DNA of 64,000 bases from Pyrenula massariospora. Taxonomy: Eukaryota > Ascomycota > Eurotiomycetes > Pyrenulales > Pyrenulaceae. The position numbers were made by a program, and so were the translations under genes. This document shows positions 1 to 64,000 of the stretch, piece after piece. Each line of letters begins with the position of its first letter. Positions within the stretch are counted from its first letter, which is position 1. Below the pieces are notes generated by a model, which saw nothing but the letters and a program-made list of their open reading frames with translations, did not search any database and had not been told where the DNA came from. The DNA is taken from NCBI GenBank assembly GCA_021030905.1, contig JAGFMI010000015.1:806001-870000 (forward strand), read 5' to 3'.

Positions 1-77
1 GTTTCCTATATCTCCGTCAAAAATCTTTTTTTTATTGTGGATTTTGCTGCTTGATTGTCTTTGAAGTTAAAAAAAAA

Positions 78-1351
78 ATGTTCTCATCACGACCCGTCTT
101 CAACCTCTTGTCCTTGATCTGCGCCATTCTCCCATTCTGCACGATCTCCCAAGCTCACACTCCAATCCAATCTCGATCATTCAATAATTCCACCAACATC
201 TCTCGCCTCATCTTCTTCGGCGACTCCTTCACCGACCAGTCCCGCTCCCACAGCATTGCCAACGGCACCTACCCAGGCAAAGACTACCAACAAGTCTATC
301 CGCCGGAAGATCCAGGAATCAATGGCGGTATTTCCTGGCCTTGGTCCGTCCCAAACATTCCATTTCTCCTATACCACTAACCCCAATAATAAAGGTACCT
401 AAGCCAATACACCAGCCTCCCCTTCGACAACTACGCCTGCGGCGGCGCGGCCTGCAGTAACACGCTCACCCCCCTCGGGCCCCCCGACGTCTCCACCGGC
501 CAGCTGAACTGGTTCACCCAAGACCACGTCCCCTCCAACTCCACCCACGCCCTCGACATCGACGGCTCAACCACCATAGCCCTCCTCTGGATCGGCACGA
601 ACGACCTGGGGATCCACTCCCTCCTCGCCCCTGACACCTACGCGCCGCCGTACTCCCCTACCATCCCCCCCATATCCCCAGGCCACGACAACGCCACCAC
701 CATATCCGACCTAGCGACCTGCCAACTAAACCACCTCCGCACCCTCTACACCTACGGCCTCCGTCACTTCCTCCTCCTCGCCCCGATTCCCCTCCACCTC
801 ACCCGCCTCTACGCCCCGCTCGACACAGGCACCATCTACTGGCCACAAACCCACGACGGGAAGCAGTGGAACTTGCAAATCTACCACCTCTCCACCGCAC
901 TCAGCGCGCTGCTTCGGCTCGGCGTGGATGGACTTGCGGCCGAGTTTGGCGCGGACATTGACGTCCAGTATTTTGACACTTACCGGTTCTTTGAGGAGCT
1001 GTACCTTAACCCGGGGAAATACTATAATGGGACTGCCCCGGTAACGGTCACGGGTCACTGCCATCAGTGCCCAAATGCGAGTGACTGGCATTACTGCGGG
1101 ATGTGAGTTTTTGATCTCTTTCCCCCGTTTTCTGCCTCACCCGCATAGCAAAGGCTCCAACCTTTTAAAACTTCACACACAAAAACTCTCTCACACACTG
1201 GCTAATGCACGTACGTTGATCTAGAGGGGACTGTACGGGCAGCGAGAGGGATAGCTACATGTGGTGGGACGAGCTACACCCGAGCGAGCAGACGGGGCGG
1301 CTGTTGGCCGCGGAGGTGGCGAGGAAGATTGAAGGGCGGTCTACCTATTGA
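78..1351 (+). CDS. Secreted GDSL acylhydrolase, CE16-type acetylesterase
   Basis: Three exons (78-343, 395-1102, 1225-1351) give 366 aa. The ATG at 78 opens a hydrophobic signal peptide ending near SQA (about residue 26). The GDSL block I reads FFGDSFTD with nucleophile Ser50. The GGISW and ACGGAACSN segments match fungal carbohydrate esterase family 16, IGTNDLG is the block with the conserved Asn, and DELHPS near the C-terminus supplies Asp340 and His343. The family removes acetyl groups from plant polysaccharide oligomers outside the cell; the exact substrate is inferred. Intron 1 has a CACTAAC branch site and intron 2 a GTGAGT donor; both keep the frame. The body is strongly C-rich and the last exon G-rich. 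Confidence 0.88.
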
Positions 1352-1888
1352 ACGGAACGGAACGGTGCTGTGCTTATGGTGAAAGGGGGAGGGGGAAAAG
1401 GGGAGGAAGGGGAAAAGGGGAAGAAGAGGGAAAGGGGAGGAGTAGGTAGTAATAAAGACTTTATTCCCAGAACCTTGTTCGAAAAGTAGAAAATTGCAAC
1501 CATTGTCGATGTTGGGGGTTCTGCATGAGGCCAAGGATGATCGGCTGCTGGGCTGGTGGAGCTGGTCTGTGCGTTGGGTGGTCTGTTGACATGACGTTGC
1601 GGCGCATTGAGTTCCAAGAAATAGCCTCCATTTTCCATGCTTCCCTCCAAGCTCGCAATAATGCATGTTTGAGAGAAGGAGTTGCAGTAATCATGCTCAG
1701 ACAGAGATATCTCTTGCGCTGACAGCACCCATTTTGAGAAGGATTGCGTTGTCTCCCTGCCTCCACCCCCGGCGACAATAAAAGCGGTCGAGCTCTTGGA
1801 CGCCCATCACCGCACCAGCCTCATCTGAAGCCAGATTCACACTCCATAAGCAAAGCTCAGGCATCACACAGCCTCAAATTCTTCTAAC
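1352..1888. other. Intergenic, esterase 3' flank and anoctamin promoter
   Basis: No gene is visible. It holds the purine tract at 1381-1442 and an AATAAAAG (1777-1784) about 110 bp before the next ATG that could be a weak TATA-like site. Confidence 0.5.
1381..1442 (+). repeat. 62-nt uninterrupted homopurine tract
   Basis: Every base from 1381 to 1442 is A or G, made of irregular runs of GGGG and AAAA blocks. It begins 30 bp after the esterase stop codon. Such tracts can form triplex (H-DNA) structures or stabilise RNA:DNA hybrids when the G-rich strand is the non-template strand, as here. That role is inference. Confidence 0.85.
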
Positions 1889-4306
1889 ATGTCGAGTCCG
1901 AAATCGGCAGGCAACTCTTTATCTCAGGGCAACTACGGAACCGACTATGTCATCATCTACCGGTTTCATGATCTCGGTATCTTTCACCCCTTCACGTCTT
2001 ACATTTCAGCCTTCGGCTCACGAACATTCTCCGCTGCAGACAGAAACAAGGCGACAACGGGGTTCGAAAGACTTGTCGGTACATTAAACAAAGTGGGCCT
2101 TCAGACCGAGGTTAGAAACGGTGATGAGCAAAGATTGCTGGTCTTTGTACGGGCTGGAGATGAAAGTGTGCTTGGAACAACAGTATACCGTTCAAGGTAT
2201 GCCCGAATCTTGTACCCTTCTAGGATTCTCTAACTAACTCTTTGCATAGAGTCAAGGACTGGCTCTATGGCATTCGACAAGCGCAGCCAGATAAAGAGAC
2301 CCAGAATGCGTTGACCACTGAGCCGCTCACGGAAGCCGAACGCCTTCGCCAAGTTCATCAAATGATCACGGCACCTGAATCGGAAGGTGGCGCTAATATT
2401 GTCCCAAAAAGCGGTCAATGGAAAGAAGTTGAAGCTATTTTCCCTCTGCATGACCATCAGAAGAATAAGAAATGGATATCGGAATGGAGCCGGAAGACAT
2501 TCTTGTCCACAGAAGATCTGGATAACATCAGAGATCATCTTGGAGAAAAGGTGCGGTACCGACCCTGGCCCTATGGGTCTGTGCTGAAGCAATCAGATTG
2601 CCTACTACTTTGCCTTTCTACAATCTTATTTCGCTTTTCTCATGTTCCCGGCCGCTTTCGGCTTCTCGTGCTGGGTGTTGTTAGGATACTTTTCTCCGAT
2701 CTACGCTATTGTCAATGGGCTTTGGAGTGTCGTCTTTGTGGAATGGTGGAAGCGACAAGAGGCTGACTTGGCCATCCGGTGGGGCGTTCGAGGCGTATCA
2801 TCAATACTCGACAAGCGCAGATCGTTCCAGCATGAAAAGGAAATTGTCGATCCCATCACCGGCGAGACAGTCCAATTCTTCCCAGCAAAGAAGAGGATCA
2901 TGCGACAACTGCTCCAAATACCATTTGCTCTGTTGGCAAGCGTAGCCCTTGGCGCTATTATCGCTACGTGTTTTGGAATTGAAATCTTCATATCCGAAAT
3001 ATACGATGGTCCTCTTAAGAGCATTCTGGTTTGTATTGTTCACTAGACAGCTGACCTTGCTAACGATGCAAAGGTTTTCATTCCCACTGGTCTACTTACG
3101 ACCCTAATTCCAACGATTACCACAATTCTCACAGACACTGCTTCCAGGCTGACTGATTATGAAAACTATGAGACACAAGAAAGTCACGATATCGCTATGA
3201 CCCAGAAGATTTTCGTTCTTAATTTTATCACATCTTATCTACCCATTTTCCTCACCGCCTTCGTATATGTTCCATTTGCCACGGTCATTGTGCCGTACCT
3301 CGATATTTTCAGTCTTACTGTGAAGCCTTTCGCCACCGACGAGAAGCAGATGCAAGCTCCGAAGACGGCAGGAACATTCCAGATCAACCCCGATCGTCTT
3401 AGGAAGCAAGTCATTTACTTTACAGTGACAGCACAGATTGTCAACTTCGCTCTCGAAACGGTTGTTCCTTACTTAAAGCGCAAAGGTACCTCGAAATTTA
3501 AGGCGATGCAACATGAACGCGCGACGCGGAAAGGCGGCGCAGCGCCAAATGTTGGGGCAAATGACCCACCAGAAGAGAAAGCGTTCCTGGCCCGAGTTCG
3601 TAGCGAAGCAGACCTAGACGACTACGACGTCACGGCAGATCTGAGGGAGATGATCGTTCAATACGGATATCTCGCCCTCTTCTCTGTGGTTTGGCCCCTA
3701 GTCCCGGTCAGTTTCTTGGTCAACAATTGGCTAGAACTCAGAAGTGATACCTTCAAAATCACCGTTGAGTGCAAGCGTCCCACACCACAGCGAGCAGACT
3801 CTATTGGCCCATGGCTCGACAGTCTTGGCTTTTTGTCGTGGCTTGGCAGCATCACGGCAGCTGCGCTCGTCTACATGTTCAGTGATGGCGGACTGGGTCC
3901 AGATGGGAATCCTTCCGCTATCAAAGGCTGGGCCTTGCTGCTGACAATCTTCTTTTCTGAGCACATCTACCTCCTTGTACGTATAGGTGTCCGCACGGTG
4001 ATATCCAAGATTGACTCGCCAAATATGCGGAAAGATCGCGCAGAGAAATACATGGTCCGGAAGCGCTATCTTGAGGAAACGATGGAGACAGGAAAAGAAG
4101 CGACAACCTCACCCCCAAGCGGAATTGAAAAGAGCATTTCAAGGAAAAGCTTGGAGGACGAAGCCCGGGATGCAAGTCTAAAGGACGCGAAGCCCGAAGA
4201 TCGTTTTTGGGGAAGACAAAGAGGTGCAGCAGAGGTAGTTAAAGTTGGGAAGGGGCTCATCGAGGCGGCGATGCCAGCAGGAAATGAAACGAAGAAGACC
4301 TTGTGA
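1889..4306 (+). CDS. Anoctamin/TMEM16 family membrane protein (Ist2-like)
   Basis: Four exons (1889-2196, 2250-2550, 2597-3028, 3074-4306) give 757 aa. The N-terminal 200 residues are soluble. From about residue 205 multiple hydrophobic segments follow, starting with IAYYFAFLQSYFAFLMF and FSPIYAIVNGLWSVVFVEWW, which resemble the first helices of fungal anoctamins. FVEWWKRQEADLAIRWG is a family-like segment. Yeast Ist2 tethers the ER to the plasma membrane, and other members scramble lipids or conduct ions; which applies here cannot be told. The C-terminal tail is short, polar and basic. The introns are 45-53 nt; the second (46 nt, GTGCGG donor) is the least certain, but it restores the frame into the first membrane helix. 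Confidence 0.85.
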
Positions 4307-5001
4307 ATACAAGGTCATGGTCTCGATGTTATAAGAGAAGCGGGAAGGCTCAATGTGATGAATTAGTCTCGGTTTATAAGGCTGTGAGGTCTCCTAAGCT
4401 CTGCCTTTGCTGAATCAAATACCGCGTAACTTCAACAGGGCAGGTTTGATATCCATAAAAGAGGGGCTGATCAGTCATGGGAATTGAAAATGACGACATG
4501 ATGTAATGAGAGCATAAATGTAGAGTACAATAAGCACGATGGGGACGTGGAGGTTAATATGTTTGAGTCTGTTCATCTATTTCGTGCTGTTGGGGCTAAT
4601 TTGGTTGATGAGATGCTACCATCCTAGATCGGTGAGAAGGGGCGGTGACCTAGATTATAAAGTGAACCACATCTGGGAAGGCGACTGCCAAATAAGGATA
4701 CCCCTACGTGCATTGAGATGAGCAACAGCAAAGGCCCGACGTTGGTGTTCGTACTTAAAGTCTACTGTACCTCCGAGCCGAGACCGACTGGACTCATTAA
4801 GCCATTCTTAAAACTGCCAGACAATTTGCTCTACATACTTGTCTCACCCCTGGCCGGCGCAATTTTGTACAGCCTAGCCGATGCCTCTAAATGAAGATAA
4901 TGGCTACAGCTAAATTTGTGAACAAATGAACGCGAATCTAAGTACCGATACTCGAAAACCACCCTAGCAATCGTTATTTTCTTGCATTAGAACGCCTGGA
5001 T
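4307..5001. other. Intergenic between convergent genes
   Basis: Nothing supportable was seen. A 60-codon open frame near 4539 has a hydrophobic start but no other coding sign. The anoctamin and HET gene 3' ends converge here. Confidence 0.5.
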
Positions 5002-7479
5002 TTAGATGAGCACAATATGGTCCTCCCTAACCAGCCCGCTCAACGAGAAGCGTTCTTGGCCTGAAGCAAAACCTTGGCCAAAGCCGCACCTCCTATGCCA
5101 ACGACCGTACTTCGCACCCTCCACATCCTCGACCGTAATGGTAATAACCAATGCAAGATAGCGTCCACGCACCACGTGGCCTTCTCCCTCCCCTCCTCCT
5201 CCATTTACTTCTTCTTGCTGCTTACATACCACGACGGCGGGATCCTCGGCGAGCACAACGCAATTCACCTCGTGGGGAATGTGCTCGGGATCGTCAAATT
5301 CAACAAAGGCCACGATCGCGCCGGAAGCGCTGTGCAGGACACGATGCCGGCAGGGGAGCCGTGGGGTGTTGCAGCAATCCTTCATCGGATTGCTGTGGCC
5401 GAGGGTATAGCTGAGCAGTGGGCCGCGGTGGCGGTCGAGGAATTGCATACCGGTTTGGAGGTCGGGGTTGGATGATACGGCCTGCGGATCGACTTTTTGG
5501 CGGTAGAAGCAGTCTGCTTGGATACTGAGCCCGGCATTCAGAGGGCTGGAGGCGAGGGATCGGGTTAGGGTGACATCGGGTTTCGAGGTTGGGGATAGGG
5601 CTTTTGTAGTACGGGAATAGTGGTTGAAGGGGTAGAAATGGACTGGACCGTCAACAGCGGCCCAGCTCCAGGATGGAGCTGTTTTCCAACGAGATTAGGA
5701 ATGGATATGAACAGTCGCAAGGGCTATGAAGAAGGTATCTGAGGGACAGCAGAAAGGGAAATCTTACCTCTATCATAGTGGGGAGGACTGATTTGTCCGT
5801 TCTTCCGTCCCCAGAGCAATCCCTCGACAGCTTCTTCGAGCCAAATGCCATAGTAGAATGTCCATTCATTCGTTCGGCGAAAAGTATCAGCCAACCCCAA
5901 GAGGGCACGAAGTTTGTCACTTGGTTTAGTAATGTTACAAGCAGAGAATTCTTCCACGAGGATAAACCATGCCAAAGAGCCCGTCTTCTGCTTTTCCCCA
6001 TTCAACCTCAATCTGCTGTCGAAGGGTTGAGAAAATTTGGGTTTTTTCGACAAGATCGCTCTGAAGTTTACCCGTAAAGAACCATCGATGGCGGTCATGT
6101 CTCTGCTTGGTAACAAAGCCGCTGGACGATCTGATCCGCGTTTTCTGGATGTTCTGATTAGACGATTGAAGATGTCACCTCTCGCAGACTGGACACGGAT
6201 TCCCTCTTCTAGCGAGACTCCTTCTTTACATTCCCAATAGAGCTGAAGTCTACCGAAGTAGAGAATGCGACGAGCAAGCATTCTCTCCTGAAACACCCAA
6301 CCACGTCTCGACCACCGACTGTGCAAAATCTCGTAGTTGAAGTCATCATGGATATCGTTTTGCATGGGCAGCGCTATATGCATGTTCCCTAAGCATTGGT
6401 TGCCGGCCATGCATGGGAATGTGATTGAATCCTGCGCGCTTTTGGTCTTGTCTGCAGGAGTGCCCGAAAGAAAGAGTCCTTCGTCGTAATTTTCGGCGCC
6501 CAAAGCCGCAATCACAAACACCGCATTTCTATAAATGTCGCCCATTTTTAGAAGCTCTTCGTTCATGTCGGTCACATCGTCTTGAACTATACATAACGAG
6601 TCGATCCAAAGATATCTAAAACCAAGGACATGGACTATATCAATCGCTTCTCTGACGGTCTTCGGTGCCTTTTGCTGCTCAATGCCTGTAAAGAAATATT
6701 TAAGTTCTTCTGTGGTGAGCTGGACGTCGGGTGTAGCTGCTTCTTTCCAGCAATAACTCAGCGCAATGTAGTCTCTATATTTGCCTTCTGTCGTGATCAG
6801 AAATGGTTGCCCTTTGGCACTCACTTCGATGAGTCTCTTAGGCATCTGTACTCTCGCTCTCGTGCGTCGAGCGACTGTATCATAGTCGGCGTCTTTCGCG
6901 CACCGGGAGTGGCTATGAAGGCATTTTGAGATCCAGCTCTGGATCAATTTTAGATTCGTGTTTGACGCGGCATAATGGATTGGTCTGCCAACAATCAGGG
7001 AGCTCAGCTGACTGTCTGTCCTTTGGTCAGCGTCCAGTGCGCTGCGAAGTAATGCTTGAATTACCTGGCTCAACGTATATGCGCAAGTGCCGATACACCT
7101 TTCTCTCTGGAGATGCACCTTTTGGTAGTTCGATTGTCACATTGATCCGATCAATGGGATAAAATCCATATTGAACTCTTTTCCCGTCTTTGACCTTGAC
7201 AACATCCTGCTTTGTAAAATAGTGGTACTTCCGAGGTCCTGTCAAGTAGAGACATTTCCAGGAATCATAAGGTGAGCAGAGTAAGCGCAAAAGCTGGCAC
7301 AAACGGCACTTAGGATCAAGTTTCGTCAACCTTTGTCGTTCCGATAGAGGTCGTTGGTCAGGTTTAACGAGCAGTCCCCATTTGTTCCGAACTAATGTGT
7401 CTTTTCCAAAGAGCTTACTGATAGTCAATTCTTCGCAAAAATCACACAGACCGTCAGAGAACTTTTCCCGAGGACCCAT
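5002..7479 (-). CDS. HET-domain (heterokaryon incompatibility) protein
   Basis: Three exons on the minus strand (7479-7065, 7015-5768, 5678-5002) give 779 aa. The HET domain begins near residue 220 with IALSYCW. It continues with the hallmark WIDSLCIVQD (about 275-284), an IYRNA segment, and RRGWVFQERM (about 375-384). The C-terminal part includes PSWSWAAVDGPV, the usual block after the domain. The N-terminal 60 residues hold two CxxC pairs (CDFC and CRLC) that could bind a metal. HET proteins act in vegetative incompatibility and programmed cell death; allelic specificity cannot be inferred. Both introns (49 and 89 nt) have consensus donors and preserve the frame. The last part of the coding strand is G-rich. 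Confidence 0.85.
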
Positions 7480-8962
7480 GATCCTGCCTACATCTTAGAA
7501 GAAGCTAAAGCGTATTAACCTAAAAGGTTCCACGTGGTTCATGGTGTACCTAGGGGTAGCAACCGCGCCGGGCAACGAGTTCTCCCCGCTTGGCGCACGA
7601 TTACGTCCTGCGATAAGAATTTCATAAAAGTGATAAACAGGAAAGGATTCAAGAAATCAATCATTATAGCTCTAAGTGAAGGAGAATTAACTGAACTGAT
7701 AAAAAGAGGGCAGCGATCTTTTAAGGGCCATAAAAAAGAAGGGGGTACGTAGATGATATGTCACCTTGAAATTAAGGCAGCGGAAGACGGGTAATTGAGG
7801 GAGGAGCTTGGCGCGCAATTCTATCATCTGGACCGGCCGACGCCGCCAAGACTCTGGTTGACCGGTTGTCCCCCAATGTGTTGGAAACTTTACCCTTTGC
7901 AAGTACCAGAGCCTTCGTGCAAGAAATGAATATATTGCGAATCTGGCCTCGCGATGCTTACTTTTTGGTTTTTGAAACATTCTTCACATTTGGCTTTTAC
8001 TCTATATCACGAATGCCGCATTGGTACGTGCTCGAAATCGCCCGCGGCGGGGTGTTGCTTACCAGTGACATTGCCTTGTTCGGTCAATGTGATTTTTTAT
8101 GGAGCCTGTGATGTCGCCCATCTCCCATCCTTGCTGCTGACAACTATCTGCGTGGGCTTGAAACTCAACTATGCTTTTTTGCAGTCTCCTTTCAAGACGT
8201 CAAACAAGCTGGCACCCAACATCAGGACAAAGTCTTGGTGCCGAGTTGGCGGCTTGTGGCATGCCAGATTATTCCTCAATCCGGGCTCTTGGACGATTGT
8301 GGACGCATCTCAGTATACTAACTGGCTCGGAAGTCGACTATTTTGCTCCTAGGGCTTGGTGAAGGAAATTGCCAACGATGCACAGAGCGAGGTCTCCTAA
8401 TGTGTTACGTGCACTTTCGTTTTCCTCTCTTGATCATCACCGGGAACAAGATAACCGATTCCACAGTGGTCCATTATTGGATAATACGAGAAGTAAACCT
8501 CCATTACGACAATTTGGAGATCGTATAGTCATTCATCAACGATTGCTTGTCGACTAAAGTCTGCTCTTGAGAGCGACAAGCTGTGTCAAAGGAATCATAT
8601 TCAAATCTACTTGAGAACGTCCCTACGGCTATCTTGATTCCCTACAGAGAATACATTTTGTGTTTACCAACGCCGTTTGGATTTCATGTGAGACCGCCGC
8701 AATTATTCTGTCCAACAAGCAGCAAAAGGAGGCGTGTACGCTTCAGAAGGGGTGAGTCTTTGCTATGACAACATGACATTCTTTCCCACACAACATACGG
8801 AGTGCTGCCTGTCGTAAATGTTAGAGGAGCGGACGTGCATGAAAATTTTGCCAGACATGTTCCATGACCTGTGAGCAGAACGTATATATTACAACAATAT
8901 CCAAGGAATGGATAGGTAATTTAATTCCTTTTTTCTCACTGACTGTTTTCATTCTACACAAA
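7480..8962. other. Intergenic, divergent promoter region
   Basis: Separates the HET gene from the lysozyme-like gene; they are transcribed away from each other. Several short overlapping frames occur around 7950-8360, but none has recognisable content. Confidence 0.5.
8883..8890 (+). promoter_or_regulatory. TATA-like box of the lysozyme-like gene
   Basis: TATATATT lies about 75 bp before the chosen ATG at 8963. Position and composition fit a core promoter; no other evidence. Confidence 0.35.
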
Positions 8963-10687
8963 ATGCCTCCTGTTAATAGTTGCATCGTTTCTTTTGTGGC
9001 CTTGATGGTCATTTATAGCGCAGCTTTCCCCATTGTGCAGGAAGCCGATGATGTCAAAAGCTTGGACCAGCAAATTCCCGCAACGACTCGGCTTCCATCT
9101 GCAATGGTTAGCGGTCTTGCGTCTTCTGATGCCATTTCTAGCGGACTAGGTCCCTCGGTCCCTGGTGGGCCGACCTCTGACGACTCTGATGTGTTGTCTA
9201 TTGGATCCACTCCGACTGATGACGGCGATTCACTCGATAGTACCAGCTCGATAAAATCGAGTGCTAATTCGGCTGCGACAGTATCTACTGGATCTCATCC
9301 CGCTGTCTCCGAATCTGCTATATCTGACCTTTCTGACACCTCCGACCTTGGGACTTCTAGCCCCTCCAAACCCACAACCTCTAAGCCTAAGGATTCTGAT
9401 GAGACCGATTACGGAGCCAAAGACGACGAAGAACCTGGTGATGCAAGTACTGATGGTGCAAATATCAATGACCCAGATCCTGACGATGGAAACCCAAATG
9501 ACACGAACCTGAGTACTGGAAACGCTGATCATGCAGGTTCTAGTAACTTAAAGTCTAACGACGGACCTTTAAACAACGAAATGTCCAATACAGGGCGTAC
9601 CAACGATGGAGACCCTAACAGTGAGGGTGCTCCTGATATTGGAACTTCTCAGCCTCAAGAAGATGGCAACTCCGACACAAAGGTTTCTGACGATGGGTCA
9701 TCTAAGTCTAATGATGAAGAAGGCCCTGGAACCGATGATCCCGATGATGGAACTTCTCAGCCTTCAGATGATGGTAATACCGACATCGATGATTCCGATG
9801 AGGGTAGTTCTCAACCTTCAGACCATGTCGATTCCGACACTGAAAATTCTGATGAGAAGTCTTCTCAACCTTCTGACGAGGGCGATCCCGACGATGACAC
9901 TTCCAATGAAGAGTCTTCTGAGCCTTCAGACGATGGCAGTTCTGACAGTAGTAATGGTGATGATGATGTTTCCGAGCCTTCCGATCCGACTACTTCTGAC
10001 TCTAAAGGTTCCCACCAGGCGTCCGGCTTGCCAGTCACTTTTGCTGGAGGTGTTCGCGAGTACAGAGTCTATTCTGGTGACGGCTCTAGCAAGGCTGGCT
10101 GGCCAACAGCTTCGCGGTGGATTTCCTACGAGGCGATGTGGGCCACAGCCAAGATCCTCATGAAGACTTCCTGCTCAAATCTTGAAGGATCTCCAAAAGA
10201 TAACTCTCAAGAGGAGATCGAGAACGTCAAAGCCGCAATCAAGTCCCAGGCGGACACTACGAAAGTGGACCCACGGTTCATCCTTGCGACGATACTCCAG
10301 GAGTCGGGCGGCTGTGTCCGCGCCCAGACCACCAATTGGGGAGTCGAAAACCCAGGTTTGATGCAGGACCATGCAGGTAAGCACAGCTGTAACGACGGCA
10401 AGAAAATCCAGACACCCTGCCCAAAAGACGAAATACTCGGCATGATCACCGATGGCACCAGTGGGACAAAGGACGGTCCTGGTTTGCGTCAGGTGCTCCA
10501 GCAAGCTCCTAACAAGGGAGAGAAAGGCCAACAGACCTATCAAGCTGCTCGTCTCTATAACTCTGGTGCTATTGGAAAGTCTGGAAAGCTTGAAGATGGG
10601 ATTGCAACCCATTGCTATTCCTCCGACATTGCTAATTGGCTGATGGGTTGGGATGGGAACAAGAGTAGCTGCAAGTTCAACAATTGA
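8963..10687 (+). CDS. Secreted protein with acidic repeat stalk and lysozyme/SLT-like domain
   Basis: Single exon, 574 aa from the ATG at 8963. That ATG was preferred over an upstream in-frame ATG at 8864 because it opens a signal peptide with a hydrophobic core (VSFVALMVIYSAAFP). Residues about 60-355 are low-complexity Ser/Asp/Pro/Glu, including six to seven 18-residue repeats. The last 200 residues form a compact domain with FILATILQESGG (Glu447 the likely catalytic acid), then PGLMQ, as in lysozyme/soluble lytic transglycosylase folds. Several cysteines suggest disulfides and extracellular action. The probable role is cleavage of peptidoglycan or a related glycan, perhaps against bacteria. 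This is inference from the fold motif; other lysozyme-fold activities are possible. Confidence 0.75.
   Translation: MPPVNSCIVSFVALMVIYSAAFPIVQEADDVKSLDQQIPATTRLPSAMVSGLASSDAISSGLGPSVPGGPTSDDSDVLSIGSTPTDDGDSLDSTSSIKSSANSAATVSTGSHPAVSESAISDLSDTSDLGTSSPSKPTTSKPKDSDETDYGAKDDEEPGDASTDGANINDPDPDDGNPNDTNLSTGNADHAGSSNLKSNDGPLNNEMSNTGRTNDGDPNSEGAPDIGTSQPQEDGNSDTKVSDDGSSKSNDEEGPGTDDPDDGTSQPSDDGNTDIDDSDEGSSQPSDHVDSDTENSDEKSSQPSDEGDPDDDTSNEESSEPSDDGSSDSSNGDDDVSEPSDPTTSDSKGSHQASGLPVTFAGGVREYRVYSGDGSSKAGWPTASRWISYEAMWATAKILMKTSCSNLEGSPKDNSQEEIENVKAAIKSQADTTKVDPRFILATILQESGGCVRAQTTNWGVENPGLMQDHAGKHSCNDGKKIQTPCPKDEILGMITDGTSGTKDGPGLRQVLQQAPNKGEKGQQTYQAARLYNSGAIGKSGKLEDGIATHCYSSDIANWLMGWDGNKSSCKFNN
9647..10018 (+). 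repeat. 54-nt tandem repeat coding for an 18-aa acidic unit
   Basis: Units start at 9647, 9701, 9755, 9809, 9863 and 9917, with a partial seventh at 9971. Most begin with Ser-Gln/Glu-Pro-Ser-Asp and end in Asp/Glu-Ser-rich residues. The middle units are the best preserved; the outer ones have drifted. Confidence 0.85.
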
Positions 10688-12912
10688 AACGACATGGTTT
10701 TAGCACATTCTCGGCTGATGAACAACAGCCTGTGATGGGCTCTTCAACGCAGTCTCTGAGTTCTCAGAGCATGCAATCAGGGAACGAAGCTCGAGATCCT
10801 TTTGTTGATCATTATGAACCACTCAACGAAAGTTCCTGATTCTGCATGACAAGTTTGCCATAATGTTTGGATCCGACGGGATCTGTCTCATTTCTGTGAC
10901 ATTTCTTGCGTTCTATACTCTACTAATCCTGTTTGTTGTTAGCAACGAATGGCAGCCATCTTGTTGTTCCTCAATTAGTCACTCAGCCACCGCCACAAAA
11001 ATCCTTAGTGTCGTTTGAATTTTCCTATTTCGTCTAATCGTTCCAAAGGTATGGCTGTCTAAAAGTTTATGCAAGAATGTCTGTTAAGCAATTCGTCAAA
11101 ATTCCAAATTGGAGTTTGAACTTTTGTTTGATTTAAATGGTAAAATCACGGCTTTCTCGTCTGTCCATCACGTTTTCCAGATTCAGCAATAATGATCTTT
11201 CAAATCACATAGTATCATTTCGCTCGAAGTCTGTTCCAACAGGCTTTTAGGGCTCTCAGATTGCTGATATTGTAGCGCAATACTGTGTGCACAAGTTAAG
11301 TCCTATGATGCGCCTAGCATTGATATGCTTGTATGAATACGTGTAGCACATTAATACGCTAATGGCCTTGCCTCAATGACACGAAGCTGAGCGCTAAATT
11401 TGGTCCTATTTAAATAGTCAGCCTGTACGCCGTTTCTCTAGCTTCGTGCAGCCCCCTTTAGCAATGGACAAGGCTTTCTGGACCTAGTTAACGTGGGACG
11501 GCACGGTCTTAGACCCTGAGAGCAGTCGCAGCCCTAAGGGCCCTACAGGAGGCTGAGCGAGTCATGGATCGGACTTTTAGGGCATGTAAAGGATCTACCA
11601 CATTAACCATATTTATTCTTGAATGTGGGGAAGATTTGTGGATAGAAAATATCCTGCCAGGCAATCGTAGACAATCGGAGAAAACGTCGACACTCGCTTG
11701 ATCGACTCTAACATGTGTAACAGCCTAGTAAAAGCAAAGGATGCTGTGCCGACATGCAGAGCGCGTGTTTTCGTTGTTATTCACAATCGAACGCAGAGCC
11801 AACAGATTTGAAGACATCACAATGAGCCAATAGGGCGATTTCAGCGAGAACTGGGCAAAATGCTTATTGGGAGATGTCAGCATCTAGAGCCCAGGATCAT
11901 GGCTAGGTCTCCGAGGATCGGGCTGTCGCTTTTCGCTAGTTAGCTTTGTTGGAGACGAACGCAGTGCGCAGGGCGGGCAGCGCTTAACGCAGTGCGAGGT
12001 ATGAACGCGTTCAGATCGGAAAGTGATCTGATGCACGAATTTGCATGCGTCCAACATCTGCTAAGTTCACGTAAACGGCGAATGTTTGGGCCGTTTCATC
12101 CCCAGACAAGGGCTCGGAATAATAAGCCGATTGAGTCAAGGGTCAAGGCGCAATAGCAAATAGGAAAAGCTGACATTGGTTCATTGGTGCTACACAGACA
12201 AAAATGGTTGGCCGCCACCATAGGGTGACAAGAGGTCGATTTCCGGGGATTAGGGTTTCAATCAGGGCATCGTGGTTCTATGATGGGAGCAACAGCTGAC
12301 AGCTATCCTAAGTGGGCAGAGCCTTTCCTGTTTGGGACTTGGTTCTGTTAGCGTCAGATGGGATGTGCCAAGCCACCAGAGCTTGCTTACGCCATAAGCC
12401 TTTGGTTCTCTCGTCCTTTCTTTTAGCCAGTCCCGTACGACCCAAAAGTCCCTGATCGGTATCGGGGATTTTCTAACAAAATGGGCCCCCATAAGGCGCG
12501 GAAATGGTAGCCTATCAGCGAAACCCTTTGTCGATTCTCCAACGTTCAGCGGCAGCTTCCTGCTCATTGTTGGCCCCCGTGTCGCTTGCATGGTGGGACT
12601 CCGCCTCTTCCACCGGCCCCAATCAAGCTTCGTCACTGTGAAATTTCAGGGACTACAGAGTATGTAGACGGCTCTTTACTTAGGATGCATCAATAATTAA
12701 GCGCGTTGGTGGTCATATGTATAAGAAAGAGCGAGGTGCTCGAACTGAATGGTTGGAACGATCTAGTAAGGAAAACTCGATCGTTATTATTGCAGTGAAC
12801 AGTCTCTTCTTATAAAACGCATTGAGATAACTTTCCACTTCCTTTCTTTATCGGCGATTCCTTTCCACAGCCCATATTTGCTTCTTTCCCCACTTACGAC
12901 ATACGTCCTACT
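10688..12912. other. Long gene-free stretch (2.2 kb)
   Basis: No coding region or mobile element could be supported. A 124-codon minus-strand frame at 12262-12636 has no recognisable motif. The 3' part is the promoter of the gene at 12913. Confidence 0.5.
12811..12817 (+). promoter_or_regulatory. TATA box candidate
   Basis: TATAAAA lies about 100 bp before the ATG at 12913, followed by a pyrimidine-rich leader that is common upstream of fungal start codons. Confidence 0.45.
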
Positions 12913-13623
12913 ATGGCAGCAGCAACCGCACCCACTACCTCCGCCGCCACGCCTGATATCCTCATCCGGCAGCCATCTACCACAAAGCGCCGCACTCGGG
13001 CCCCATCTTCGCCACTATATCTCAAGCTTGAATACGCCGCAACAAATGCTGGCTTTCAGCGCCTCTATGGCGGGACGCCCACATCAGCTTCACAGATGCT
13101 AAGCGCTGGAGCGACACCTACTTCAGCTCCGCACTATAATACGCCTACCTCTGCGCGCTTGCTTTTCAATACACCTACCACAGGCACATTGACTGGCAAG
13201 AGTGAAGCCTTCCTCGCCAGCATTATGGAGTACTACACAATGTCTCCAGAATCAATCGCGGCATCCGACGCGGGTAGCGAGATGATGGATATGGTTAGCC
13301 AAGACGAGCTGGAGCACGATTCTTATACTCGTACTACGACCGCCGAGGGTACAAATGAAAGCAGCACAGCATCATCATCGCCTGGAGCGAGCATGAGCAT
13401 GAGCGCTGCCAGTCCAACAAGCAGTATGAGCAGCATGTCGGCCGAATTTGAGCCGCTATTGGCCAAAGGGGGACCTGGTGGATTGAATCATCATGTAGCT
13501 CTGAGATGCCTCGAAGTGCTGTGTCGGTACGAGGAGGGGATGAAGGAGGAAGGGAATGACGAGATAGTAGAGCTACTGAGAGAGTACGAATGGTTTGTCA
13601 AGGGGAGGTGTCACCAGCAATGA
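12913..13623 (+). CDS. Uncharacterised low-complexity protein with C-terminal helical motif
   Basis: Intronless, 236 aa. The family is not recognised. Residues about 1-60 are Ala/Thr-rich and basic. Several TPTSA-type repeats follow, then a Ser/Met-rich acidic linker. The last 45 residues are a predicted amphipathic helix pair beginning HHVALRCLEVLCRYEEG and ending in IVELLREYEWF. The same motif shape ends the next gene (14948-16081), so the two may be distant relatives. There is no signal peptide or membrane segment. A nuclear or cytoplasmic regulatory role is possible but unproven. Confidence 0.7.
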   Translation: MAAATAPTTSAATPDILIRQPSTTKRRTRAPSSPLYLKLEYAATNAGFQRLYGGTPTSASQMLSAGATPTSAPHYNTPTSARLLFNTPTTGTLTGKSEAFLASIMEYYTMSPESIAASDAGSEMMDMVSQDELEHDSYTRTTTAEGTNESSTASSSPGASMSMSAASPTSSMSSMSAEFEPLLAKGGPGGLNHHVALRCLEVLCRYEEGMKEEGNDEIVELLREYEWFVKGRCHQQ

Positions 13624-14947
13624 GCCAGCTCATTGGTGAAGGTGGATCTTGCCATGTGCTTTTCGATTATTTGATATCTTGGGGAATTACGGCTTGTGTA
13701 TGACTTCTACGATACTCGTTTTGTCGGTTTGGAACACCATGAACGCCGACTGGATTAGGCTTCGGAACGCCTGGGATACACTTTATTGCTGAGCCAGCTT
13801 TTGCTCTGCTAGCATCACTTTTGGGACAACGGTACACTGGAGTTGGAAAGAATCTGGTGAATTTCTGGCAACAAATGAAAAATATTATTCTCTCCAAAAT
13901 GCCTTTCCATCTCCTACGCGATTGCTTTCTGACGTCAAGCCACTGAACTTGGTTGCTCTTCAATTCACGTGATAGATCCTCTGGCCGCAAGCATGAATAA
14001 GTATAATAGTGGCCTAGAGACTTGCCTTTGCGACTCCTTTCTACCGGAGACAGCCATCAAATCGGCCGTGTTCCGGCGCCATCGACTTACTTTGCAAAAC
14101 CCACGACGCTCACCCACTCTTGGAGACCTCGTCTCCACGCAAGCATCAGTTCTACATCAGGTCTCATCAGCACGCTAATCTAACGCTTCGTCTCACTCCT
14201 AGGCATTCCGGTCTAGATCTACATGTAGACGCATCTTAATCCTCGCTCTCGGTCTCCGGCCTGCTGGCGCGACATGGACCTAATCTCGTACTGGCCTCTT
14301 CCTCCAAGCGCCCTGTCTCATGAACTCAGGTTACGTTGTGATCGTTTCAGAAGCCAACGAAGAACCGGTTCTGTGTCACGGTGTTGCTGATCAAGATAGA
14401 ATCAGCTTTTGGTACTGTTGTTGGCAGTTGGCCCCCAGAGCAGGAGTAGGCGGCGCTTAGCTAGAGCAGGTCAAGTCTCCAGGCGGGACTAAGCCACATC
14501 TAGATCGTTCCACGTTGCGTTTCAGCAGATGCACAACATACTAAAGATTGCAGCACGGCTCCTCGTAATGGCTGTGGACGTTTAGTCACAAGCTCGATCG
14601 GCTAAGTGGCTTGCGCAGCAAACGCTTCGTGTTGGCGAATGGTGAGGACGTGAAGAACTACCCCAAGTATAAGTGCTTCGTACAGGAGGCCTGTGGGCTA
14701 GGCCTCTTGTGGTGAACGCAGCCCTTGTTTCTTGAGCCTGATCAAAAACAATGAAGATCTTTTTCCTCTTCAATCTTTGGGTATTGTGTCCATTTTTTCA
14801 TTTTCAGTTTCATAGTCGCCATTGACTTTTTCATTTCGGGTCTGCCTGCTCATGCTCCGGCGCAGGCGCCTCTGTTCGTTCGTTAATCGAAGCAGTCACT
14901 CGTTTCAATATCCTGTCAAGATTTGAACGTTCTTTCACTCAACTTCC
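13624..14947. other. Intergenic between two tandem related genes
   Basis: No supportable feature. Short frames are present on both strands without recognisable content. The last 200 bp are pyrimidine-rich and likely promoter/leader of the downstream gene. Confidence 0.5.
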
Positions 14948-16081
14948 ATGCCAGCTCAAACTTTTAGCGCCATATTCAACCCTTCAGCTGCCACGTCGTC
15001 TCAGCAAAACCCATATACTCTCCCACCTCTTGAAGAATCACTAGCTTTCTCCCCCGAACCAAAATCATGGAGCTGGCAAGACCCAACTTTCCAGGCTCCA
15101 GAACACGATGAGGGCGCCGCTCCCCGAATTGAACCGACCTACACTCGCCCGGCACCCCTGCCCTGGCAACGTCCAAACTCCCGCTTCCTCCGCCGAATAT
15201 CCACGACTACTGATGACCGCCACGCCTCCCATTGGGAAGACCAATCCTGCTACGACCCCGACGATGCGCCGCCCGTCCCAAACTTGCTTTCCGCGCAGGA
15301 ATACCGTCCGCCTTTGGCACCCTGGACCGAAGAGCCAGCAGACGAATCAATGTACCCATCCCCTCTCACACCACGAAGAAAAAACTCGAATTTGAAGTTC
15401 ACCTACAACTCCACCCTTGGCTCTAACCTAGGTCGATCTCACACGCTCAAACGCTCGAACTCCCTGACCTCCCTCCCCTCCCGCCAATCAACCCTCGCTT
15501 TATCCACAAACCAATACAGATTCACCCGCAAGTTCTCCACGCGATACACCCGCCAGCCCTCGCGCTACGACCCACCCCGACTCGACTGGTCCTTCTCCCG
15601 CTCCACCTCCGCCGAAACCTCCCCAGACGACGCCACCACCGCCGGCGGCTTCCTCGAAAAGCCCCCCCTCACCGCCCTCAGCGACACCTTCCTCGGCGAC
15701 ATCATCGGCAGCTACAATCCCTTTAGCCCCAAAAGTCCCCCTCCCCATCCACCAAGCAACCCCTCCCCATCCCCATTCCCCACCCACAACCCCACAACCC
15801 CCGGGCCCACCCCACCCCCCAAAGACTCCCCCCTGGGCCTGGGCATGCTCTGGTCCAGCAGCACGGGCGCGATCCGGCGCGGGGGTCCGCGGCGCTACGT
15901 GTCGCACGAGGAAGCCTTGAGGGCGCTGGACACGCTGTTGGCGTACGAGGCGTGTCAGATGGTCGGGGATGTGGGGATTATTGGGCTTTTGAGGGGAGGG
16001 GGAGGGAGTGGGGGGGATTGGGTGGGGTGGCGGGGTTTTGAGAGAGGGGAGGTGGAGGGGGGGAATGTGGGTGTGGATTGA
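14948..16081 (+). CDS. Uncharacterised Pro/Ser-rich protein with C-terminal helical motif
   Basis: Intronless, 377 aa. No known domain. Most of the chain is rich in Pro, Ser, Thr and Arg and probably disordered; residues about 255-295 are almost only Pro, Ser, Thr and His. Near the C-terminus it has VSHEEALRALDTLLAYEA followed by IIGLLR, a motif shared with the upstream gene at 12913. The tail after it is Gly-rich because the DNA switches from extremely C-rich to extremely G-rich. The line 15781-15840 has 37 C and 7 G; 16021-16080 has 1 C and 38 G. Coding status is supported by the shared motif and the long open frame; the function is unknown. Confidence 0.65.
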   Translation: MPAQTFSAIFNPSAATSSQQNPYTLPPLEESLAFSPEPKSWSWQDPTFQAPEHDEGAAPRIEPTYTRPAPLPWQRPNSRFLRRISTTTDDRHASHWEDQSCYDPDDAPPVPNLLSAQEYRPPLAPWTEEPADESMYPSPLTPRRKNSNLKFTYNSTLGSNLGRSHTLKRSNSLTSLPSRQSTLALSTNQYRFTRKFSTRYTRQPSRYDPPRLDWSFSRSTSAETSPDDATTAGGFLEKPPLTALSDTFLGDIIGSYNPFSPKSPPPHPPSNPSPSPFPTHNPTTPGPTPPPKDSPLGLGMLWSSSTGAIRRGGPRRYVSHEEALRALDTLLAYEACQMVGDVGIIGLLRGGGGSGGDWVGWRGFERGEVEGGNVGVD

Positions 16082-16412
16082 TATGTGTAGTGTTGAGGAG
16101 GTTGGAAATTTGTTGGAGTGATGAGATTGTCTTGGTCGTATAGATTCTGTATCTTAGAGCTAGATCCCGGCATCACCAATGATAACCTCATCAATATATT
16201 CCCCTATGTTCGACAATGGTTCATGAGCTAGAGCACTAAGCCCCTTAAGCTTCTTGCTGTTTTAAGTTCAAACGCGCGCGTGGGCTGCCGACATCTGGTT
16301 TCAGTGAAAACCGCAGCAGAATATTTTCCAAATTGATATACACCAGCAGAGTTTCGCGCGATGTTATTAAGTATGCTTCTAAACCGTCAAGTTTTATTAT
16401 AGCTGCTTCAGT
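16082..16412. other. Short intergenic region between convergent genes
   Basis: Holds only 3' flanks of the two converging genes. No element seen. Confidence 0.5.
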
Positions 16413-18615
16413 CTAAGAACAAGCAAAGCTCGCAACCCAGTCTCCGCCCACAAGCCCAGGCACCTCAACTCGTTGCGTGCCATCTCCTGTCACAGGCACC
16501 GTCTTCCCCTCCGCTCTTCTCATCGTCTCCTCAATCGTCAACGTCCCAGCACAAGCCGGAGCCGGCATCGACAAACTCCCACTCGTCCCCATCGGCGCGC
16601 TAAAATTATAACTACTAATCCCCACCCCCTCCGTCTGCGCCAAGCTCGCCGCAAAGCTCCCCAGCGTCGTCTCAAAGCCCGCCTCGACACTCTCAAGATC
16701 CCCCGGATTCGGGCTCATCACCCACTCTTGGCCACCAGCCCCGCCATCTACGATGCTGATACCCGCCACATAGAACGTCAGCGCGCTCGTCGGCCCGGTA
16801 GCCCACCCATGCGCATGGCTGATGCGCGGATCATTCGTGTACGGCGCGTAGTGCAGCGCGCCGCTGCTCGAATACCCCTCGATGAACGTGCTGTTCGTCA
16901 TGCGCGGGTCGTCGAGCATAAAGTCCGCCCACATCAGGCGGATCAGGTCGAGGGCGCGGGAGGGCTGGGCGGCGAGGATGTGCGCCTGGATCTCGAAGCC
17001 GGAGATGAAGGGGGAGATGGCGTCGGCGGCTTCGATGGCGGGGGGGCCATAGGGCGTCCAGCGCGCGTAGAGGGCGTCGGAGATGGAGGCGGATTTGGCG
17101 GGGGAGTCGGTTACGTTGGCGAGGATGGCCCAGACGTTGCCGTCTTGGGGGTGGAGGGTGGTGGTTTCGTTGTCGCGGTAGAGGGAGGCTGATGCGTCCC
17201 AGAGCAGGGTGTTTGCGGAGGCTTTGATGCCATCTGCGGCGGTGGTATAGTTTTGGAGGACGGAGGTGTCGTTGAGGACGTTGGCGAGAGTTATGGCGCG
17301 GTTGAGGGTGTAATAGAAGATTGAGTTTGCCTGATAATTACGACCAAGATTAGATGAGGGATTTGTAATGCAGAACAGCACCCACCTCAATATTGTGCCC
17401 GCCCATGCCGAAGCGGAGCCAGTCAGCTGAGCTAGTTACGTTCGCCAGGCCGGAGTCGTCAATTTGGCTAAGGGACCAACTTAGGCCAAACTTGAACTGA
17501 TTCCATGTCTCTTGAAGATAGCTCAGATTACCAGTGTATTGGTAATAGTCTGCTATATCAATCAAGCTGTAGAGGTGGTATGTGAAACTAAATGCTCCGA
17601 GCCTCTTGTTGAATGGTGTGCCCGCATAAGGAAGTTGACCAGTGGTCGTGTTCTGGAGGACAAGCAAGGAGTCAAGAGCATTGCGGATAGTGACTATGTC
17701 ATATGTCGAGACGATCATAGATGGACCCGAGATTGCCTATCCAGCATTAGCTCGCTTTTCATTACACGGAATAATACACGCACAATGTCACCAGGCCAGA
17801 CTAATCGATCCCTCTTTGCACCGTCGACTAACACACTTGTCCCATCTGCATCGTTTTTTAGCTTGATACGGGCTGCGGAGAAGACATGACTTACTTGCGA
17901 TTGTGTAATTATTGTACCATGTTACCGTTCCGGTAATATTGCTCTTACTAGTGATCTCCCCAAGGTGGACTAGAGAGTCTCCAGCTGTGGGATCGATAGT
18001 GCATAATTGATTCGTGTAGGCACCGGCGTACCACACCCTGTTGATCTTCTCATCACTGCTGTGGAAGTAGCCAGTATAGTTGGCCATCTGATCATCGGCT
18101 AGGTGCGGAACTGCCGTGAATTGAACAGACAGTTTGCTGATGGAGACAGATCCCGTGGTGTTATGATAAACGTTCAGGTATCTAAAACCACCTCTTTGAT
18201 GTTTATTGTCTGCAGAGTAGGTTCCAGGTATGACCTGATACCAGAGGCCCTCATCGATGCCTGCGTCGGCCGTAGCATCGCAGCCATTGCTGTTGATCCA
18301 CAATGAGCTCTCTGAGAAGCTAACACCGATATATTGGTTTTCGCCCTCGACTGAGTCGACTGTAAATGATATGATGCCTGCAGTGTTCAGACCCATGTCG
18401 TAAGTCACTGCTGAAACATCTTGGAAGACTGTCGAGCCACTAGCCTCGTTTGTTTGGGCTTCAGCATTGTCGACTGTGCCATTGATATTGAAAACCTTGG
18501 AAGGTATGATAGTCCTAGATGAAGGCGCGAGAATGTATTGCGAATATTGTGCAGCTAGCACGGTTCTGAGCAGGAAGATGGCCGGAAGGATACCGCCAAA
18601 CATTTTCGATGCCAT
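16413..18615 (-). CDS. Secreted GH78-type alpha-L-rhamnosidase-like enzyme (six-hairpin fold)
   Basis: Four exons on the minus strand (18615-17895, 17845-17784, 17736-17386, 17330-16413) give 683 aa. The ATG at 18615 was chosen because it starts a signal peptide ending at VLAAQ; a further upstream ATG at 18669 adds polar residues. The N-terminal 220 residues are a beta-rich accessory region. VLVDGAKRDRLVWPGD is the typical start of the fungal rhamnosidase-like alpha/alpha toroid, followed by YHLYSLIDIADYYQYTGNL, GGHNIEANSIFYYTLNRA and ISHAHGWATGPTSALTFYVAG. It probably removes rhamnose from plant or glycoside substrates outside the cell; the substrate is inferred. Introns of 49, 47 and 55 nt keep the frame. 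Confidence 0.85.
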
Positions 18616-19794
18616 GCTTTTGTGATGGTATACCCAATAGCAAATGCTCACCATCCGCCACGAGAACACATAGGAATTTTACAGAGGAAAACGTGCTTTA
18701 TGAAAGGTTTCACTTAGCTGTAAAGCATAGGCATGTCTGAGTGCCATGTCAAAGTGCCGATAGAAAATTTGAAGCTTTTCTTGCAAGCTCAAAGGCGTCA
18801 TTGTTGATGCTCGGTGCAACGCCTACCGAAAATCTGGGGAAGCCAAGACCGGAGAAGAACATTAGGGCAGGTCGACGCTGGTCAACTCTGGCGGTTCCTG
18901 AACTTTCGAGCGATGATGCCTGGATCACATCGCTCTGGTGTTGCAATGGTTTGGTGGATCTCTCCGCGATTCTCCCCACATCGAAACAATTTTCTGCCGA
19001 GGTTTACCCCGGATTCTCGGGATGTGGATGCGCCGAAGTGCCGAGCCTGGGCCTGCGTTGGTCGCGTCGCCAGTTTCTCTTCAACTCGAAGCCTCCTCCT
19101 CTTCCTCCTCAGGGTCCTTCATCCTCTGAATACCACCCTGCTATGAGATCTCCGATCCAACCTGACTGCGGTGAACCATCTTGTCCCTATGCTACGCGTG
19201 TTGTGACCTTGCCATCCCGTGACGAAGTCTTTGCATGAATCTTGGCTAACCATTCCTAAAGGGCCTGTCCCACAGGTGAAATTGAGACATGCAAGCGACC
19301 TTGCGCTAACCTCCCCCTATCCTCGCCCTATAAGGAACGATGTTCTTGGCGGCTTTGGTCCATTAGGAAGACGCGGCCTCGCTCCACAACCCTTTTGTCG
19401 AGGATTCCCATGTGAGCACCGCAAAGCTTCTTTACCATCTGCCCGGCTCGGTAAGGGGTCAAAGAGGCACTTTGCCCTTCTAGCGTCGCTTGCCCATCAC
19501 GCTTTAGGATTTCCGCGAATCAAGCCATGCTCGCGCAAGAAGGTTCCTTGATTCTTCAACTCGACATCGCCAGGGTCTTCAGCACTATTGGCAATGAGCT
19601 TTATTGGCAAAGTCGCAATGTTTCTTCCATCCCACCGACGGATAGGAAAATGCTGTCGCGTGAGAGCGTAGATACCTATATCAGTGGCGGTGACCGCTCG
19701 CCTCGGTTACACATGATTCTGTGGAAGCAGCGAGTCACCTCTAGTAACACCGCTTTTCTTTCTCTCTCTTTTTACCTTGATCGCTTAATGTGTA
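18616..19794. other. Intergenic, divergent promoter of two glycoside hydrolase genes
   Basis: Lies between the GH78-type gene (minus) and the GH3 gene (plus), so it may carry shared control sites for both secreted hydrolases. Overlapping open frames at 18741-19240 have no recognisable content. Confidence 0.5.
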
Positions 19795-22551
19795 ATGATG
19801 TTATTTCGCATCTTCTCTCTTTCATTCATTTTCTACAGTCATGTAGATTCCTGGTTTGTACCCTTCGATCAATATGATCCAGCGCACTACGGACCAAAAC
19901 AACCGGGCGGTGTGGTCAAGAAACGAGATTCGGTCCCTTCAGAATACGTCGCAGCTCCCTATTATCCCGCGCCTCCTGGTGGCTGGGTTCCAGAATGGAC
20001 AAATTCCTACGCACGCGCCCAGGCAATCGTATCCAAAATGACACTCGCCGAGAAGGTCAACCTGACAACCGGGACCGGCCTGTACATGGGCCCTTGTGTA
20101 GGAAATACCGGCTCTGCAACACGATTTGGTATCCCAAACCTCTGCCTTCAAGATTCTGCCTTGGGAGTCGCAAATACAGATCATAATACCGCATTTCCTC
20201 CCGGTATCACGGTCGGCGCAACATTCAATAAAGACCTAATGTATGCCCGTGGGGTAGCAATAGGAGCAGAATCACGAGGCAAGGGTGTGAATATTCAGCT
20301 TGGCCCGACTGTCGGACCTCTGGGGCGGAAACCTCGTGGTGGGAGAAATTGGGAGGGCTTTGGGGCCGACCCAGTCCTCCAAGCATACGGCGGAGCTGAG
20401 ACTATCAGAGGCATGCAGAGTCAGGGTGTCATTGCTACCATAAAGCATCTTATCGGCAACGAGCAAGAAGAGCATCGAATGGATAGCATTCCTCATGGAA
20501 CAGCAAGAGCTGAGAGCGCCAACATTGACGACCGAACACTACATGAACTCTATGCTTGGCCTTTTGCTGAAGGCATAAGGGCGGGAGTCGGCGCGGTTAT
20601 GACATCCTACAATGAAGTCAATGGAAGCGCTGCATCTCAGAACAGCTACCTCATCAATGGCATTCTGAAAGATGAACTCGGGTTCCAAGGTATTACCATG
20701 ACAGATTGGTTGGCGCACATTGGTGGCGTTTCTAGCGCTTTAGCAGGGTTGGATATGAGCATGCCTGGAGATGGGAGTATTCCTCTGCTCGGACAATCAT
20801 ACTGGGCGTACGAGCTTTCGAACAGCATCCTCAACGGCACAGTGCCAGTAGACCGACTCAACGACATGGTGACTCGTATTGTAGCTGCTTGGTTGCAAAT
20901 GGGTCAGGACGCGGCCGATTATCCCGACGTCAACTTTTCTTCCAACACTGCAGACCCAACAGGACTGTGCTACCCGGGCGCAGTTCTCTCACCAATTTGC
21001 GATCCAATTAATCGATACGTGGTTGTCAATACCTCAGACCACGCAGCTATAGCTAGACAAATTGCTACAGAAGGAATTACGCTCCTCAAGAATGACAATG
21101 CCACTCTTCCTCTAAAAACAAATGCAACCCTCCGTGTTTTTGGGACCGATGCTCAAAACAATCCAGCTGGACCAAATGCTTGCGGTAGCCGAGCCTGCGA
21201 TACTGGCATTCTAGGAATGGGCTGGGGTAGCGGAACAGCGAACTACCCCTACCTCGATGCGCCGATCGACGCTCTCCGCCGCCGCAGCACCAATGTCGAC
21301 TACTACGCAACTGATTCTTTCCCCAGCAGTCCGACCGTTTCAGCTGGCGACGTAGCCCTTGTCTTCATCAATTCAGACAGCGGTGAGGGCAGTTTCACCG
21401 TCGAAGGTAACGCCGGGGATCGGAACGCTGCAGGGTTAAATGCCTGGCATAACGGCAACGACCTCGTCCAAGCAGCCGCTCAGAAATACTCCACTGTAAT
21501 AGTAATCGTCCATACCGTCGGCCCCATCCTCCTAGAATCCTGGATCAACCTCCCATCCGTCAAAGCCGTCCTCTTCGCCCACCTCCCTGGCCAAGAAGCC
21601 GGCGAATCCCTAATTTCCGTCCTTTTCGGTGACACCTCTCCCAGCGGTCACCTTCCCTACTCCATTCCCAAATCCGAATCCGACTATCCCCCCTCCGTCT
21701 CCATCGCCGGCTCTTCCAACCCCCTTGACACTGCCCAAGTCCAAGACACCTTCACCGAAACCCTCTACATCGACTACCGCTACCTGACCGCCCACAACAT
21801 CACCCCGCGCTACCCCTTCGGCCACGGCCTATCCTACACAACCTTCACCCTCACCTCCCCCACCCTCACCCCTCTCACCCCGCTCCCCCTCTCCCCCTAC
21901 CCCTCCCCCCGCCCCGCCAAACTCCCAACCCCAATCTACAACACAACAATCCCCCCCTTCTCCGAAGTCTCCTGGGCGAATTCCGGCATCCCCCTCATCT
22001 CCCGCATAAACCGCTACCTCTACCCCTACCTCGCCGTCCCCCCGCCCCCCTCCCTCACCCCCTACCCCTACCCAGAGGGCTACACCACCGCCCCGCACGC
22101 CATCCCCCGCGCCGGCGGCGCCCAGGGCGGCAACCCCGCGCTGTTTGAGCGTGTTTTCAATCTCAGCGTGACGGTGACCAATACTGGAGACGTGCCGGGG
22201 AAGGCGGTCGCCATGCTCTTCGTATCCTACCTGGCGGACGGGGAGTTCGACACGCCGCCGCTGCAGCTCAGGGATTTTGTCAAGACGGGGGTGCTGGGGC
22301 CGGGGGAGAGCGTGGGTGTGGAGTTGGGGGTGAGCAGGAAGGATGTTAGTGTGTGGGATGCGGGGGTGCAGGATTGGCGGGTGTTGAATGGGGGAGAAGG
22401 GTATGGGTTTTATGTTGGGTGGAGTGTGGGGGATTTGAGGGGGAGGTGCGAGAGTGATGGGGGATGTGAGGAGATTGGGGGTGGTAGTGGTGGTGGGAGC
22501 GGGAAGAGTACGGTGAGGCGGAGGATGGACGGGGTGAGGAGGTGGGGATGA
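19795..22551 (+). CDS. Secreted GH3 beta-glucosidase
   Basis: Single exon, 918 aa (ATG 19795; a second ATG follows directly). A hydrophobic leader is followed by the GH3 N-domain. [15 protein letters not shown], the [14 protein letters not shown] substrate loop, [13 protein letters not shown] and the nucleophile motif TMTDW (Asp304) are all present. The GH3 C-domain has [16 protein letters not shown], whose Glu531 is the expected acid/base. A fibronectin-III-like C-terminal domain contains LQLRDFVKT. Residues about 690-770 form a long Pro/Tyr-rich insert before that domain. It hydrolyses terminal beta-glucosyl residues of cello- or other glucosides outside the cell. The coding strand is 41 C and 1 G at 21841-21900, but 0 C and 31 G at 22381-22440. 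Confidence 0.92.
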
Positions 22552-23066
22552 TGGGGTTTCTTTCTGTTTGGTATGAACTGTGGGTGGCGGAACTGGGGGG
22601 AAACAGGATAAGAAATACGGGTATTAGGTTCACAGCATTACTTGTTTAAGGTATGGGCTCGGAAATTCACAGAGATGACCTATCCATCAACTTTACTGTA
22701 CATATACACAAACATTCTTGCCAATACTCTGAGAAATCTCCCTCATCAACGATCAAACCGGTGCGGCATCGGCCTCCCCTCGACAACTTCGGTCATAGTG
22801 TCATAATTCGTGTGTGTGTCTGTCTGTTTGTCTGTCTCTGTATTAATATGTATGTACAACGAAACGAAGCAAATGAATAGTCAACTGCTCCCCCAAACCC
22901 GTAAAACTCCATGCTTGCTGAACAATAACCGATCCCAGGAAAAACGTATGTGAGTGAGGGAACCGCCATGCAAAACAAGCGCCTCTAAATGCAGCATACA
23001 TACCGCCGCCATCAAACGCAAGACACAAGACCAGCCGAAGATATTTGAAAGAGCGGCGTAGAGACA
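22552..23066. other. Intergenic between convergent genes
   Basis: Contains the GT/CTGT microsatellite at 22810-22840 and 3' flanks of both genes. Confidence 0.5.
22810..22840 (+). repeat. GT/CTGT microsatellite
   Basis: A short run of GT dinucleotides passes into CTGT/TTGT tetranucleotides. Confidence 0.8.
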
Positions 23067-24172
23067 TCAACAGCACTTCCCCCGTCTCCCCCTACCGCCT
23101 GCTGTGCCTCCATCACCACTTTCCGCCAACTCGCCCAGATTAAGATTAACCGGAATGCCCAGCCAACTCCTCCTCTTATCCCCGTGTCCCACGCGAAAGC
23201 TCCCACCATGCCCTCCAGTCCCCGCGTCCGTCCCGTCAAAGTACCCTCCAACCCCCAACCCAGCACCGCCGCTACCGTCTCCGCTCACCCCGCCATCCCA
23301 CCCGGGCGTGATCCCCCTTAAACTCGCCTCCCGCTCCAAGCGCCGGTTCCGCTGCTCGACGAGCTTGCGCGCAATGACGCGGAACACCTCCTCGATCCCC
23401 TCGCCGTCGCGCGCCGACACCTCGTGGCAGCTGTCCCAGCCGACGTCCTGGCCCCAGAAGCCGGAGCTGCGCTTGCTGTCCGGGCTGTTGTGCTGCTGCT
23501 GCTGCGGCTGTTGTGCCGCCGTGCCGGGCGTCAGCGCGCCGAACAACGACTGCGACTGCGAGGCCCTCTTATTATGCTCATCGTGCGCGTGCGACGTCGC
23601 GGGCGGTATCGCGCCCTGGCTCCCGCCGCCGCCGCCCAGCACGTCGGCGACGTACTTGATAGTGCGCTCGAACGCGACCTTGCGGCGGCCCGGGTCTTCC
23701 GCGACGAGGTCGCTCTTCGTGCCGACGACGTGCAGCACCAGCCCTTCCCCGCCCAGGCCGCCGCCGACCTGCTCGCGCAGCTCCGCCAGCCAGCCCTTCA
23801 TGTCCTCCCAGCTGCGCTCGTCGGTGATGTCGTAGCAGAGCAGGCCGGCGTTGGCGCCGCGGTAGTAGAGGCGGGAGATGCTGCGGAAGCGTTCTTGGCC
23901 CGCGGTGTCCCAGATTTGGAGGCGGACGTCGGTGTCGGAGGGGGTGTCGAGGATGCGTTTTGTGAGGAAGGTAGCGCCGAGCGTGGAGGCGGGTGGAGCG
24001 GATGAGGAGAAGGTGTTGGAGATGTAGCGGTGGAGGAGGGAGGTTTTGCCGACGCCTGTGGTTGACGAGGGAGGTGTTAGTTGCGGTCTTCACCGGGCGG
24101 GGGATAGTGGGATATTCTGGGCGGACCTTGGGAGCCGAGAACGACGATTTTGGCTTCCAGGCTGCTAGACAT
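23067..24172 (-). CDS. Rab-family small GTPase with long insertion and C-terminal CC
   Basis: Two exons on the minus strand (24172-24127, 24055-23067) give 344 aa, far longer than the usual 200-220 aa of a Rab. G1 is GSQGVGKTS (about residues 14-22), split by the 71-nt intron. WDTAGQERFRSISRLYYRGA is G3 and the Rab family signature, GTKSDL is G4 and VSARDGEGIEEVF is G5. Between G4 and G5 lies an insert of about 80 residues rich in Gly, Gln and Ser. After G5 a Gly-rich tail of about 100 residues ends in GKCC, a double-cysteine geranylgeranylation signal. It should cycle on membranes in vesicle traffic; the subfamily is not assigned. Confidence 0.88.
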
Positions 24173-24774
24173 TATGGCCGCTGCGGAGGTAGGTGAAGAT
24201 CGATAGAGGTTAAGACGGTCACACTGGTATGTTGAAGCCTGTAGTGAAGCTTGAATTTCATCTCATGGTCATGTCGAATCAAAATTGGTTAGAATAAAGC
24301 AAAATCTCTGCTATGTGGATGTCTCGGTTTCTTTGTTTATTTTGATTCCGAGGCCTCGAGCAGCGGGTCAACACGAATTAAAGCGCAAGCTCGGAAGCTC
24401 TCCACGTGAAAAGAACAGTAACATCTAATCTTGTACCATATCTGCATCACATCTCGTGGCAGGCAGGGAGGCAAACGAAGGCGGAGTCAGATGTGTATAG
24501 CACGGGAAGAGGCTGAGTCCGATCCCTCGAGATGTTTTTTGTTTGATGCATTTGAGGACCAATCGGCACACGGTCCGAGCTTCTCCGCATGGGGGGGAAG
24601 AGCCCGGCGAGGCTGACACGGCGAGGCTGAGCGATCGTTGTGTGGCGCGTCGACTGTTTCAATTGTCTGACTGTGCCCCAGATGCACGGATTTAACTCGA
24701 TCGGAGGCTTTGATCGAATCAACTCTGTTATTTTCCTATCTAAGCTTATCCTGTACGCAAATTCTCCGCTCGAA
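24173..24774. other. Intergenic
   Basis: Promoter side of the Rab gene and 3' side of the transporter gene. Short frames near 24425-24690 on both strands lack recognisable content. Confidence 0.5.
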
Positions 24775-26422
24775 TCAGCCAGTAGCTTCTGAACTAGTTT
24801 GTCCGCCCTCAATCTCGCTGTCTGGTGCATCAATCTTCGCGTCGTCAAGATTATAGATCCCATTCCAATCAGGCCTTCTGCAGTTCTCAATGTCCTTCTC
24901 GCCGCGCTTCCCCCTGTTCTTCCATAAATAAGCCTCTAGACCGGGTGAGAAGAACAGCTTTCCCTTCCAGACCCCGAGATATGCAGTCATTATTGCACAA
25001 AACAGCCAAACGATGACCACGATAACGGTGTTGGTTGCGGCCCATGCGCGTATCTCGTCGTTGCGTAAATCACGGGACAAGACCGACCAAGCGGTGGCGT
25101 AGGAGGCCCAGGGGAAAACAAAGGACCACATGCCGATCTAATCGCACCGGCTCAGCATCAATAGACGCGGACCAACAAGGAACTCACGTTAAATGTCTTA
25201 GGAAGACGATATATCATGGCCGCTGTCGCTTGGACGAGCCAGAATGTTGCATGCGCAAGGAGGAAGAGGCATATGAAAATGCCCAACCAGTGGATGCTCA
25301 CTGCAAGCACATTTAGTGCGCTTGGGGAGAGGGGCGGTGAAGACGATTGCGTCGGTGCGAAATGCTGGCTTTTGAGAGAGTTTGCTAGAAATGCAGACAT
25401 CTGCAGCACGGAATATGCACCCTGACCTACATGAAATCGGGTCAGCCTGGACAAGGTAAATGAGCGCTCTAGACGTACTTAAAGGCGCTACAGGAATATA
25501 TCCAGATGCCAAGATCTGATTCTTAGGCAGCTTGTGAGAAATGAGTCGCCAGAAATAGGCTACGAGGATAAGATGGATCTGGCAGAGGCCAAGACTCCAG
25601 CAGAGAAATGAGACTGTAAGTACAAGAGGGCCAATTCTGGGGCTGAGCTGCTGCAGATACGGTACAATTGCAGCGCCTGTCGAAGACGATACAACTAGCG
25701 GCACACCGGTCAAGATCCATCTAGAAAACTCCGTGAGCGACTATTCGTAGAAGGACCGTCCGGCGAACATCTTACGATCCAGCAACATCTTCGAAACCAT
25801 GAAGACCGTCCCTCATTATTTGGACGATTGGCAGTCCAAAGCTCGCCAAGACAGTCAAGACAATAGTGATCCACCAGACAACGAATGCGGCCCATCTAGC
25901 ACTCGTACGATAGCCGTAGTAGGATATGAGTCCTGCAACAATGGTATCCGTAGACTCATAGTTGTCAGTGCAGATTATGGCGTAGGACGTCGGATCGGAC
26001 GTACAATGGGTATAGCAGCAAAATAACAGGAGTTCGGAAATTCTAACAAGCCTTGCTTTAGAATGTCAGGATGCATAGTATATCGAAATACGAGGACAGC
26101 CATGAAGCACATCCACAACGCGATTTCCAGTATCTGCTCTCGTTCTAGCTGTTCACTCTCACAATCCCTTGGATGAAGAAATACCCAGAAGCAATATCCG
26201 ATATCACGCATCCACCGCGGGCCTCCAGTGATAGGATAAGGAAAATTGACGAGGGTCTGCTGGACCATGCCAGTACCTGTAATATATTAGTTGCCGTTTC
26301 AAGACGCCAAGGGATACATGGTGCCTACCCATGCAAATAGTGAACCATGACGGCGTAAAGCTTAGAACGCGTTGGTTCCTGTGAACTTCTATTAGGGAGA
26401 TAGCCATCGACTCGAAGAGCAA
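24775..26422 (-). CDS. SLAC1/TehA (TDT) family anion or malate/sulfite transporter
   Basis: Six exons on the minus strand (26422-26329, 26276-26005, 25954-25776, 25720-25479, 25426-25188, 25137-24775) give 462 aa. Family-like segments in order are SFTPSWFTICMGTGMVQQTL (helix 1), FAAIPISTDTIVAGLISYYG, ARWAAFVVWWITIVLTVL, WILTGVPLVVSSSTGAAIV, VLQMSAFLAN and IGMWSFVFPWASYATAW. About ten membrane helices are expected, and the C-terminal tail is polar. Fungal members export sulfite (Ssu1) or move C4-dicarboxylates; the substrate here is unknown. All five introns are 50-55 nt with consensus ends and preserve the frame. The start could also be the Met at 26407. Confidence 0.85.
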
Positions 26423-27389
26423 AACCCCATGCTCTGGTCAAACCTGCTATTTCGTCTTGTTCAGCCATGGCCTTGTCCTCATTATGTGCAGATCTCAAGC
26501 GGCAATATGCGAAGCGGTGTAATACCAGCTTCCGGTGCAGTGATGGAGGAACCATCATTAATTCGTGAAACATCATGCCACAAGAAGGCAAGCTGTGTAA
26601 GTCGTCATATTGGCCAGTCCATTTTGGGATTTCTGTTACCAAATTCCCTCGGAGGAACACCAAAATGATGTAAGCGATCGGAATGGTGCCAAGCTTCGTA
26701 GATCTTCCGCAGCATTGACTATGATAGAATCTCTCCGGAGTAAGTTCCAAGGGCTAGAACAACCACAACTTCGTATTCTCTATTCTAGCACTGACCATGT
26801 AAACCCGAAGGCAATCAAATAGCGGTGAAAATAGCGGAGATGTTGGCGTAGACGCTGTTTGTGAAATCGCTCAATATTTGGCAACTCAAAGCGAGGGTAT
26901 TGGGTTCGGAGCCAATCTGGATTCGCAAAAACATTGGTATCCACGCCTAGAGAGCTTGATACCTCGCCGAGGCTCCATGAGAGTAAGGCAGGGCATGTCA
27001 CGTACAACTTGGCTTCACAAGCTTCATGCTTCGCTTCATTCATATGCACTGACCCGTACATTTTCGCACTATCCGCGTTTAATGGCATGTGCTGTGACAG
27101 ATCTATCATCTTGTCAAGAGCTCCTTCAGCCATAGGCATGAAAAGTGACTAATCTTCCATATACTGGTGGCGTATTGAGCTGATGGTCCTGGAGTCTCTG
27201 CGTGCGGCCCTCATCACAGTCATGGTGATAGAGCACACTGTCCAAGAAGCTCCAATTCGGCGATAGGAATAGAGACGGAGATGCGATCCCAAATGCTGAA
27301 ACCAGGACGTCTGTTAATATACAACCTGACTGCTTGACAGTAGATGAGATCAGCCAGCAGGAACTTAACTGCTCAATGAGAATAATCAA
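26423..27389 (-). other. Unresolved coding-like cluster, possible decayed or multi-exon gene
   Basis: Three overlapping minus-strand frames (27389-27126, 27139-26780, 26750-26429) look coding in parts. One example is a segment around 26960-26830 ending in LRYFHRYLIAFGF. A plausible intron at about 27149-27098 joins the first two in frame. Further 3' no splice choice keeps the frame open. A distant resemblance to fungal wax-synthase/MBOAT-like proteins was considered, but the motifs are too weak. It is either a gene with introns not resolved here or a relic. Confidence 0.3.
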
Positions 27390-30300
27390 AAGAGATGCAG
27401 GACTTTATCAGACTAAAGTGTATTGAGACATGATAAAAAAAGGGTTCGGACAAAGTGAGAGAACGACGAAAGTCAAACTCCAGCGATTGATGGTCTATTT
27501 CAGACCGTGCAGACGGCAAAGTTTAGCTCTCTTGTGCTCTGAATATTCGATAAGCCTGCATCTGTATCATGCCATCATTTAGGTCTTATTTGATAATATC
27601 TGCCAATTGAGAGTGGTTTGTGTTGAATGTGACCCGTTTGCTCAGAAGTAGCAGCACAAGGGCCTTACTATAGACTATTAGCACAGCGAATCGGGTACAG
27701 CGATGTATGCATCAGATATGCACGCCATCTTCGATGCTTATTACAAACTTTGATGGGAAAGACCTTTTGTGTTGATGGATTTATGCAGTTCACCTGGAGC
27801 AGAAAGCCGAGCCAGCTCCACTACCGCCATGGAAGGTTTACCGAATACTGGTAATGCGTGCCGTGCATGAAACATTCGCGAGCAGGTTTACATTTCAGTC
27901 CGATCATTTTGAGGAGTACTCTTCAGTCATGTCGTCATACCGAAGCTGAATCTCACTGGCCCGATGCTTCAGTGTGTTCGGAACCCATGATACTCCTAAA
28001 TACAGCTTCTTCTTTCCAAGAACCCTGCGATTTGTTGCCGCTTTGGCATGTTAATACCCAATGCTAAACAAGCGACGTGTGCGTTTTATCGGTATGTGAG
28101 AGGCTGAATTCCACAGCTCTGTTCTATGAGTCTGAATATCTCCCTCGTTTACCTCTGATAGTCCTTTTTATTTCTTTGCGGCGATCTCTATTAGTATCCG
28201 ACCCTTATTTCGGCAAGAATTTCCTACGCCATAGACTTATGGATCTATGGTCGTCAACTAGAGACGCAGCTCCGAGAGCAATTATGACATGATCTCTCAA
28301 GACTCATCTTTAGTGCAATGCTTGGCGAGACGTATGATCGATGCTTCCCCTCCAAGTTGATGCCGAGACCATCGAAATGCAACGGGTTCTTTGTTTGAGA
28401 GTAAAGGCACTAAGCGCAATGCTTTGCTATTTCTTGTGCTGGAGGAGCGTTCAACCTATCCTTCCCTTTGGCACTGTTGCAGGAAAAACTTGATCATTAA
28501 GGCAAAGTAAAGGATTCCACGGCGACTTGATGTGACGCAGAGAAAGTATAAGAGCTTCTTAGTTTGTTGCTCTTGAAAAAGTCAATGAAGACCCGCCTCG
28601 GCGATCCATTATCATAGCGTTCATATGGATCTCCAAGATTGCTGCCTCTTGCCATGAGAATTAGCATGTGCAGTGCAACCGTTCTTAGCGCTACGACGAA
28701 CAAGGCCATTCGCAGCTCAGAACTCCATCAAGCCACGCGTCACATCAGAGAAGGACGATGGGCGAGCTCACACCGCAATTTTGGACGATTGCAGGTTCCA
28801 ATTGGATACAAATGGATCAACAGACAAGAAAAGGACCAATCTTATTCGGCACGACATGAAAACTCTCAGCCATTCTTATTACGAGCGCAAGCTGAGCAAG
28901 CCAGTTTTCAGGATTATAATTTGCTCTCTTGCATGGTTGACGGTAGGTTCTCAATAAATGGGCAGGAAATGCCTTCATTTTGGTCGTCCTCACGAATCCC
29001 TCCGTGCCGGCGCATATTTTACATGGGCGTAGGCTCCCGGCGTCCGGCTAGATCGAGAGATCACTCTAAACTCATGTCCGATCCTTGAAGTTTACTGGCA
29101 TTATTTAGCTTTACCAGTGTACGCAGGCGGGATTTGCCGACAATAATAGGCGATTTGTTATGCGTGATTGACGCAAGCAGGGGCGATGTTCTGGGATGGA
29201 AGTAGCTCACAGCGCGTGGCTGGACGATCGCTAAATATCAGAGGCTACAAGCGCGAATAGCGACTAGGCTCAAGACATCCCGACTCGTGGACCCCCAGGA
29301 GAGGCAAGGGGAAGAGTCTAGACTCCGAGGTAGAGTGATTGAGTAGCTAGGTAGGATAATAAGAGAGGTTTGCAAATATGGTGGCGTAAAGACAATTGTT
29401 GGCTGGAGGTTCTGGAGGTCGTCTTGGCTTTATCTTAACCGTTAAAGGCTTCCGCGCTCCGGCGTACGTCAAACATTGATCGAATTCTTCACACACACGA
29501 AACCTCGCGGGGAATTACAGGGGTCAGGGAGGCCGGGCTTTTTATTCACGCTGGTGTTTACCTCATCCGTAGCATAATACTTCGACGCTCTCTATCTCTT
29601 CCGGTTGGCGCGGTCCCGTGCAGGAGCTATGCATGTTTTGCATGACGAGCATGATGAGCTCTTTCAACGCTCCGTATATGCACGATGCAACTCTGGGTCA
29701 ATATCACATGTTGCGACATGCCCAGGGCTCTGGTCCGTCCTGGTGGATTCGGCTAATGGTTAGGCGAGGGGCGTGCTGGGAACGGCTTATCCTCCTTCTG
29801 TCGACGTTTAACTGGAAAGAGTTCAGCCTCATCCTACTCTGGACTCTTCCCCGCCGCCGGCAATTCTGTCAGCCAATACCGCACGGTCCGCTTGAGGAAT
29901 TCCAACCACGTCCCCGTCCAGCGGCTGGTTGACATGCTGACGGCGGCGAGGATTGGCTGGGTGATGGGTAAAAGGCACAGGTTGGTGGTTGACGGCGTTG
30001 CGTGACATCGACCATTCATAGTCTCGGTAAGGGATTCCGTTTCGGCGGATCCGCTCCGGGGCGACCGAATGACATCCCGGCCTCCCCTGGGCTTAAGCAC
30101 GTCCTCCTAAGAGGCTCGTCCTTATCTGCTGCTACTACTAACTACTAACTACTCTTAGCACTCACTACCTTCTGCACCGAATCCTCCACTGACGCACACA
30201 CACCACGTTCGTGTGCTGCGAGGGGCTAAAATTCCCAACGTTGCGTCGTCGCATACGCCGTACAGTCAGAGGCGTCGCCTATGTTGCGCCATGACAGGGA

Positions 30301-30657
30301 TCGTCAGGAACTTCAGGTGCTCGCGTCCCTTGGCCAATCTTCCCTCATTCGGGTCTCTTCTTAGTCCTTCGGTCTCACCCTGAACCGTCACTACGGTGTC
30401 GCCACTCCAGATATGGCTCTCAGTCGCGTGCTGGGGCAGCCCGCACCGGAACCTCTGATTGGGGCTGATCGCTGGATCTGGAATTCGGGTTGCCGTGTCT
30501 CGATGGATGAGCATGGTTTCATCAGTGGTGGTTGCTGGCTGTTGCCACTATCTGACCTGGGCTTTTCTACACTGTGGGGGCCATATTACTGATCAACTTG
30601 TGATAAAGTCCGGCGTCCCAATTGATCCTTGGCTCTACCAACCTAAGGGACGTTACG
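27390..30657. other. Long gene-free stretch (3.3 kb)
   Basis: No gene, RNA or mobile element could be supported. Short frames on both strands (for example 28639-29088 plus, 28497-28709 minus) lack motifs. The last 600 bp probably include the promoter and leader of the gene at 30658. A short CTA/ACTA-rich repeat lies near 30130-30155. Confidence 0.45.
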
Positions 30658-32688
30658 ATGGCTGCTGGTTCTGATATCGTCGCTACCGTGTCGTGTTTGT
30701 CTGCGAGTGAGTGAAAATATCACCCCATCTTCTGGTTGTTCGAGCTAGCTGACAATGCGCCGTTTGCAGTAATCAGCGCTTACCATGACGGAGCTGGCCT
30801 TGTTCGGCAAATTCGCGATACGCGGAGAGCAAAGAGACGACAGGTCACAACTGCTTTACTGGAGGTTGAGAAGGAGACGCTGGACCTGGAGCGCTCGCTT
30901 GTCCGTGGACCAGAAGCCATCTCCGAGGAATACGAAACCCACCACCGCCGCTTTGGGGACGCATATGCGAGAGGAGATGCTGTAGCGCGAGAGCAGCTCA
31001 AAGATATCATTATCACGTTGCAGCTTGCCGTTCTCTCTGAGCTTCGAGTCGCAGTTCCTGAAGTAATCAAAGTCAACTTCAGAGCACTGCAGAACACTTC
31101 CGACGAATGCCGAGTCAATACCGTGGTCTGTTTGGGTCAGTTATATCAGCGCATGTGTACACAGGCTCCTGTCAAACCTTTGCCAAATCTGCCCAAGGAT
31201 CCAGCTCTAGACCTATCGCTCGCCCGCCAGAACACTGTGAGCAGTGAGAATACCTTGAGCTGGAATTCGAATCTTGCAACATCGCCGACTCTGCGATGCG
31301 CAAGCCCAAGCGAACGTTATTCTGAATACTCGCACTCGCCATGGACACCTGACCCAGTACATGAAATTTTGACCTCTCCACAGCGTACCCAGTCGCGCCA
31401 GCGATCCATTGGGTCAGACAAGCATGGCTCTGGAAGTTCTTCAGCATCATTCGTCGGCGATTTACTCTCATATCCTACAAGTCGCCCCCAGCTTGAAGTC
31501 AGCCATGCGGATCCGCCTTCGACAGCCGTCTCCCATACTTCTGACCTATCTCACCAAAGGCCTGAGTCTGGAATATTTGGTGCCGGTAATACACGGCCTA
31601 GATTTGCCGCCAATGGAAGGAATTACCTACAACCAAACCATTATGCCGGATCAATGCAGAATCGAGACGACGAGAAAGGCCCAGCGACCACTCAAGATCC
31701 CCGTTTAGACGAGCGATCAGGAAGCGTTTCGCCCATCACGTCGCTCCAGGAGCTTTATTTGAACGGCCGAACGGAAAGCGTATCTCCTCTTTCATCTTCC
31801 CATGGGAGCACACCTCGTGCGAAGCATTACGATGCTGATGATTTTGACGTGAACTCCCACAAATGGAAGTCGAATGACATGGGCCGATACGGACCTCAGC
31901 GTCCCAACTATGAGAGACAACTGAGCGGGCCCAACTCGCATCGCCAGCTAGCGCCTCCCTCGAAGCTGTCGTTGACGGCGGCACATGATAAATCTTCTGA
32001 ACCAGAAGCTCATGAAAGCAAAACACCATCGCTTGAAGCCAAATTTGATAATCACCTTGACCAGGTTGCCTCTATTTTCAAGATCAGAGGTCACGCAAGA
32101 GCTGTCGATGCTGACCAGCGAACTCCAATGAATCGCTCTACATCCATTGCGCTTTACTTACCTAATGAGGAAAATGGCTATGCCGGATTCTGTAAAGGTG
32201 CTTGGAAGTTGCAAACGGGACAAACAAAAAAGGCGATGACGCTAGAGAATCGGCCAGCTGGTCTCTATGCTACCGTTCCAGTATGGCGATGTTCGAAATG
32301 TTCTTTTGAAGGCGCCGCCGAACAAGGTGCGAAAAAGTCGGCTACAAAATTTGACAGCAGAGTGCGCAACACCCGAGGCATTCCCTATCGATGGGTGTTC
32401 TTGGCTAAATGTCACATCCACATGAAAACCGCGATCAAAGGAGCGAAGGGTCCCGGCGCAGACGCAAATGTTGGGACGTTCGGGTGCATCTTCTGCTGCG
32501 CTGAAGGCGGAGGTGAACCGACACCAGTCTACGGAAATCTCACTGCATTCTTCGAACATCTTCAAGGCCATCGAAGACGGCTGCCGAGCAACGAGTTGGC
32601 GGATCGAACCAAATGCATTGTAGGACGGCTTGCAAAACCTGACGAGGACTTCGATATTAATCTTCCAGCAATGGAAGAGGGAGACTGA
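30658..32688 (+). CDS. Conserved-looking fungal protein with Cys/His C-terminal region, function unknown
   Basis: Two exons (30658-30706, 30770-32688) give 655 aa. The intron has a GTGAGT donor and joins MAAGSDIVATVSCLSA in frame to ISAYHDGAGLVRQIRDTRR. Residues about 18-150 are helical and charged, perhaps coiled coil. Residues about 150-480 are Ser/Pro-rich and probably disordered. From about 540 a cysteine/histidine-rich region appears: WRCSKCSFEG, FLAKCHIHMK, FGCIFCC and FFEHLQGHR. The spacing suggests degenerate C2H2-type zinc binding. It may act in signalling or transcription, but no characterised family could be named. Confidence 0.75.
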
Positions 32689-34165
32689 TGGTATATACGA
32701 AAGTACATTTCCAGCTTGGTTGGAACTGTTCGCGAACTTGAGTGTCGCATCATCCATGTCTCAAAGGTCTCAATTGTGTGCACCATCAACTAGGTGGCAA
32801 CGGATCTTCGTGTCAGCGGAGCATTTGAGCGAAGCCATCCGACGAAGACGAAACCTGCGCAGGCGAACTTTCTTATAAAGTCTCGGTCATGATGGATAAT
32901 CGCGCAATTGGTATGGCACAAAGAGCGTCGCACCCGTAGCGAGGATGCCAGGCCACCTTGCGATATTCGGGTATAGAGGGCGTTGTATGACTGCGGCTGT
33001 CATATATACCATGCCTTTTATGTGTCGCCTCGCAGGATACAGACGGGTAGTAGGCGGCAAGGCGCGCTCACTGCGAGAGACAAGGCTGAGAATCGAAAGT
33101 GGCACTCCGCGAGACTCGTATGGTGGAGCTGTGGGTGGAGCCAAGACTCTCGTAGCGTTGCCCCTTAATTTGAAAACCTCCGAACTGTTCAGGATGAAAC
33201 ACGCCTGTAAGAGGACTAGTATCAGTAGCCGGTATTACCCTACACCAACATCTTTTCCGCCCGCTGTGAGGCACATCAGCTTCCTCCTCCATGCTGCTTG
33301 ACGTGATGGATTCATCCAACTGGCAGATCTATTCCCGCAACTGTCGTGAGTGCAGCTTATTGTGAGGGCTGCGAGTCGCCCGTCGAAGCGATTATTATGA
33401 CTCTCAACCGTCGTGAGAAGGGGGACGCTGGGTGTCGTTGACTTGTTGCCCGCCCCGAGATTATCTCAAATCTCCCGGCAATTCTCAACCCTATCGCAGA
33501 GGTCGGGCAGAGGGCTGCTATATTGAGCAGCGCACGATAATAGATAAGTTCTCCATCTCGGATCTTCTTTTTTGATCATCTACTCCTTTCATTGGACGTC
33601 TGGAGCGGTTTGAGAATTGCGACCCCTGCCCACGTCATTTATGCTTGAACATGTCCGGCCTTCCCGCGGCTGTTTGGGGTCGAACAATCCTCCACCGGCC
33701 CCGCGCAATACCGCGCCAATACTCCCACCGCCCTACCCTCAACCCCGTATGGACTCTGGACCCGAATCGTCCACCCTGGCAATCTCACATCTCCACCACT
33801 GAGGATCCTGGTATCATCTGTTTTAATCAATCAACATGGCACGCCTCTTCTGTCAGGATGCTTGGCTGATCAAATCTTCGGGCCAAGACCCGCCTGCCAA
33901 TATGTCACGACGCTTCCAGATGAACTCCTGCCGATACCGCCTAGCGTGGCCCAATGGGACCCGTCGTCGACATCGGGGATTTTCATCTTTACACCTCTAC
34001 TTGTCTACGTGCATGACTTGGAGTCACGACACTCTTTCTCAGCCCGACGCTGCAAGGCTTTCCGGAAAGCCGTCCATTCCTTTTAAACAAACCATTTCAC
34101 TTTCCAATCTTATCATTCAAGATCAATCACGCTAGAGACTTTTAAAGTCGGGGGTTCTGGTAGCC
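32689..34165. other. Intergenic
   Basis: Nothing supportable. Overlapping short frames are present. The final bases before 34166 give a good fungal start context (AGCCATGG). Confidence 0.5.
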
Positions 34166-37100
34166 ATGGGTTGGTTGAACAGGTCGCGAGCTGCTTCGGA
34201 CGAGCATAGTTTAGAAGTCGGACGCCCAACACTACAATATACGGACGCTCAACCTCGGAATGACCTCCAGTCTTTAGGGCAGATCACTCCGTCTGCAAGG
34301 CCGGGGACCGCGAAAGACGGATCCAAGGCATTTGAAGAGGAACGACCAAAGACGTCCGGAGCAGCTTCGAGGCAGAAACCTAGGCCAACATTACCACAGA
34401 CACCGGCTTCCTTCAATCTGTATCCTTCTGCTGCCACGCACGGCAACACTTCCAAGACAAACCTTGCAATCAACGTGGATGATGGAGCGCCAATTGGCAT
34501 GGCGCTGGGAAGTCCTACTCATCCTCCACCACGACCGGCTCAGCAAACTCATGGTCGATCTCCACTCCTGAATTCTGAAGCTCTTGCGCATGATGAAAAT
34601 TTGTACGATGACTCTGCAACGAAGAACAAGTCTGGAAAATGGAAGAAGTTGGGTGGCATATTCAGAGCTAAGAACGCATTTGGGCAGCCCGTACAACACA
34701 CGTCCGCTTTTTATTCGCTCACCAATCAATATGCTGCCTCCGTATCACCAACCGAAGAAAGGAAGCCAGCACCAGTAGAAACGTGGCCTTTGCCGCAACC
34801 ACCAGTAGGCATGCCGGCCAAAGCTCAGAAACTCACCGGCCAACTTGATAATGCTAATAAGAGTGCTGCATCCCTTGGCAAGCCTTCAATGGATTCAAGT
34901 CGGCGACCAACAGGCCCGAAGAGGTCACTGGAAAGTCATGATGATCACAATGCCGCAATAAGAAATTTTGAGAGCTCTGCCATGTTCAGCAAGGGAGCTG
35001 TTAGTACTCTCCCTTCTCTAGACGTCGACATACCGGATGCACAGATGGAACGGTACAGTATTATGTTCGGAAGTCTACTTGGCGGCTCCTCTTCAAACCT
35101 TCTTGCGAGACGCAGTCGTATGCTTGAGAAGCTCAAGACGCTAAGCGACGAAGACGAGATATCTCCCGCCAAGAAGGACGAAAAAGCCCTATACTCGGAT
35201 ACTCTCGGTCTACCTAAAGGGCCAAAAGATCACTCACATCTCGCTGCGCAAGCCCAGCCTCTAAGAAGGGCTACTTCTCCCAGCCAAAAATCCCCGAACC
35301 TAAATTTGTTTCCTCAAGACGATAAGCTTGGAAAAGATGTGCGAAGAAGTCCGGTTTCGAGATCATTCACCGCGCCTGCGAGACTATCACCAATGCGGGA
35401 GACCTTTGAACATGAGAAGTCCAAAGCCAAGGGCCAAATACAACCGGACATGGACTTTGTCTCTAGTCCATCTCAGACGACCTCTGCGACGACCCACAGT
35501 CAGAAGTACAGCTCTGATAGCTCATTTCTATCACCGACATCCACTCGAGATTCCGCCGACGTAGAGGACATTCTATTCAACGTTAAGCCCCTACAGCCTT
35601 GGGGTGAATATGAGGAACAACAATGGGAGTTAGTATCAAATGAGAATTTGGCGAAGCTTCCCCCACTCAATATGCCGCTGAAACAACGATCGAATCTTGG
35701 CCCAAGATCTCCTGAATGGGACATGATCCATTCGAAGCAGTCTCAGGTTAAGGAAGCGGAAGTGAAAGCTTCACGGGTCAAAAGTCAGGATTCCCACGAA
35801 GAGACTCTAGCAGCGCTAGAAAGACCGGCGCCGAGAGGGCAAGACCTTGCTCCGTTGAAAGCAACGAAGGCAGCTGTGGATCGTCTCATGAGCCCCCCGC
35901 CTTCTGCAAATCGTATCAGATTAAATGAAAAGATCGCAAAGCTCGACGAAGATATCGCAAAACTTGCCAAAGCTCGCATTGAGTCCCTCGCACCAGACCA
36001 GGCTGCCTTCTCCGTCACATCCGATGCCGTTTCCGACGCGGTGCGTAAGCTCAACGAGCCTCTCGCTCGCAGTATCTCGCAGAAGAAGGCAAACGAAACA
36101 GGATCCGAGGACCCTTCGATTCCGAGAGCAGATTCTTTGACCGTCAAGCAAGAAACATACATTCCGAAGCTCAAGGTCCGCAATCGCTCCAACACCATCA
36201 CTCAGTCTGATGCACTATCTCACACGCCTACCTCGTCAACCACAACCCCAGCGACATCAAAACCCATTACCTCACAGTCCCAATCCCAGTCGTCTTCTCC
36301 ACCATCTTCCCGCCTCCCCCGCCGCGTCGCCTCCCGTCCAGCAATGACCGATACCGCTATCACAACCCTCGCCTCCGACCTCGACGCCCTTGAACACCAA
36401 ATTGAATCTCGCGCCGTTCGTGCCATGAAAAAACAAGCTACCGCCACTGCCGCGGCGAAACCAACCGCATCCCCCGACCTCGACCCCGTAATCTCCCCGC
36501 CAGCCAGCCTCTCCGACTTCCCCACCCCTGGATCCGCAGCCCCCAAACCCTCAGCATTCGGCCTTTCAGGCACAATCTCTTCCGCGACCGGCTCCCCCCG
36601 CCCCGCCCTCGTCCAGTCCACCCGCCCCGCAACCGACGACTCAACCTCCTCCAAACGAGGCGAGAGCCGCGCCGTCCGCGCCGCGCGCAAACAAGCCGCC
36701 GAACTCCAAAAGGCCCGGAGCACGGAGAGCCTCCACGCCGCCGCGGCGACAGCAGCCCCGCACTCCCCGCTCCCCTCGCTCCCGCCACAGCAGGAGGCAG
36801 ATCCGGAGATATGGGGGAAATCCGCAACCCCTTCCCCGCAACCCGAGGTCCAGCTCGCGCGCCAGATCAGCCTGAGCAAGCGCCCCAAACAGCTCCTCGT
36901 GCCCATCCCCATCTCCACCTCTTCCTCATCCGGGTCCAAGACCCGTCCTGCTCCTTCCCCCGCCGCCGAGAATACCCGCGGCGTGGTACAGGTAGATCCC
37001 ACGGTCCTAAGGGAGAGGGACGGGGAGCGGTTCCGCGAGGGGATGCGCGTGCAGACGCCGACGCTGATCGTGGGGCCGGATGGGATTGGGATTGGGGATT

Positions 37101-37171
37101 CGGGGGCGTTTGGGAGGGGACGGGGGCATCGGTATGAGAGGAGTGTTGGGGTGGTTATTGAGAGTGCTTGA
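34166..37171 (+). CDS. Large disordered protein of unknown function
   Basis: Intronless, 1001 aa. No catalytic domain was recognised. The protein is rich in Ser, Pro, Lys and Arg with many potential phosphorylation sites. Some islands look ordered: SGKWKKLGGIFRAKNAFGQP (about 154-173), a region near 290-325 containing MERYSIMFGSLLGG, and a coiled-coil-like stretch near 585-605 (LNEKIAKLDEDIAKLAKARI). ESRAVRAMKKQA and ESRAVRAARKQA (about 752 and 832) are two copies of one helical motif. It ends with a segment containing QTPTLIVGPDGIGIGDSGAF. A scaffold or cell-cortex role is possible but unproven. The 3' part shows the C-rich to G-rich switch at about 37000. Confidence 0.8.
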   Translation: MGWLNRSRAASDEHSLEVGRPTLQYTDAQPRNDLQSLGQITPSARPGTAKDGSKAFEEERPKTSGAASRQKPRPTLPQTPASFNLYPSAATHGNTSKTNLAINVDDGAPIGMALGSPTHPPPRPAQQTHGRSPLLNSEALAHDENLYDDSATKNKSGKWKKLGGIFRAKNAFGQPVQHTSAFYSLTNQYAASVSPTEERKPAPVETWPLPQPPVGMPAKAQKLTGQLDNANKSAASLGKPSMDSSRRPTGPKRSLESHDDHNAAIRNFESSAMFSKGAVSTLPSLDVDIPDAQMERYSIMFGSLLGGSSSNLLARRSRMLEKLKTLSDEDEISPAKKDEKALYSDTLGLPKGPKDHSHLAAQAQPLRRATSPSQKSPNLNLFPQDDKLGKDVRRSPVSRSFTAPARLSPMRETFEHEKSKAKGQIQPDMDFVSSPSQTTSATTHSQKYSSDSSFLSPTSTRDSADVEDILFNVKPLQPWGEYEEQQWELVSNENLAKLPPLNMPLKQRSNLGPRSPEWDMIHSKQSQVKEAEVKASRVKSQDSHEETLAALERPAPRGQDLAPLKATKAAVDRLMSPPPSANRIRLNEKIAKLDEDIAKLAKARIESLAPDQAAFSVTSDAVSDAVRKLNEPLARSISQKKANETGSEDPSIPRADSLTVKQETYIPKLKVRNRSNTITQSDALSHTPTSSTTTPATSKPITSQSQSQSSSPPSSRLPRRVASRPAMTDTAITTLASDLDALEHQIESRAVRAMKKQATATAAAKPTASPDLDPVISPPASLSDFPTPGSAAPKPSAFGLSGTISSATGSPRPALVQSTRPATDDSTSSKRGESRAVRAARKQAAELQKARSTESLHAAAATAAPHSPLPSLPPQQEADPEIWGKSATPSPQPEVQLARQISLSKRPKQLLVPIPISTSSSSGSKTRPAPSPAAENTRGVVQVDPTVLRERDGERFREGMRVQTPTLIVGPDGIGIGDSGAFGRGRGHRYERSVGVVIESA

Positions 37172-37358
37172 TTCTGGTTTGGGGTTGGTTTGGAGTGGTC
37201 CGTCTTTTTCCGCGGCTATGAGGGCGACGGTGCACGCCAGGGCATTCGGATGCACTTTCATTCTTGCTTTCTTCCCATTTCGCCTCTAGAGTGCGACATT
37301 TCATTCCATTCCATTCCATCAGATATACCTTATTCACCAAGATTTAGCGCCGGGTCTG

Positions 37359-37386
37359 GTACGGGTACGGGTACGGGTCGGGTACC
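37359..37386 (+). repeat. ACGGGT-type hexamer repeat
   Basis: GGTACGGGTACGGGTACGGG followed by TCGGGTACC: about four imperfect hexamer units. Confidence 0.8.
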
Positions 37387-37927
37387 TTTTCTTTTCTTTT
37401 CTCTTTTTTTCCAGCTTGACGGTTGACCGAGAGCGGATGGAATGGATATGCGCGGCGTTTTGCAGGTTTAAAGAATATTAGATAGGAGGTACAGTGGGTG
37501 GGCCAGGTCTGCCCTTGGATCCGTGGGGGGTGTGGGGATGGAGATGGGTATATGAGTAGATGGTAGATGGTAGATAATGAGATGATATGATACTCAAGTT
37601 TCACTTAATTATCCTTAGATGTTTTGAATGAGGGTAACGCGCAGGGGTATAGGAGAGATGGATGGCACCAGGTTGTGGGGAGAGGGTTGGCAGTAGATTA
37701 CGCGCTGGACGCAGGTAGTTTGCTGCCAGCGTCATATTTATACTTATGCTCTACGGAGGGGGGGTTGGATATAAGGCTATTTAGTGGTAGACGGGGTGTA
37801 GACTACTTGTGGTACATAGGGTAGGGTGGGGCAAGGTAGTGCGACCTTGTTTTGGAAATATAATTCCCGGAAATACAGTATCACGAGCCCAGCTTCGACG
37901 GAGTTGATCACAACCCGAACCACTTTC

Positions 37928-38012
37928 GAGGCCGGGGGACAGAAGTCGTGGCCACTCCTACCGACTAGTAATCGGGGAGGGTGGTGGCCATGACTTCTGT
38001 TCCCCCAGCCTC
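37928..38012. mobile_element. MITE-like inverted-repeat element, copy 1
   Basis: An 85-bp element whose two 28-29 bp arms are nearly perfect inverted copies. The left arm starts GAGGCCGGGGGACAGAAGTC; the reverse complement of the right arm starts GAGGCTGGGGGAACAGAAGT. Arms differ by two substitutions and one indel, with a core of about 28 bp. A second copy with the same arm motif lies at 53248-53342. No coding capacity, so it would be a non-autonomous element moved in trans, or a conserved hairpin. Confidence 0.7.
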
Positions 38013-38881
38013 ATTTTGATGGGGGATGTGGTGGTATTTGCAGGCCTGCGCCAGTGAATGCTGATTGCTATACTGCCATATGGGAAGGGTAGAGTCTTTA
38101 CTTTGATGATAATGTTCTCCTCGCGTCTTCTTGTTGGATGGTATCTGCCGCCAGCTCTTGATGTCTTTCAAGTTAGAATTTACCCGGCTTGGGGCTTTTC
38201 TTTATCCCGGAATAGGTCGGGGGATGATAGCCGGGGAAGAAGGACTTGGAGGAGAAAATTGGCAGAGACCAGTTTTGCTGGCTCTTCGCAGGTCTTGCCG
38301 GCTGTCGATCAAGGTGTGCCAGGGAGACTCTGGATTTTGTAAGAAGCCTCTCGCCGCAGAGGTCAGCTTCGAACAATCATTCGCCACAGACGCCTTTCCT
38401 AGAGATAATGTTGGTAGACTCAATAGGTTCTAAGAGGGAGTCTATCGCAGCAAAGTAAATTCGAAAGAGCGAAGAAGTTTTGTGATTGCCCAGCTAAACC
38501 TCTAGTCGCTCGCTCTCAACAGAATTAGTTTTAAAAGGGCGGTTTTCCGTCATCGTTGCATTGCTTGCTGTCGCAGCGAGCATCTAGTAGTGATGATGAC
38601 GACGACATCGGGCGACGACGAGGTCTTCGCACGAACTTCATTTCTAGGGTGTTCCTGCGCCGGAGTTCTCAATCATCGTTGCCCTGAAGAGCAATGCGTA
38701 AATATGGGGCAGAGGTGTTGCAGGGGTTATGATTGGTACGAAAAAGCTACGACACATGGGGGACAGCCTGATACCGCTTGCAACACCCAGCCTTGTACGC
38801 AATTTAGATTCGTTTTTAGTTGTATTAGCTCTACTTTTGGTCCCTGACGCTCATGCATTCTATGCATCATATGCTCGGCGC

Positions 38882-41800
38882 ATGGAGATGTCAGAAGGGC
38901 AGACGCAGGCACAAAGCACGGTAGTTAAGCGGACATACCCACCCCTAATAATCTGGGCAAAAACTAACGGCCTTAGCAGCTGCCCAGGAGACAACGCCGG
39001 GCTCACTCCGAGATTACTGAACCTCAAGCAAAGCGACAGCGATTGACCGCAGACTTTGACAATCATCGCACCACCTACAGGGCGCATCCTATTCCATCGA
39101 ATTGGAACAGGGATACAACAAACAAAGTCCTCGAGGACGCGTTACAGATCACTGCAGATTTTGGTCTCAATATCCGTTCTTTGGCCATTGATACACCTCA
39201 CCGCCTCAATCAGCAGCAACTAACTGCTACCCTCTCTTTTCTTCGTATTCCTCCGCTTCTCAAAGCGGATAGCTCCGGTCCAAGTTTGTCTCCAAGAGAA
39301 GAGTGGACGATAGAATTCGAAAGAGATGATATTCCCCAGAAGGAAATATATCTTGATACACATTTCACAGGCTTCACTCCTGTATCTCCGGCAGAGAATG
39401 ACGAAGAGCACACGATTGAGTATGAGTTCTAGTTTTCTAGAAGCTCATATCTGATTCATCTAGTTGTCTTGTTTTGCATGATCTTTCTGGACATGCAGTC
39501 GAGTCTTTCAAGATAAGAGACGATTCATATGTATGGCTTCGTGATGGTCTGCCATTTGACATACCAACGCTCCGTATCTGGCTCTATGGTTACAAGTCGT
39601 CCCTGAATGCGAATGATTCTGTGGCAAGCGTCGATGAATATGCAGATACGTTGCTATCGTTGGTGCGTGGTATGCGAGGATGGAGTACGGTTGGTTTTCC
39701 AAAGCTCTAGAGAAATCGAGAATTGCTGAGGTTGACATGACCTAGAAGCAGAAAAGACCAATTGTTTTTATTGCCCACGGCTTAGGAGGTCTGGTGTTGA
39801 AGCAGGTCTGCTCTTCTCTTCCTTTGCCTTGTGTTTGGATTATATTGAGCAAGTTTTAGTGCCTAGCATCCCTTAGAAAGAACGCCAGCTCCCTTGACTG
39901 GGACATACTGCACTGTATTTACGGTATTATGTTTTTTGGAGTCCCAACTCAGGGAATGCAAACTGAAGAATTGGCTGCCATGGTTGGTCAAAAGCCACAT
40001 AGATACACGCTTTCACTTCTAGACCAGAATTTCGGGCAAAAGCTCAAGCGTCATCAACACCAAGAATTTTGCGATTCATTCAATTTCAAAGACTCGCAGA
40101 TCGTCCACGTCTACGAAACAAAAAAGACCCCGACCGTTAAAGAGGCATGGCGTCTCTATGCATTTTCTGAATGTTGCTAATTGTCTTCAGGACCCGCAAA
40201 CAAAAACCTGGTCTCGGTCAGGGCCGGCAAAACTTCTGGTCGGGCCATTCTCTGCCACAATGACGGCGTCTCTTGGAAAGGTTCAGGAATCCTCCTTTTC
40301 CATCGATACTGACCATTTGAACATGGTCAAATTCTCTCCCAACGATCGTGTGGAATATGCGAAAGTCCGCCTTCATCTCCAGGACTTTGTGAAAGAAGCC
40401 CCACAAGTCATACACAGTCGAATGGAATCAAATAAAGGTATTTCAGCTAAGTATAGCACATGCTGGCGCGTGTTGGAAGTTTGAGCTGTGTTACCCTAGG
40501 GAGAAGTTTGCTACTTGAACTTTTTCTTATGCCTTCATTCACTTGAACACCGCTTGTCTGGCTTGTCTTGAGGTTTTACCCGTGATTTTGGCATTAATTC
40601 TGTGGTGGGAAGTTATTCATCATTTACTGACTTTTGAACAGAAGATACGATTCCTAAAGATGCTGGTCATTATCTTTCATTGGTTTTTCCTTCTTTAATT
40701 GATTTCTCTAGTCAAAGCAACATGCTTGACCTCATCGATGACATCACGTCTTCGAACGAGACCGAATGGTTGTTTGAAAGCTCTGAATTTGAGGATTGGT
40801 TGAACCCCTCACATCATCAACGACTTGAACCAAAGTTTCTCTGGGTTTTAGAGAGGCCCACCTGTGAAAGAGGAAGAATAGCTCAAGTCCTAACCGAAAA
40901 AGTGAGAGGAAAAAATGACCTGGAATCGCCAGACATTGTATCGTTCTTTTGTGGAAACATGCCAGGTTTTGAGTCTACTGACATCAACATGACTGCACAG
41001 TTTGTTGGTAGCCTTTCGTCCCAGCTCCTAAGTGCTGATCCTCGCCGATGGGAATCAGTGAAAACCGGCCTGATGAGTTCCGGGATTACAAGATATGGCC
41101 CACCGCCTATCAATCGCGATTCCCAATGGCTTAGCATACTCGTGGATATCATAGGGGCTCTTCAAGAACGCGAAATTGTTGCCATAGTCGATGATCTGGA
41201 CCTGATCCAACCGCGAAAGGGTCAGAAATTAGCCAAAGCTATCGCTTCTCTCCTCCAAATACTGCAGCAGAGACAAATACACAACTTTCGGCTTCTGGTG
41301 TTCGCGCAACCAACTGAGACTGTCAAAACTTTGTTCCATCATCTGCCAAGCATTGACAAAGATCGGCAGCGACGAAGCTAGCCTGATACGCCCATTCTAT
41401 GGGCAAAAAGTCTGATATGGTCTATATTGCTTTAGATCCCTACATTTCACAAGAGAGAACCTGTGAGTGGATTCTTCGGCATGGGTTCTAAAAAAAGTAG
41501 GGACAGCACTACAGCGAGCGTGCTATAGGTACATAGAAAGCTAGAAAGTGGCGAATTCACCTATTTAAAGCGTGTCGTGAAAGTCAAGAGGAAGAAATTC
41601 GGGGCGAAAACTGAGAATGACTCGGTATTACTCGACGTTAATCGCAATACCGCTAGTGAGGATTGTGACATAATTATTGCAAACTTCGTTTCTAGCTTTC
41701 GAAGTGCTTCAAGCGAGACAAGTCATGAAAACAGGCTTCGCTCTATTCTATATCCATTCCTGCAGCAAAAGAGTAAGCCCATGGGACTTTTCAAGAGATG

Positions 41801-43437
41801 TCATCGGGCGTTGCAACATTAGCAAGACGGATTTGACTGGCTATATGAATATCTTAGATCAATATTTCTGTCTATCGCAACGCCTAACCTTGATCTCAAA
41901 TTCTGTATATTCTTAGACGCCAAATACGAATCGGATCAGAACAAGCGTCCGGAAATCATTAATCCCTTCTTAGATATTACTTTAGGAAGCGCGGGAAAGG
42001 TTGTCATAAAGAGTATTGTGGCAAGTAGACTCGACAGAGACCTTGCACTCGGTTTCGAGCACAGCGACAGAATAACACTTCAGGGCGAGTGAAAGGAACA
42101 TTAAGCAAGCAGCCGCCGACCGACTGGAAGACATAGTGTTGGCGATAAAACGAGCAGAACTTGATTTCAAGGATGCGACAGCATACATCATCGAAAATTC
42201 ATGTGGCGTTTTTCTATAGGTCTCTCTCGTGTTAAGGGAACTGCACGATCTCGTCGAAACAGGTTGGAGCCAGGCAGGTCTGATGGAACTCCTCAAGTAT
42301 TTGCGACTCGATCTCGCAGATATACACAGGAGTGTTATCAAAAAGGTTATGGCAGGAAATGATCGGATCGGGATTTTTGCTCAGGATACCCGTGACGACA
42401 AAGTCCTAGGGGCCGGAAAGATGCTCTTATGGGCGACTTTGACCTCAAGACCACTGACGCTGCAAGAACACGAAGATGCAGTCTCTATGTAAGTGAGATC
42501 ACTTTTGCCGACAGTTGTACCAGAGTACTTCGAACAGAACCAAATACACTCAATTGAACGTCGAATTTTTCACGTTTGTGGTGGATTGCTTGGGGTATGA
42601 ATTCTACTTGATTAAAGTCCAGCATGCTTATGTGGTACAGATAAACAAAGGAACCCATCAGGTTTAACTGCTTCACCAGACTGTGCGAGAATTTGTCCTC
42701 GATCCTGGAAAGATCGCAGAGCCTCTCGATCTCGACGTGCATGCGGGCGATCTTCAGATAGTGACTGCCTGTGTCTTTGACATGACCATCGTGGCCAATG
42801 CACATTCCAGCACTAAAGAACTCCTCTCTCCTATTAACGACAATGACTTTGCGAACTTCGTCGCTGATTTGAACCGGCATAATCTTTTAGAGTATGCCCT
42901 TCAACATTTGCCTACTCACCTCTTACATCTTAGATCCGCAGCTTCACCTGCTCAGCAACAGGCAGCAGACGCTGCCACTGAGGCCTTTTTCAAATCCTTG
43001 GAAATTACCAGTGGACCAGAAAGATCGAAACTTCAACCCTGCAGAACATATGTCAGTCTCTTCTTTGGCCTGTGGATCGAGAAAACCAATTTGTGTTCCA
43101 ATATCCCGGTGTCAACGAGCCTCGCTAACACTGCTAGAGCGCATATGCTACTAGCTGCTGCTGAGCGCGGTTATGTTACTGCTACGAAAGTTCTGCTAGC
43201 AGCTGGCGTGGAAGTCAACGATGTTATAGAGGCCGGTGGCTCGACTGCGTTGCACGTGGCTGCCGCCCGAGGCTACATGTTGGTTGTGAAGATACTACTC
43301 GAGCACCACGCTGACACACGGCTCGTAAATAATGCCGGGAAAACTGCTTATGAACTGGCACGTGAAAATGGTTCCTTTAAAATTGAAGCGTTGCTACGTG
43401 CCCATGCTTATTTCACAAGGACTAGATTACAGGAGTA
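38882..43437 (+). pseudogene. Decayed NLR-like gene: alpha/beta hydrolase - two NACHT-like modules - ankyrin repeats
   Basis: Exons 38882-38920, 38977-39419 and from 39464 read a SesB-like lipase domain. It contains LVLHDLSGHAVESFK, VFIAHGLGGLVLK (the usual nucleophile serine of AHSLGG is glycine) and GIMFFGVPTQGM. A first NACHT-like module (about 40680-41380) starts with an EWLFESSEFEDWL segment and has Walker-B-like VAIVDDLDLI. A second module (about 41430-42490) has CEWILRHG, FCIFLD and KMLLWATLTSRPL. LLHQTVREFVLD and at least two ankyrin repeats (ARAHMLLAAAERGYVTATK; TALHVAAARGYMLVVKILLE) close it. Several stops and frame changes occur between 41380 and 42670; one splice donor is GC (40150). 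Both Walker A loops are eroded. Such genes act in fungal self/non-self recognition. Confidence 0.8.
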
Positions 43438-44242
43438 ATTGGAATTGCTACTAGAGAAAGAAGTCCGTCTATATGGCTGTCAATAGAAATACTTAGACAA
43501 TGAAATACCCCGATAGTCGGACATGGGGTAGTTTTGTCCCGGTTCCAATCATTGCCACCATTCGATCCTTTCAAAATTGCCATTTGCCTAATCCCATCCG
43601 ACTCGAAAGCCCGGTTACAATATGCTCTCTTGCAACGTTGCCAATGAGATCACAGCTGCAGCTTTGACTGTACCTTGATCACGACTCAACCCGTTGTTAC
43701 TGCGGTCATAGGGGTAATAAATTTTAGCACGTTCATCGTAACACTGGTTTTTGAGCGTGTTGAGTACACCAACAAGGTGAGATAGCACCGTGAAAACGCG
43801 GAAACGTATGTGAAATGTCAGATGGGGGTGGTGGAGATTCCAAATCATTACTCCTGCAACCATCCGCCGCGCTTGAGGCTCCTAAATAGAACGATTGCTA
43901 CCGCTATCGTGCTCTAGCTAGTACTAAATTTCGACTCACACGTAGCCTAAAATATAACGGGTGCAGCTAGACGATATAATGTATGCTTGCACACGGTAAG
44001 GCCACCGGCAAGCCTCGATCGACAACATATTTTTGAAGACGATTTTGCTGCCAGCGATGATAAAACTTTGCGTCCCGAGATGCTAGATGGCGGGCTTCAA
44101 GGTTTATCTGGTCGTTCGCCACGGCCGTTGGATCAACCTATGCCAACCCGTACAGTACTCCTAGCGATTTTGGTAGGAAATGTCGCCAAGATCTAATCGT
44201 CGGGTGTACCTTTCCAAATGTATTGTTCCCAACCCATCCATT
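43438..44242. other. Intergenic
   Basis: No gene. A short TACCCC...GGGGTA inverted repeat lies at about 43506-43530 and includes CCCCGATAGTCGG, which resembles the core of the MITE-like elements. Confidence 0.45.
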
Positions 44243-44887
44243 TCAATGCCTACGCCCCAAGTAGCACCACATCACCAATGTATCATCCGGGCGCGACTGG
44301 CTCGCCACTCCTTCGCTGCGGACGAAGCCCGATTGCTGGGCACGCCTATTGAGTTCACTCGGTATAACAGCCTCGAAGTAGCGCTCCGTCTTCTGCGCCC
44401 GGCCTTTCTCGAGGAGGTAGTCTCGGGCCTGCGGGGAGAAACTGAACCCCATGCAGAGGTACCGACACCCAGCGTATTCGTCACGGAGATTTTCGCCGTT
44501 TGCACCAAGCTTGGCGAGGTCTGCCTCGATGCGGCCCGCGAAATGGGGCTTGGTCGTGCCCCTCTCGTACACCGCGACGGGCTGCCCTTGCGCATCGAGG
44601 CGGCAGTCCTGGCCCAGGCTCTCGCACTTGAACTCGACGATCGTGCGGATGGGCTGGGAACCCGGCGTCGTGATCACCATGTCCGTTGCCTGGGACTGAT
44701 TCACAAATACGTGCTGCTCCCGCTCTACGATCGTGTGTCCGTCACGTGCCAGTCGTAGGCCGAGCTCGACCTGTAGCCAGCCTTCCCAGCCGCCTTTCAT
44801 GAGAAATGCGCGCTCGATCTCGCTGCGTTTCTCTTGTGCCCATCGGTAAATGTTGTACGGGTCATGCAGATTGATCGTGTTCGCCAT
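44243..44887 (-). CDS. Small PD-(D/E)XK nuclease-like protein
   Basis: Intronless, 214 aa, start at the ATG complementary to 44887. The sequence contains WLQVELGLRL (Glu41), then ATDMVITT (Asp69), then RTIVEFKCES (Glu85, Lys87). Helical Glu, Asp, ExK in this order and spacing matches the PD-(D/E)XK nuclease core. YRYLCMGFSF-type residues follow (GCRYLCMGFSFSP, about 144-156). No membrane segment or signal peptide. It may cut nucleic acid or be a DNA-binding relative; no partner domain is fused. It is GC-richer than its flanks. Coding is well supported by the motif order; the function is inferred. Confidence 0.65.
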   Translation of the reverse strand: MANTINLHDPYNIYRWAQEKRSEIERAFLMKGGWEGWLQVELGLRLARDGHTIVEREQHVFVNQSQATDMVITTPGSQPIRTIVEFKCESLGQDCRLDAQGQPVAVYERGTTKPHFAGRIEADLAKLGANGENLRDEYAGCRYLCMGFSFSPQARDYLLEKGRAQKTERYFEAVIPSELNRRAQQSGFVRSEGVASQSRPDDTLVMWCYLGRRH

Positions 44888-46814
44888 GTTGCACTGGGGT
44901 TGTTCTGCAGAGAAGGGATAGGGCAGAAAGATTGATGTTTTATAAGCTTCAAATACTTACGATGGGGAAGTGAGTATGGTAGAGCAGTAGGTAGAGAAGC
45001 TGAGCAGAGTGTGAGCCTGGGAAGTTTACTGCCCGAGCAAAGGCGGCCATGCTGAGTAACCACATGGTGGCTACACCAAACAAATCTCGTGTCAGATTGT
45101 CTTAGTCTATGGGTGGTTCTATCCAGCGCACCCAATTATGAAAGAAAGTAAGGGTTTCACCCGTTATCTTCGCTCATCTGTAGATCTTCGTACTGGGTTG
45201 TGCATTTGTTCTATGTCTATTCAGATAAAAGCAAAAGCAAACAAATGGATTCCATGAGTTTCCCCTGAAATGGTTTGACAGTACGTCATATCACCCTCTC
45301 GCATACATTCATCTTGCATTATCATTTCAAACCCTCACCTTTATGAAGTATTAATGGCTCCATGTACCATTGCCAAAACTGACTTCCTAATTGCCCCTTC
45401 CATTCCCAAACCTAGCCACCTACTACCATGGGCTAACCCGTGGCTCTCTGGCCCCACTCTAGAGCATTACGTGTCTCAGCAAGCGCCGGTGCTTTGAAGC
45501 ATGACCTGAAGCGGCCCAAAGTTTGCGCTTCCAGCCAGCGCAGATGTTCAGTCTCTAGCACGGACCCTTTGCCGATTTTTAATCTTGGGCGCTAAATAAG
45601 GTCCTTGGGACCCTATCTTTGGCCCGACGGTTCTTGCGGATAGGTTCAGTACCTGCACTGACCCGTGTTACCTTGCTATGGTGCAGCGTAGATAGGAAGG
45701 GGATATCTTGGCTGTCGTTAACATGGTATAGTAGCAAGGGCCCGAACAGTGAAGCATGAAGAATGGTGTAAGTTCCATTTATTTCCTTATGATATTCGCT
45801 CTGCTTACCTTGCCTCGATTATATTATTACCTAGATAGATCTAGCACGGATGTTTAATCTACCACTAAAGTCCTGTTGAACAGTCCACTGCACCAAAAGA
45901 CTGGCCTAGAGGCCAAGATGGATAGACTGTTTTATGTTTGACAAGTCCACACATAAGTCTAGATCCTAAGTGCATATCCCAGCTCTGCTCCATATGTGCA
46001 AAGACTGGAAATAGTAAATTGGGATGGAGCAGATGTCAACGAGCAAGCTACTCGGATAGGGAACTTGAGCCAATAGGGCAGAGTATAGCCGTATATAGAA
46101 CAGGAAAAGAGAGGAATAAGAGAAAGCGAGACAGATGTTGCAGAACCGAGATCTGGTGGAGGCTAAGCGGAGGAAATCATGCCACCAGAAGGCCCTTGGT
46201 CCTCCCTATCAGGCACCTTTTTTTATTGTTATTAATCCTTCCGGCTTTTCCGTTGGCCGAGAGCCGATACGCACGGTGTATATGAGTTTAGTATTAAAAA
46301 GTACACTGCCAGGGACTTCAATAGGGACTCTAGAGAGGTAGATAGATGAATGGGTAGATAATGGTGTGATATAATAAGCTATGATGCTCAGGTCCGATAT
46401 TTGTCTGACCATTACTTACTTCCGATTTTCTCTACAGAGTGTTGTATGGATGGAGAGATGGATCCTGGAATATCTTGGGAGGGTAAGGTCGGTGTATCTC
46501 CATCTGCCACTCCTGTGCGTCACTGCAACCGAACGCGGACGATCTCAGTAAGCGGCGGAGAAGAGGCCGAGGAACCGAGAGGAACAAGTGAAGCATGGAA
46601 CGAGGAACAGGGAGACCATTACGCCCTAACGCGTGAAGCAACGGCATCAGACACCATCAGAAGGATCGCCCTGCCTCAATTCGATGAAGCCTTTTTTTCC
46701 GGGGAAAGCATTACTGACAGCAGGAGCGCAATCGACAATGGATATTGATTGGGGCCAATTAGTGTGCGCATTTGACGTCTACGGTTCACCATAACTAATT
46801 TAGAAGCCAATAAA
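44888..46814. other. Gene-free stretch (1.9 kb)
   Basis: No supportable gene or element. Several short frames occur at 45938-46750 on both strands. The 3' flank of the F-box gene is included. Confidence 0.45.
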
Positions 46815-48217
46815 TCATGACCAGTGCCGGGACAGACGCTCCGTCCATTCAGCCTCGCCATGCAGGTAGTCGTACAGTTCCAACGTGACATCGTCGGAGA
46901 GCTCCGGCTGCGCGAAAGTGGAAATACCACAATCGAGTCCTCCGTCATCAACGTGGCTGATGTCGAGATCTTCTAATCCTGGATGCTCGCGCAGGGTCTT
47001 GAAGATCTCAATCCATTGACCATCGGTTACCCGCACGTACCACAATGTTAGCTGTCGGAGACGGTGGTGGCGGCGGAGGAGATCGCAAAATGCTGCACGC
47101 GTTAATTTCAAGCCCTCGACTGTGAGAACGGTGAGTTTTGGAGTGCTCAGCTCCCAGAGCTTGTCCATGGTTGGGTGTGGGTTTCGTCTGCAGGTGAATC
47201 GAAGATAGAGCTCAGTCAGAGCAGGCGTCTGCTCCAACAAAGGACAAATGGTTGCGGACCAGTCGGAACCGCTAGGTGACCGCTCTCCATCCCGCAAACA
47301 AAGGTCGAGGAGGCTTAATTTGGAAGTATCGAGCGCATTTGGCCATCCGGGGACATTTTTCATTGAAAAGACTTGACCTGGACCCCAATCGTTTTGGGTG
47401 ACGAACTCCTCCATCCGAACGCCCGCGATTGCTAGCGCTTGGAGGACGTTGCTGATGTGGCGGTCCGCCGACTCGACCTCATACATATCGACTGGCTTTT
47501 TCACGAGCACATCTGGATGCTGTTTCTGGAACAAGGTCGATTGGTTCGAACGGAGCCGGATGTCCAGGTTGATGGCTTCTGGGATCCCGTCGGAGATGAA
47601 GATGCTAGAAAGAAGGGGAAAGCGGGACATGCATCGTCCACAAGTCTTTTTGTACGCTCCGTAGCGAAGGAGTTTCTTTTGTTCTCTCAGACGAGCCTGG
47701 TATGCTCTAAGGCCTCCATTTTCTTCACCACTTGTGTACGGCGGCTCGTGCTTAGACCATCTTTCATGTCGGAGTTGTGACTTGTATTCGGATGCTTCTG
47801 CAAGCCTTGGCTGGAACATAGGTCGACAGAAGACGAGTCGATGGACGTAATTTCGGAGGATTGAATGCTGAGAAAGTAGCTCCAGTTTTTCCAGACTCTG
47901 AAGAGTAACAAAGATATTGAAATCGTAAAATAAGGCGGCAGATGGTGTTCGGAGCATGGAGAAAGTTTTACAGGTTTCTCTTATTGCTACGCAATCAGTC
48001 CTGAAGGGTTCCAGCGATCTATGAAGATAATTCTGACTTCGTAATGGGCCATACCTTCTGCATTCAGCATTTGGGCGAGAGTAAAGGATATTCAAGATAT
48101 AAGTTAAACAAAACAAACCCTCTCTGGGTCTACCTACTTTCGAGCATTGTCGGGTGGTGCCATGAAGCGGCAAATGTTCTCGAGAATCTCCCTCGGAAGA
48201 GTCTCAATTCCAGACAT
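46815..48217 (-). CDS. F-box protein with leucine-rich C-terminal region
   Basis: Two exons on the minus strand (48217-48138, 48057-46815) give 440 aa. The short first exon encodes IETLPREILENICRFM, a clear F-box start; the 80-nt intron has a GTAGGT donor and restores the frame. After the F-box comes VAIRETCKTFSML. Residues about 270-400 contain leucine-rich repeat-like strands: LSLLDLCLRDG, PALTELYLRF, LTVLTVEGLKL, LRQLTLWYVRV and LEDLDISHVDD. F-box proteins recruit substrates to SCF ubiquitin ligases through Skp1; the LRR-like part would bind the substrate. It sits beside conflict-type genes, but no functional link is shown. Confidence 0.8.
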
Positions 48218-48770
48218 CTTGTTGATCGGACAGTGCGCACTTTGATCCAGCAAAGCAGAGAGAACAAAAGAGGAAGAATAGGCGGCGAATGAATAGCCAT
48301 AATTGAACAAGTATCTAAGGAAGATAGGCGAGATTAAGCAGACAAGGTTTGCCAAGAAGACAAATTTGCCGTAGATTGCTTAGCCTGTGTTGTTTCCGTT
48401 GACAACGTCATGAACACTGCGTTTACAGCACGTTACTTCTCGATAGACATAAACATTGTCTAGAAAGCGTACGAGACACTGCGCAAGGTATGATGTGAAA
48501 TTGATTAATATTCTAAAGCTTAATACAAATGTCGAAGCTCGGTGCCTCTAACAGTACGCTATCTGTTCTGCTAACGCCATTGGACAGGGGTGCTTCCAGG
48601 CGGCGTCGACTACTAGAATAGATAAGTTTCGCTTAAACGCCCCGCCCTTGGGGCCCCCTTGCCCTAAAGTTAGCTTAGGGTATAAGCCGGCCGGAGCCGA
48701 TAAAGCCCGAGAACAAAAAAGCAAATCAGCCTCCGGTTAAGAAACATTATTTTCATGGAGACCGCTCCCG
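48218..48770. other. Intergenic
   Basis: Nothing supportable. The stretch 48630-48720 is rich in GGCC/CCGG palindromes and G/C runs, unlike its AT-richer surroundings. Confidence 0.4.
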
Positions 48771-49928
48771 CTATGCGCTGGTAGGATGTTTCCATTGCTG
48801 ATAGCCCACCCACGCTTGGAAGATCGAGACCGCAAGACCTGCCATGCCGAGAACTATCGCAATCAGTACACCTATGAGCGTCGCTTGCATGACATGTCTG
48901 TCACCACTTCTTCGCTGAAGCCATTTCTGCAGGAAACTTCGGGGCGTTGGATGTTGAACCTCCTCGTACAGGTCGGCGAGCCGCGTGGCTAAGTAATGAT
49001 ATCGAACCTCCGTCTCTCCATCAGAACGATGAAAAGCTGACTCAAAGCGTAAGCAGTCTCGGTCGAGAGAATAATTCTTTACAAGCTTCTCCAAGAGCGA
49101 CCGAGATTCTTTGTCCTGTGGGAAAAGTATCATCTGTAAAGAGTCCAATATCTCAAGGGCAAGCTGGCGAGGCAAGTTGCCAACAGCAATCACCCGACTG
49201 AGAGGTGTTTCAGGCATTAGATTTCTAGATGAGGTCAAGTGTTGCTTTAGGACAGCCGTATGATGGTAGATCTGGACTATGCCATTGCGGCGATCCAGTT
49301 TCAAATGGCTTCTCAGGTCATCTGTCGGGTGAAATCGCAGTCCAGCATCCTTTTTGAGCCTCGTGGCTTTTATTGCTGCCTTGGTCTCCCATCCTAAAGC
49401 TCCGTCTTCCTCAGTGAAAAAGGGCTCATGTTTCGGAAACGCGGACTCGAGAAATTGACTGAAAGACAGCGAGTTTCGCCACGGGGCAGGGTAGCTTCCA
49501 AGCTCAAGAAAGCCGGTACTATAGTGCTGCAGGGAACAATTGACCATAATCATGGCTTTGACGGCGAGGTTAAAGGCGTGGGCCTGATCTTCGGCTGGCG
49601 GGATCTTTGAGGGTCCATTGTCCCTCTCAGCGAAATACTTCTCTTCTAGCTGAGATCTTGGCGTGTCTGGGCTTCTTTTAATGATGCTGATAATTTCAAA
49701 AAGGTCTTTGTGACTCCTTAGAGCTGCAGCTTGACCGGAAAGATCAGCTGCCTCGCTGATGTAGCGATAGTATTCAAAATATCGAGACAGTCGTTTGGAG
49801 TGGCTCCACGGGCAGGAGGCGGAGCGACAGGGACGGCCCGGATCGCGCTGGCACTCCCCGCACACTTCGCTCCAGAGAGTCGCCACGAGGCTCTGAAGCT
49901 GCTTTTCACCAACGGGACCAAGTGACAT
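48771..49928 (-). CDS. Uncharacterised fungal protein with C-terminal membrane anchor
   Basis: Intronless. The ATG complementary to 49928 gives 385 aa starting MSLGPVGEKQLQSLV; an upstream ATG at 49955 would add nine residues. The N-terminal part has a Cys-rich stretch (CGECQRDPGRPC then CPWSHSKR) and is otherwise helical. RVIAVGNLPRQLALEILDSL and a charged block follow. One membrane helix near the C-terminus (ATLIGVLIAIVLGMAGLAVS) leads to a short YQQWKHP tail. This architecture recurs in uncharacterised fungal proteins. It is divergently paired with the protease-like gene at 50381, which suggests co-regulation. The protein probably faces the cytoplasm from an internal or plasma membrane (inference). 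Confidence 0.72.
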   Translation of the reverse strand: MSLGPVGEKQLQSLVATLWSEVCGECQRDPGRPCRSASCPWSHSKRLSRYFEYYRYISEAADLSGQAAALRSHKDLFEIISIIKRSPDTPRSQLEEKYFAERDNGPSKIPPAEDQAHAFNLAVKAMIMVNCSLQHYSTGFLELGSYPAPWRNSLSFSQFLESAFPKHEPFFTEEDGALGWETKAAIKATRLKKDAGLRFHPTDDLRSHLKLDRRNGIVQIYHHTAVLKQHLTSSRNLMPETPLSRVIAVGNLPRQLALEILDSLQMILFPQDKESRSLLEKLVKNYSLDRDCLRFESAFHRSDGETEVRYHYLATRLADLYEEVQHPTPRSFLQKWLQRRSGDRHVMQATLIGVLIAIVLGMAGLAVSIFQAWVGYQQWKHPTSA

Positions 49929-50380
49929 TGCCACAACAAGCCATCTGGTAGGCAAGAAATCTGCATTTGATGCTCACGCAGCCATTAAATCTCGTATTGG
50001 CGAGGCTGTGAGAATTTTCATGCCGCGACCAGAATACTTGGAATTAAAGGAGAGCGCTTTGAGAGACTTTCCTACTGGTCGCAGAGCCTGAAAAACGCTA
50101 GAAACTGCCACCCTGTTTCATCTGCATCAGACCAGCTTTGACAAGCCCAATCCCATCTTGGAGTCCGCCTGTCCGCTCGTCCGCTCCTCGAGGCTGAGAC
50201 GCTCATCTTGCACTGCCACGCGAAATGGCGCACAGTTTGCATGAAACTGTCCTACCCCTGAAGGTTGCAACTCCTCGCCATCTCGTGCGATCATAAATTC
50301 CATTCTCTCATTTTCATACCTGTTGCCGTTGCGTATTTTGTTATCAAAACACTCTTCCCAATTTGAAAGCCGGGAAAGCC
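49929..50380. promoter_or_regulatory. Shared divergent promoter region
   Basis: 450 bp separate the starts of the membrane-anchored gene (minus) and the protease-like gene (plus), so their promoters must lie here or overlap. No individual site was identified. Confidence 0.45.
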
Positions 50381-52086
50381 ATGACACCGATTTATCCTCA
50401 GGAGCAAGGAGCCTTTGCCGATGATGGTCAAGAATCTGGTCAGCCAAAGGAAATAAAGTCGCCCTCAGCGCTCCGTGACGAAATTAAGCTTTCTACTGTA
50501 TCAGGAGATTGGATGGATGATTCGGGATATGGGAGCACCTTACCCACGCCCGAGCGTAATTCGACGACTACTGTTGCTGGTGAGGATCTAAACATTAGCA
50601 ACGCAAGCAACAGGCATTCGGATCCTATACCGTGCCGTCTCAAAGAGCTTGATAACTTACTACGATTTCGGAGAGACATTGACGCAGAGACTGAGAACCG
50701 CTACAAGGACATTGAGAAGGTCCTCGAGCAGCCACTTTACAATTTTCTCCTCAAGAAAGAGCGCAAATACAGTCATCAGCCTATCTTAATACGACCCATG
50801 ATTCTAGGAAAGACTAACACAGATGCAAAGCCATTTATCGTCGTCTCTTGCTCGAAAAGGTACAGCGAAAGGGTTAAAAAGTTCTTCAAGATAGACTGGG
50901 TTAAGAATCTCTGTGAGCCTGGCGATGAGGATGTTCCTCGTTTCCAAGTTTATGTTGTTCCTAGACCTACGAAACTTGCTGCGACCCTGGTCAATGCCCT
51001 ATTCCAAGGCACATATAGCCCTAGTAAAACTACTTGCGGGACTTTGGTTGAATTCACCAATGAATGGGGGAAATCAAGAGCGACGCTTGGAGGGTTGATC
51101 AAAGTGACACAGTCAAATGGCGAATACACTCTCTGCGGTCTCACTAGCGGCCACTCGTTGACGGAAGATTGTGAGGACGTTTTCTCCGTTGATGACGACT
51201 CCGATGATAGGTCACTTGACGACTTCGAATTTTCCAAGTCACCTAACTTGGCAGACCAATGGAACGAGATTGACACTAAAGAAGGCCCACCTTCTCTGGA
51301 TCTAGACCTGCCTACAATTGATAGTAAGGGTGCCAGTTCTTCCCTTGCAGATGAACAGATCGGAGTGGCATTTATCAAGATGACTGTCGGGTATGACGAG
51401 CGCCCATGTAACTACGACTGGGCTATTGTTCAAGCTCTCTCTCCTTCCAAATACCTCCCGAATCTGCTCTACACGCCAGATGACGAAAAAATTCCGTCTA
51501 CATCGAGAGAAGGAGATCTCAAGCTACGGAACAAATCATTTCAAACCGATCAATTGGTCATCGTTATGGCTGGAGCAAGTGGCTGTCTGCGGGGAGTCCT
51601 CTCACCTATTACTGCGAGTCTACTCCTCGCTCCCGGTACTACAGCGGTAAAGGCATATGCGGTTCAGTTTCCAGACGGTTCGAGTATGTAATCTTTCTCT
51701 TGACCTCTTTCTCGCTGACTGTGATAGGTTTACGTGAAGGCGACTCAGGCTCGTGGGTTGTTAGCGAATCTACTCGGGAAGTCATTGGACCCCTATCGGT
51801 GCTCGATGCTTTTGGGGATGCCATCGTCATCCCCCTCGCAGATATTCTTGAAGACATCCAGAAAGAGCTTGGCGCTGCAAGTGTTGAGCTGCCTACCACC
51901 ATTGATATCCTTTCCAAACGGACCCAAGCGTTGATATCGCCACGCAATCCAAATAAGCGTCCAATGCCTGATAGAGGTGGTGTTTTTTCAGATGCACATG
52001 GGCCGCAAACTCCGCAGCCACCAGCCCCTCCAGATTCTGGCTATGCGTCAGCTCAACTCTCTTTACAAACAAGTCCGGGAATATGA
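50381..52086 (+). CDS. Trypsin-like serine protease-fold protein with intact H-D-S residues
   Basis: Two exons (50381-51683, 51728-52086) give 553 aa. The 44-nt intron has GTATGT and GTGATAG ends and splits the codon just before the GDSG motif. Residues about 1-80 are disordered and include DDSGYGS; residues 85-170 are helical. The protease-like half has LCGLTSGHSL (His258), NYDWAIVQ (Asp346) and EGDSGSWVV (Ser441), the order and context of a chymotrypsin-fold triad. About 170 residues separate H from D because of an acidic insert. There is no signal peptide, so it should act inside the cell. It is divergently paired with the membrane-anchored gene. The C-terminal tail carries a second DSGYAS. 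A longer alternative C-terminus is possible (see findings). Confidence 0.78.
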
Positions 52087-53527
52087 TTGTGATGACCATG
52101 GAAAATCACTGACAGATCCTTATCGGAATCAACTTCAACATTGCTTCAGGCTCAGTCCTGCCCCGGACAATCACTCCCATAGCGCTCCCGGAACGGATGG
52201 TACAAAATACCTTCCAACCGATATCGAATTGACTTTGAACATATCAAATGACCGTATATTTGTTACAATCCTTAGATATCCCAAAGCGCACGGTTCTAAC
52301 TCTCATCTACAAGCTTTCAGCCTTCCGCTCATCTTCTCACCTATTGACTACGACAATGCTAAGGAGCAAGCGCAAGTCAGTAAGTCAATATGGTCCCAAT
52401 GGCCAGAGGCCTTTTTCTTATCGCTTAGTACCAAGAGCTTATCTGATCTCACCTACCAGTTATCACTTCACCTTCCCGCCAAAAGCTTAAGACGAGAATG
52501 AAGCATTAGCTTCCGTAAGGTTTGATATTATAATATAAAATATCTCCTCGACCCACCAGTCTCGTTCCGTCAGCATCGCGACCGTCATAAAGGTGGGATT
52601 CTAAACTAACTCACTCATCGCCTAGGCTAATCACATTTGCTTAGACAGTTTTGGCCTAATTCTGGGACCTTTCGATGTCACTTTTCCGCCCGGTTATGCT
52701 TCGGCAACTCCACGCCAATTCTTATAGAAGACCCGTTCTTCGGCGTCCTTCCATTTGAACCCCAACTGAAGATCCCCACCATGGCAAAGAATCCGTCGTA
52801 TTAAATAGCAAATGGATGGGTTTCGTGCGACAAATAGACATTGTCATTGAGACTTCTTCTTTTTCAAGCGTGGGATACTGTTATAGAGTTGCACGATTTC
52901 GGACAGTGGCACGGCCATCACGCTGGTGCCGAATGTTGCTGTGGCAAAGCTGCTAGATACAGTCAATACTTTGAGATCTACGATTTTAGAAGGATCGCAG
53001 TTTTCAATACTGCTGTTGCCGGGTCTGTCTGCGGCATTGGGGGAAAAGGCGAGCGTCATTTTTCTATAAGATATGTCCTAAAAAATGATTTACCAAGTAA
53101 GATATCATATGATAGGCTATTTTGAGCACCCACTAAATGCTGTAGAAGTCTTAGAAGCTTTATAATAGTCTTATTATCGAGGCTAGGTAGAACAAATCGA
53201 GGCACTCCCTACCCCGATTATTAGCCGACGAGCGGCGGCACGCTTTCAAGGCAGGGTGACAGAAGTCGTGGCGTCCCCCCTTCAGGCTCTTCAGGCCGAT
53301 CATTGGCCGGTAAGGGGACCATAACTTCTGTCACCCTGCCTCGTTTTGCGACCAGGCCTTGTGTGTTCTTGGCGGACTATGACACGATACATCATTCTGA
53401 TCGAAGCATTTTTATAGTTCGTTGATTAGCTTTTCCAAGTTGGGGCAATAGCTGATTCTCAACGGCCTTCTTCGTTCGATAACGACGCACCGATCTTTCA
53501 CACAAGAATATCGTGAGACCTTGCGCG
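52087..53527. other. Intergenic with an open frame and MITE-like copy 2
   Basis: A 174-codon open frame (51977-52501, +) overlaps the protease gene end and may be an alternative last exon. After 52501 nothing is supported except the inverted-repeat element at 53248-53342, then the HET gene promoter. Confidence 0.45.
53248..53342. mobile_element. MITE-like inverted-repeat element, copy 2
   Basis: A 95-bp element. The left arm is AAGGCAGGGTGACAGAAGTC; the reverse complement of the right arm is GAGGCAGGGTGACAGAAGTT. It shares the GACAGAAGTCGTGGC block with copy 1 at 37928. Flanks CGCTTTC (left) and CGCAAAAC (right, reversed) may extend the arms. It ends 186 bp before the HET gene ATG. Confidence 0.7.
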
Positions 53528-55507
53528 ATGAGGCTTATTAACACCGAGGATTTCACAATCGAAGATTTTCTGCCTTCAAAAATCCCTCCATATGTGATCC
53601 TGTCTCACACTTGGAGAGATGAGGAAGTTAGCTTCCAGGATTTCCATGACCTGGACAAGGCAAAGACCAAACGCGGGTTTGCGAAGATCGAGATGACTTG
53701 CAGGCTTGCTCGGAGAATTAATATCGGATATGCATGGGTTGATACGTGCTGTATTGACAAATCTTCGAGCGCTGAACTTTCCGAGTCTATCAATTCCATG
53801 TTCAGCTGGTACGAGAAGTCGCACATCTGTTATGCTTACATCGATGACTGGTGGTGTGGCTCTAGTTGGGCTAGTTTGACGCGTCTAGAGCAAGATGAAG
53901 GCTCTGTTCCACACTTATATCGCCGAGAAGGTCTGTACTCTCTGATTGCTATAGATCAAAGAGAAAGTTCTGGAAACAGAGGAGAAAATTCTGACGAAGG
54001 AGAGGAGGAATCTTTCGACGCAGAGTATTCAGAGATAGAACATGAAGACGCAGACTTCACAACTACTCTCTGGGAAGATCGCCATCAACCACCTCAAAAG
54101 AACAGCCTGAGTGGAGGAATATTCTCCAGTGTTACTAGGGACGGGGGGACCCGCCCGCTCCCCGGCTTGTACGGTCGCCATCAATTCCGCAAAGAGTCAT
54201 CTCCTAGATGGTTTACACGTGGCTGGACACTCCAGGAGCTGATTGCGCCTCGCGAGATAGAGTTTTATGACCATGGTTGGAATTTAAGAGGTGCGAAGTC
54301 AGATCCATTCGTCGCTGGGCATATTTCACGTATAACTTTAATTCCTTTAGAAGTTCTTGGGAAGAATAGCAAGCGTGAACTTCAAAGAGTCTGCCTAGGA
54401 AAGCGGATGTCTTGGGCTGCCTGTAGGGAAACATCGCGAGAGGAGGATGCTGCTTACTGCCTTCTTGGAATATTTCAAGTGAATATCCCTATGCTTTATG
54501 GCGAGGGCGAGAAAGCCTTCCTTCGACTTCAGGAAGAGATCTTGAAATACTCAACTGATCTTTCCATCTTCGCTTGGACGCAAAACTCTCAGGAGCAATA
54601 CAAAAAGAAGTATCGAGGCATCCTCGCTCAGCACCCTCGAGAGTTCTATCGTCTGAATGATTGTATTTTCATGAGTACACAATTTAAACGCAGCGAAGAA
54701 TTTATCATGACCAACAAAGGACTTCGTTTTAACACACCGCTCTTTAAGCCTATACACAAAGGCACTTTTTCGGATTTTGTCGACATCTCGTTCATGGATC
54801 TTGGTTGTTGGATCGACGGCGAACGGCAGGGAATTCTGCTCCAAAGAACGTCTGACTGCTATGTCCGAGTGCTATCAGACGGCTGGGTTCAGATAACAAG
54901 TCTTATGCGTCATAGCGGATCTCGCACCATATATATCGCTCGAGACGCAGACGATTTTACGAATAACGAATATAATACAGATTTGGCATTTGGGATTAAG
55001 ATCCAGATGGAAACTCATCTCGATTCCTATTTTCTAGAGCTCTTAGAAGCCTGGCCATCGGATTCCTTCGACACGAGTGAGTCTACGTTTCTCGCTTCCG
55101 AGCTGGACCAGTTTACCGGTTTTGCTAAGTTTGCTATCATCAATGGAACGCTTCCAATTGATAAGAGGAGACAAATCGCTCATTTCATTGTTGTTGTTGT
55201 TTCCAATCTAACGAACCTTTCCACCTGCATCCTTGATGGAGAACATGCGACGCAATTTGAATCATTTGCAAAGTCAACATCGAACATGGATCAGATCAGC
55301 GCTCAAAAATTATTGCGGAGATACCGCCACAGGTCTGATATGGGATGGCGCGATAGAACCTCTAAATATTCAAATTTAGAAACTAAAGTCTTTGATAACT
55401 CGAGTCACAATCCATTACAGGTTTCTGCTAAAGAAAGAGCCAAAAGTTGGCATATACACGGGTGGTTGCTATATCGTAAAGTTATGAAAGTTGCATTATC
55501 CGGTTAG
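53528..55507 (+). CDS. HET-domain protein (HET-D/E-type N-terminus)
   Basis: Intronless, 659 aa from the ATG at 53528. MRLINTEDFTIEDFLPSKIP followed by YVILSHTWRDEEVSFQDF is the classic start of the HET-D/HET-E family. YAWVDTCCIDKSSSAELSES and MFSWYEKSHICYAYIDD complete the first half of the domain. An acidic insert of about 90 residues (about 125-220) separates this from WFTRGWTLQELIAPREIEFY (about 228-247). AACRETSREEDAAYCLLGIF and PMLYGEGEKAFLRLQEEI follow. No NACHT or WD repeats come after it; the 300-residue C-terminus is unassigned. The family triggers incompatibility cell death. An intact frame suggests function. MITE-like copy 2 lies in its promoter. Confidence 0.88.
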   Translation: MRLINTEDFTIEDFLPSKIPPYVILSHTWRDEEVSFQDFHDLDKAKTKRGFAKIEMTCRLARRINIGYAWVDTCCIDKSSSAELSESINSMFSWYEKSHICYAYIDDWWCGSSWASLTRLEQDEGSVPHLYRREGLYSLIAIDQRESSGNRGENSDEGEEESFDAEYSEIEHEDADFTTTLWEDRHQPPQKNSLSGGIFSSVTRDGGTRPLPGLYGRHQFRKESSPRWFTRGWTLQELIAPREIEFYDHGWNLRGAKSDPFVAGHISRITLIPLEVLGKNSKRELQRVCLGKRMSWAACRETSREEDAAYCLLGIFQVNIPMLYGEGEKAFLRLQEEILKYSTDLSIFAWTQNSQEQYKKKYRGILAQHPREFYRLNDCIFMSTQFKRSEEFIMTNKGLRFNTPLFKPIHKGTFSDFVDISFMDLGCWIDGERQGILLQRTSDCYVRVLSDGWVQITSLMRHSGSRTIYIARDADDFTNNEYNTDLAFGIKIQMETHLDSYFLELLEAWPSDSFDTSESTFLASELDQFTGFAKFAIINGTLPIDKRRQIAHFIVVVVSNLTNLSTCILDGEHATQFESFAKSTSNMDQISAQKLLRRYRHRSDMGWRDRTSKYSNLETKVFDNSSHNPLQVSAKERAKSWHIHGWLLYRKVMKVALSG

Positions 55508-55664
55508 CACACATTCCCAGTCCACCTTTTTCAGGGGAAGTTGATTCTCTCGGCGGACGCGTTTCCGGGTGGAAATCTGTCTTTGGACGTAATTTTATCT
55601 GTCTACGTAAACGGTCACGTTCTTGGAACAGAAAAATTTACTGGATAAATGGTGTCAAATTACT

Positions 55665-55971
55665 ATGCCATTTGAACTCGATGAGATCGCCTACAAAATC
55701 CGTGATGAGTGCATACACACCACCCCACCAACTATGGGTCACACGTTGTATAAGCCAGTAAGTCACTCATCCTTTCTCCATTCATACCTTCTCCCAACAT
55801 CGACAACGCATACAAAGGTACCTCCCTGAAGATGCGCACTATGAGCAAGTAGCTGCTCGCATCAAGCAATTTGAACACTCCGGCGGCAATCAGCCACTAC
55901 GGTACGGAGGAAAAGGGGGCTCCTTTGGAAGACTAGCTCGTCTGGTAACTGCAGCCGTCGAGAGGGGCTAG
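55665..55971 (+). CDS. Possible small two-exon gene, frame not resolved
   Basis: The first part reads MPFELDEIAYKIRDECIHTT and runs to a consensus GTAAGT donor at 55760. After an acceptor near 55825 a second part reads YLPEDAHYEQVAARIKQFEH and ends with an Arg/Gly-rich tail at the stop 55969-55971. Both parts look coding, but the obvious splice pair leaves them one frame apart. Either the splice choice is wrong or the gene is damaged. Family unknown. Confidence 0.35.
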
Positions 55972-56289
55972 CGGCAGTGTTGTACCAGCTTCGTACATTT
56001 AATTCTAGATTTAATTGAGACGTAAACGTTTCGATAATTTTATCCGAGAGAGAGTTACAAGGGCTGACTCCTAAATTGATTTGTCATGAGAATGAGAGTG
56101 TATGAACAAAAGGCTATGGAGCGTAAAGAAACCTGTAAAAGAGCGACCTTGATCTTCTCTCCCAATTCCAATTTCCGTCCTGCACCCGGCAGATCTAAAT
56201 CTCAAAAGAGTCGTACTTCAGGAAACTTATTCCGCTCCAAACCGTCACGCTATTGTGGCATCTAGCCCGGTACCACGATTGCCACTCTT
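55972..56289. other. Intergenic between convergent genes
   Basis: No feature seen. Confidence 0.5.
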
Positions 56290-56944
56290 TCAGTGCGTTG
56301 CAGGCACGAAGTGCTTGAAGCACTCCCGGGTCTGGATCTCCTCAACGAAGTCCACAAATTCCTGGTCTCCATCGCGTGCCCGTTTCTGGAAGTCGGCAAA
56401 GTTTTGCTTTATCCACTCCCCTTCGCCTCCCGCCTGAGGGACCAAAAGCCCGCTCTCACGCGCAGATAGCAGTCCGCCGAGGAGGAAGACTGCTCTGAGC
56501 TGCTTGTCACCCTCGGTGCCGACGATGTCTCCCCATGCCTTGGTGATTTGCTCCCCGACATCGTCGTAGTCCTCTTTTGTCCTACTCGGACCGCTGCGCA
56601 ACCAGGCCTTGATTTGGTTCGACTTGCTCTGCGGGTTCAATCAGCCGAAATTGTCCTGACAGTGAAAGGAGGATAGGTTGATGAGAGATAACGTACGCGT
56701 CTGCCGGCCACATATGCGTTGTCTGTTCTAGGACTGAATGTGACGTTCACGAAGAGCCTTGGCGCACTGGTCAGAGGAGAGAGTCAGTGATAACTTTCTA
56801 CTATAAGGGAACGCGGCCGTTGTGGTAGGCCCAGAGCTGCACTGACTTGAACTTCTCCGAGTGAATTTGAGTGATTGTTTCCGCAAGCTTGTCCTGCTGC
56901 TCGTCGGACAAGTCACAAATATGATAAATTTCGTATTGCGGCAT
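56290..56944 (-). CDS. cis-CaaD-like tautomerase superfamily protein
   Basis: Three exons on the minus strand (56944-56847, 56766-56697, 56628-56290) give 168 aa. Met1 is followed by Pro2 (MPQYEIYHICDLSDEQQDKL), the catalytic N-terminal proline of the 4-oxalocrotonate tautomerase superfamily. IHSEKFNAPRLFVNVTF and NAYVAGRR match the first beta-alpha-beta unit. SNQIKAWLRSGPSRTKEDYD and LRAVFLLGGLLSARESGLLVP form the second. A length near 150-170 aa is typical of the fused cis-CaaD/MIF-like group. Fungal members have poorly known substrates, so only a general tautomerase or hydratase role can be given. Introns of 80 and 68 nt restore the frame. Confidence 0.85.
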
Positions 56945-58877
56945 CGTGAATGATGTCTGGGTGCTGAGGTTCTGTGTTTGTTTATTGGCAGCGGGAATTG
57001 TTTTAATTACAAAAGTCTACCGATCAAAGGACTAGTGATTGCTTGTAGTTGCTTGATATGCGAAGATTTTTCTATCCCATCGGCACTCTTTTAAATCCTA
57101 CGTCCATGGAAGTACGGGCGTAGCGGCGGTGAGAGAATGATGCACAGAGTTCTTCATTCCATCGATGCTCTCTCATAATCCTGCATCTGTGCAGCAGCTG
57201 GCGTACGGGCGTAATAGCGATGGAATACCTATTTCAGGACTAGTTCATCTCAATATCTCGGTGGTAGAGTCCATCGATTTGTTGTCACGTTCGGAGAACT
57301 TAGTGATCAGTGCGGAGAGAGCAAATGCCATATATAGAACGATCAGCGGCCGAGCTACAGCCGAGTAGAGTTCCGACCGATATAATTCCGTATGCAACGT
57401 TTTCTCGTCGAAGATTTTCTAGGATATTTGCTTTCGAACTGCCAAAACCTGGCCGTCTTTCTGTGGCTGAATAATAGGCGTTGATTGCAGATCGACTTAG
57501 TAAGGTCGGTGACCTCCTAGATCACCTGAGACTGTTGCGGTACGCTATCGGTTGTCTTCTTACAAATATCGGTGTTTCTTTCATCGGCCTAGGAACCTTC
57601 GTGCCAGCGCGAATTAGTGCACATCGGGTCGGCACGGATATTCCTAGAGCACTGAAAAACAAGCACACAATTAAAGGTTTAGAAATCTAGACATATCAAA
57701 ATCCTCTCTTGAAGTCTTGCGCGGCGGATGTGCCAAGCTTCTTGAACCACACCGCACGAACAGAGTAATGCGACTATAAAAGCCCTATAAAGTATGACAT
57801 GTTATTGGTACAAGTGCGGAATGATCGTATCACCAAGGATTTTTCACCTTATCTAGAAAGTGTCATGAAAAGAGTGGTAATCTTATCGATCGCAATTCAC
57901 AAGGAAGTCTGTGACAACGTTTGGAGAATGTTCGGGGAAAAGTCTTTCTTTCAACAACGTCCGATAAATCTGTTGACTATGTGTCAGGCTGAAATCTGCA
58001 GACTCAGTTACTGATTGGTACGACTTACTGCTACCTGGCCCGCTCATGGGTCATGTCCCTCGTCTGTTGGAAAACAAAGGGTCCTGACCAGCGGTGGATA
58101 ATCTCACATTTAGAGTCCTCCGCTCCTTGGGTTTTCCATGAAAATTATTCATTGAGTTTATCGGCTTCAAGAGGGTTTCAAAGAATCGTTCCATATACGT
58201 TCTCGGTATGTCTGGCTCAAAGAAAGTTGAGTATCCTCTCCTGATCAACGATCATTTTTTCCGTCTTCTCCACTTCCATCCTGGACTTCCATCTGTAGAT
58301 ATTCTCTACGCTCTCAATTTCAAACGCAATAGAAAAGAATCAACGTCTTGCTCAACCCTCTCTCGTGTCTAGACCATCGCTCCTGCCGAAGACTCCATGT
58401 ACATCAATGGATGTCAATTCAAAGTTTACACAGATATTTTGCACTTCCTCCATCAAGTGCGTACCAAGAAACAGACTTGAAGCCTGTGGATCGACGTTAT
58501 CTATATTTCTTTGATCGGAAATTCTCGGCCATGATATTAGGAGATGTGGTGAAAGATGAAATATAGATGGTTCTTATACTTGAGATCAATTTATTGCCTA
58601 ATTTTGAGCTTGATGTTTACACTCGAAATTATTCTGCTAGTTGTTGAGCTATTGTTTGAATTGAGTTTCACAAGTTAGAGAAAAGAGGAGGCGTAAATAG
58701 TAAATAAGAGGATTATCAAAGTGACCGACACGCCAAGCGCTCCGCGGCGTATAAAATTACTTAGCTCGGCGAATTATGTGCTAGGGCTCAGTCATGTTGA
58801 TAGCCTATTCCTGCGAAAGAATGGTATCGATTTTTCGGAGTGCTTATTTGACTGACAAGCAGCCTTTTCTCACCCCT
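56945..58877. other. Gene-free stretch (1.9 kb)
   Basis: No supported gene. Two segments, near 57078-57145 and 57146-57210, resemble each other (ATCC...CATCTGT/CATCG, GTACGGGCGTA), suggesting a small local duplication. Other short frames have no content. Confidence 0.4.
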
Positions 58878-60147
58878 CTAAGTCTCCCTTGTAACAACGA
58901 AATCCAACACGCAATCTCCCTCCTCTATCCATGCGTGATCCTTCGGATCCCACTGCATGTCCTCCCACCCCAGTAATCTGGCGTCTACCTTCCATTTCGT
59001 TCCCGTTTGCTCTCCGACCTCCTTCCACATTCTCTCGAAACTCTTCACATCATGTCTCCAAACCGGCATACCAACCGCCTTGATCACCGTCTCCCGACCA
59101 TTCACGTTCCCAATTTGATGGCCAATCACAATGGCTCCTGGACCGTTCGAAAATGCAACAACACGCCTCGCGGCCTCAACTTGCTTCGCCCAGCCCCACT
59201 GATGCAATACAGCAGAAACGCTAATGATATCCATCTTGCCCAACAGCAATTCATTCACTGCCGCGTTCTCCTTGTCTAGAACATCCGCTTCCACAAACTT
59301 TGCTTTAAAAGTCTCCCTATCATTATACATTTCAAATCCGACCTCCCAATGACTCACGATATCCAATCCCACCATGTTTTCACTCGAGGCACCATCGTAC
59401 ACGAGCCGCCGCATGTCCCCGCCAAGGTGGCACCCGATATCGAGGAACGTGGCACTGGCAAGGAGACGGGAAAGAATCAGGGAGTAAGCCGGGGAGCGGG
59501 GAATGTATGGTACCAGGAAGATACCAAGGCCTGTGCAGGGATAGGCGCGGATTTGGAAGGCTTGTTCACGCTAGACGCATGGTAGTTAGATATGTACTGG
59601 GGTTCCAAACGGAAAGGATGGAGGAAGAGTGTGGACGAGGGTCAATCGTTATATCGGAAAAATCAGCTGAATGGGGAAATGAGTCGGCGGCCTCCATTGA
59701 TCGATATGATGGATGAAACGCGAGAGAAGAAAACAATTCGTTCTAATCGAGGGCTGTACTTACAATTTTGTGTACATGCTCTGAGTGCTTTTCAGCGGGG
59801 ATCTCGCTGTACTTCTCCAGAAGCTCGCATGTCTGTAACAAGTAAGACAATTAGTGTTAGCCTGCTCTCATTGTACTCTTAGGCTCACCGCCAAGTGATG
59901 CCACTTAGAAAGATTGCTTTGCTAGAAGCTTATCATGATCTTCAAGCCGTAGGAAGTGAAGCGCACGGAGAGAGCGAGACAAATGTAGTGGTCGGACAAG
60001 GTCACTCACTCCAGGGACAAGATGCTTGTCGATACTCGGCAGATACCATGGGAAGTCGAATTTCTTTTGCCCCGTTTGTTGGGCATAAGCGGGCTCCGAA
60101 TACGAAGACGAAGACTTCTGCTGGTCTACCACCTTCGGATACGCCAT
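58878..60147 (-). CDS. SAM-dependent methyltransferase (fungal small-molecule type)
   Basis: Three exons on the minus strand (60147-60010, 59832-59764, 59570-58878) give 299 aa. CELLEKYSEIPAEKHSEHVH and FQIRAYPCTGLGIFLVPYIP are the usual N-terminal cap of a fungal methyltransferase group often linked to secondary metabolism. ATFLDIGCHLGGDMRRL is the SAM-binding motif I. ENMVGLDIVSHWEVGFEMY, DIISVSAVLHQWGW and IVIGHQIGNVNG supply later motifs. The acceptor substrate is unknown. Introns of 177 and 193 nt are much longer than the others in the window but end at consensus sites and keep the frame. No other biosynthetic core gene is nearby except the tautomerase. Confidence 0.8.
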
Positions 60148-62335
60148 TCCGTCTAGAATTCGTTGCTTTGGCTTAGCCTCTGTGCTGCGGCAGGAACGCT
60201 ACGCGTACGATAAGTTGTTAACAGAAGACCGAGCTGGTTGGTAACTGAGCTGATACCAAAAAGTGCGTTGATGTCTGAGCGTCTTCTCCTCGTTCAAGAG
60301 AGTTTTCAGTCAATCCTGGTTAAGTAGTGACAGATCCAGGTGCGGCACAGATGCGGCACAGCGACGGCACAGATGCATGCGTGGTATCAGGCATCGGTGA
60401 TCGAGATCGGTGGCGCAGCAAAAGCCGAGATCGTGAATAGAGAAATGCATTATACACAACCATTGTTATTCATCAATGTATAGCACACGATGTCGGAAAA
60501 ATCACGGCTTACCTAGTTGTGTAAAAAAATCCTGAACCGCGAAGCAACCTCGTATCAAGCAATACTTGAGTCCAGATCAACGTATGTATCTAAACGAAGA
60601 AATATATGCCTCTCGTATTACGAAGTGAGAGCGAGCGTGATTTACCTAATCTGTTGTCATGAATAGGGTTAGGGGCTGCCCCAAATGAGTAGGGTATTGA
60701 TGATCTTGGCATGCGGCTGCAGAGCCAGGCTTCTCCCTCCGATAGTTGCAATTTATCCAAATGCTCTTGTTCCACCTGGCATTGTGAAGATCAACTATAT
60801 CGCCCAAATCACGCCAACAATATATAAAGGGGTATTATTCAATATCTATAGAAGAAGTCTACGTAGAGATGAGATACATCCTCCTACAACCCATGCAGAC
60901 AAGTAAGCGTGAACAGGGAACACCAAGCAGACAGTAAAACCGAGAAGCATGGTCACCAGCATAAACGCACCAAAGGCCTCGTCGTCATTCAAGACACAAC
61001 TTCATGGATCAGCGCCATCCCATCCTCGGTCCCTTACTTCAGTTGCTCGATCGCAAAAACGAGATTCTGGCACCACCACCTCCGTCCTCATCCAAACAGT
61101 TTTCCCAGGGCCCCTCCGCCACCGGATCCATCACCCCCCGTCTCCGGCGTTCTCATCTCCCCATCAATCCATCCCCTCAGCCACTCCTCATCTCCCAAAT
61201 TCCTCACATCGGTGCACCGGCCTCTCCTCTCGCCTCGCCTCGGCGTAACGCTCATTAGCATCGGTATACTCGTTACACCCCACTCCATTCCCAATGCACT
61301 CATGCTTCCTCCTCCGCCGCTATCCTGCGCTGAGAGGTCGAGCTCGGCGAGCGCCAAGGAGGGAAATGCGTCGATGGCAGATGGCCGGCGGGCGAGGACA
61401 AGGCGGCGGAGGAGTGGGAGGATGGTGATGCAGGGGCGGCAAGTTGGGGTGGTAAAGTAAGTCAGCAGGAGGGTGTTGTTTGAGGTACAGGCTGACAGAG
61501 TGGTGTGGAAGGTGGCAGGGGTTATTATGCTGGAGACTGATTAGGTTGGTGGGAGATGGGGAATGGGCAAGGAATATCGAATGGGAAAGAATGGAGAAGT
61601 GCTCATGGGTTGGTGCTTGGTCAGGGAAAAGCTATAAGGGACTGGATTGCTAGGGACAAGCTTCGAAACGTAGACGAAAGATTCATTATTGAAAATCGCC
61701 AACTTTGACTTCACAATGTACGCAGCTTTGCAAAGGAAAAATATCAAATGATTATCCGCAATGACACATTTCACAATGAGACATACGTTTCATAATGATG
61801 AGGACAAGAAACATTACTTACACATCAAATACGTGGTTTTTAGTCTCCGCCCGCCTCCTCGGAACAGATTGTGAAAATCGTGCTGCTGGCATGTCCTTGA
61901 ATCCGCCATCGATAATCCTTTCTGTAGGGCTGCGCAGTGGTCGGCGTCGCGTGTCTCGTAGTGACGCAAGGAAGAGACTCTTCCGAGAGAATATATAGGT
62001 TTTCATTTTCAACTATCTATGCTCACAGAAGAGCAGACTGCCTATCTAGAATAATAGAGGCAGGAAACGTTTGATGCCAAATCCCCGCCGAGCAAAATCG
62101 TGAAAGTGAAAACCGAAGGTGCAGATCGGTCAAGGTCGTCACCGCGGCGATTTCTACACGAGCGACGTGCAAGGGCCGTCCCGTGCCGTGCCTTAGCCTG
62201 CCCCCACCTAATGATCCCGCGCCGTCGTATAACGTGTGGACGCGTTAATATTATTCACAACCTACAACCTCGCTGGCGCTCAACGTCCTCGATATCCACT
62301 TTTTGCATTAGATCGACAACTCCCGATCGCTACGA
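60148..62335. other. Gene-free stretch (2.2 kb)
   Basis: Overlapping plus-strand frames at 60909-61460 are Pro/Ser-rich, but no frame is clearly coding. The block passes from C-rich (61060-61250) to G-rich (61370-61580), like the 3' ends of several genes here, so an unrecognised gene is possible. The rest is promoter of the BTB gene. Confidence 0.4.
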
Positions 62336-64000
62336 ATGGCCCTGCATGTGATCTACGAAATTGACCCTAGTGGGGATGTTTTCATAAAACAAGACAGCTC
62401 AATCGAGATTCAGGACTATATAGCAGAACGAGACAATCAGAGTGACGCCGAGGGATCTGAGAATGACTTCACCTTATCGCCTCTATCTGGCAGTAACGAA
62501 GAAGATACGGAAGACGACATCGATGGTAGCCAGGAATATCTAGATGGGACCTTTGGCCTTTTTGGTGCAGCAGAAGACACTGAGAGTGACACCGATTATG
62601 TCTATCCATCATCATCTAGCAGTGACGAAGAAGGTACGGAAGACGAAACTGATGGTATTCAGCCATCTCTAGATGATGGCTCTGTCCTTGTTGGTGCGGC
62701 AGAAGACATTCCGAGCGGCACTGACGTTGTCTCCTCATCACCATCGAGCAGTAACAAAGAAGATACGGAACACGAGACTGGAGGTAGTCAGCAGGCACCA
62801 GATAATGCTCTTGGCCTTTTCGGTGAAGCGGTATCGAGTGGTCTTCTTCCCGATCCACGCCCGGAACCCGACGATGTCACCGACTCTAGGAACTCTTCAA
62901 GGGAATTCGAGGATGACCAGCGCACCGCATCCACAGAAAACCTGATCAGCCTCACAAATGAACCAAAGGAGATCTATTTCAAAGCATCTGCTAAACATTT
63001 GACACTATCATCACAAGTATTCAAAGCCTTGCTTCAAAATACATCTGAGGAAACCAAACCCAACCGTCACCCGACTGTAGCTCTTGACAACGACCACGCT
63101 GGCTGCCTTCTTATCCTTTTTCACATCATCCATCTCAAAAACCAATTTGTTCCACGAAACGTAGATTTCCCATCTCTAGCGCAGCTTGCGATCCTCGTGG
63201 ACAAGTACGAACTCCGGGATGCTGTTCGAACATATAGTCGAGCGTGGATTGAGAACTTGTCAAATATCGTACCAATGACGCGCGCGCGGACAACCTTGCT
63301 GCACCCCTACGTTGTCCCTTGGATTCACATCTCTTGGGTGTTCGGTGCTGAGAAGCTTTTTCGAGCTATGACCGGCCTATTGCAATTCTACCCGGAGCAA
63401 TATCCAGTGGCAGACATTGAATTGTCGCTTGTTCCTAATACTGTGATTGGTAAGTCTCCGTGATGACAAGACTGTATCTTCTGTGAATCTATTTCTAACA
63501 TCCCCGGCCAGCCACCATAAAGCGACGTCGCCGTGACGTGATCATGCAGGCCGTTTCATTAGTCCATGACTGGAAAGATGAGCTCTGCAAGAGCGGCAAC
63601 CTTTGCAACACTCTGTGTGATGTCTTTGCGCTCGGGCTTTTGGTGAAAACATTCCACAAGCTTGGCATTCAAGAAAAAAACTCGGAGACGATGCTGGAAT
63701 CGGTAAACATCGATGATCTAGTCTTTTCCCTGAGAAAATTGTACTGGGATGAATTCAATCCTAAGCTGGATTGCGAGGAATCTATCTCTGACAAGTTCCA
63801 CAAAGCTGTGGGTGATCAACATAGAGCGGTCTGTGTCAACAAGAAGAGAGCGTATCATGTTTTTGAACATGTCGACAAGATCCGTGACAGTATCAGAGGC
63901 CTCAAGTTGAACGAGTTCTCCACCAGTGCCTTGGACGAGCCCGGTCCGAGGAAGCTGAACAAGTTCTCCACCAGAGTCGTGAACGACTCTGGTTCGAGGA
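62336..64000 (+). CDS. BTB/POZ-like protein, 3' end beyond window
   Basis: Two exons seen (62336-63449, from 63512 to the window end), at least 534 aa and open at 64000. The first 170 residues are acidic and hold three 43-residue repeats. From about 200 the fungal BTB-like fold appears: EIYFKASAKHLTLSSQVFKA, then CLLILFHIIHLKNQFVPRNV and LAILVDKYELRDAVRTYSRA, then WIHISWVFGAEKLFRAMTGL. The 62-nt intron has a GTAAGT donor and follows the IELSLVPNTVIG segment. The second exon continues into a conserved helical and Cys-containing part (KSGNLCNTLCDVFALGLLVK). At the very end 16-residue repeats begin. BTB domains mediate protein-protein contact, often with cullin 3; the partner is unknown. Confidence 0.82.
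62492..62842 (+). repeat. 129-nt tandem repeat coding for an acidic 43-aa unit
   Basis: Unit starts fall near 62492, 62621 and 62750. Each unit opens with Ser-Asn/Asp-Glu/Lys-Glu-Asp/Gly-Thr-Glu and has a Gly-Ala-Ala-Glu-Asp or equivalent near its middle. The third unit is shorter. Confidence 0.8.
63904..64000 (+). repeat. 48-nt tandem repeat coding for a 16-aa unit, cut by window end
   Basis: Unit 1 (63904-63951) codes KLNEFSTSALDEPGPR and unit 2 (63952-63999) codes KLNKFSTRVVNDSGSR. The array may continue beyond the window. Confidence 0.8.

Follow-up and report, generated by a model that had tools for sequence, protein, structure and literature searches.

A GH3 beta-glucosidase ORF and a Rab/Ras-type GTPase ORF converge in the window, the whole 64-kb stretch of DNA analysed here (C6:806001-870000, from a genome of 37.8 Mb in 33 contigs), with their stops 515 bp apart (Table 1). 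Residues 55-867 of the GH3 ORF align to beta-glucosidases of known structure, for example PDB 8y0l (E 3.9e-199). Its coding strand carries a C-rich zone followed by a G-rich zone. In the Rab/Ras-type ORF, the plus strand has C-rich runs within 23064-23365 and a G-rich stretch at 23895-24126; read on its own coding strand, this is a C-rich zone followed by a G-rich one at the stop. A GH78-type ORF, which had no Pfam match at 1e-4, likewise converges with the ORF ending at 16081, with 331 bp between them. For the latter and for a 1011-aa ORF, Pfam and PDB searches returned no match, and neither did a Pfam search with the piece 393-1103 of the so-called CE16 region. The same order recurs: in many genes here the coding strand is mostly C and switches to G in the last few hundred bases. 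This switch is real and strong.

Table 1. Features of the window and of the surrounding 260 kb of C6; positions without prefix are those of the window.
Feature	Position	Strand	Details
GH3 beta-glucosidase ORF	19789..22551	+	920 aa, stop to stop; Pfam Glyco_hydro_3, Glyco_hydro_3_C, Fn3-like
C-rich zone, GH3 gene	21603..22150	+	within coding sequence; 120-bp windows with C-G >=40, extreme 74
G-rich zone, GH3 gene	22236..22639	+	ends ~90 bp beyond the stop codon; 120-bp windows with G-C >=40, extreme 68
Rab/Ras-type GTPase ORF	23067..24089	-	Pfam Ras, E 4.2e-33
GH78-type (alpha-L-rhamnosidase-like) ORF	16413..17435	-	PDB 8iwd/8iwf alpha-L-rhamnosidase, E 2e-95; skew -0.24 to +0.41
ORF	14927..16081	+	C-rich 15393-15881, G-rich 15894-16170; coding strand lacks homology confirmation
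1011-aa ORF	34136..37171	+	C-rich runs 36178-36415 and 36428-36661; G-rich 37001-37232
So-called CE16 region	78..1498	+	C-rich runs within 124-867, G-rich 1286-1498; name and gene limits from the sequence-only reading
HET (four) and NACHT (one) ORFs	5724-7136 (-), 53483-55507 (+); L003:5313-7241 (-); L007:4964-6697 (+); L006:2749-5589 (-)		by Pfam; 260 kb of C6

A recount in the GH3 gene gave exactly the base numbers quoted by the earlier, sequence-only reading of this DNA: 41 C and 1 G at 21841-21900, and no C and 31 G at 22381-22440. In bins of 100 bp, the switch was seen at all places for which that reading had named it (the CE16 region, the ORFs ending at 16081 and 37171, and the GH78-type, GH3 and Rab genes), and the skew of single genes ranges from -0.76 to +0.96 per 100 bp. 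Of the genes that had been described as lacking the switch, the second HET gene (ORF 53483-55507) indeed lacks it; the anoctamin ORF (3047-4306) turned out to be modestly G-rich at its end (-0.01 to +0.24; p 0.002 by codon shuffle), which may be an intron rather than a true stop. Chance as the source of the switch is ruled out by codon shuffles, by random anchors and by simulated sequences. For example, the largest |G-C| per 60-mer was 43, as compared to 22-27 in 20 simulated 300-kb sequences of independent bases and matched composition, and 60-mers with |G-C| of 31 or more were found in 28 separate 500-bp bins of the 300 kb sampled.

This 300-kb sample, a part of the genome, consists of C6:700001-960000, which includes the window, and C2:300001-340000. 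A hexamer score was used to pick 93 ORFs, each at least 200 aa long and overlapping little; 68 of them have at least 300 aa. Our gene models are stop-to-stop ORFs rather than annotated genes, and the chosen ORFs cover only part of the genes. Introns probably account for some of the ORF stops, and not all neighbours were captured; the stop-aligned signal should therefore be blurred, and the comparison of neighbours could be biased. The Pfam search took in 70 ORFs, namely 61 of the 68 longer ones (the seven crossing 10-kb piece boundaries were left out) and nine shorter ones. A match at E <= 1e-4 was obtained for 37 of the 61, one of which (PAN_4, L021:8079-9191) lies under the curated cut-off. 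HET domains and a fungal-specific transcription factor domain are among the matches of the sampled ORFs and point to a filamentous fungus.

When the 68 ORFs are aligned at their stops, mean GC skew is about -0.15 in the stretch 900-600 nt upstream, crosses zero roughly 300 nt from the stop and reaches +0.298 over the final 75 nt. Downstream, the first 75 nt, counting the stop codon, have +0.143 and the 75 nt after these 0.005; farther on the skew is slightly negative, mostly -0.05 to -0.08. The G-bias is strongest over the final ~120 nt of coding sequence; by ~100 nt past the stop it is gone. Across the stop codon the skew steps from 0.26-0.31 in the last 60 nt to at most 0.19. In the 20 strongest ORFs it falls from 0.64 before the stop to 0.37 in the first bin after it, stop codon excluded, a drop that is inflated because these ORFs were selected on their coding part. 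At the other end of the genes, a C-bias of -0.11 was found in the first 75 nt counted from the first ATG (57 ORFs). AT skew is nearly flat, staying between -0.01 and +0.12 across the last 1500 nt with a slight drop near the stop.

The direction of change is C to G in 59 of the 68 ORFs. The codon shuffle was passed at 0.05 by 40 of them, and a single ORF was significant in reverse. On average the skew changes by +0.302 at stops; 2000 draws of random anchors give 0.000 +/- 0.029, with a maximum of 0.099. An average reversal at stop codons, the absence of which had been named as a refutation of the switch, is thus present in the 300-kb sample. Both strands behave alike, with means of 0.305 for 33 plus-strand and 0.300 for 35 minus-strand ORFs. 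A comparable change was absent from the first part of the ORFs (0.041 +/- 0.029 s.e.m., 31 ORFs). When the first and last 100 bp were compared, the skew increased significantly in 31 of 66 ORFs and decreased in one (200 letters drawn at random from the ORF, one-sided 0.05).

An effect of the window only is ruled out, since the 55 ORFs outside it give a matching profile. On contig C2, eight of nine ORFs are positive. The 37 Pfam-matched ORFs also show the matching profile, from -0.19 to +0.34 in bins of 150 nt. Elsewhere in the genome, the 3' ends of GH3 paralogues have clear switches on contigs C4 and C16; among ORFs at the other GH3 places, those on C15 and C33 have milder switches and the one on C17 only a weak rise. 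The 3' end of an MFS gene on C7 climbs to +0.35 in the last 100 nt; a second MFS stretch, on C27, holds no ORF of measurable length.

The switch affects both silent and coding positions. Skew at fourfold sites goes from about -0.42 (900-600 nt before the stop) to +0.41 (150-75 nt) and +0.35 (last 75 nt), and at codon positions 1 and 2 from about -0.06 to +0.26 toward the stop. All eight fourfold families trade C for G, with A little changed and T slightly up in most. Toward the C-terminus, the proportion TTG/(TTG+CTC) for leucine rises from 0.25 to 0.61, AGT/(AGT+TCC) for serine from 0.27 to 0.68, and AGG/(AGG+CGC) for arginine from 0.28 to 0.73. Over the final 80 codons of the 68 ORFs, G, V, M, W, C and E go up and T, N, S, H, P and I go down, in step with the skew. 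As the fourfold families and the six-codon amino acids shift together, the pressure appears to act on nucleotides and not on side-chain chemistry, the amino acids being altered secondarily; a purely amino-acid effect is ruled out by the fourfold sites. Pairing of the C-rich with the G-rich segment into an mRNA hairpin was also considered, and in the 15 strongest genes the duplex energies were no better than those of local-composition shuffles (mean z +0.18).

Genes differ widely in the size of the switch, which increases with GC content at fourfold sites (Spearman 0.70, 68 ORFs). Across ORFs, the C-rich part covaries with the G-rich one (rho -0.39). Four HET ORFs and one NACHT ORF, with a GC content of 0.39-0.52 at fourfold sites, have switches of -0.07 to +0.25 (mean about 0.05), and only the one of +0.25 is significant (p 0.012). 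The 32 other Pfam-matched ORFs have a mean of 0.417, with 24 above 0.2 (p 0.005 versus the HET and NACHT ORFs). In this part of C6, the window also contains a piece of an NPHP3_N-type NTPase followed by an ORF with ankyrin repeats (40638-43438, plus strand), perhaps one NLR-like gene split by introns.

The sequence-only reading held that no described feature fits this pattern, but one does. In almost all fungi examined, McLean and Tirosh (2011, BMC Genomics 12:638; PMC3315797) found opposite GC skews at the 5' and 3' ends. The title of that paper speaks of unicellular fungi, yet its species list, as distinct from the outcome per species, includes Aspergillus, Neurospora, Fusarium and other filamentous fungi. 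In what the paper describes, the C-biased 5' end and gene body and the G-biased 3' end agree with our genes, as do the involvement of both fourfold sites and amino acids, the extension of the skew past the stop and the flat AT skew. Significance is likewise reached by part of the genes, 33% in C. albicans there and 31 of 66 ORFs here. The present feature is very likely the same pattern, unusually steep in some genes. The 2011 paper gives averages per species with examples, whereas here the amplitude is that of single genes, which pass from stretches nearly free of G to stretches nearly free of C. It also reports a negative correlation of GC skew with GC content; the quantity that increases with GC at fourfold sites in our ORFs is another one, the size of the switch. 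The correlation with expression reported there is weak, and two classes of cause, mutation and selection, are proposed, the choice being left open in 2011. The main text of the paper makes no mention of convergent neighbours, orientation, antisense or R-loops. Among the matches listed in the open-licence literature, no other paper has a title on 3'-end skew of fungal nuclear genes. A switch that grows with GC content and with the proximity of a convergent gene, and that is weak or absent in five HET and NACHT ORFs, is possibly new.

We lean slightly towards explaining the whole as this known fungal gradient, produced by a transcription-coupled bias in mutation or repair. Such a strand-asymmetric bias would flip its sign where RNA polymerase II moves from elongation into the 3'-end phase. 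It would build up mainly at synonymous sites, yet be strong enough to shift the choice of amino acids. We put a mutational origin, as against a selective one, at even odds. The gradual decay of the skew over ~100 nt past the stop argues against a pure protein or codon cause, and its fall at the stop codon argues against a bias wholly blind to the reading frame, which should continue undiminished into the UTR unless the UTR is constrained. As AT skew hardly changes, simple C-to-T deamination is unlikely.

In human genes, GC skew at the 3' end is linked to R-loops and termination. Human genes share with ours the G-rich non-template strand at gene ends; ours differ in that the skew has its peak inside the coding sequence and is lost ~100 nt beyond the stop. 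A selected signal of this kind may act in our genes. A G-rich non-template strand would promote R-loops or pausing and aid termination, which would be most needed where genes converge. In a variant, the adaptive hypothesis of McLean and Tirosh, C would be avoided at transcript ends, tuning polymerase speed. We regard the two versions, taken jointly, as possible but doubtful. The alteration of amino acids speaks in their favor, and so does the arrangement of neighbours: the switch is larger in 46 ORFs with a convergent neighbour (mean 0.397) than in 45 with a tandem one (0.211, p 0.004), and it increases as the distance between convergent ORFs becomes shorter, both in all 46 (rho -0.52, p 0.0002) and in the 35 outside the window (rho -0.43, p 0.010). 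However, the difference between convergent and tandem ORFs weakens when GC at fourfold sites is corrected for (p 0.07 and 0.09 by permutation). Outside the window it has a p of 0.03 when all tandem ORFs are used, but is not significant (p 0.12) once those under 500 bp are set aside; such close tandem neighbours could be exons of a single gene, which partly confounds the comparison. The closest convergent ORFs (<600 bp) are six, forming three pairs, two of them in the window. Furthermore, the G-bias peaks inside the coding sequence and is gone ~100 nt past the stop, as measured from the stop and not from the transcript end.

We treat the effect of convergent neighbours as a lead, not a result. 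Tentatively, the local gene layout could set the strength of the switch, with overlapping or colliding convergent transcription driving it or selecting for it, an idea that we would not expect to hold but that has consequences. If it were true, the switch would take its extreme form in compact convergent pairs, a gene losing its convergent neighbour would lose its switch, and the pattern of 2011 would gain a definite cause.

Antisense transcription offers another reading of the distance dependence in convergent pairs. If the C-bias follows whichever strand is transcribed, read-through from a convergent gene would put C on the antisense strand and therefore G on the sense 3' end. We consider this improbable. 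Sense transcription would be expected to dominate at 3' ends, a switch persists (+0.22 over the final 100 nt) in the 20 ORFs whose next ORF is tandem and at least 1500 bp away, and between convergent stops the skew is near zero beyond the first 100 nt.

Slightly less probable still is selection on codons or protein at C-termini, through translation speed or disordered tails. The step down of the skew at the stop codon and the predominance of C-ending codons in the gene body would suit such a cause. Against it, the change from C to G extends to all eight fourfold families, to the six-codon amino acids and to the sequence past the stop, and the variation between genes follows GC at fourfold sites (rho 0.70).

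The finding of the same order in plus- and minus-strand genes had been taken to exclude replication skew. This argument is faulty: the reverse complement of C-then-G is again C-then-G, so either strand shows this order automatically, and it cannot separate transcription from replication. Polarity had therefore to come from the position of the switches within genes, and sharp switches were scanned at a scale of 250 bp over the 300 kb, with step thresholds of >0.5, >0.6 and >0.8. At >0.5 the two directions balance, with 64 C-to-G and 64 G-to-C switches, and the excess of C-to-G is thus confined to sharp switches, with 41 against 34 at >0.6 (22 and 5 inside the chosen ORFs) and 18 against 9 at >0.8 (11 and 1). 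Those C-to-G switches inside ORFs lie closer to the stop than to the ORF start in 18 of the 22 cases at >0.6 and 10 of the 11 at >0.8; ten of these eleven lie 161-309 bp from the stop and one lies 547 bp from it. The view that the feature is tied to genes, sits at their 3' ends and is unequal between them is supported. A replication origin, at which a C-to-G change on the plus strand has the expected sign, agrees with the strand-symmetric order and with the equal numbers at >0.5, but it predicts independence from gene boundaries and deserves hardly any credence given switch places fixed relative to stops, a change of 0 at random anchors, and significant switches spanning a few hundred bp in 40 of 68 ORFs.

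Worth following are the extreme amplitude in single genes and the way in which the switch may depend on GC content and convergent layout. Since the differences between genes (GC content, convergent neighbours, HET and NACHT ORFs) can be tested, this genome is suited to settling the question of mutation versus selection. Gene annotation needs some caution here. Opposite switching ends or genes lie antisense ORFs of 217-331 aa, at 36220-37215 (-), 15500-16153 (-), 16383-17192 (+) and 21829-22623 (-), the last of which (264 aa) faces the GH3 end. These long ORFs are probably a consequence of the skew and could pass for genes, and the amino-acid composition of C-termini moves with the skew as well. 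Another convergent pair of the sample consists of a helicase ORF (L017:379-6474, plus strand, 2032 aa; Pfam Sec63/SNRNP200), which we take to be Brr2-like, and a Bud13 ORF (L017:6665-7792, minus strand). Their stops are 184 bp apart, and both have strong switches, of 0.93 and 0.55.
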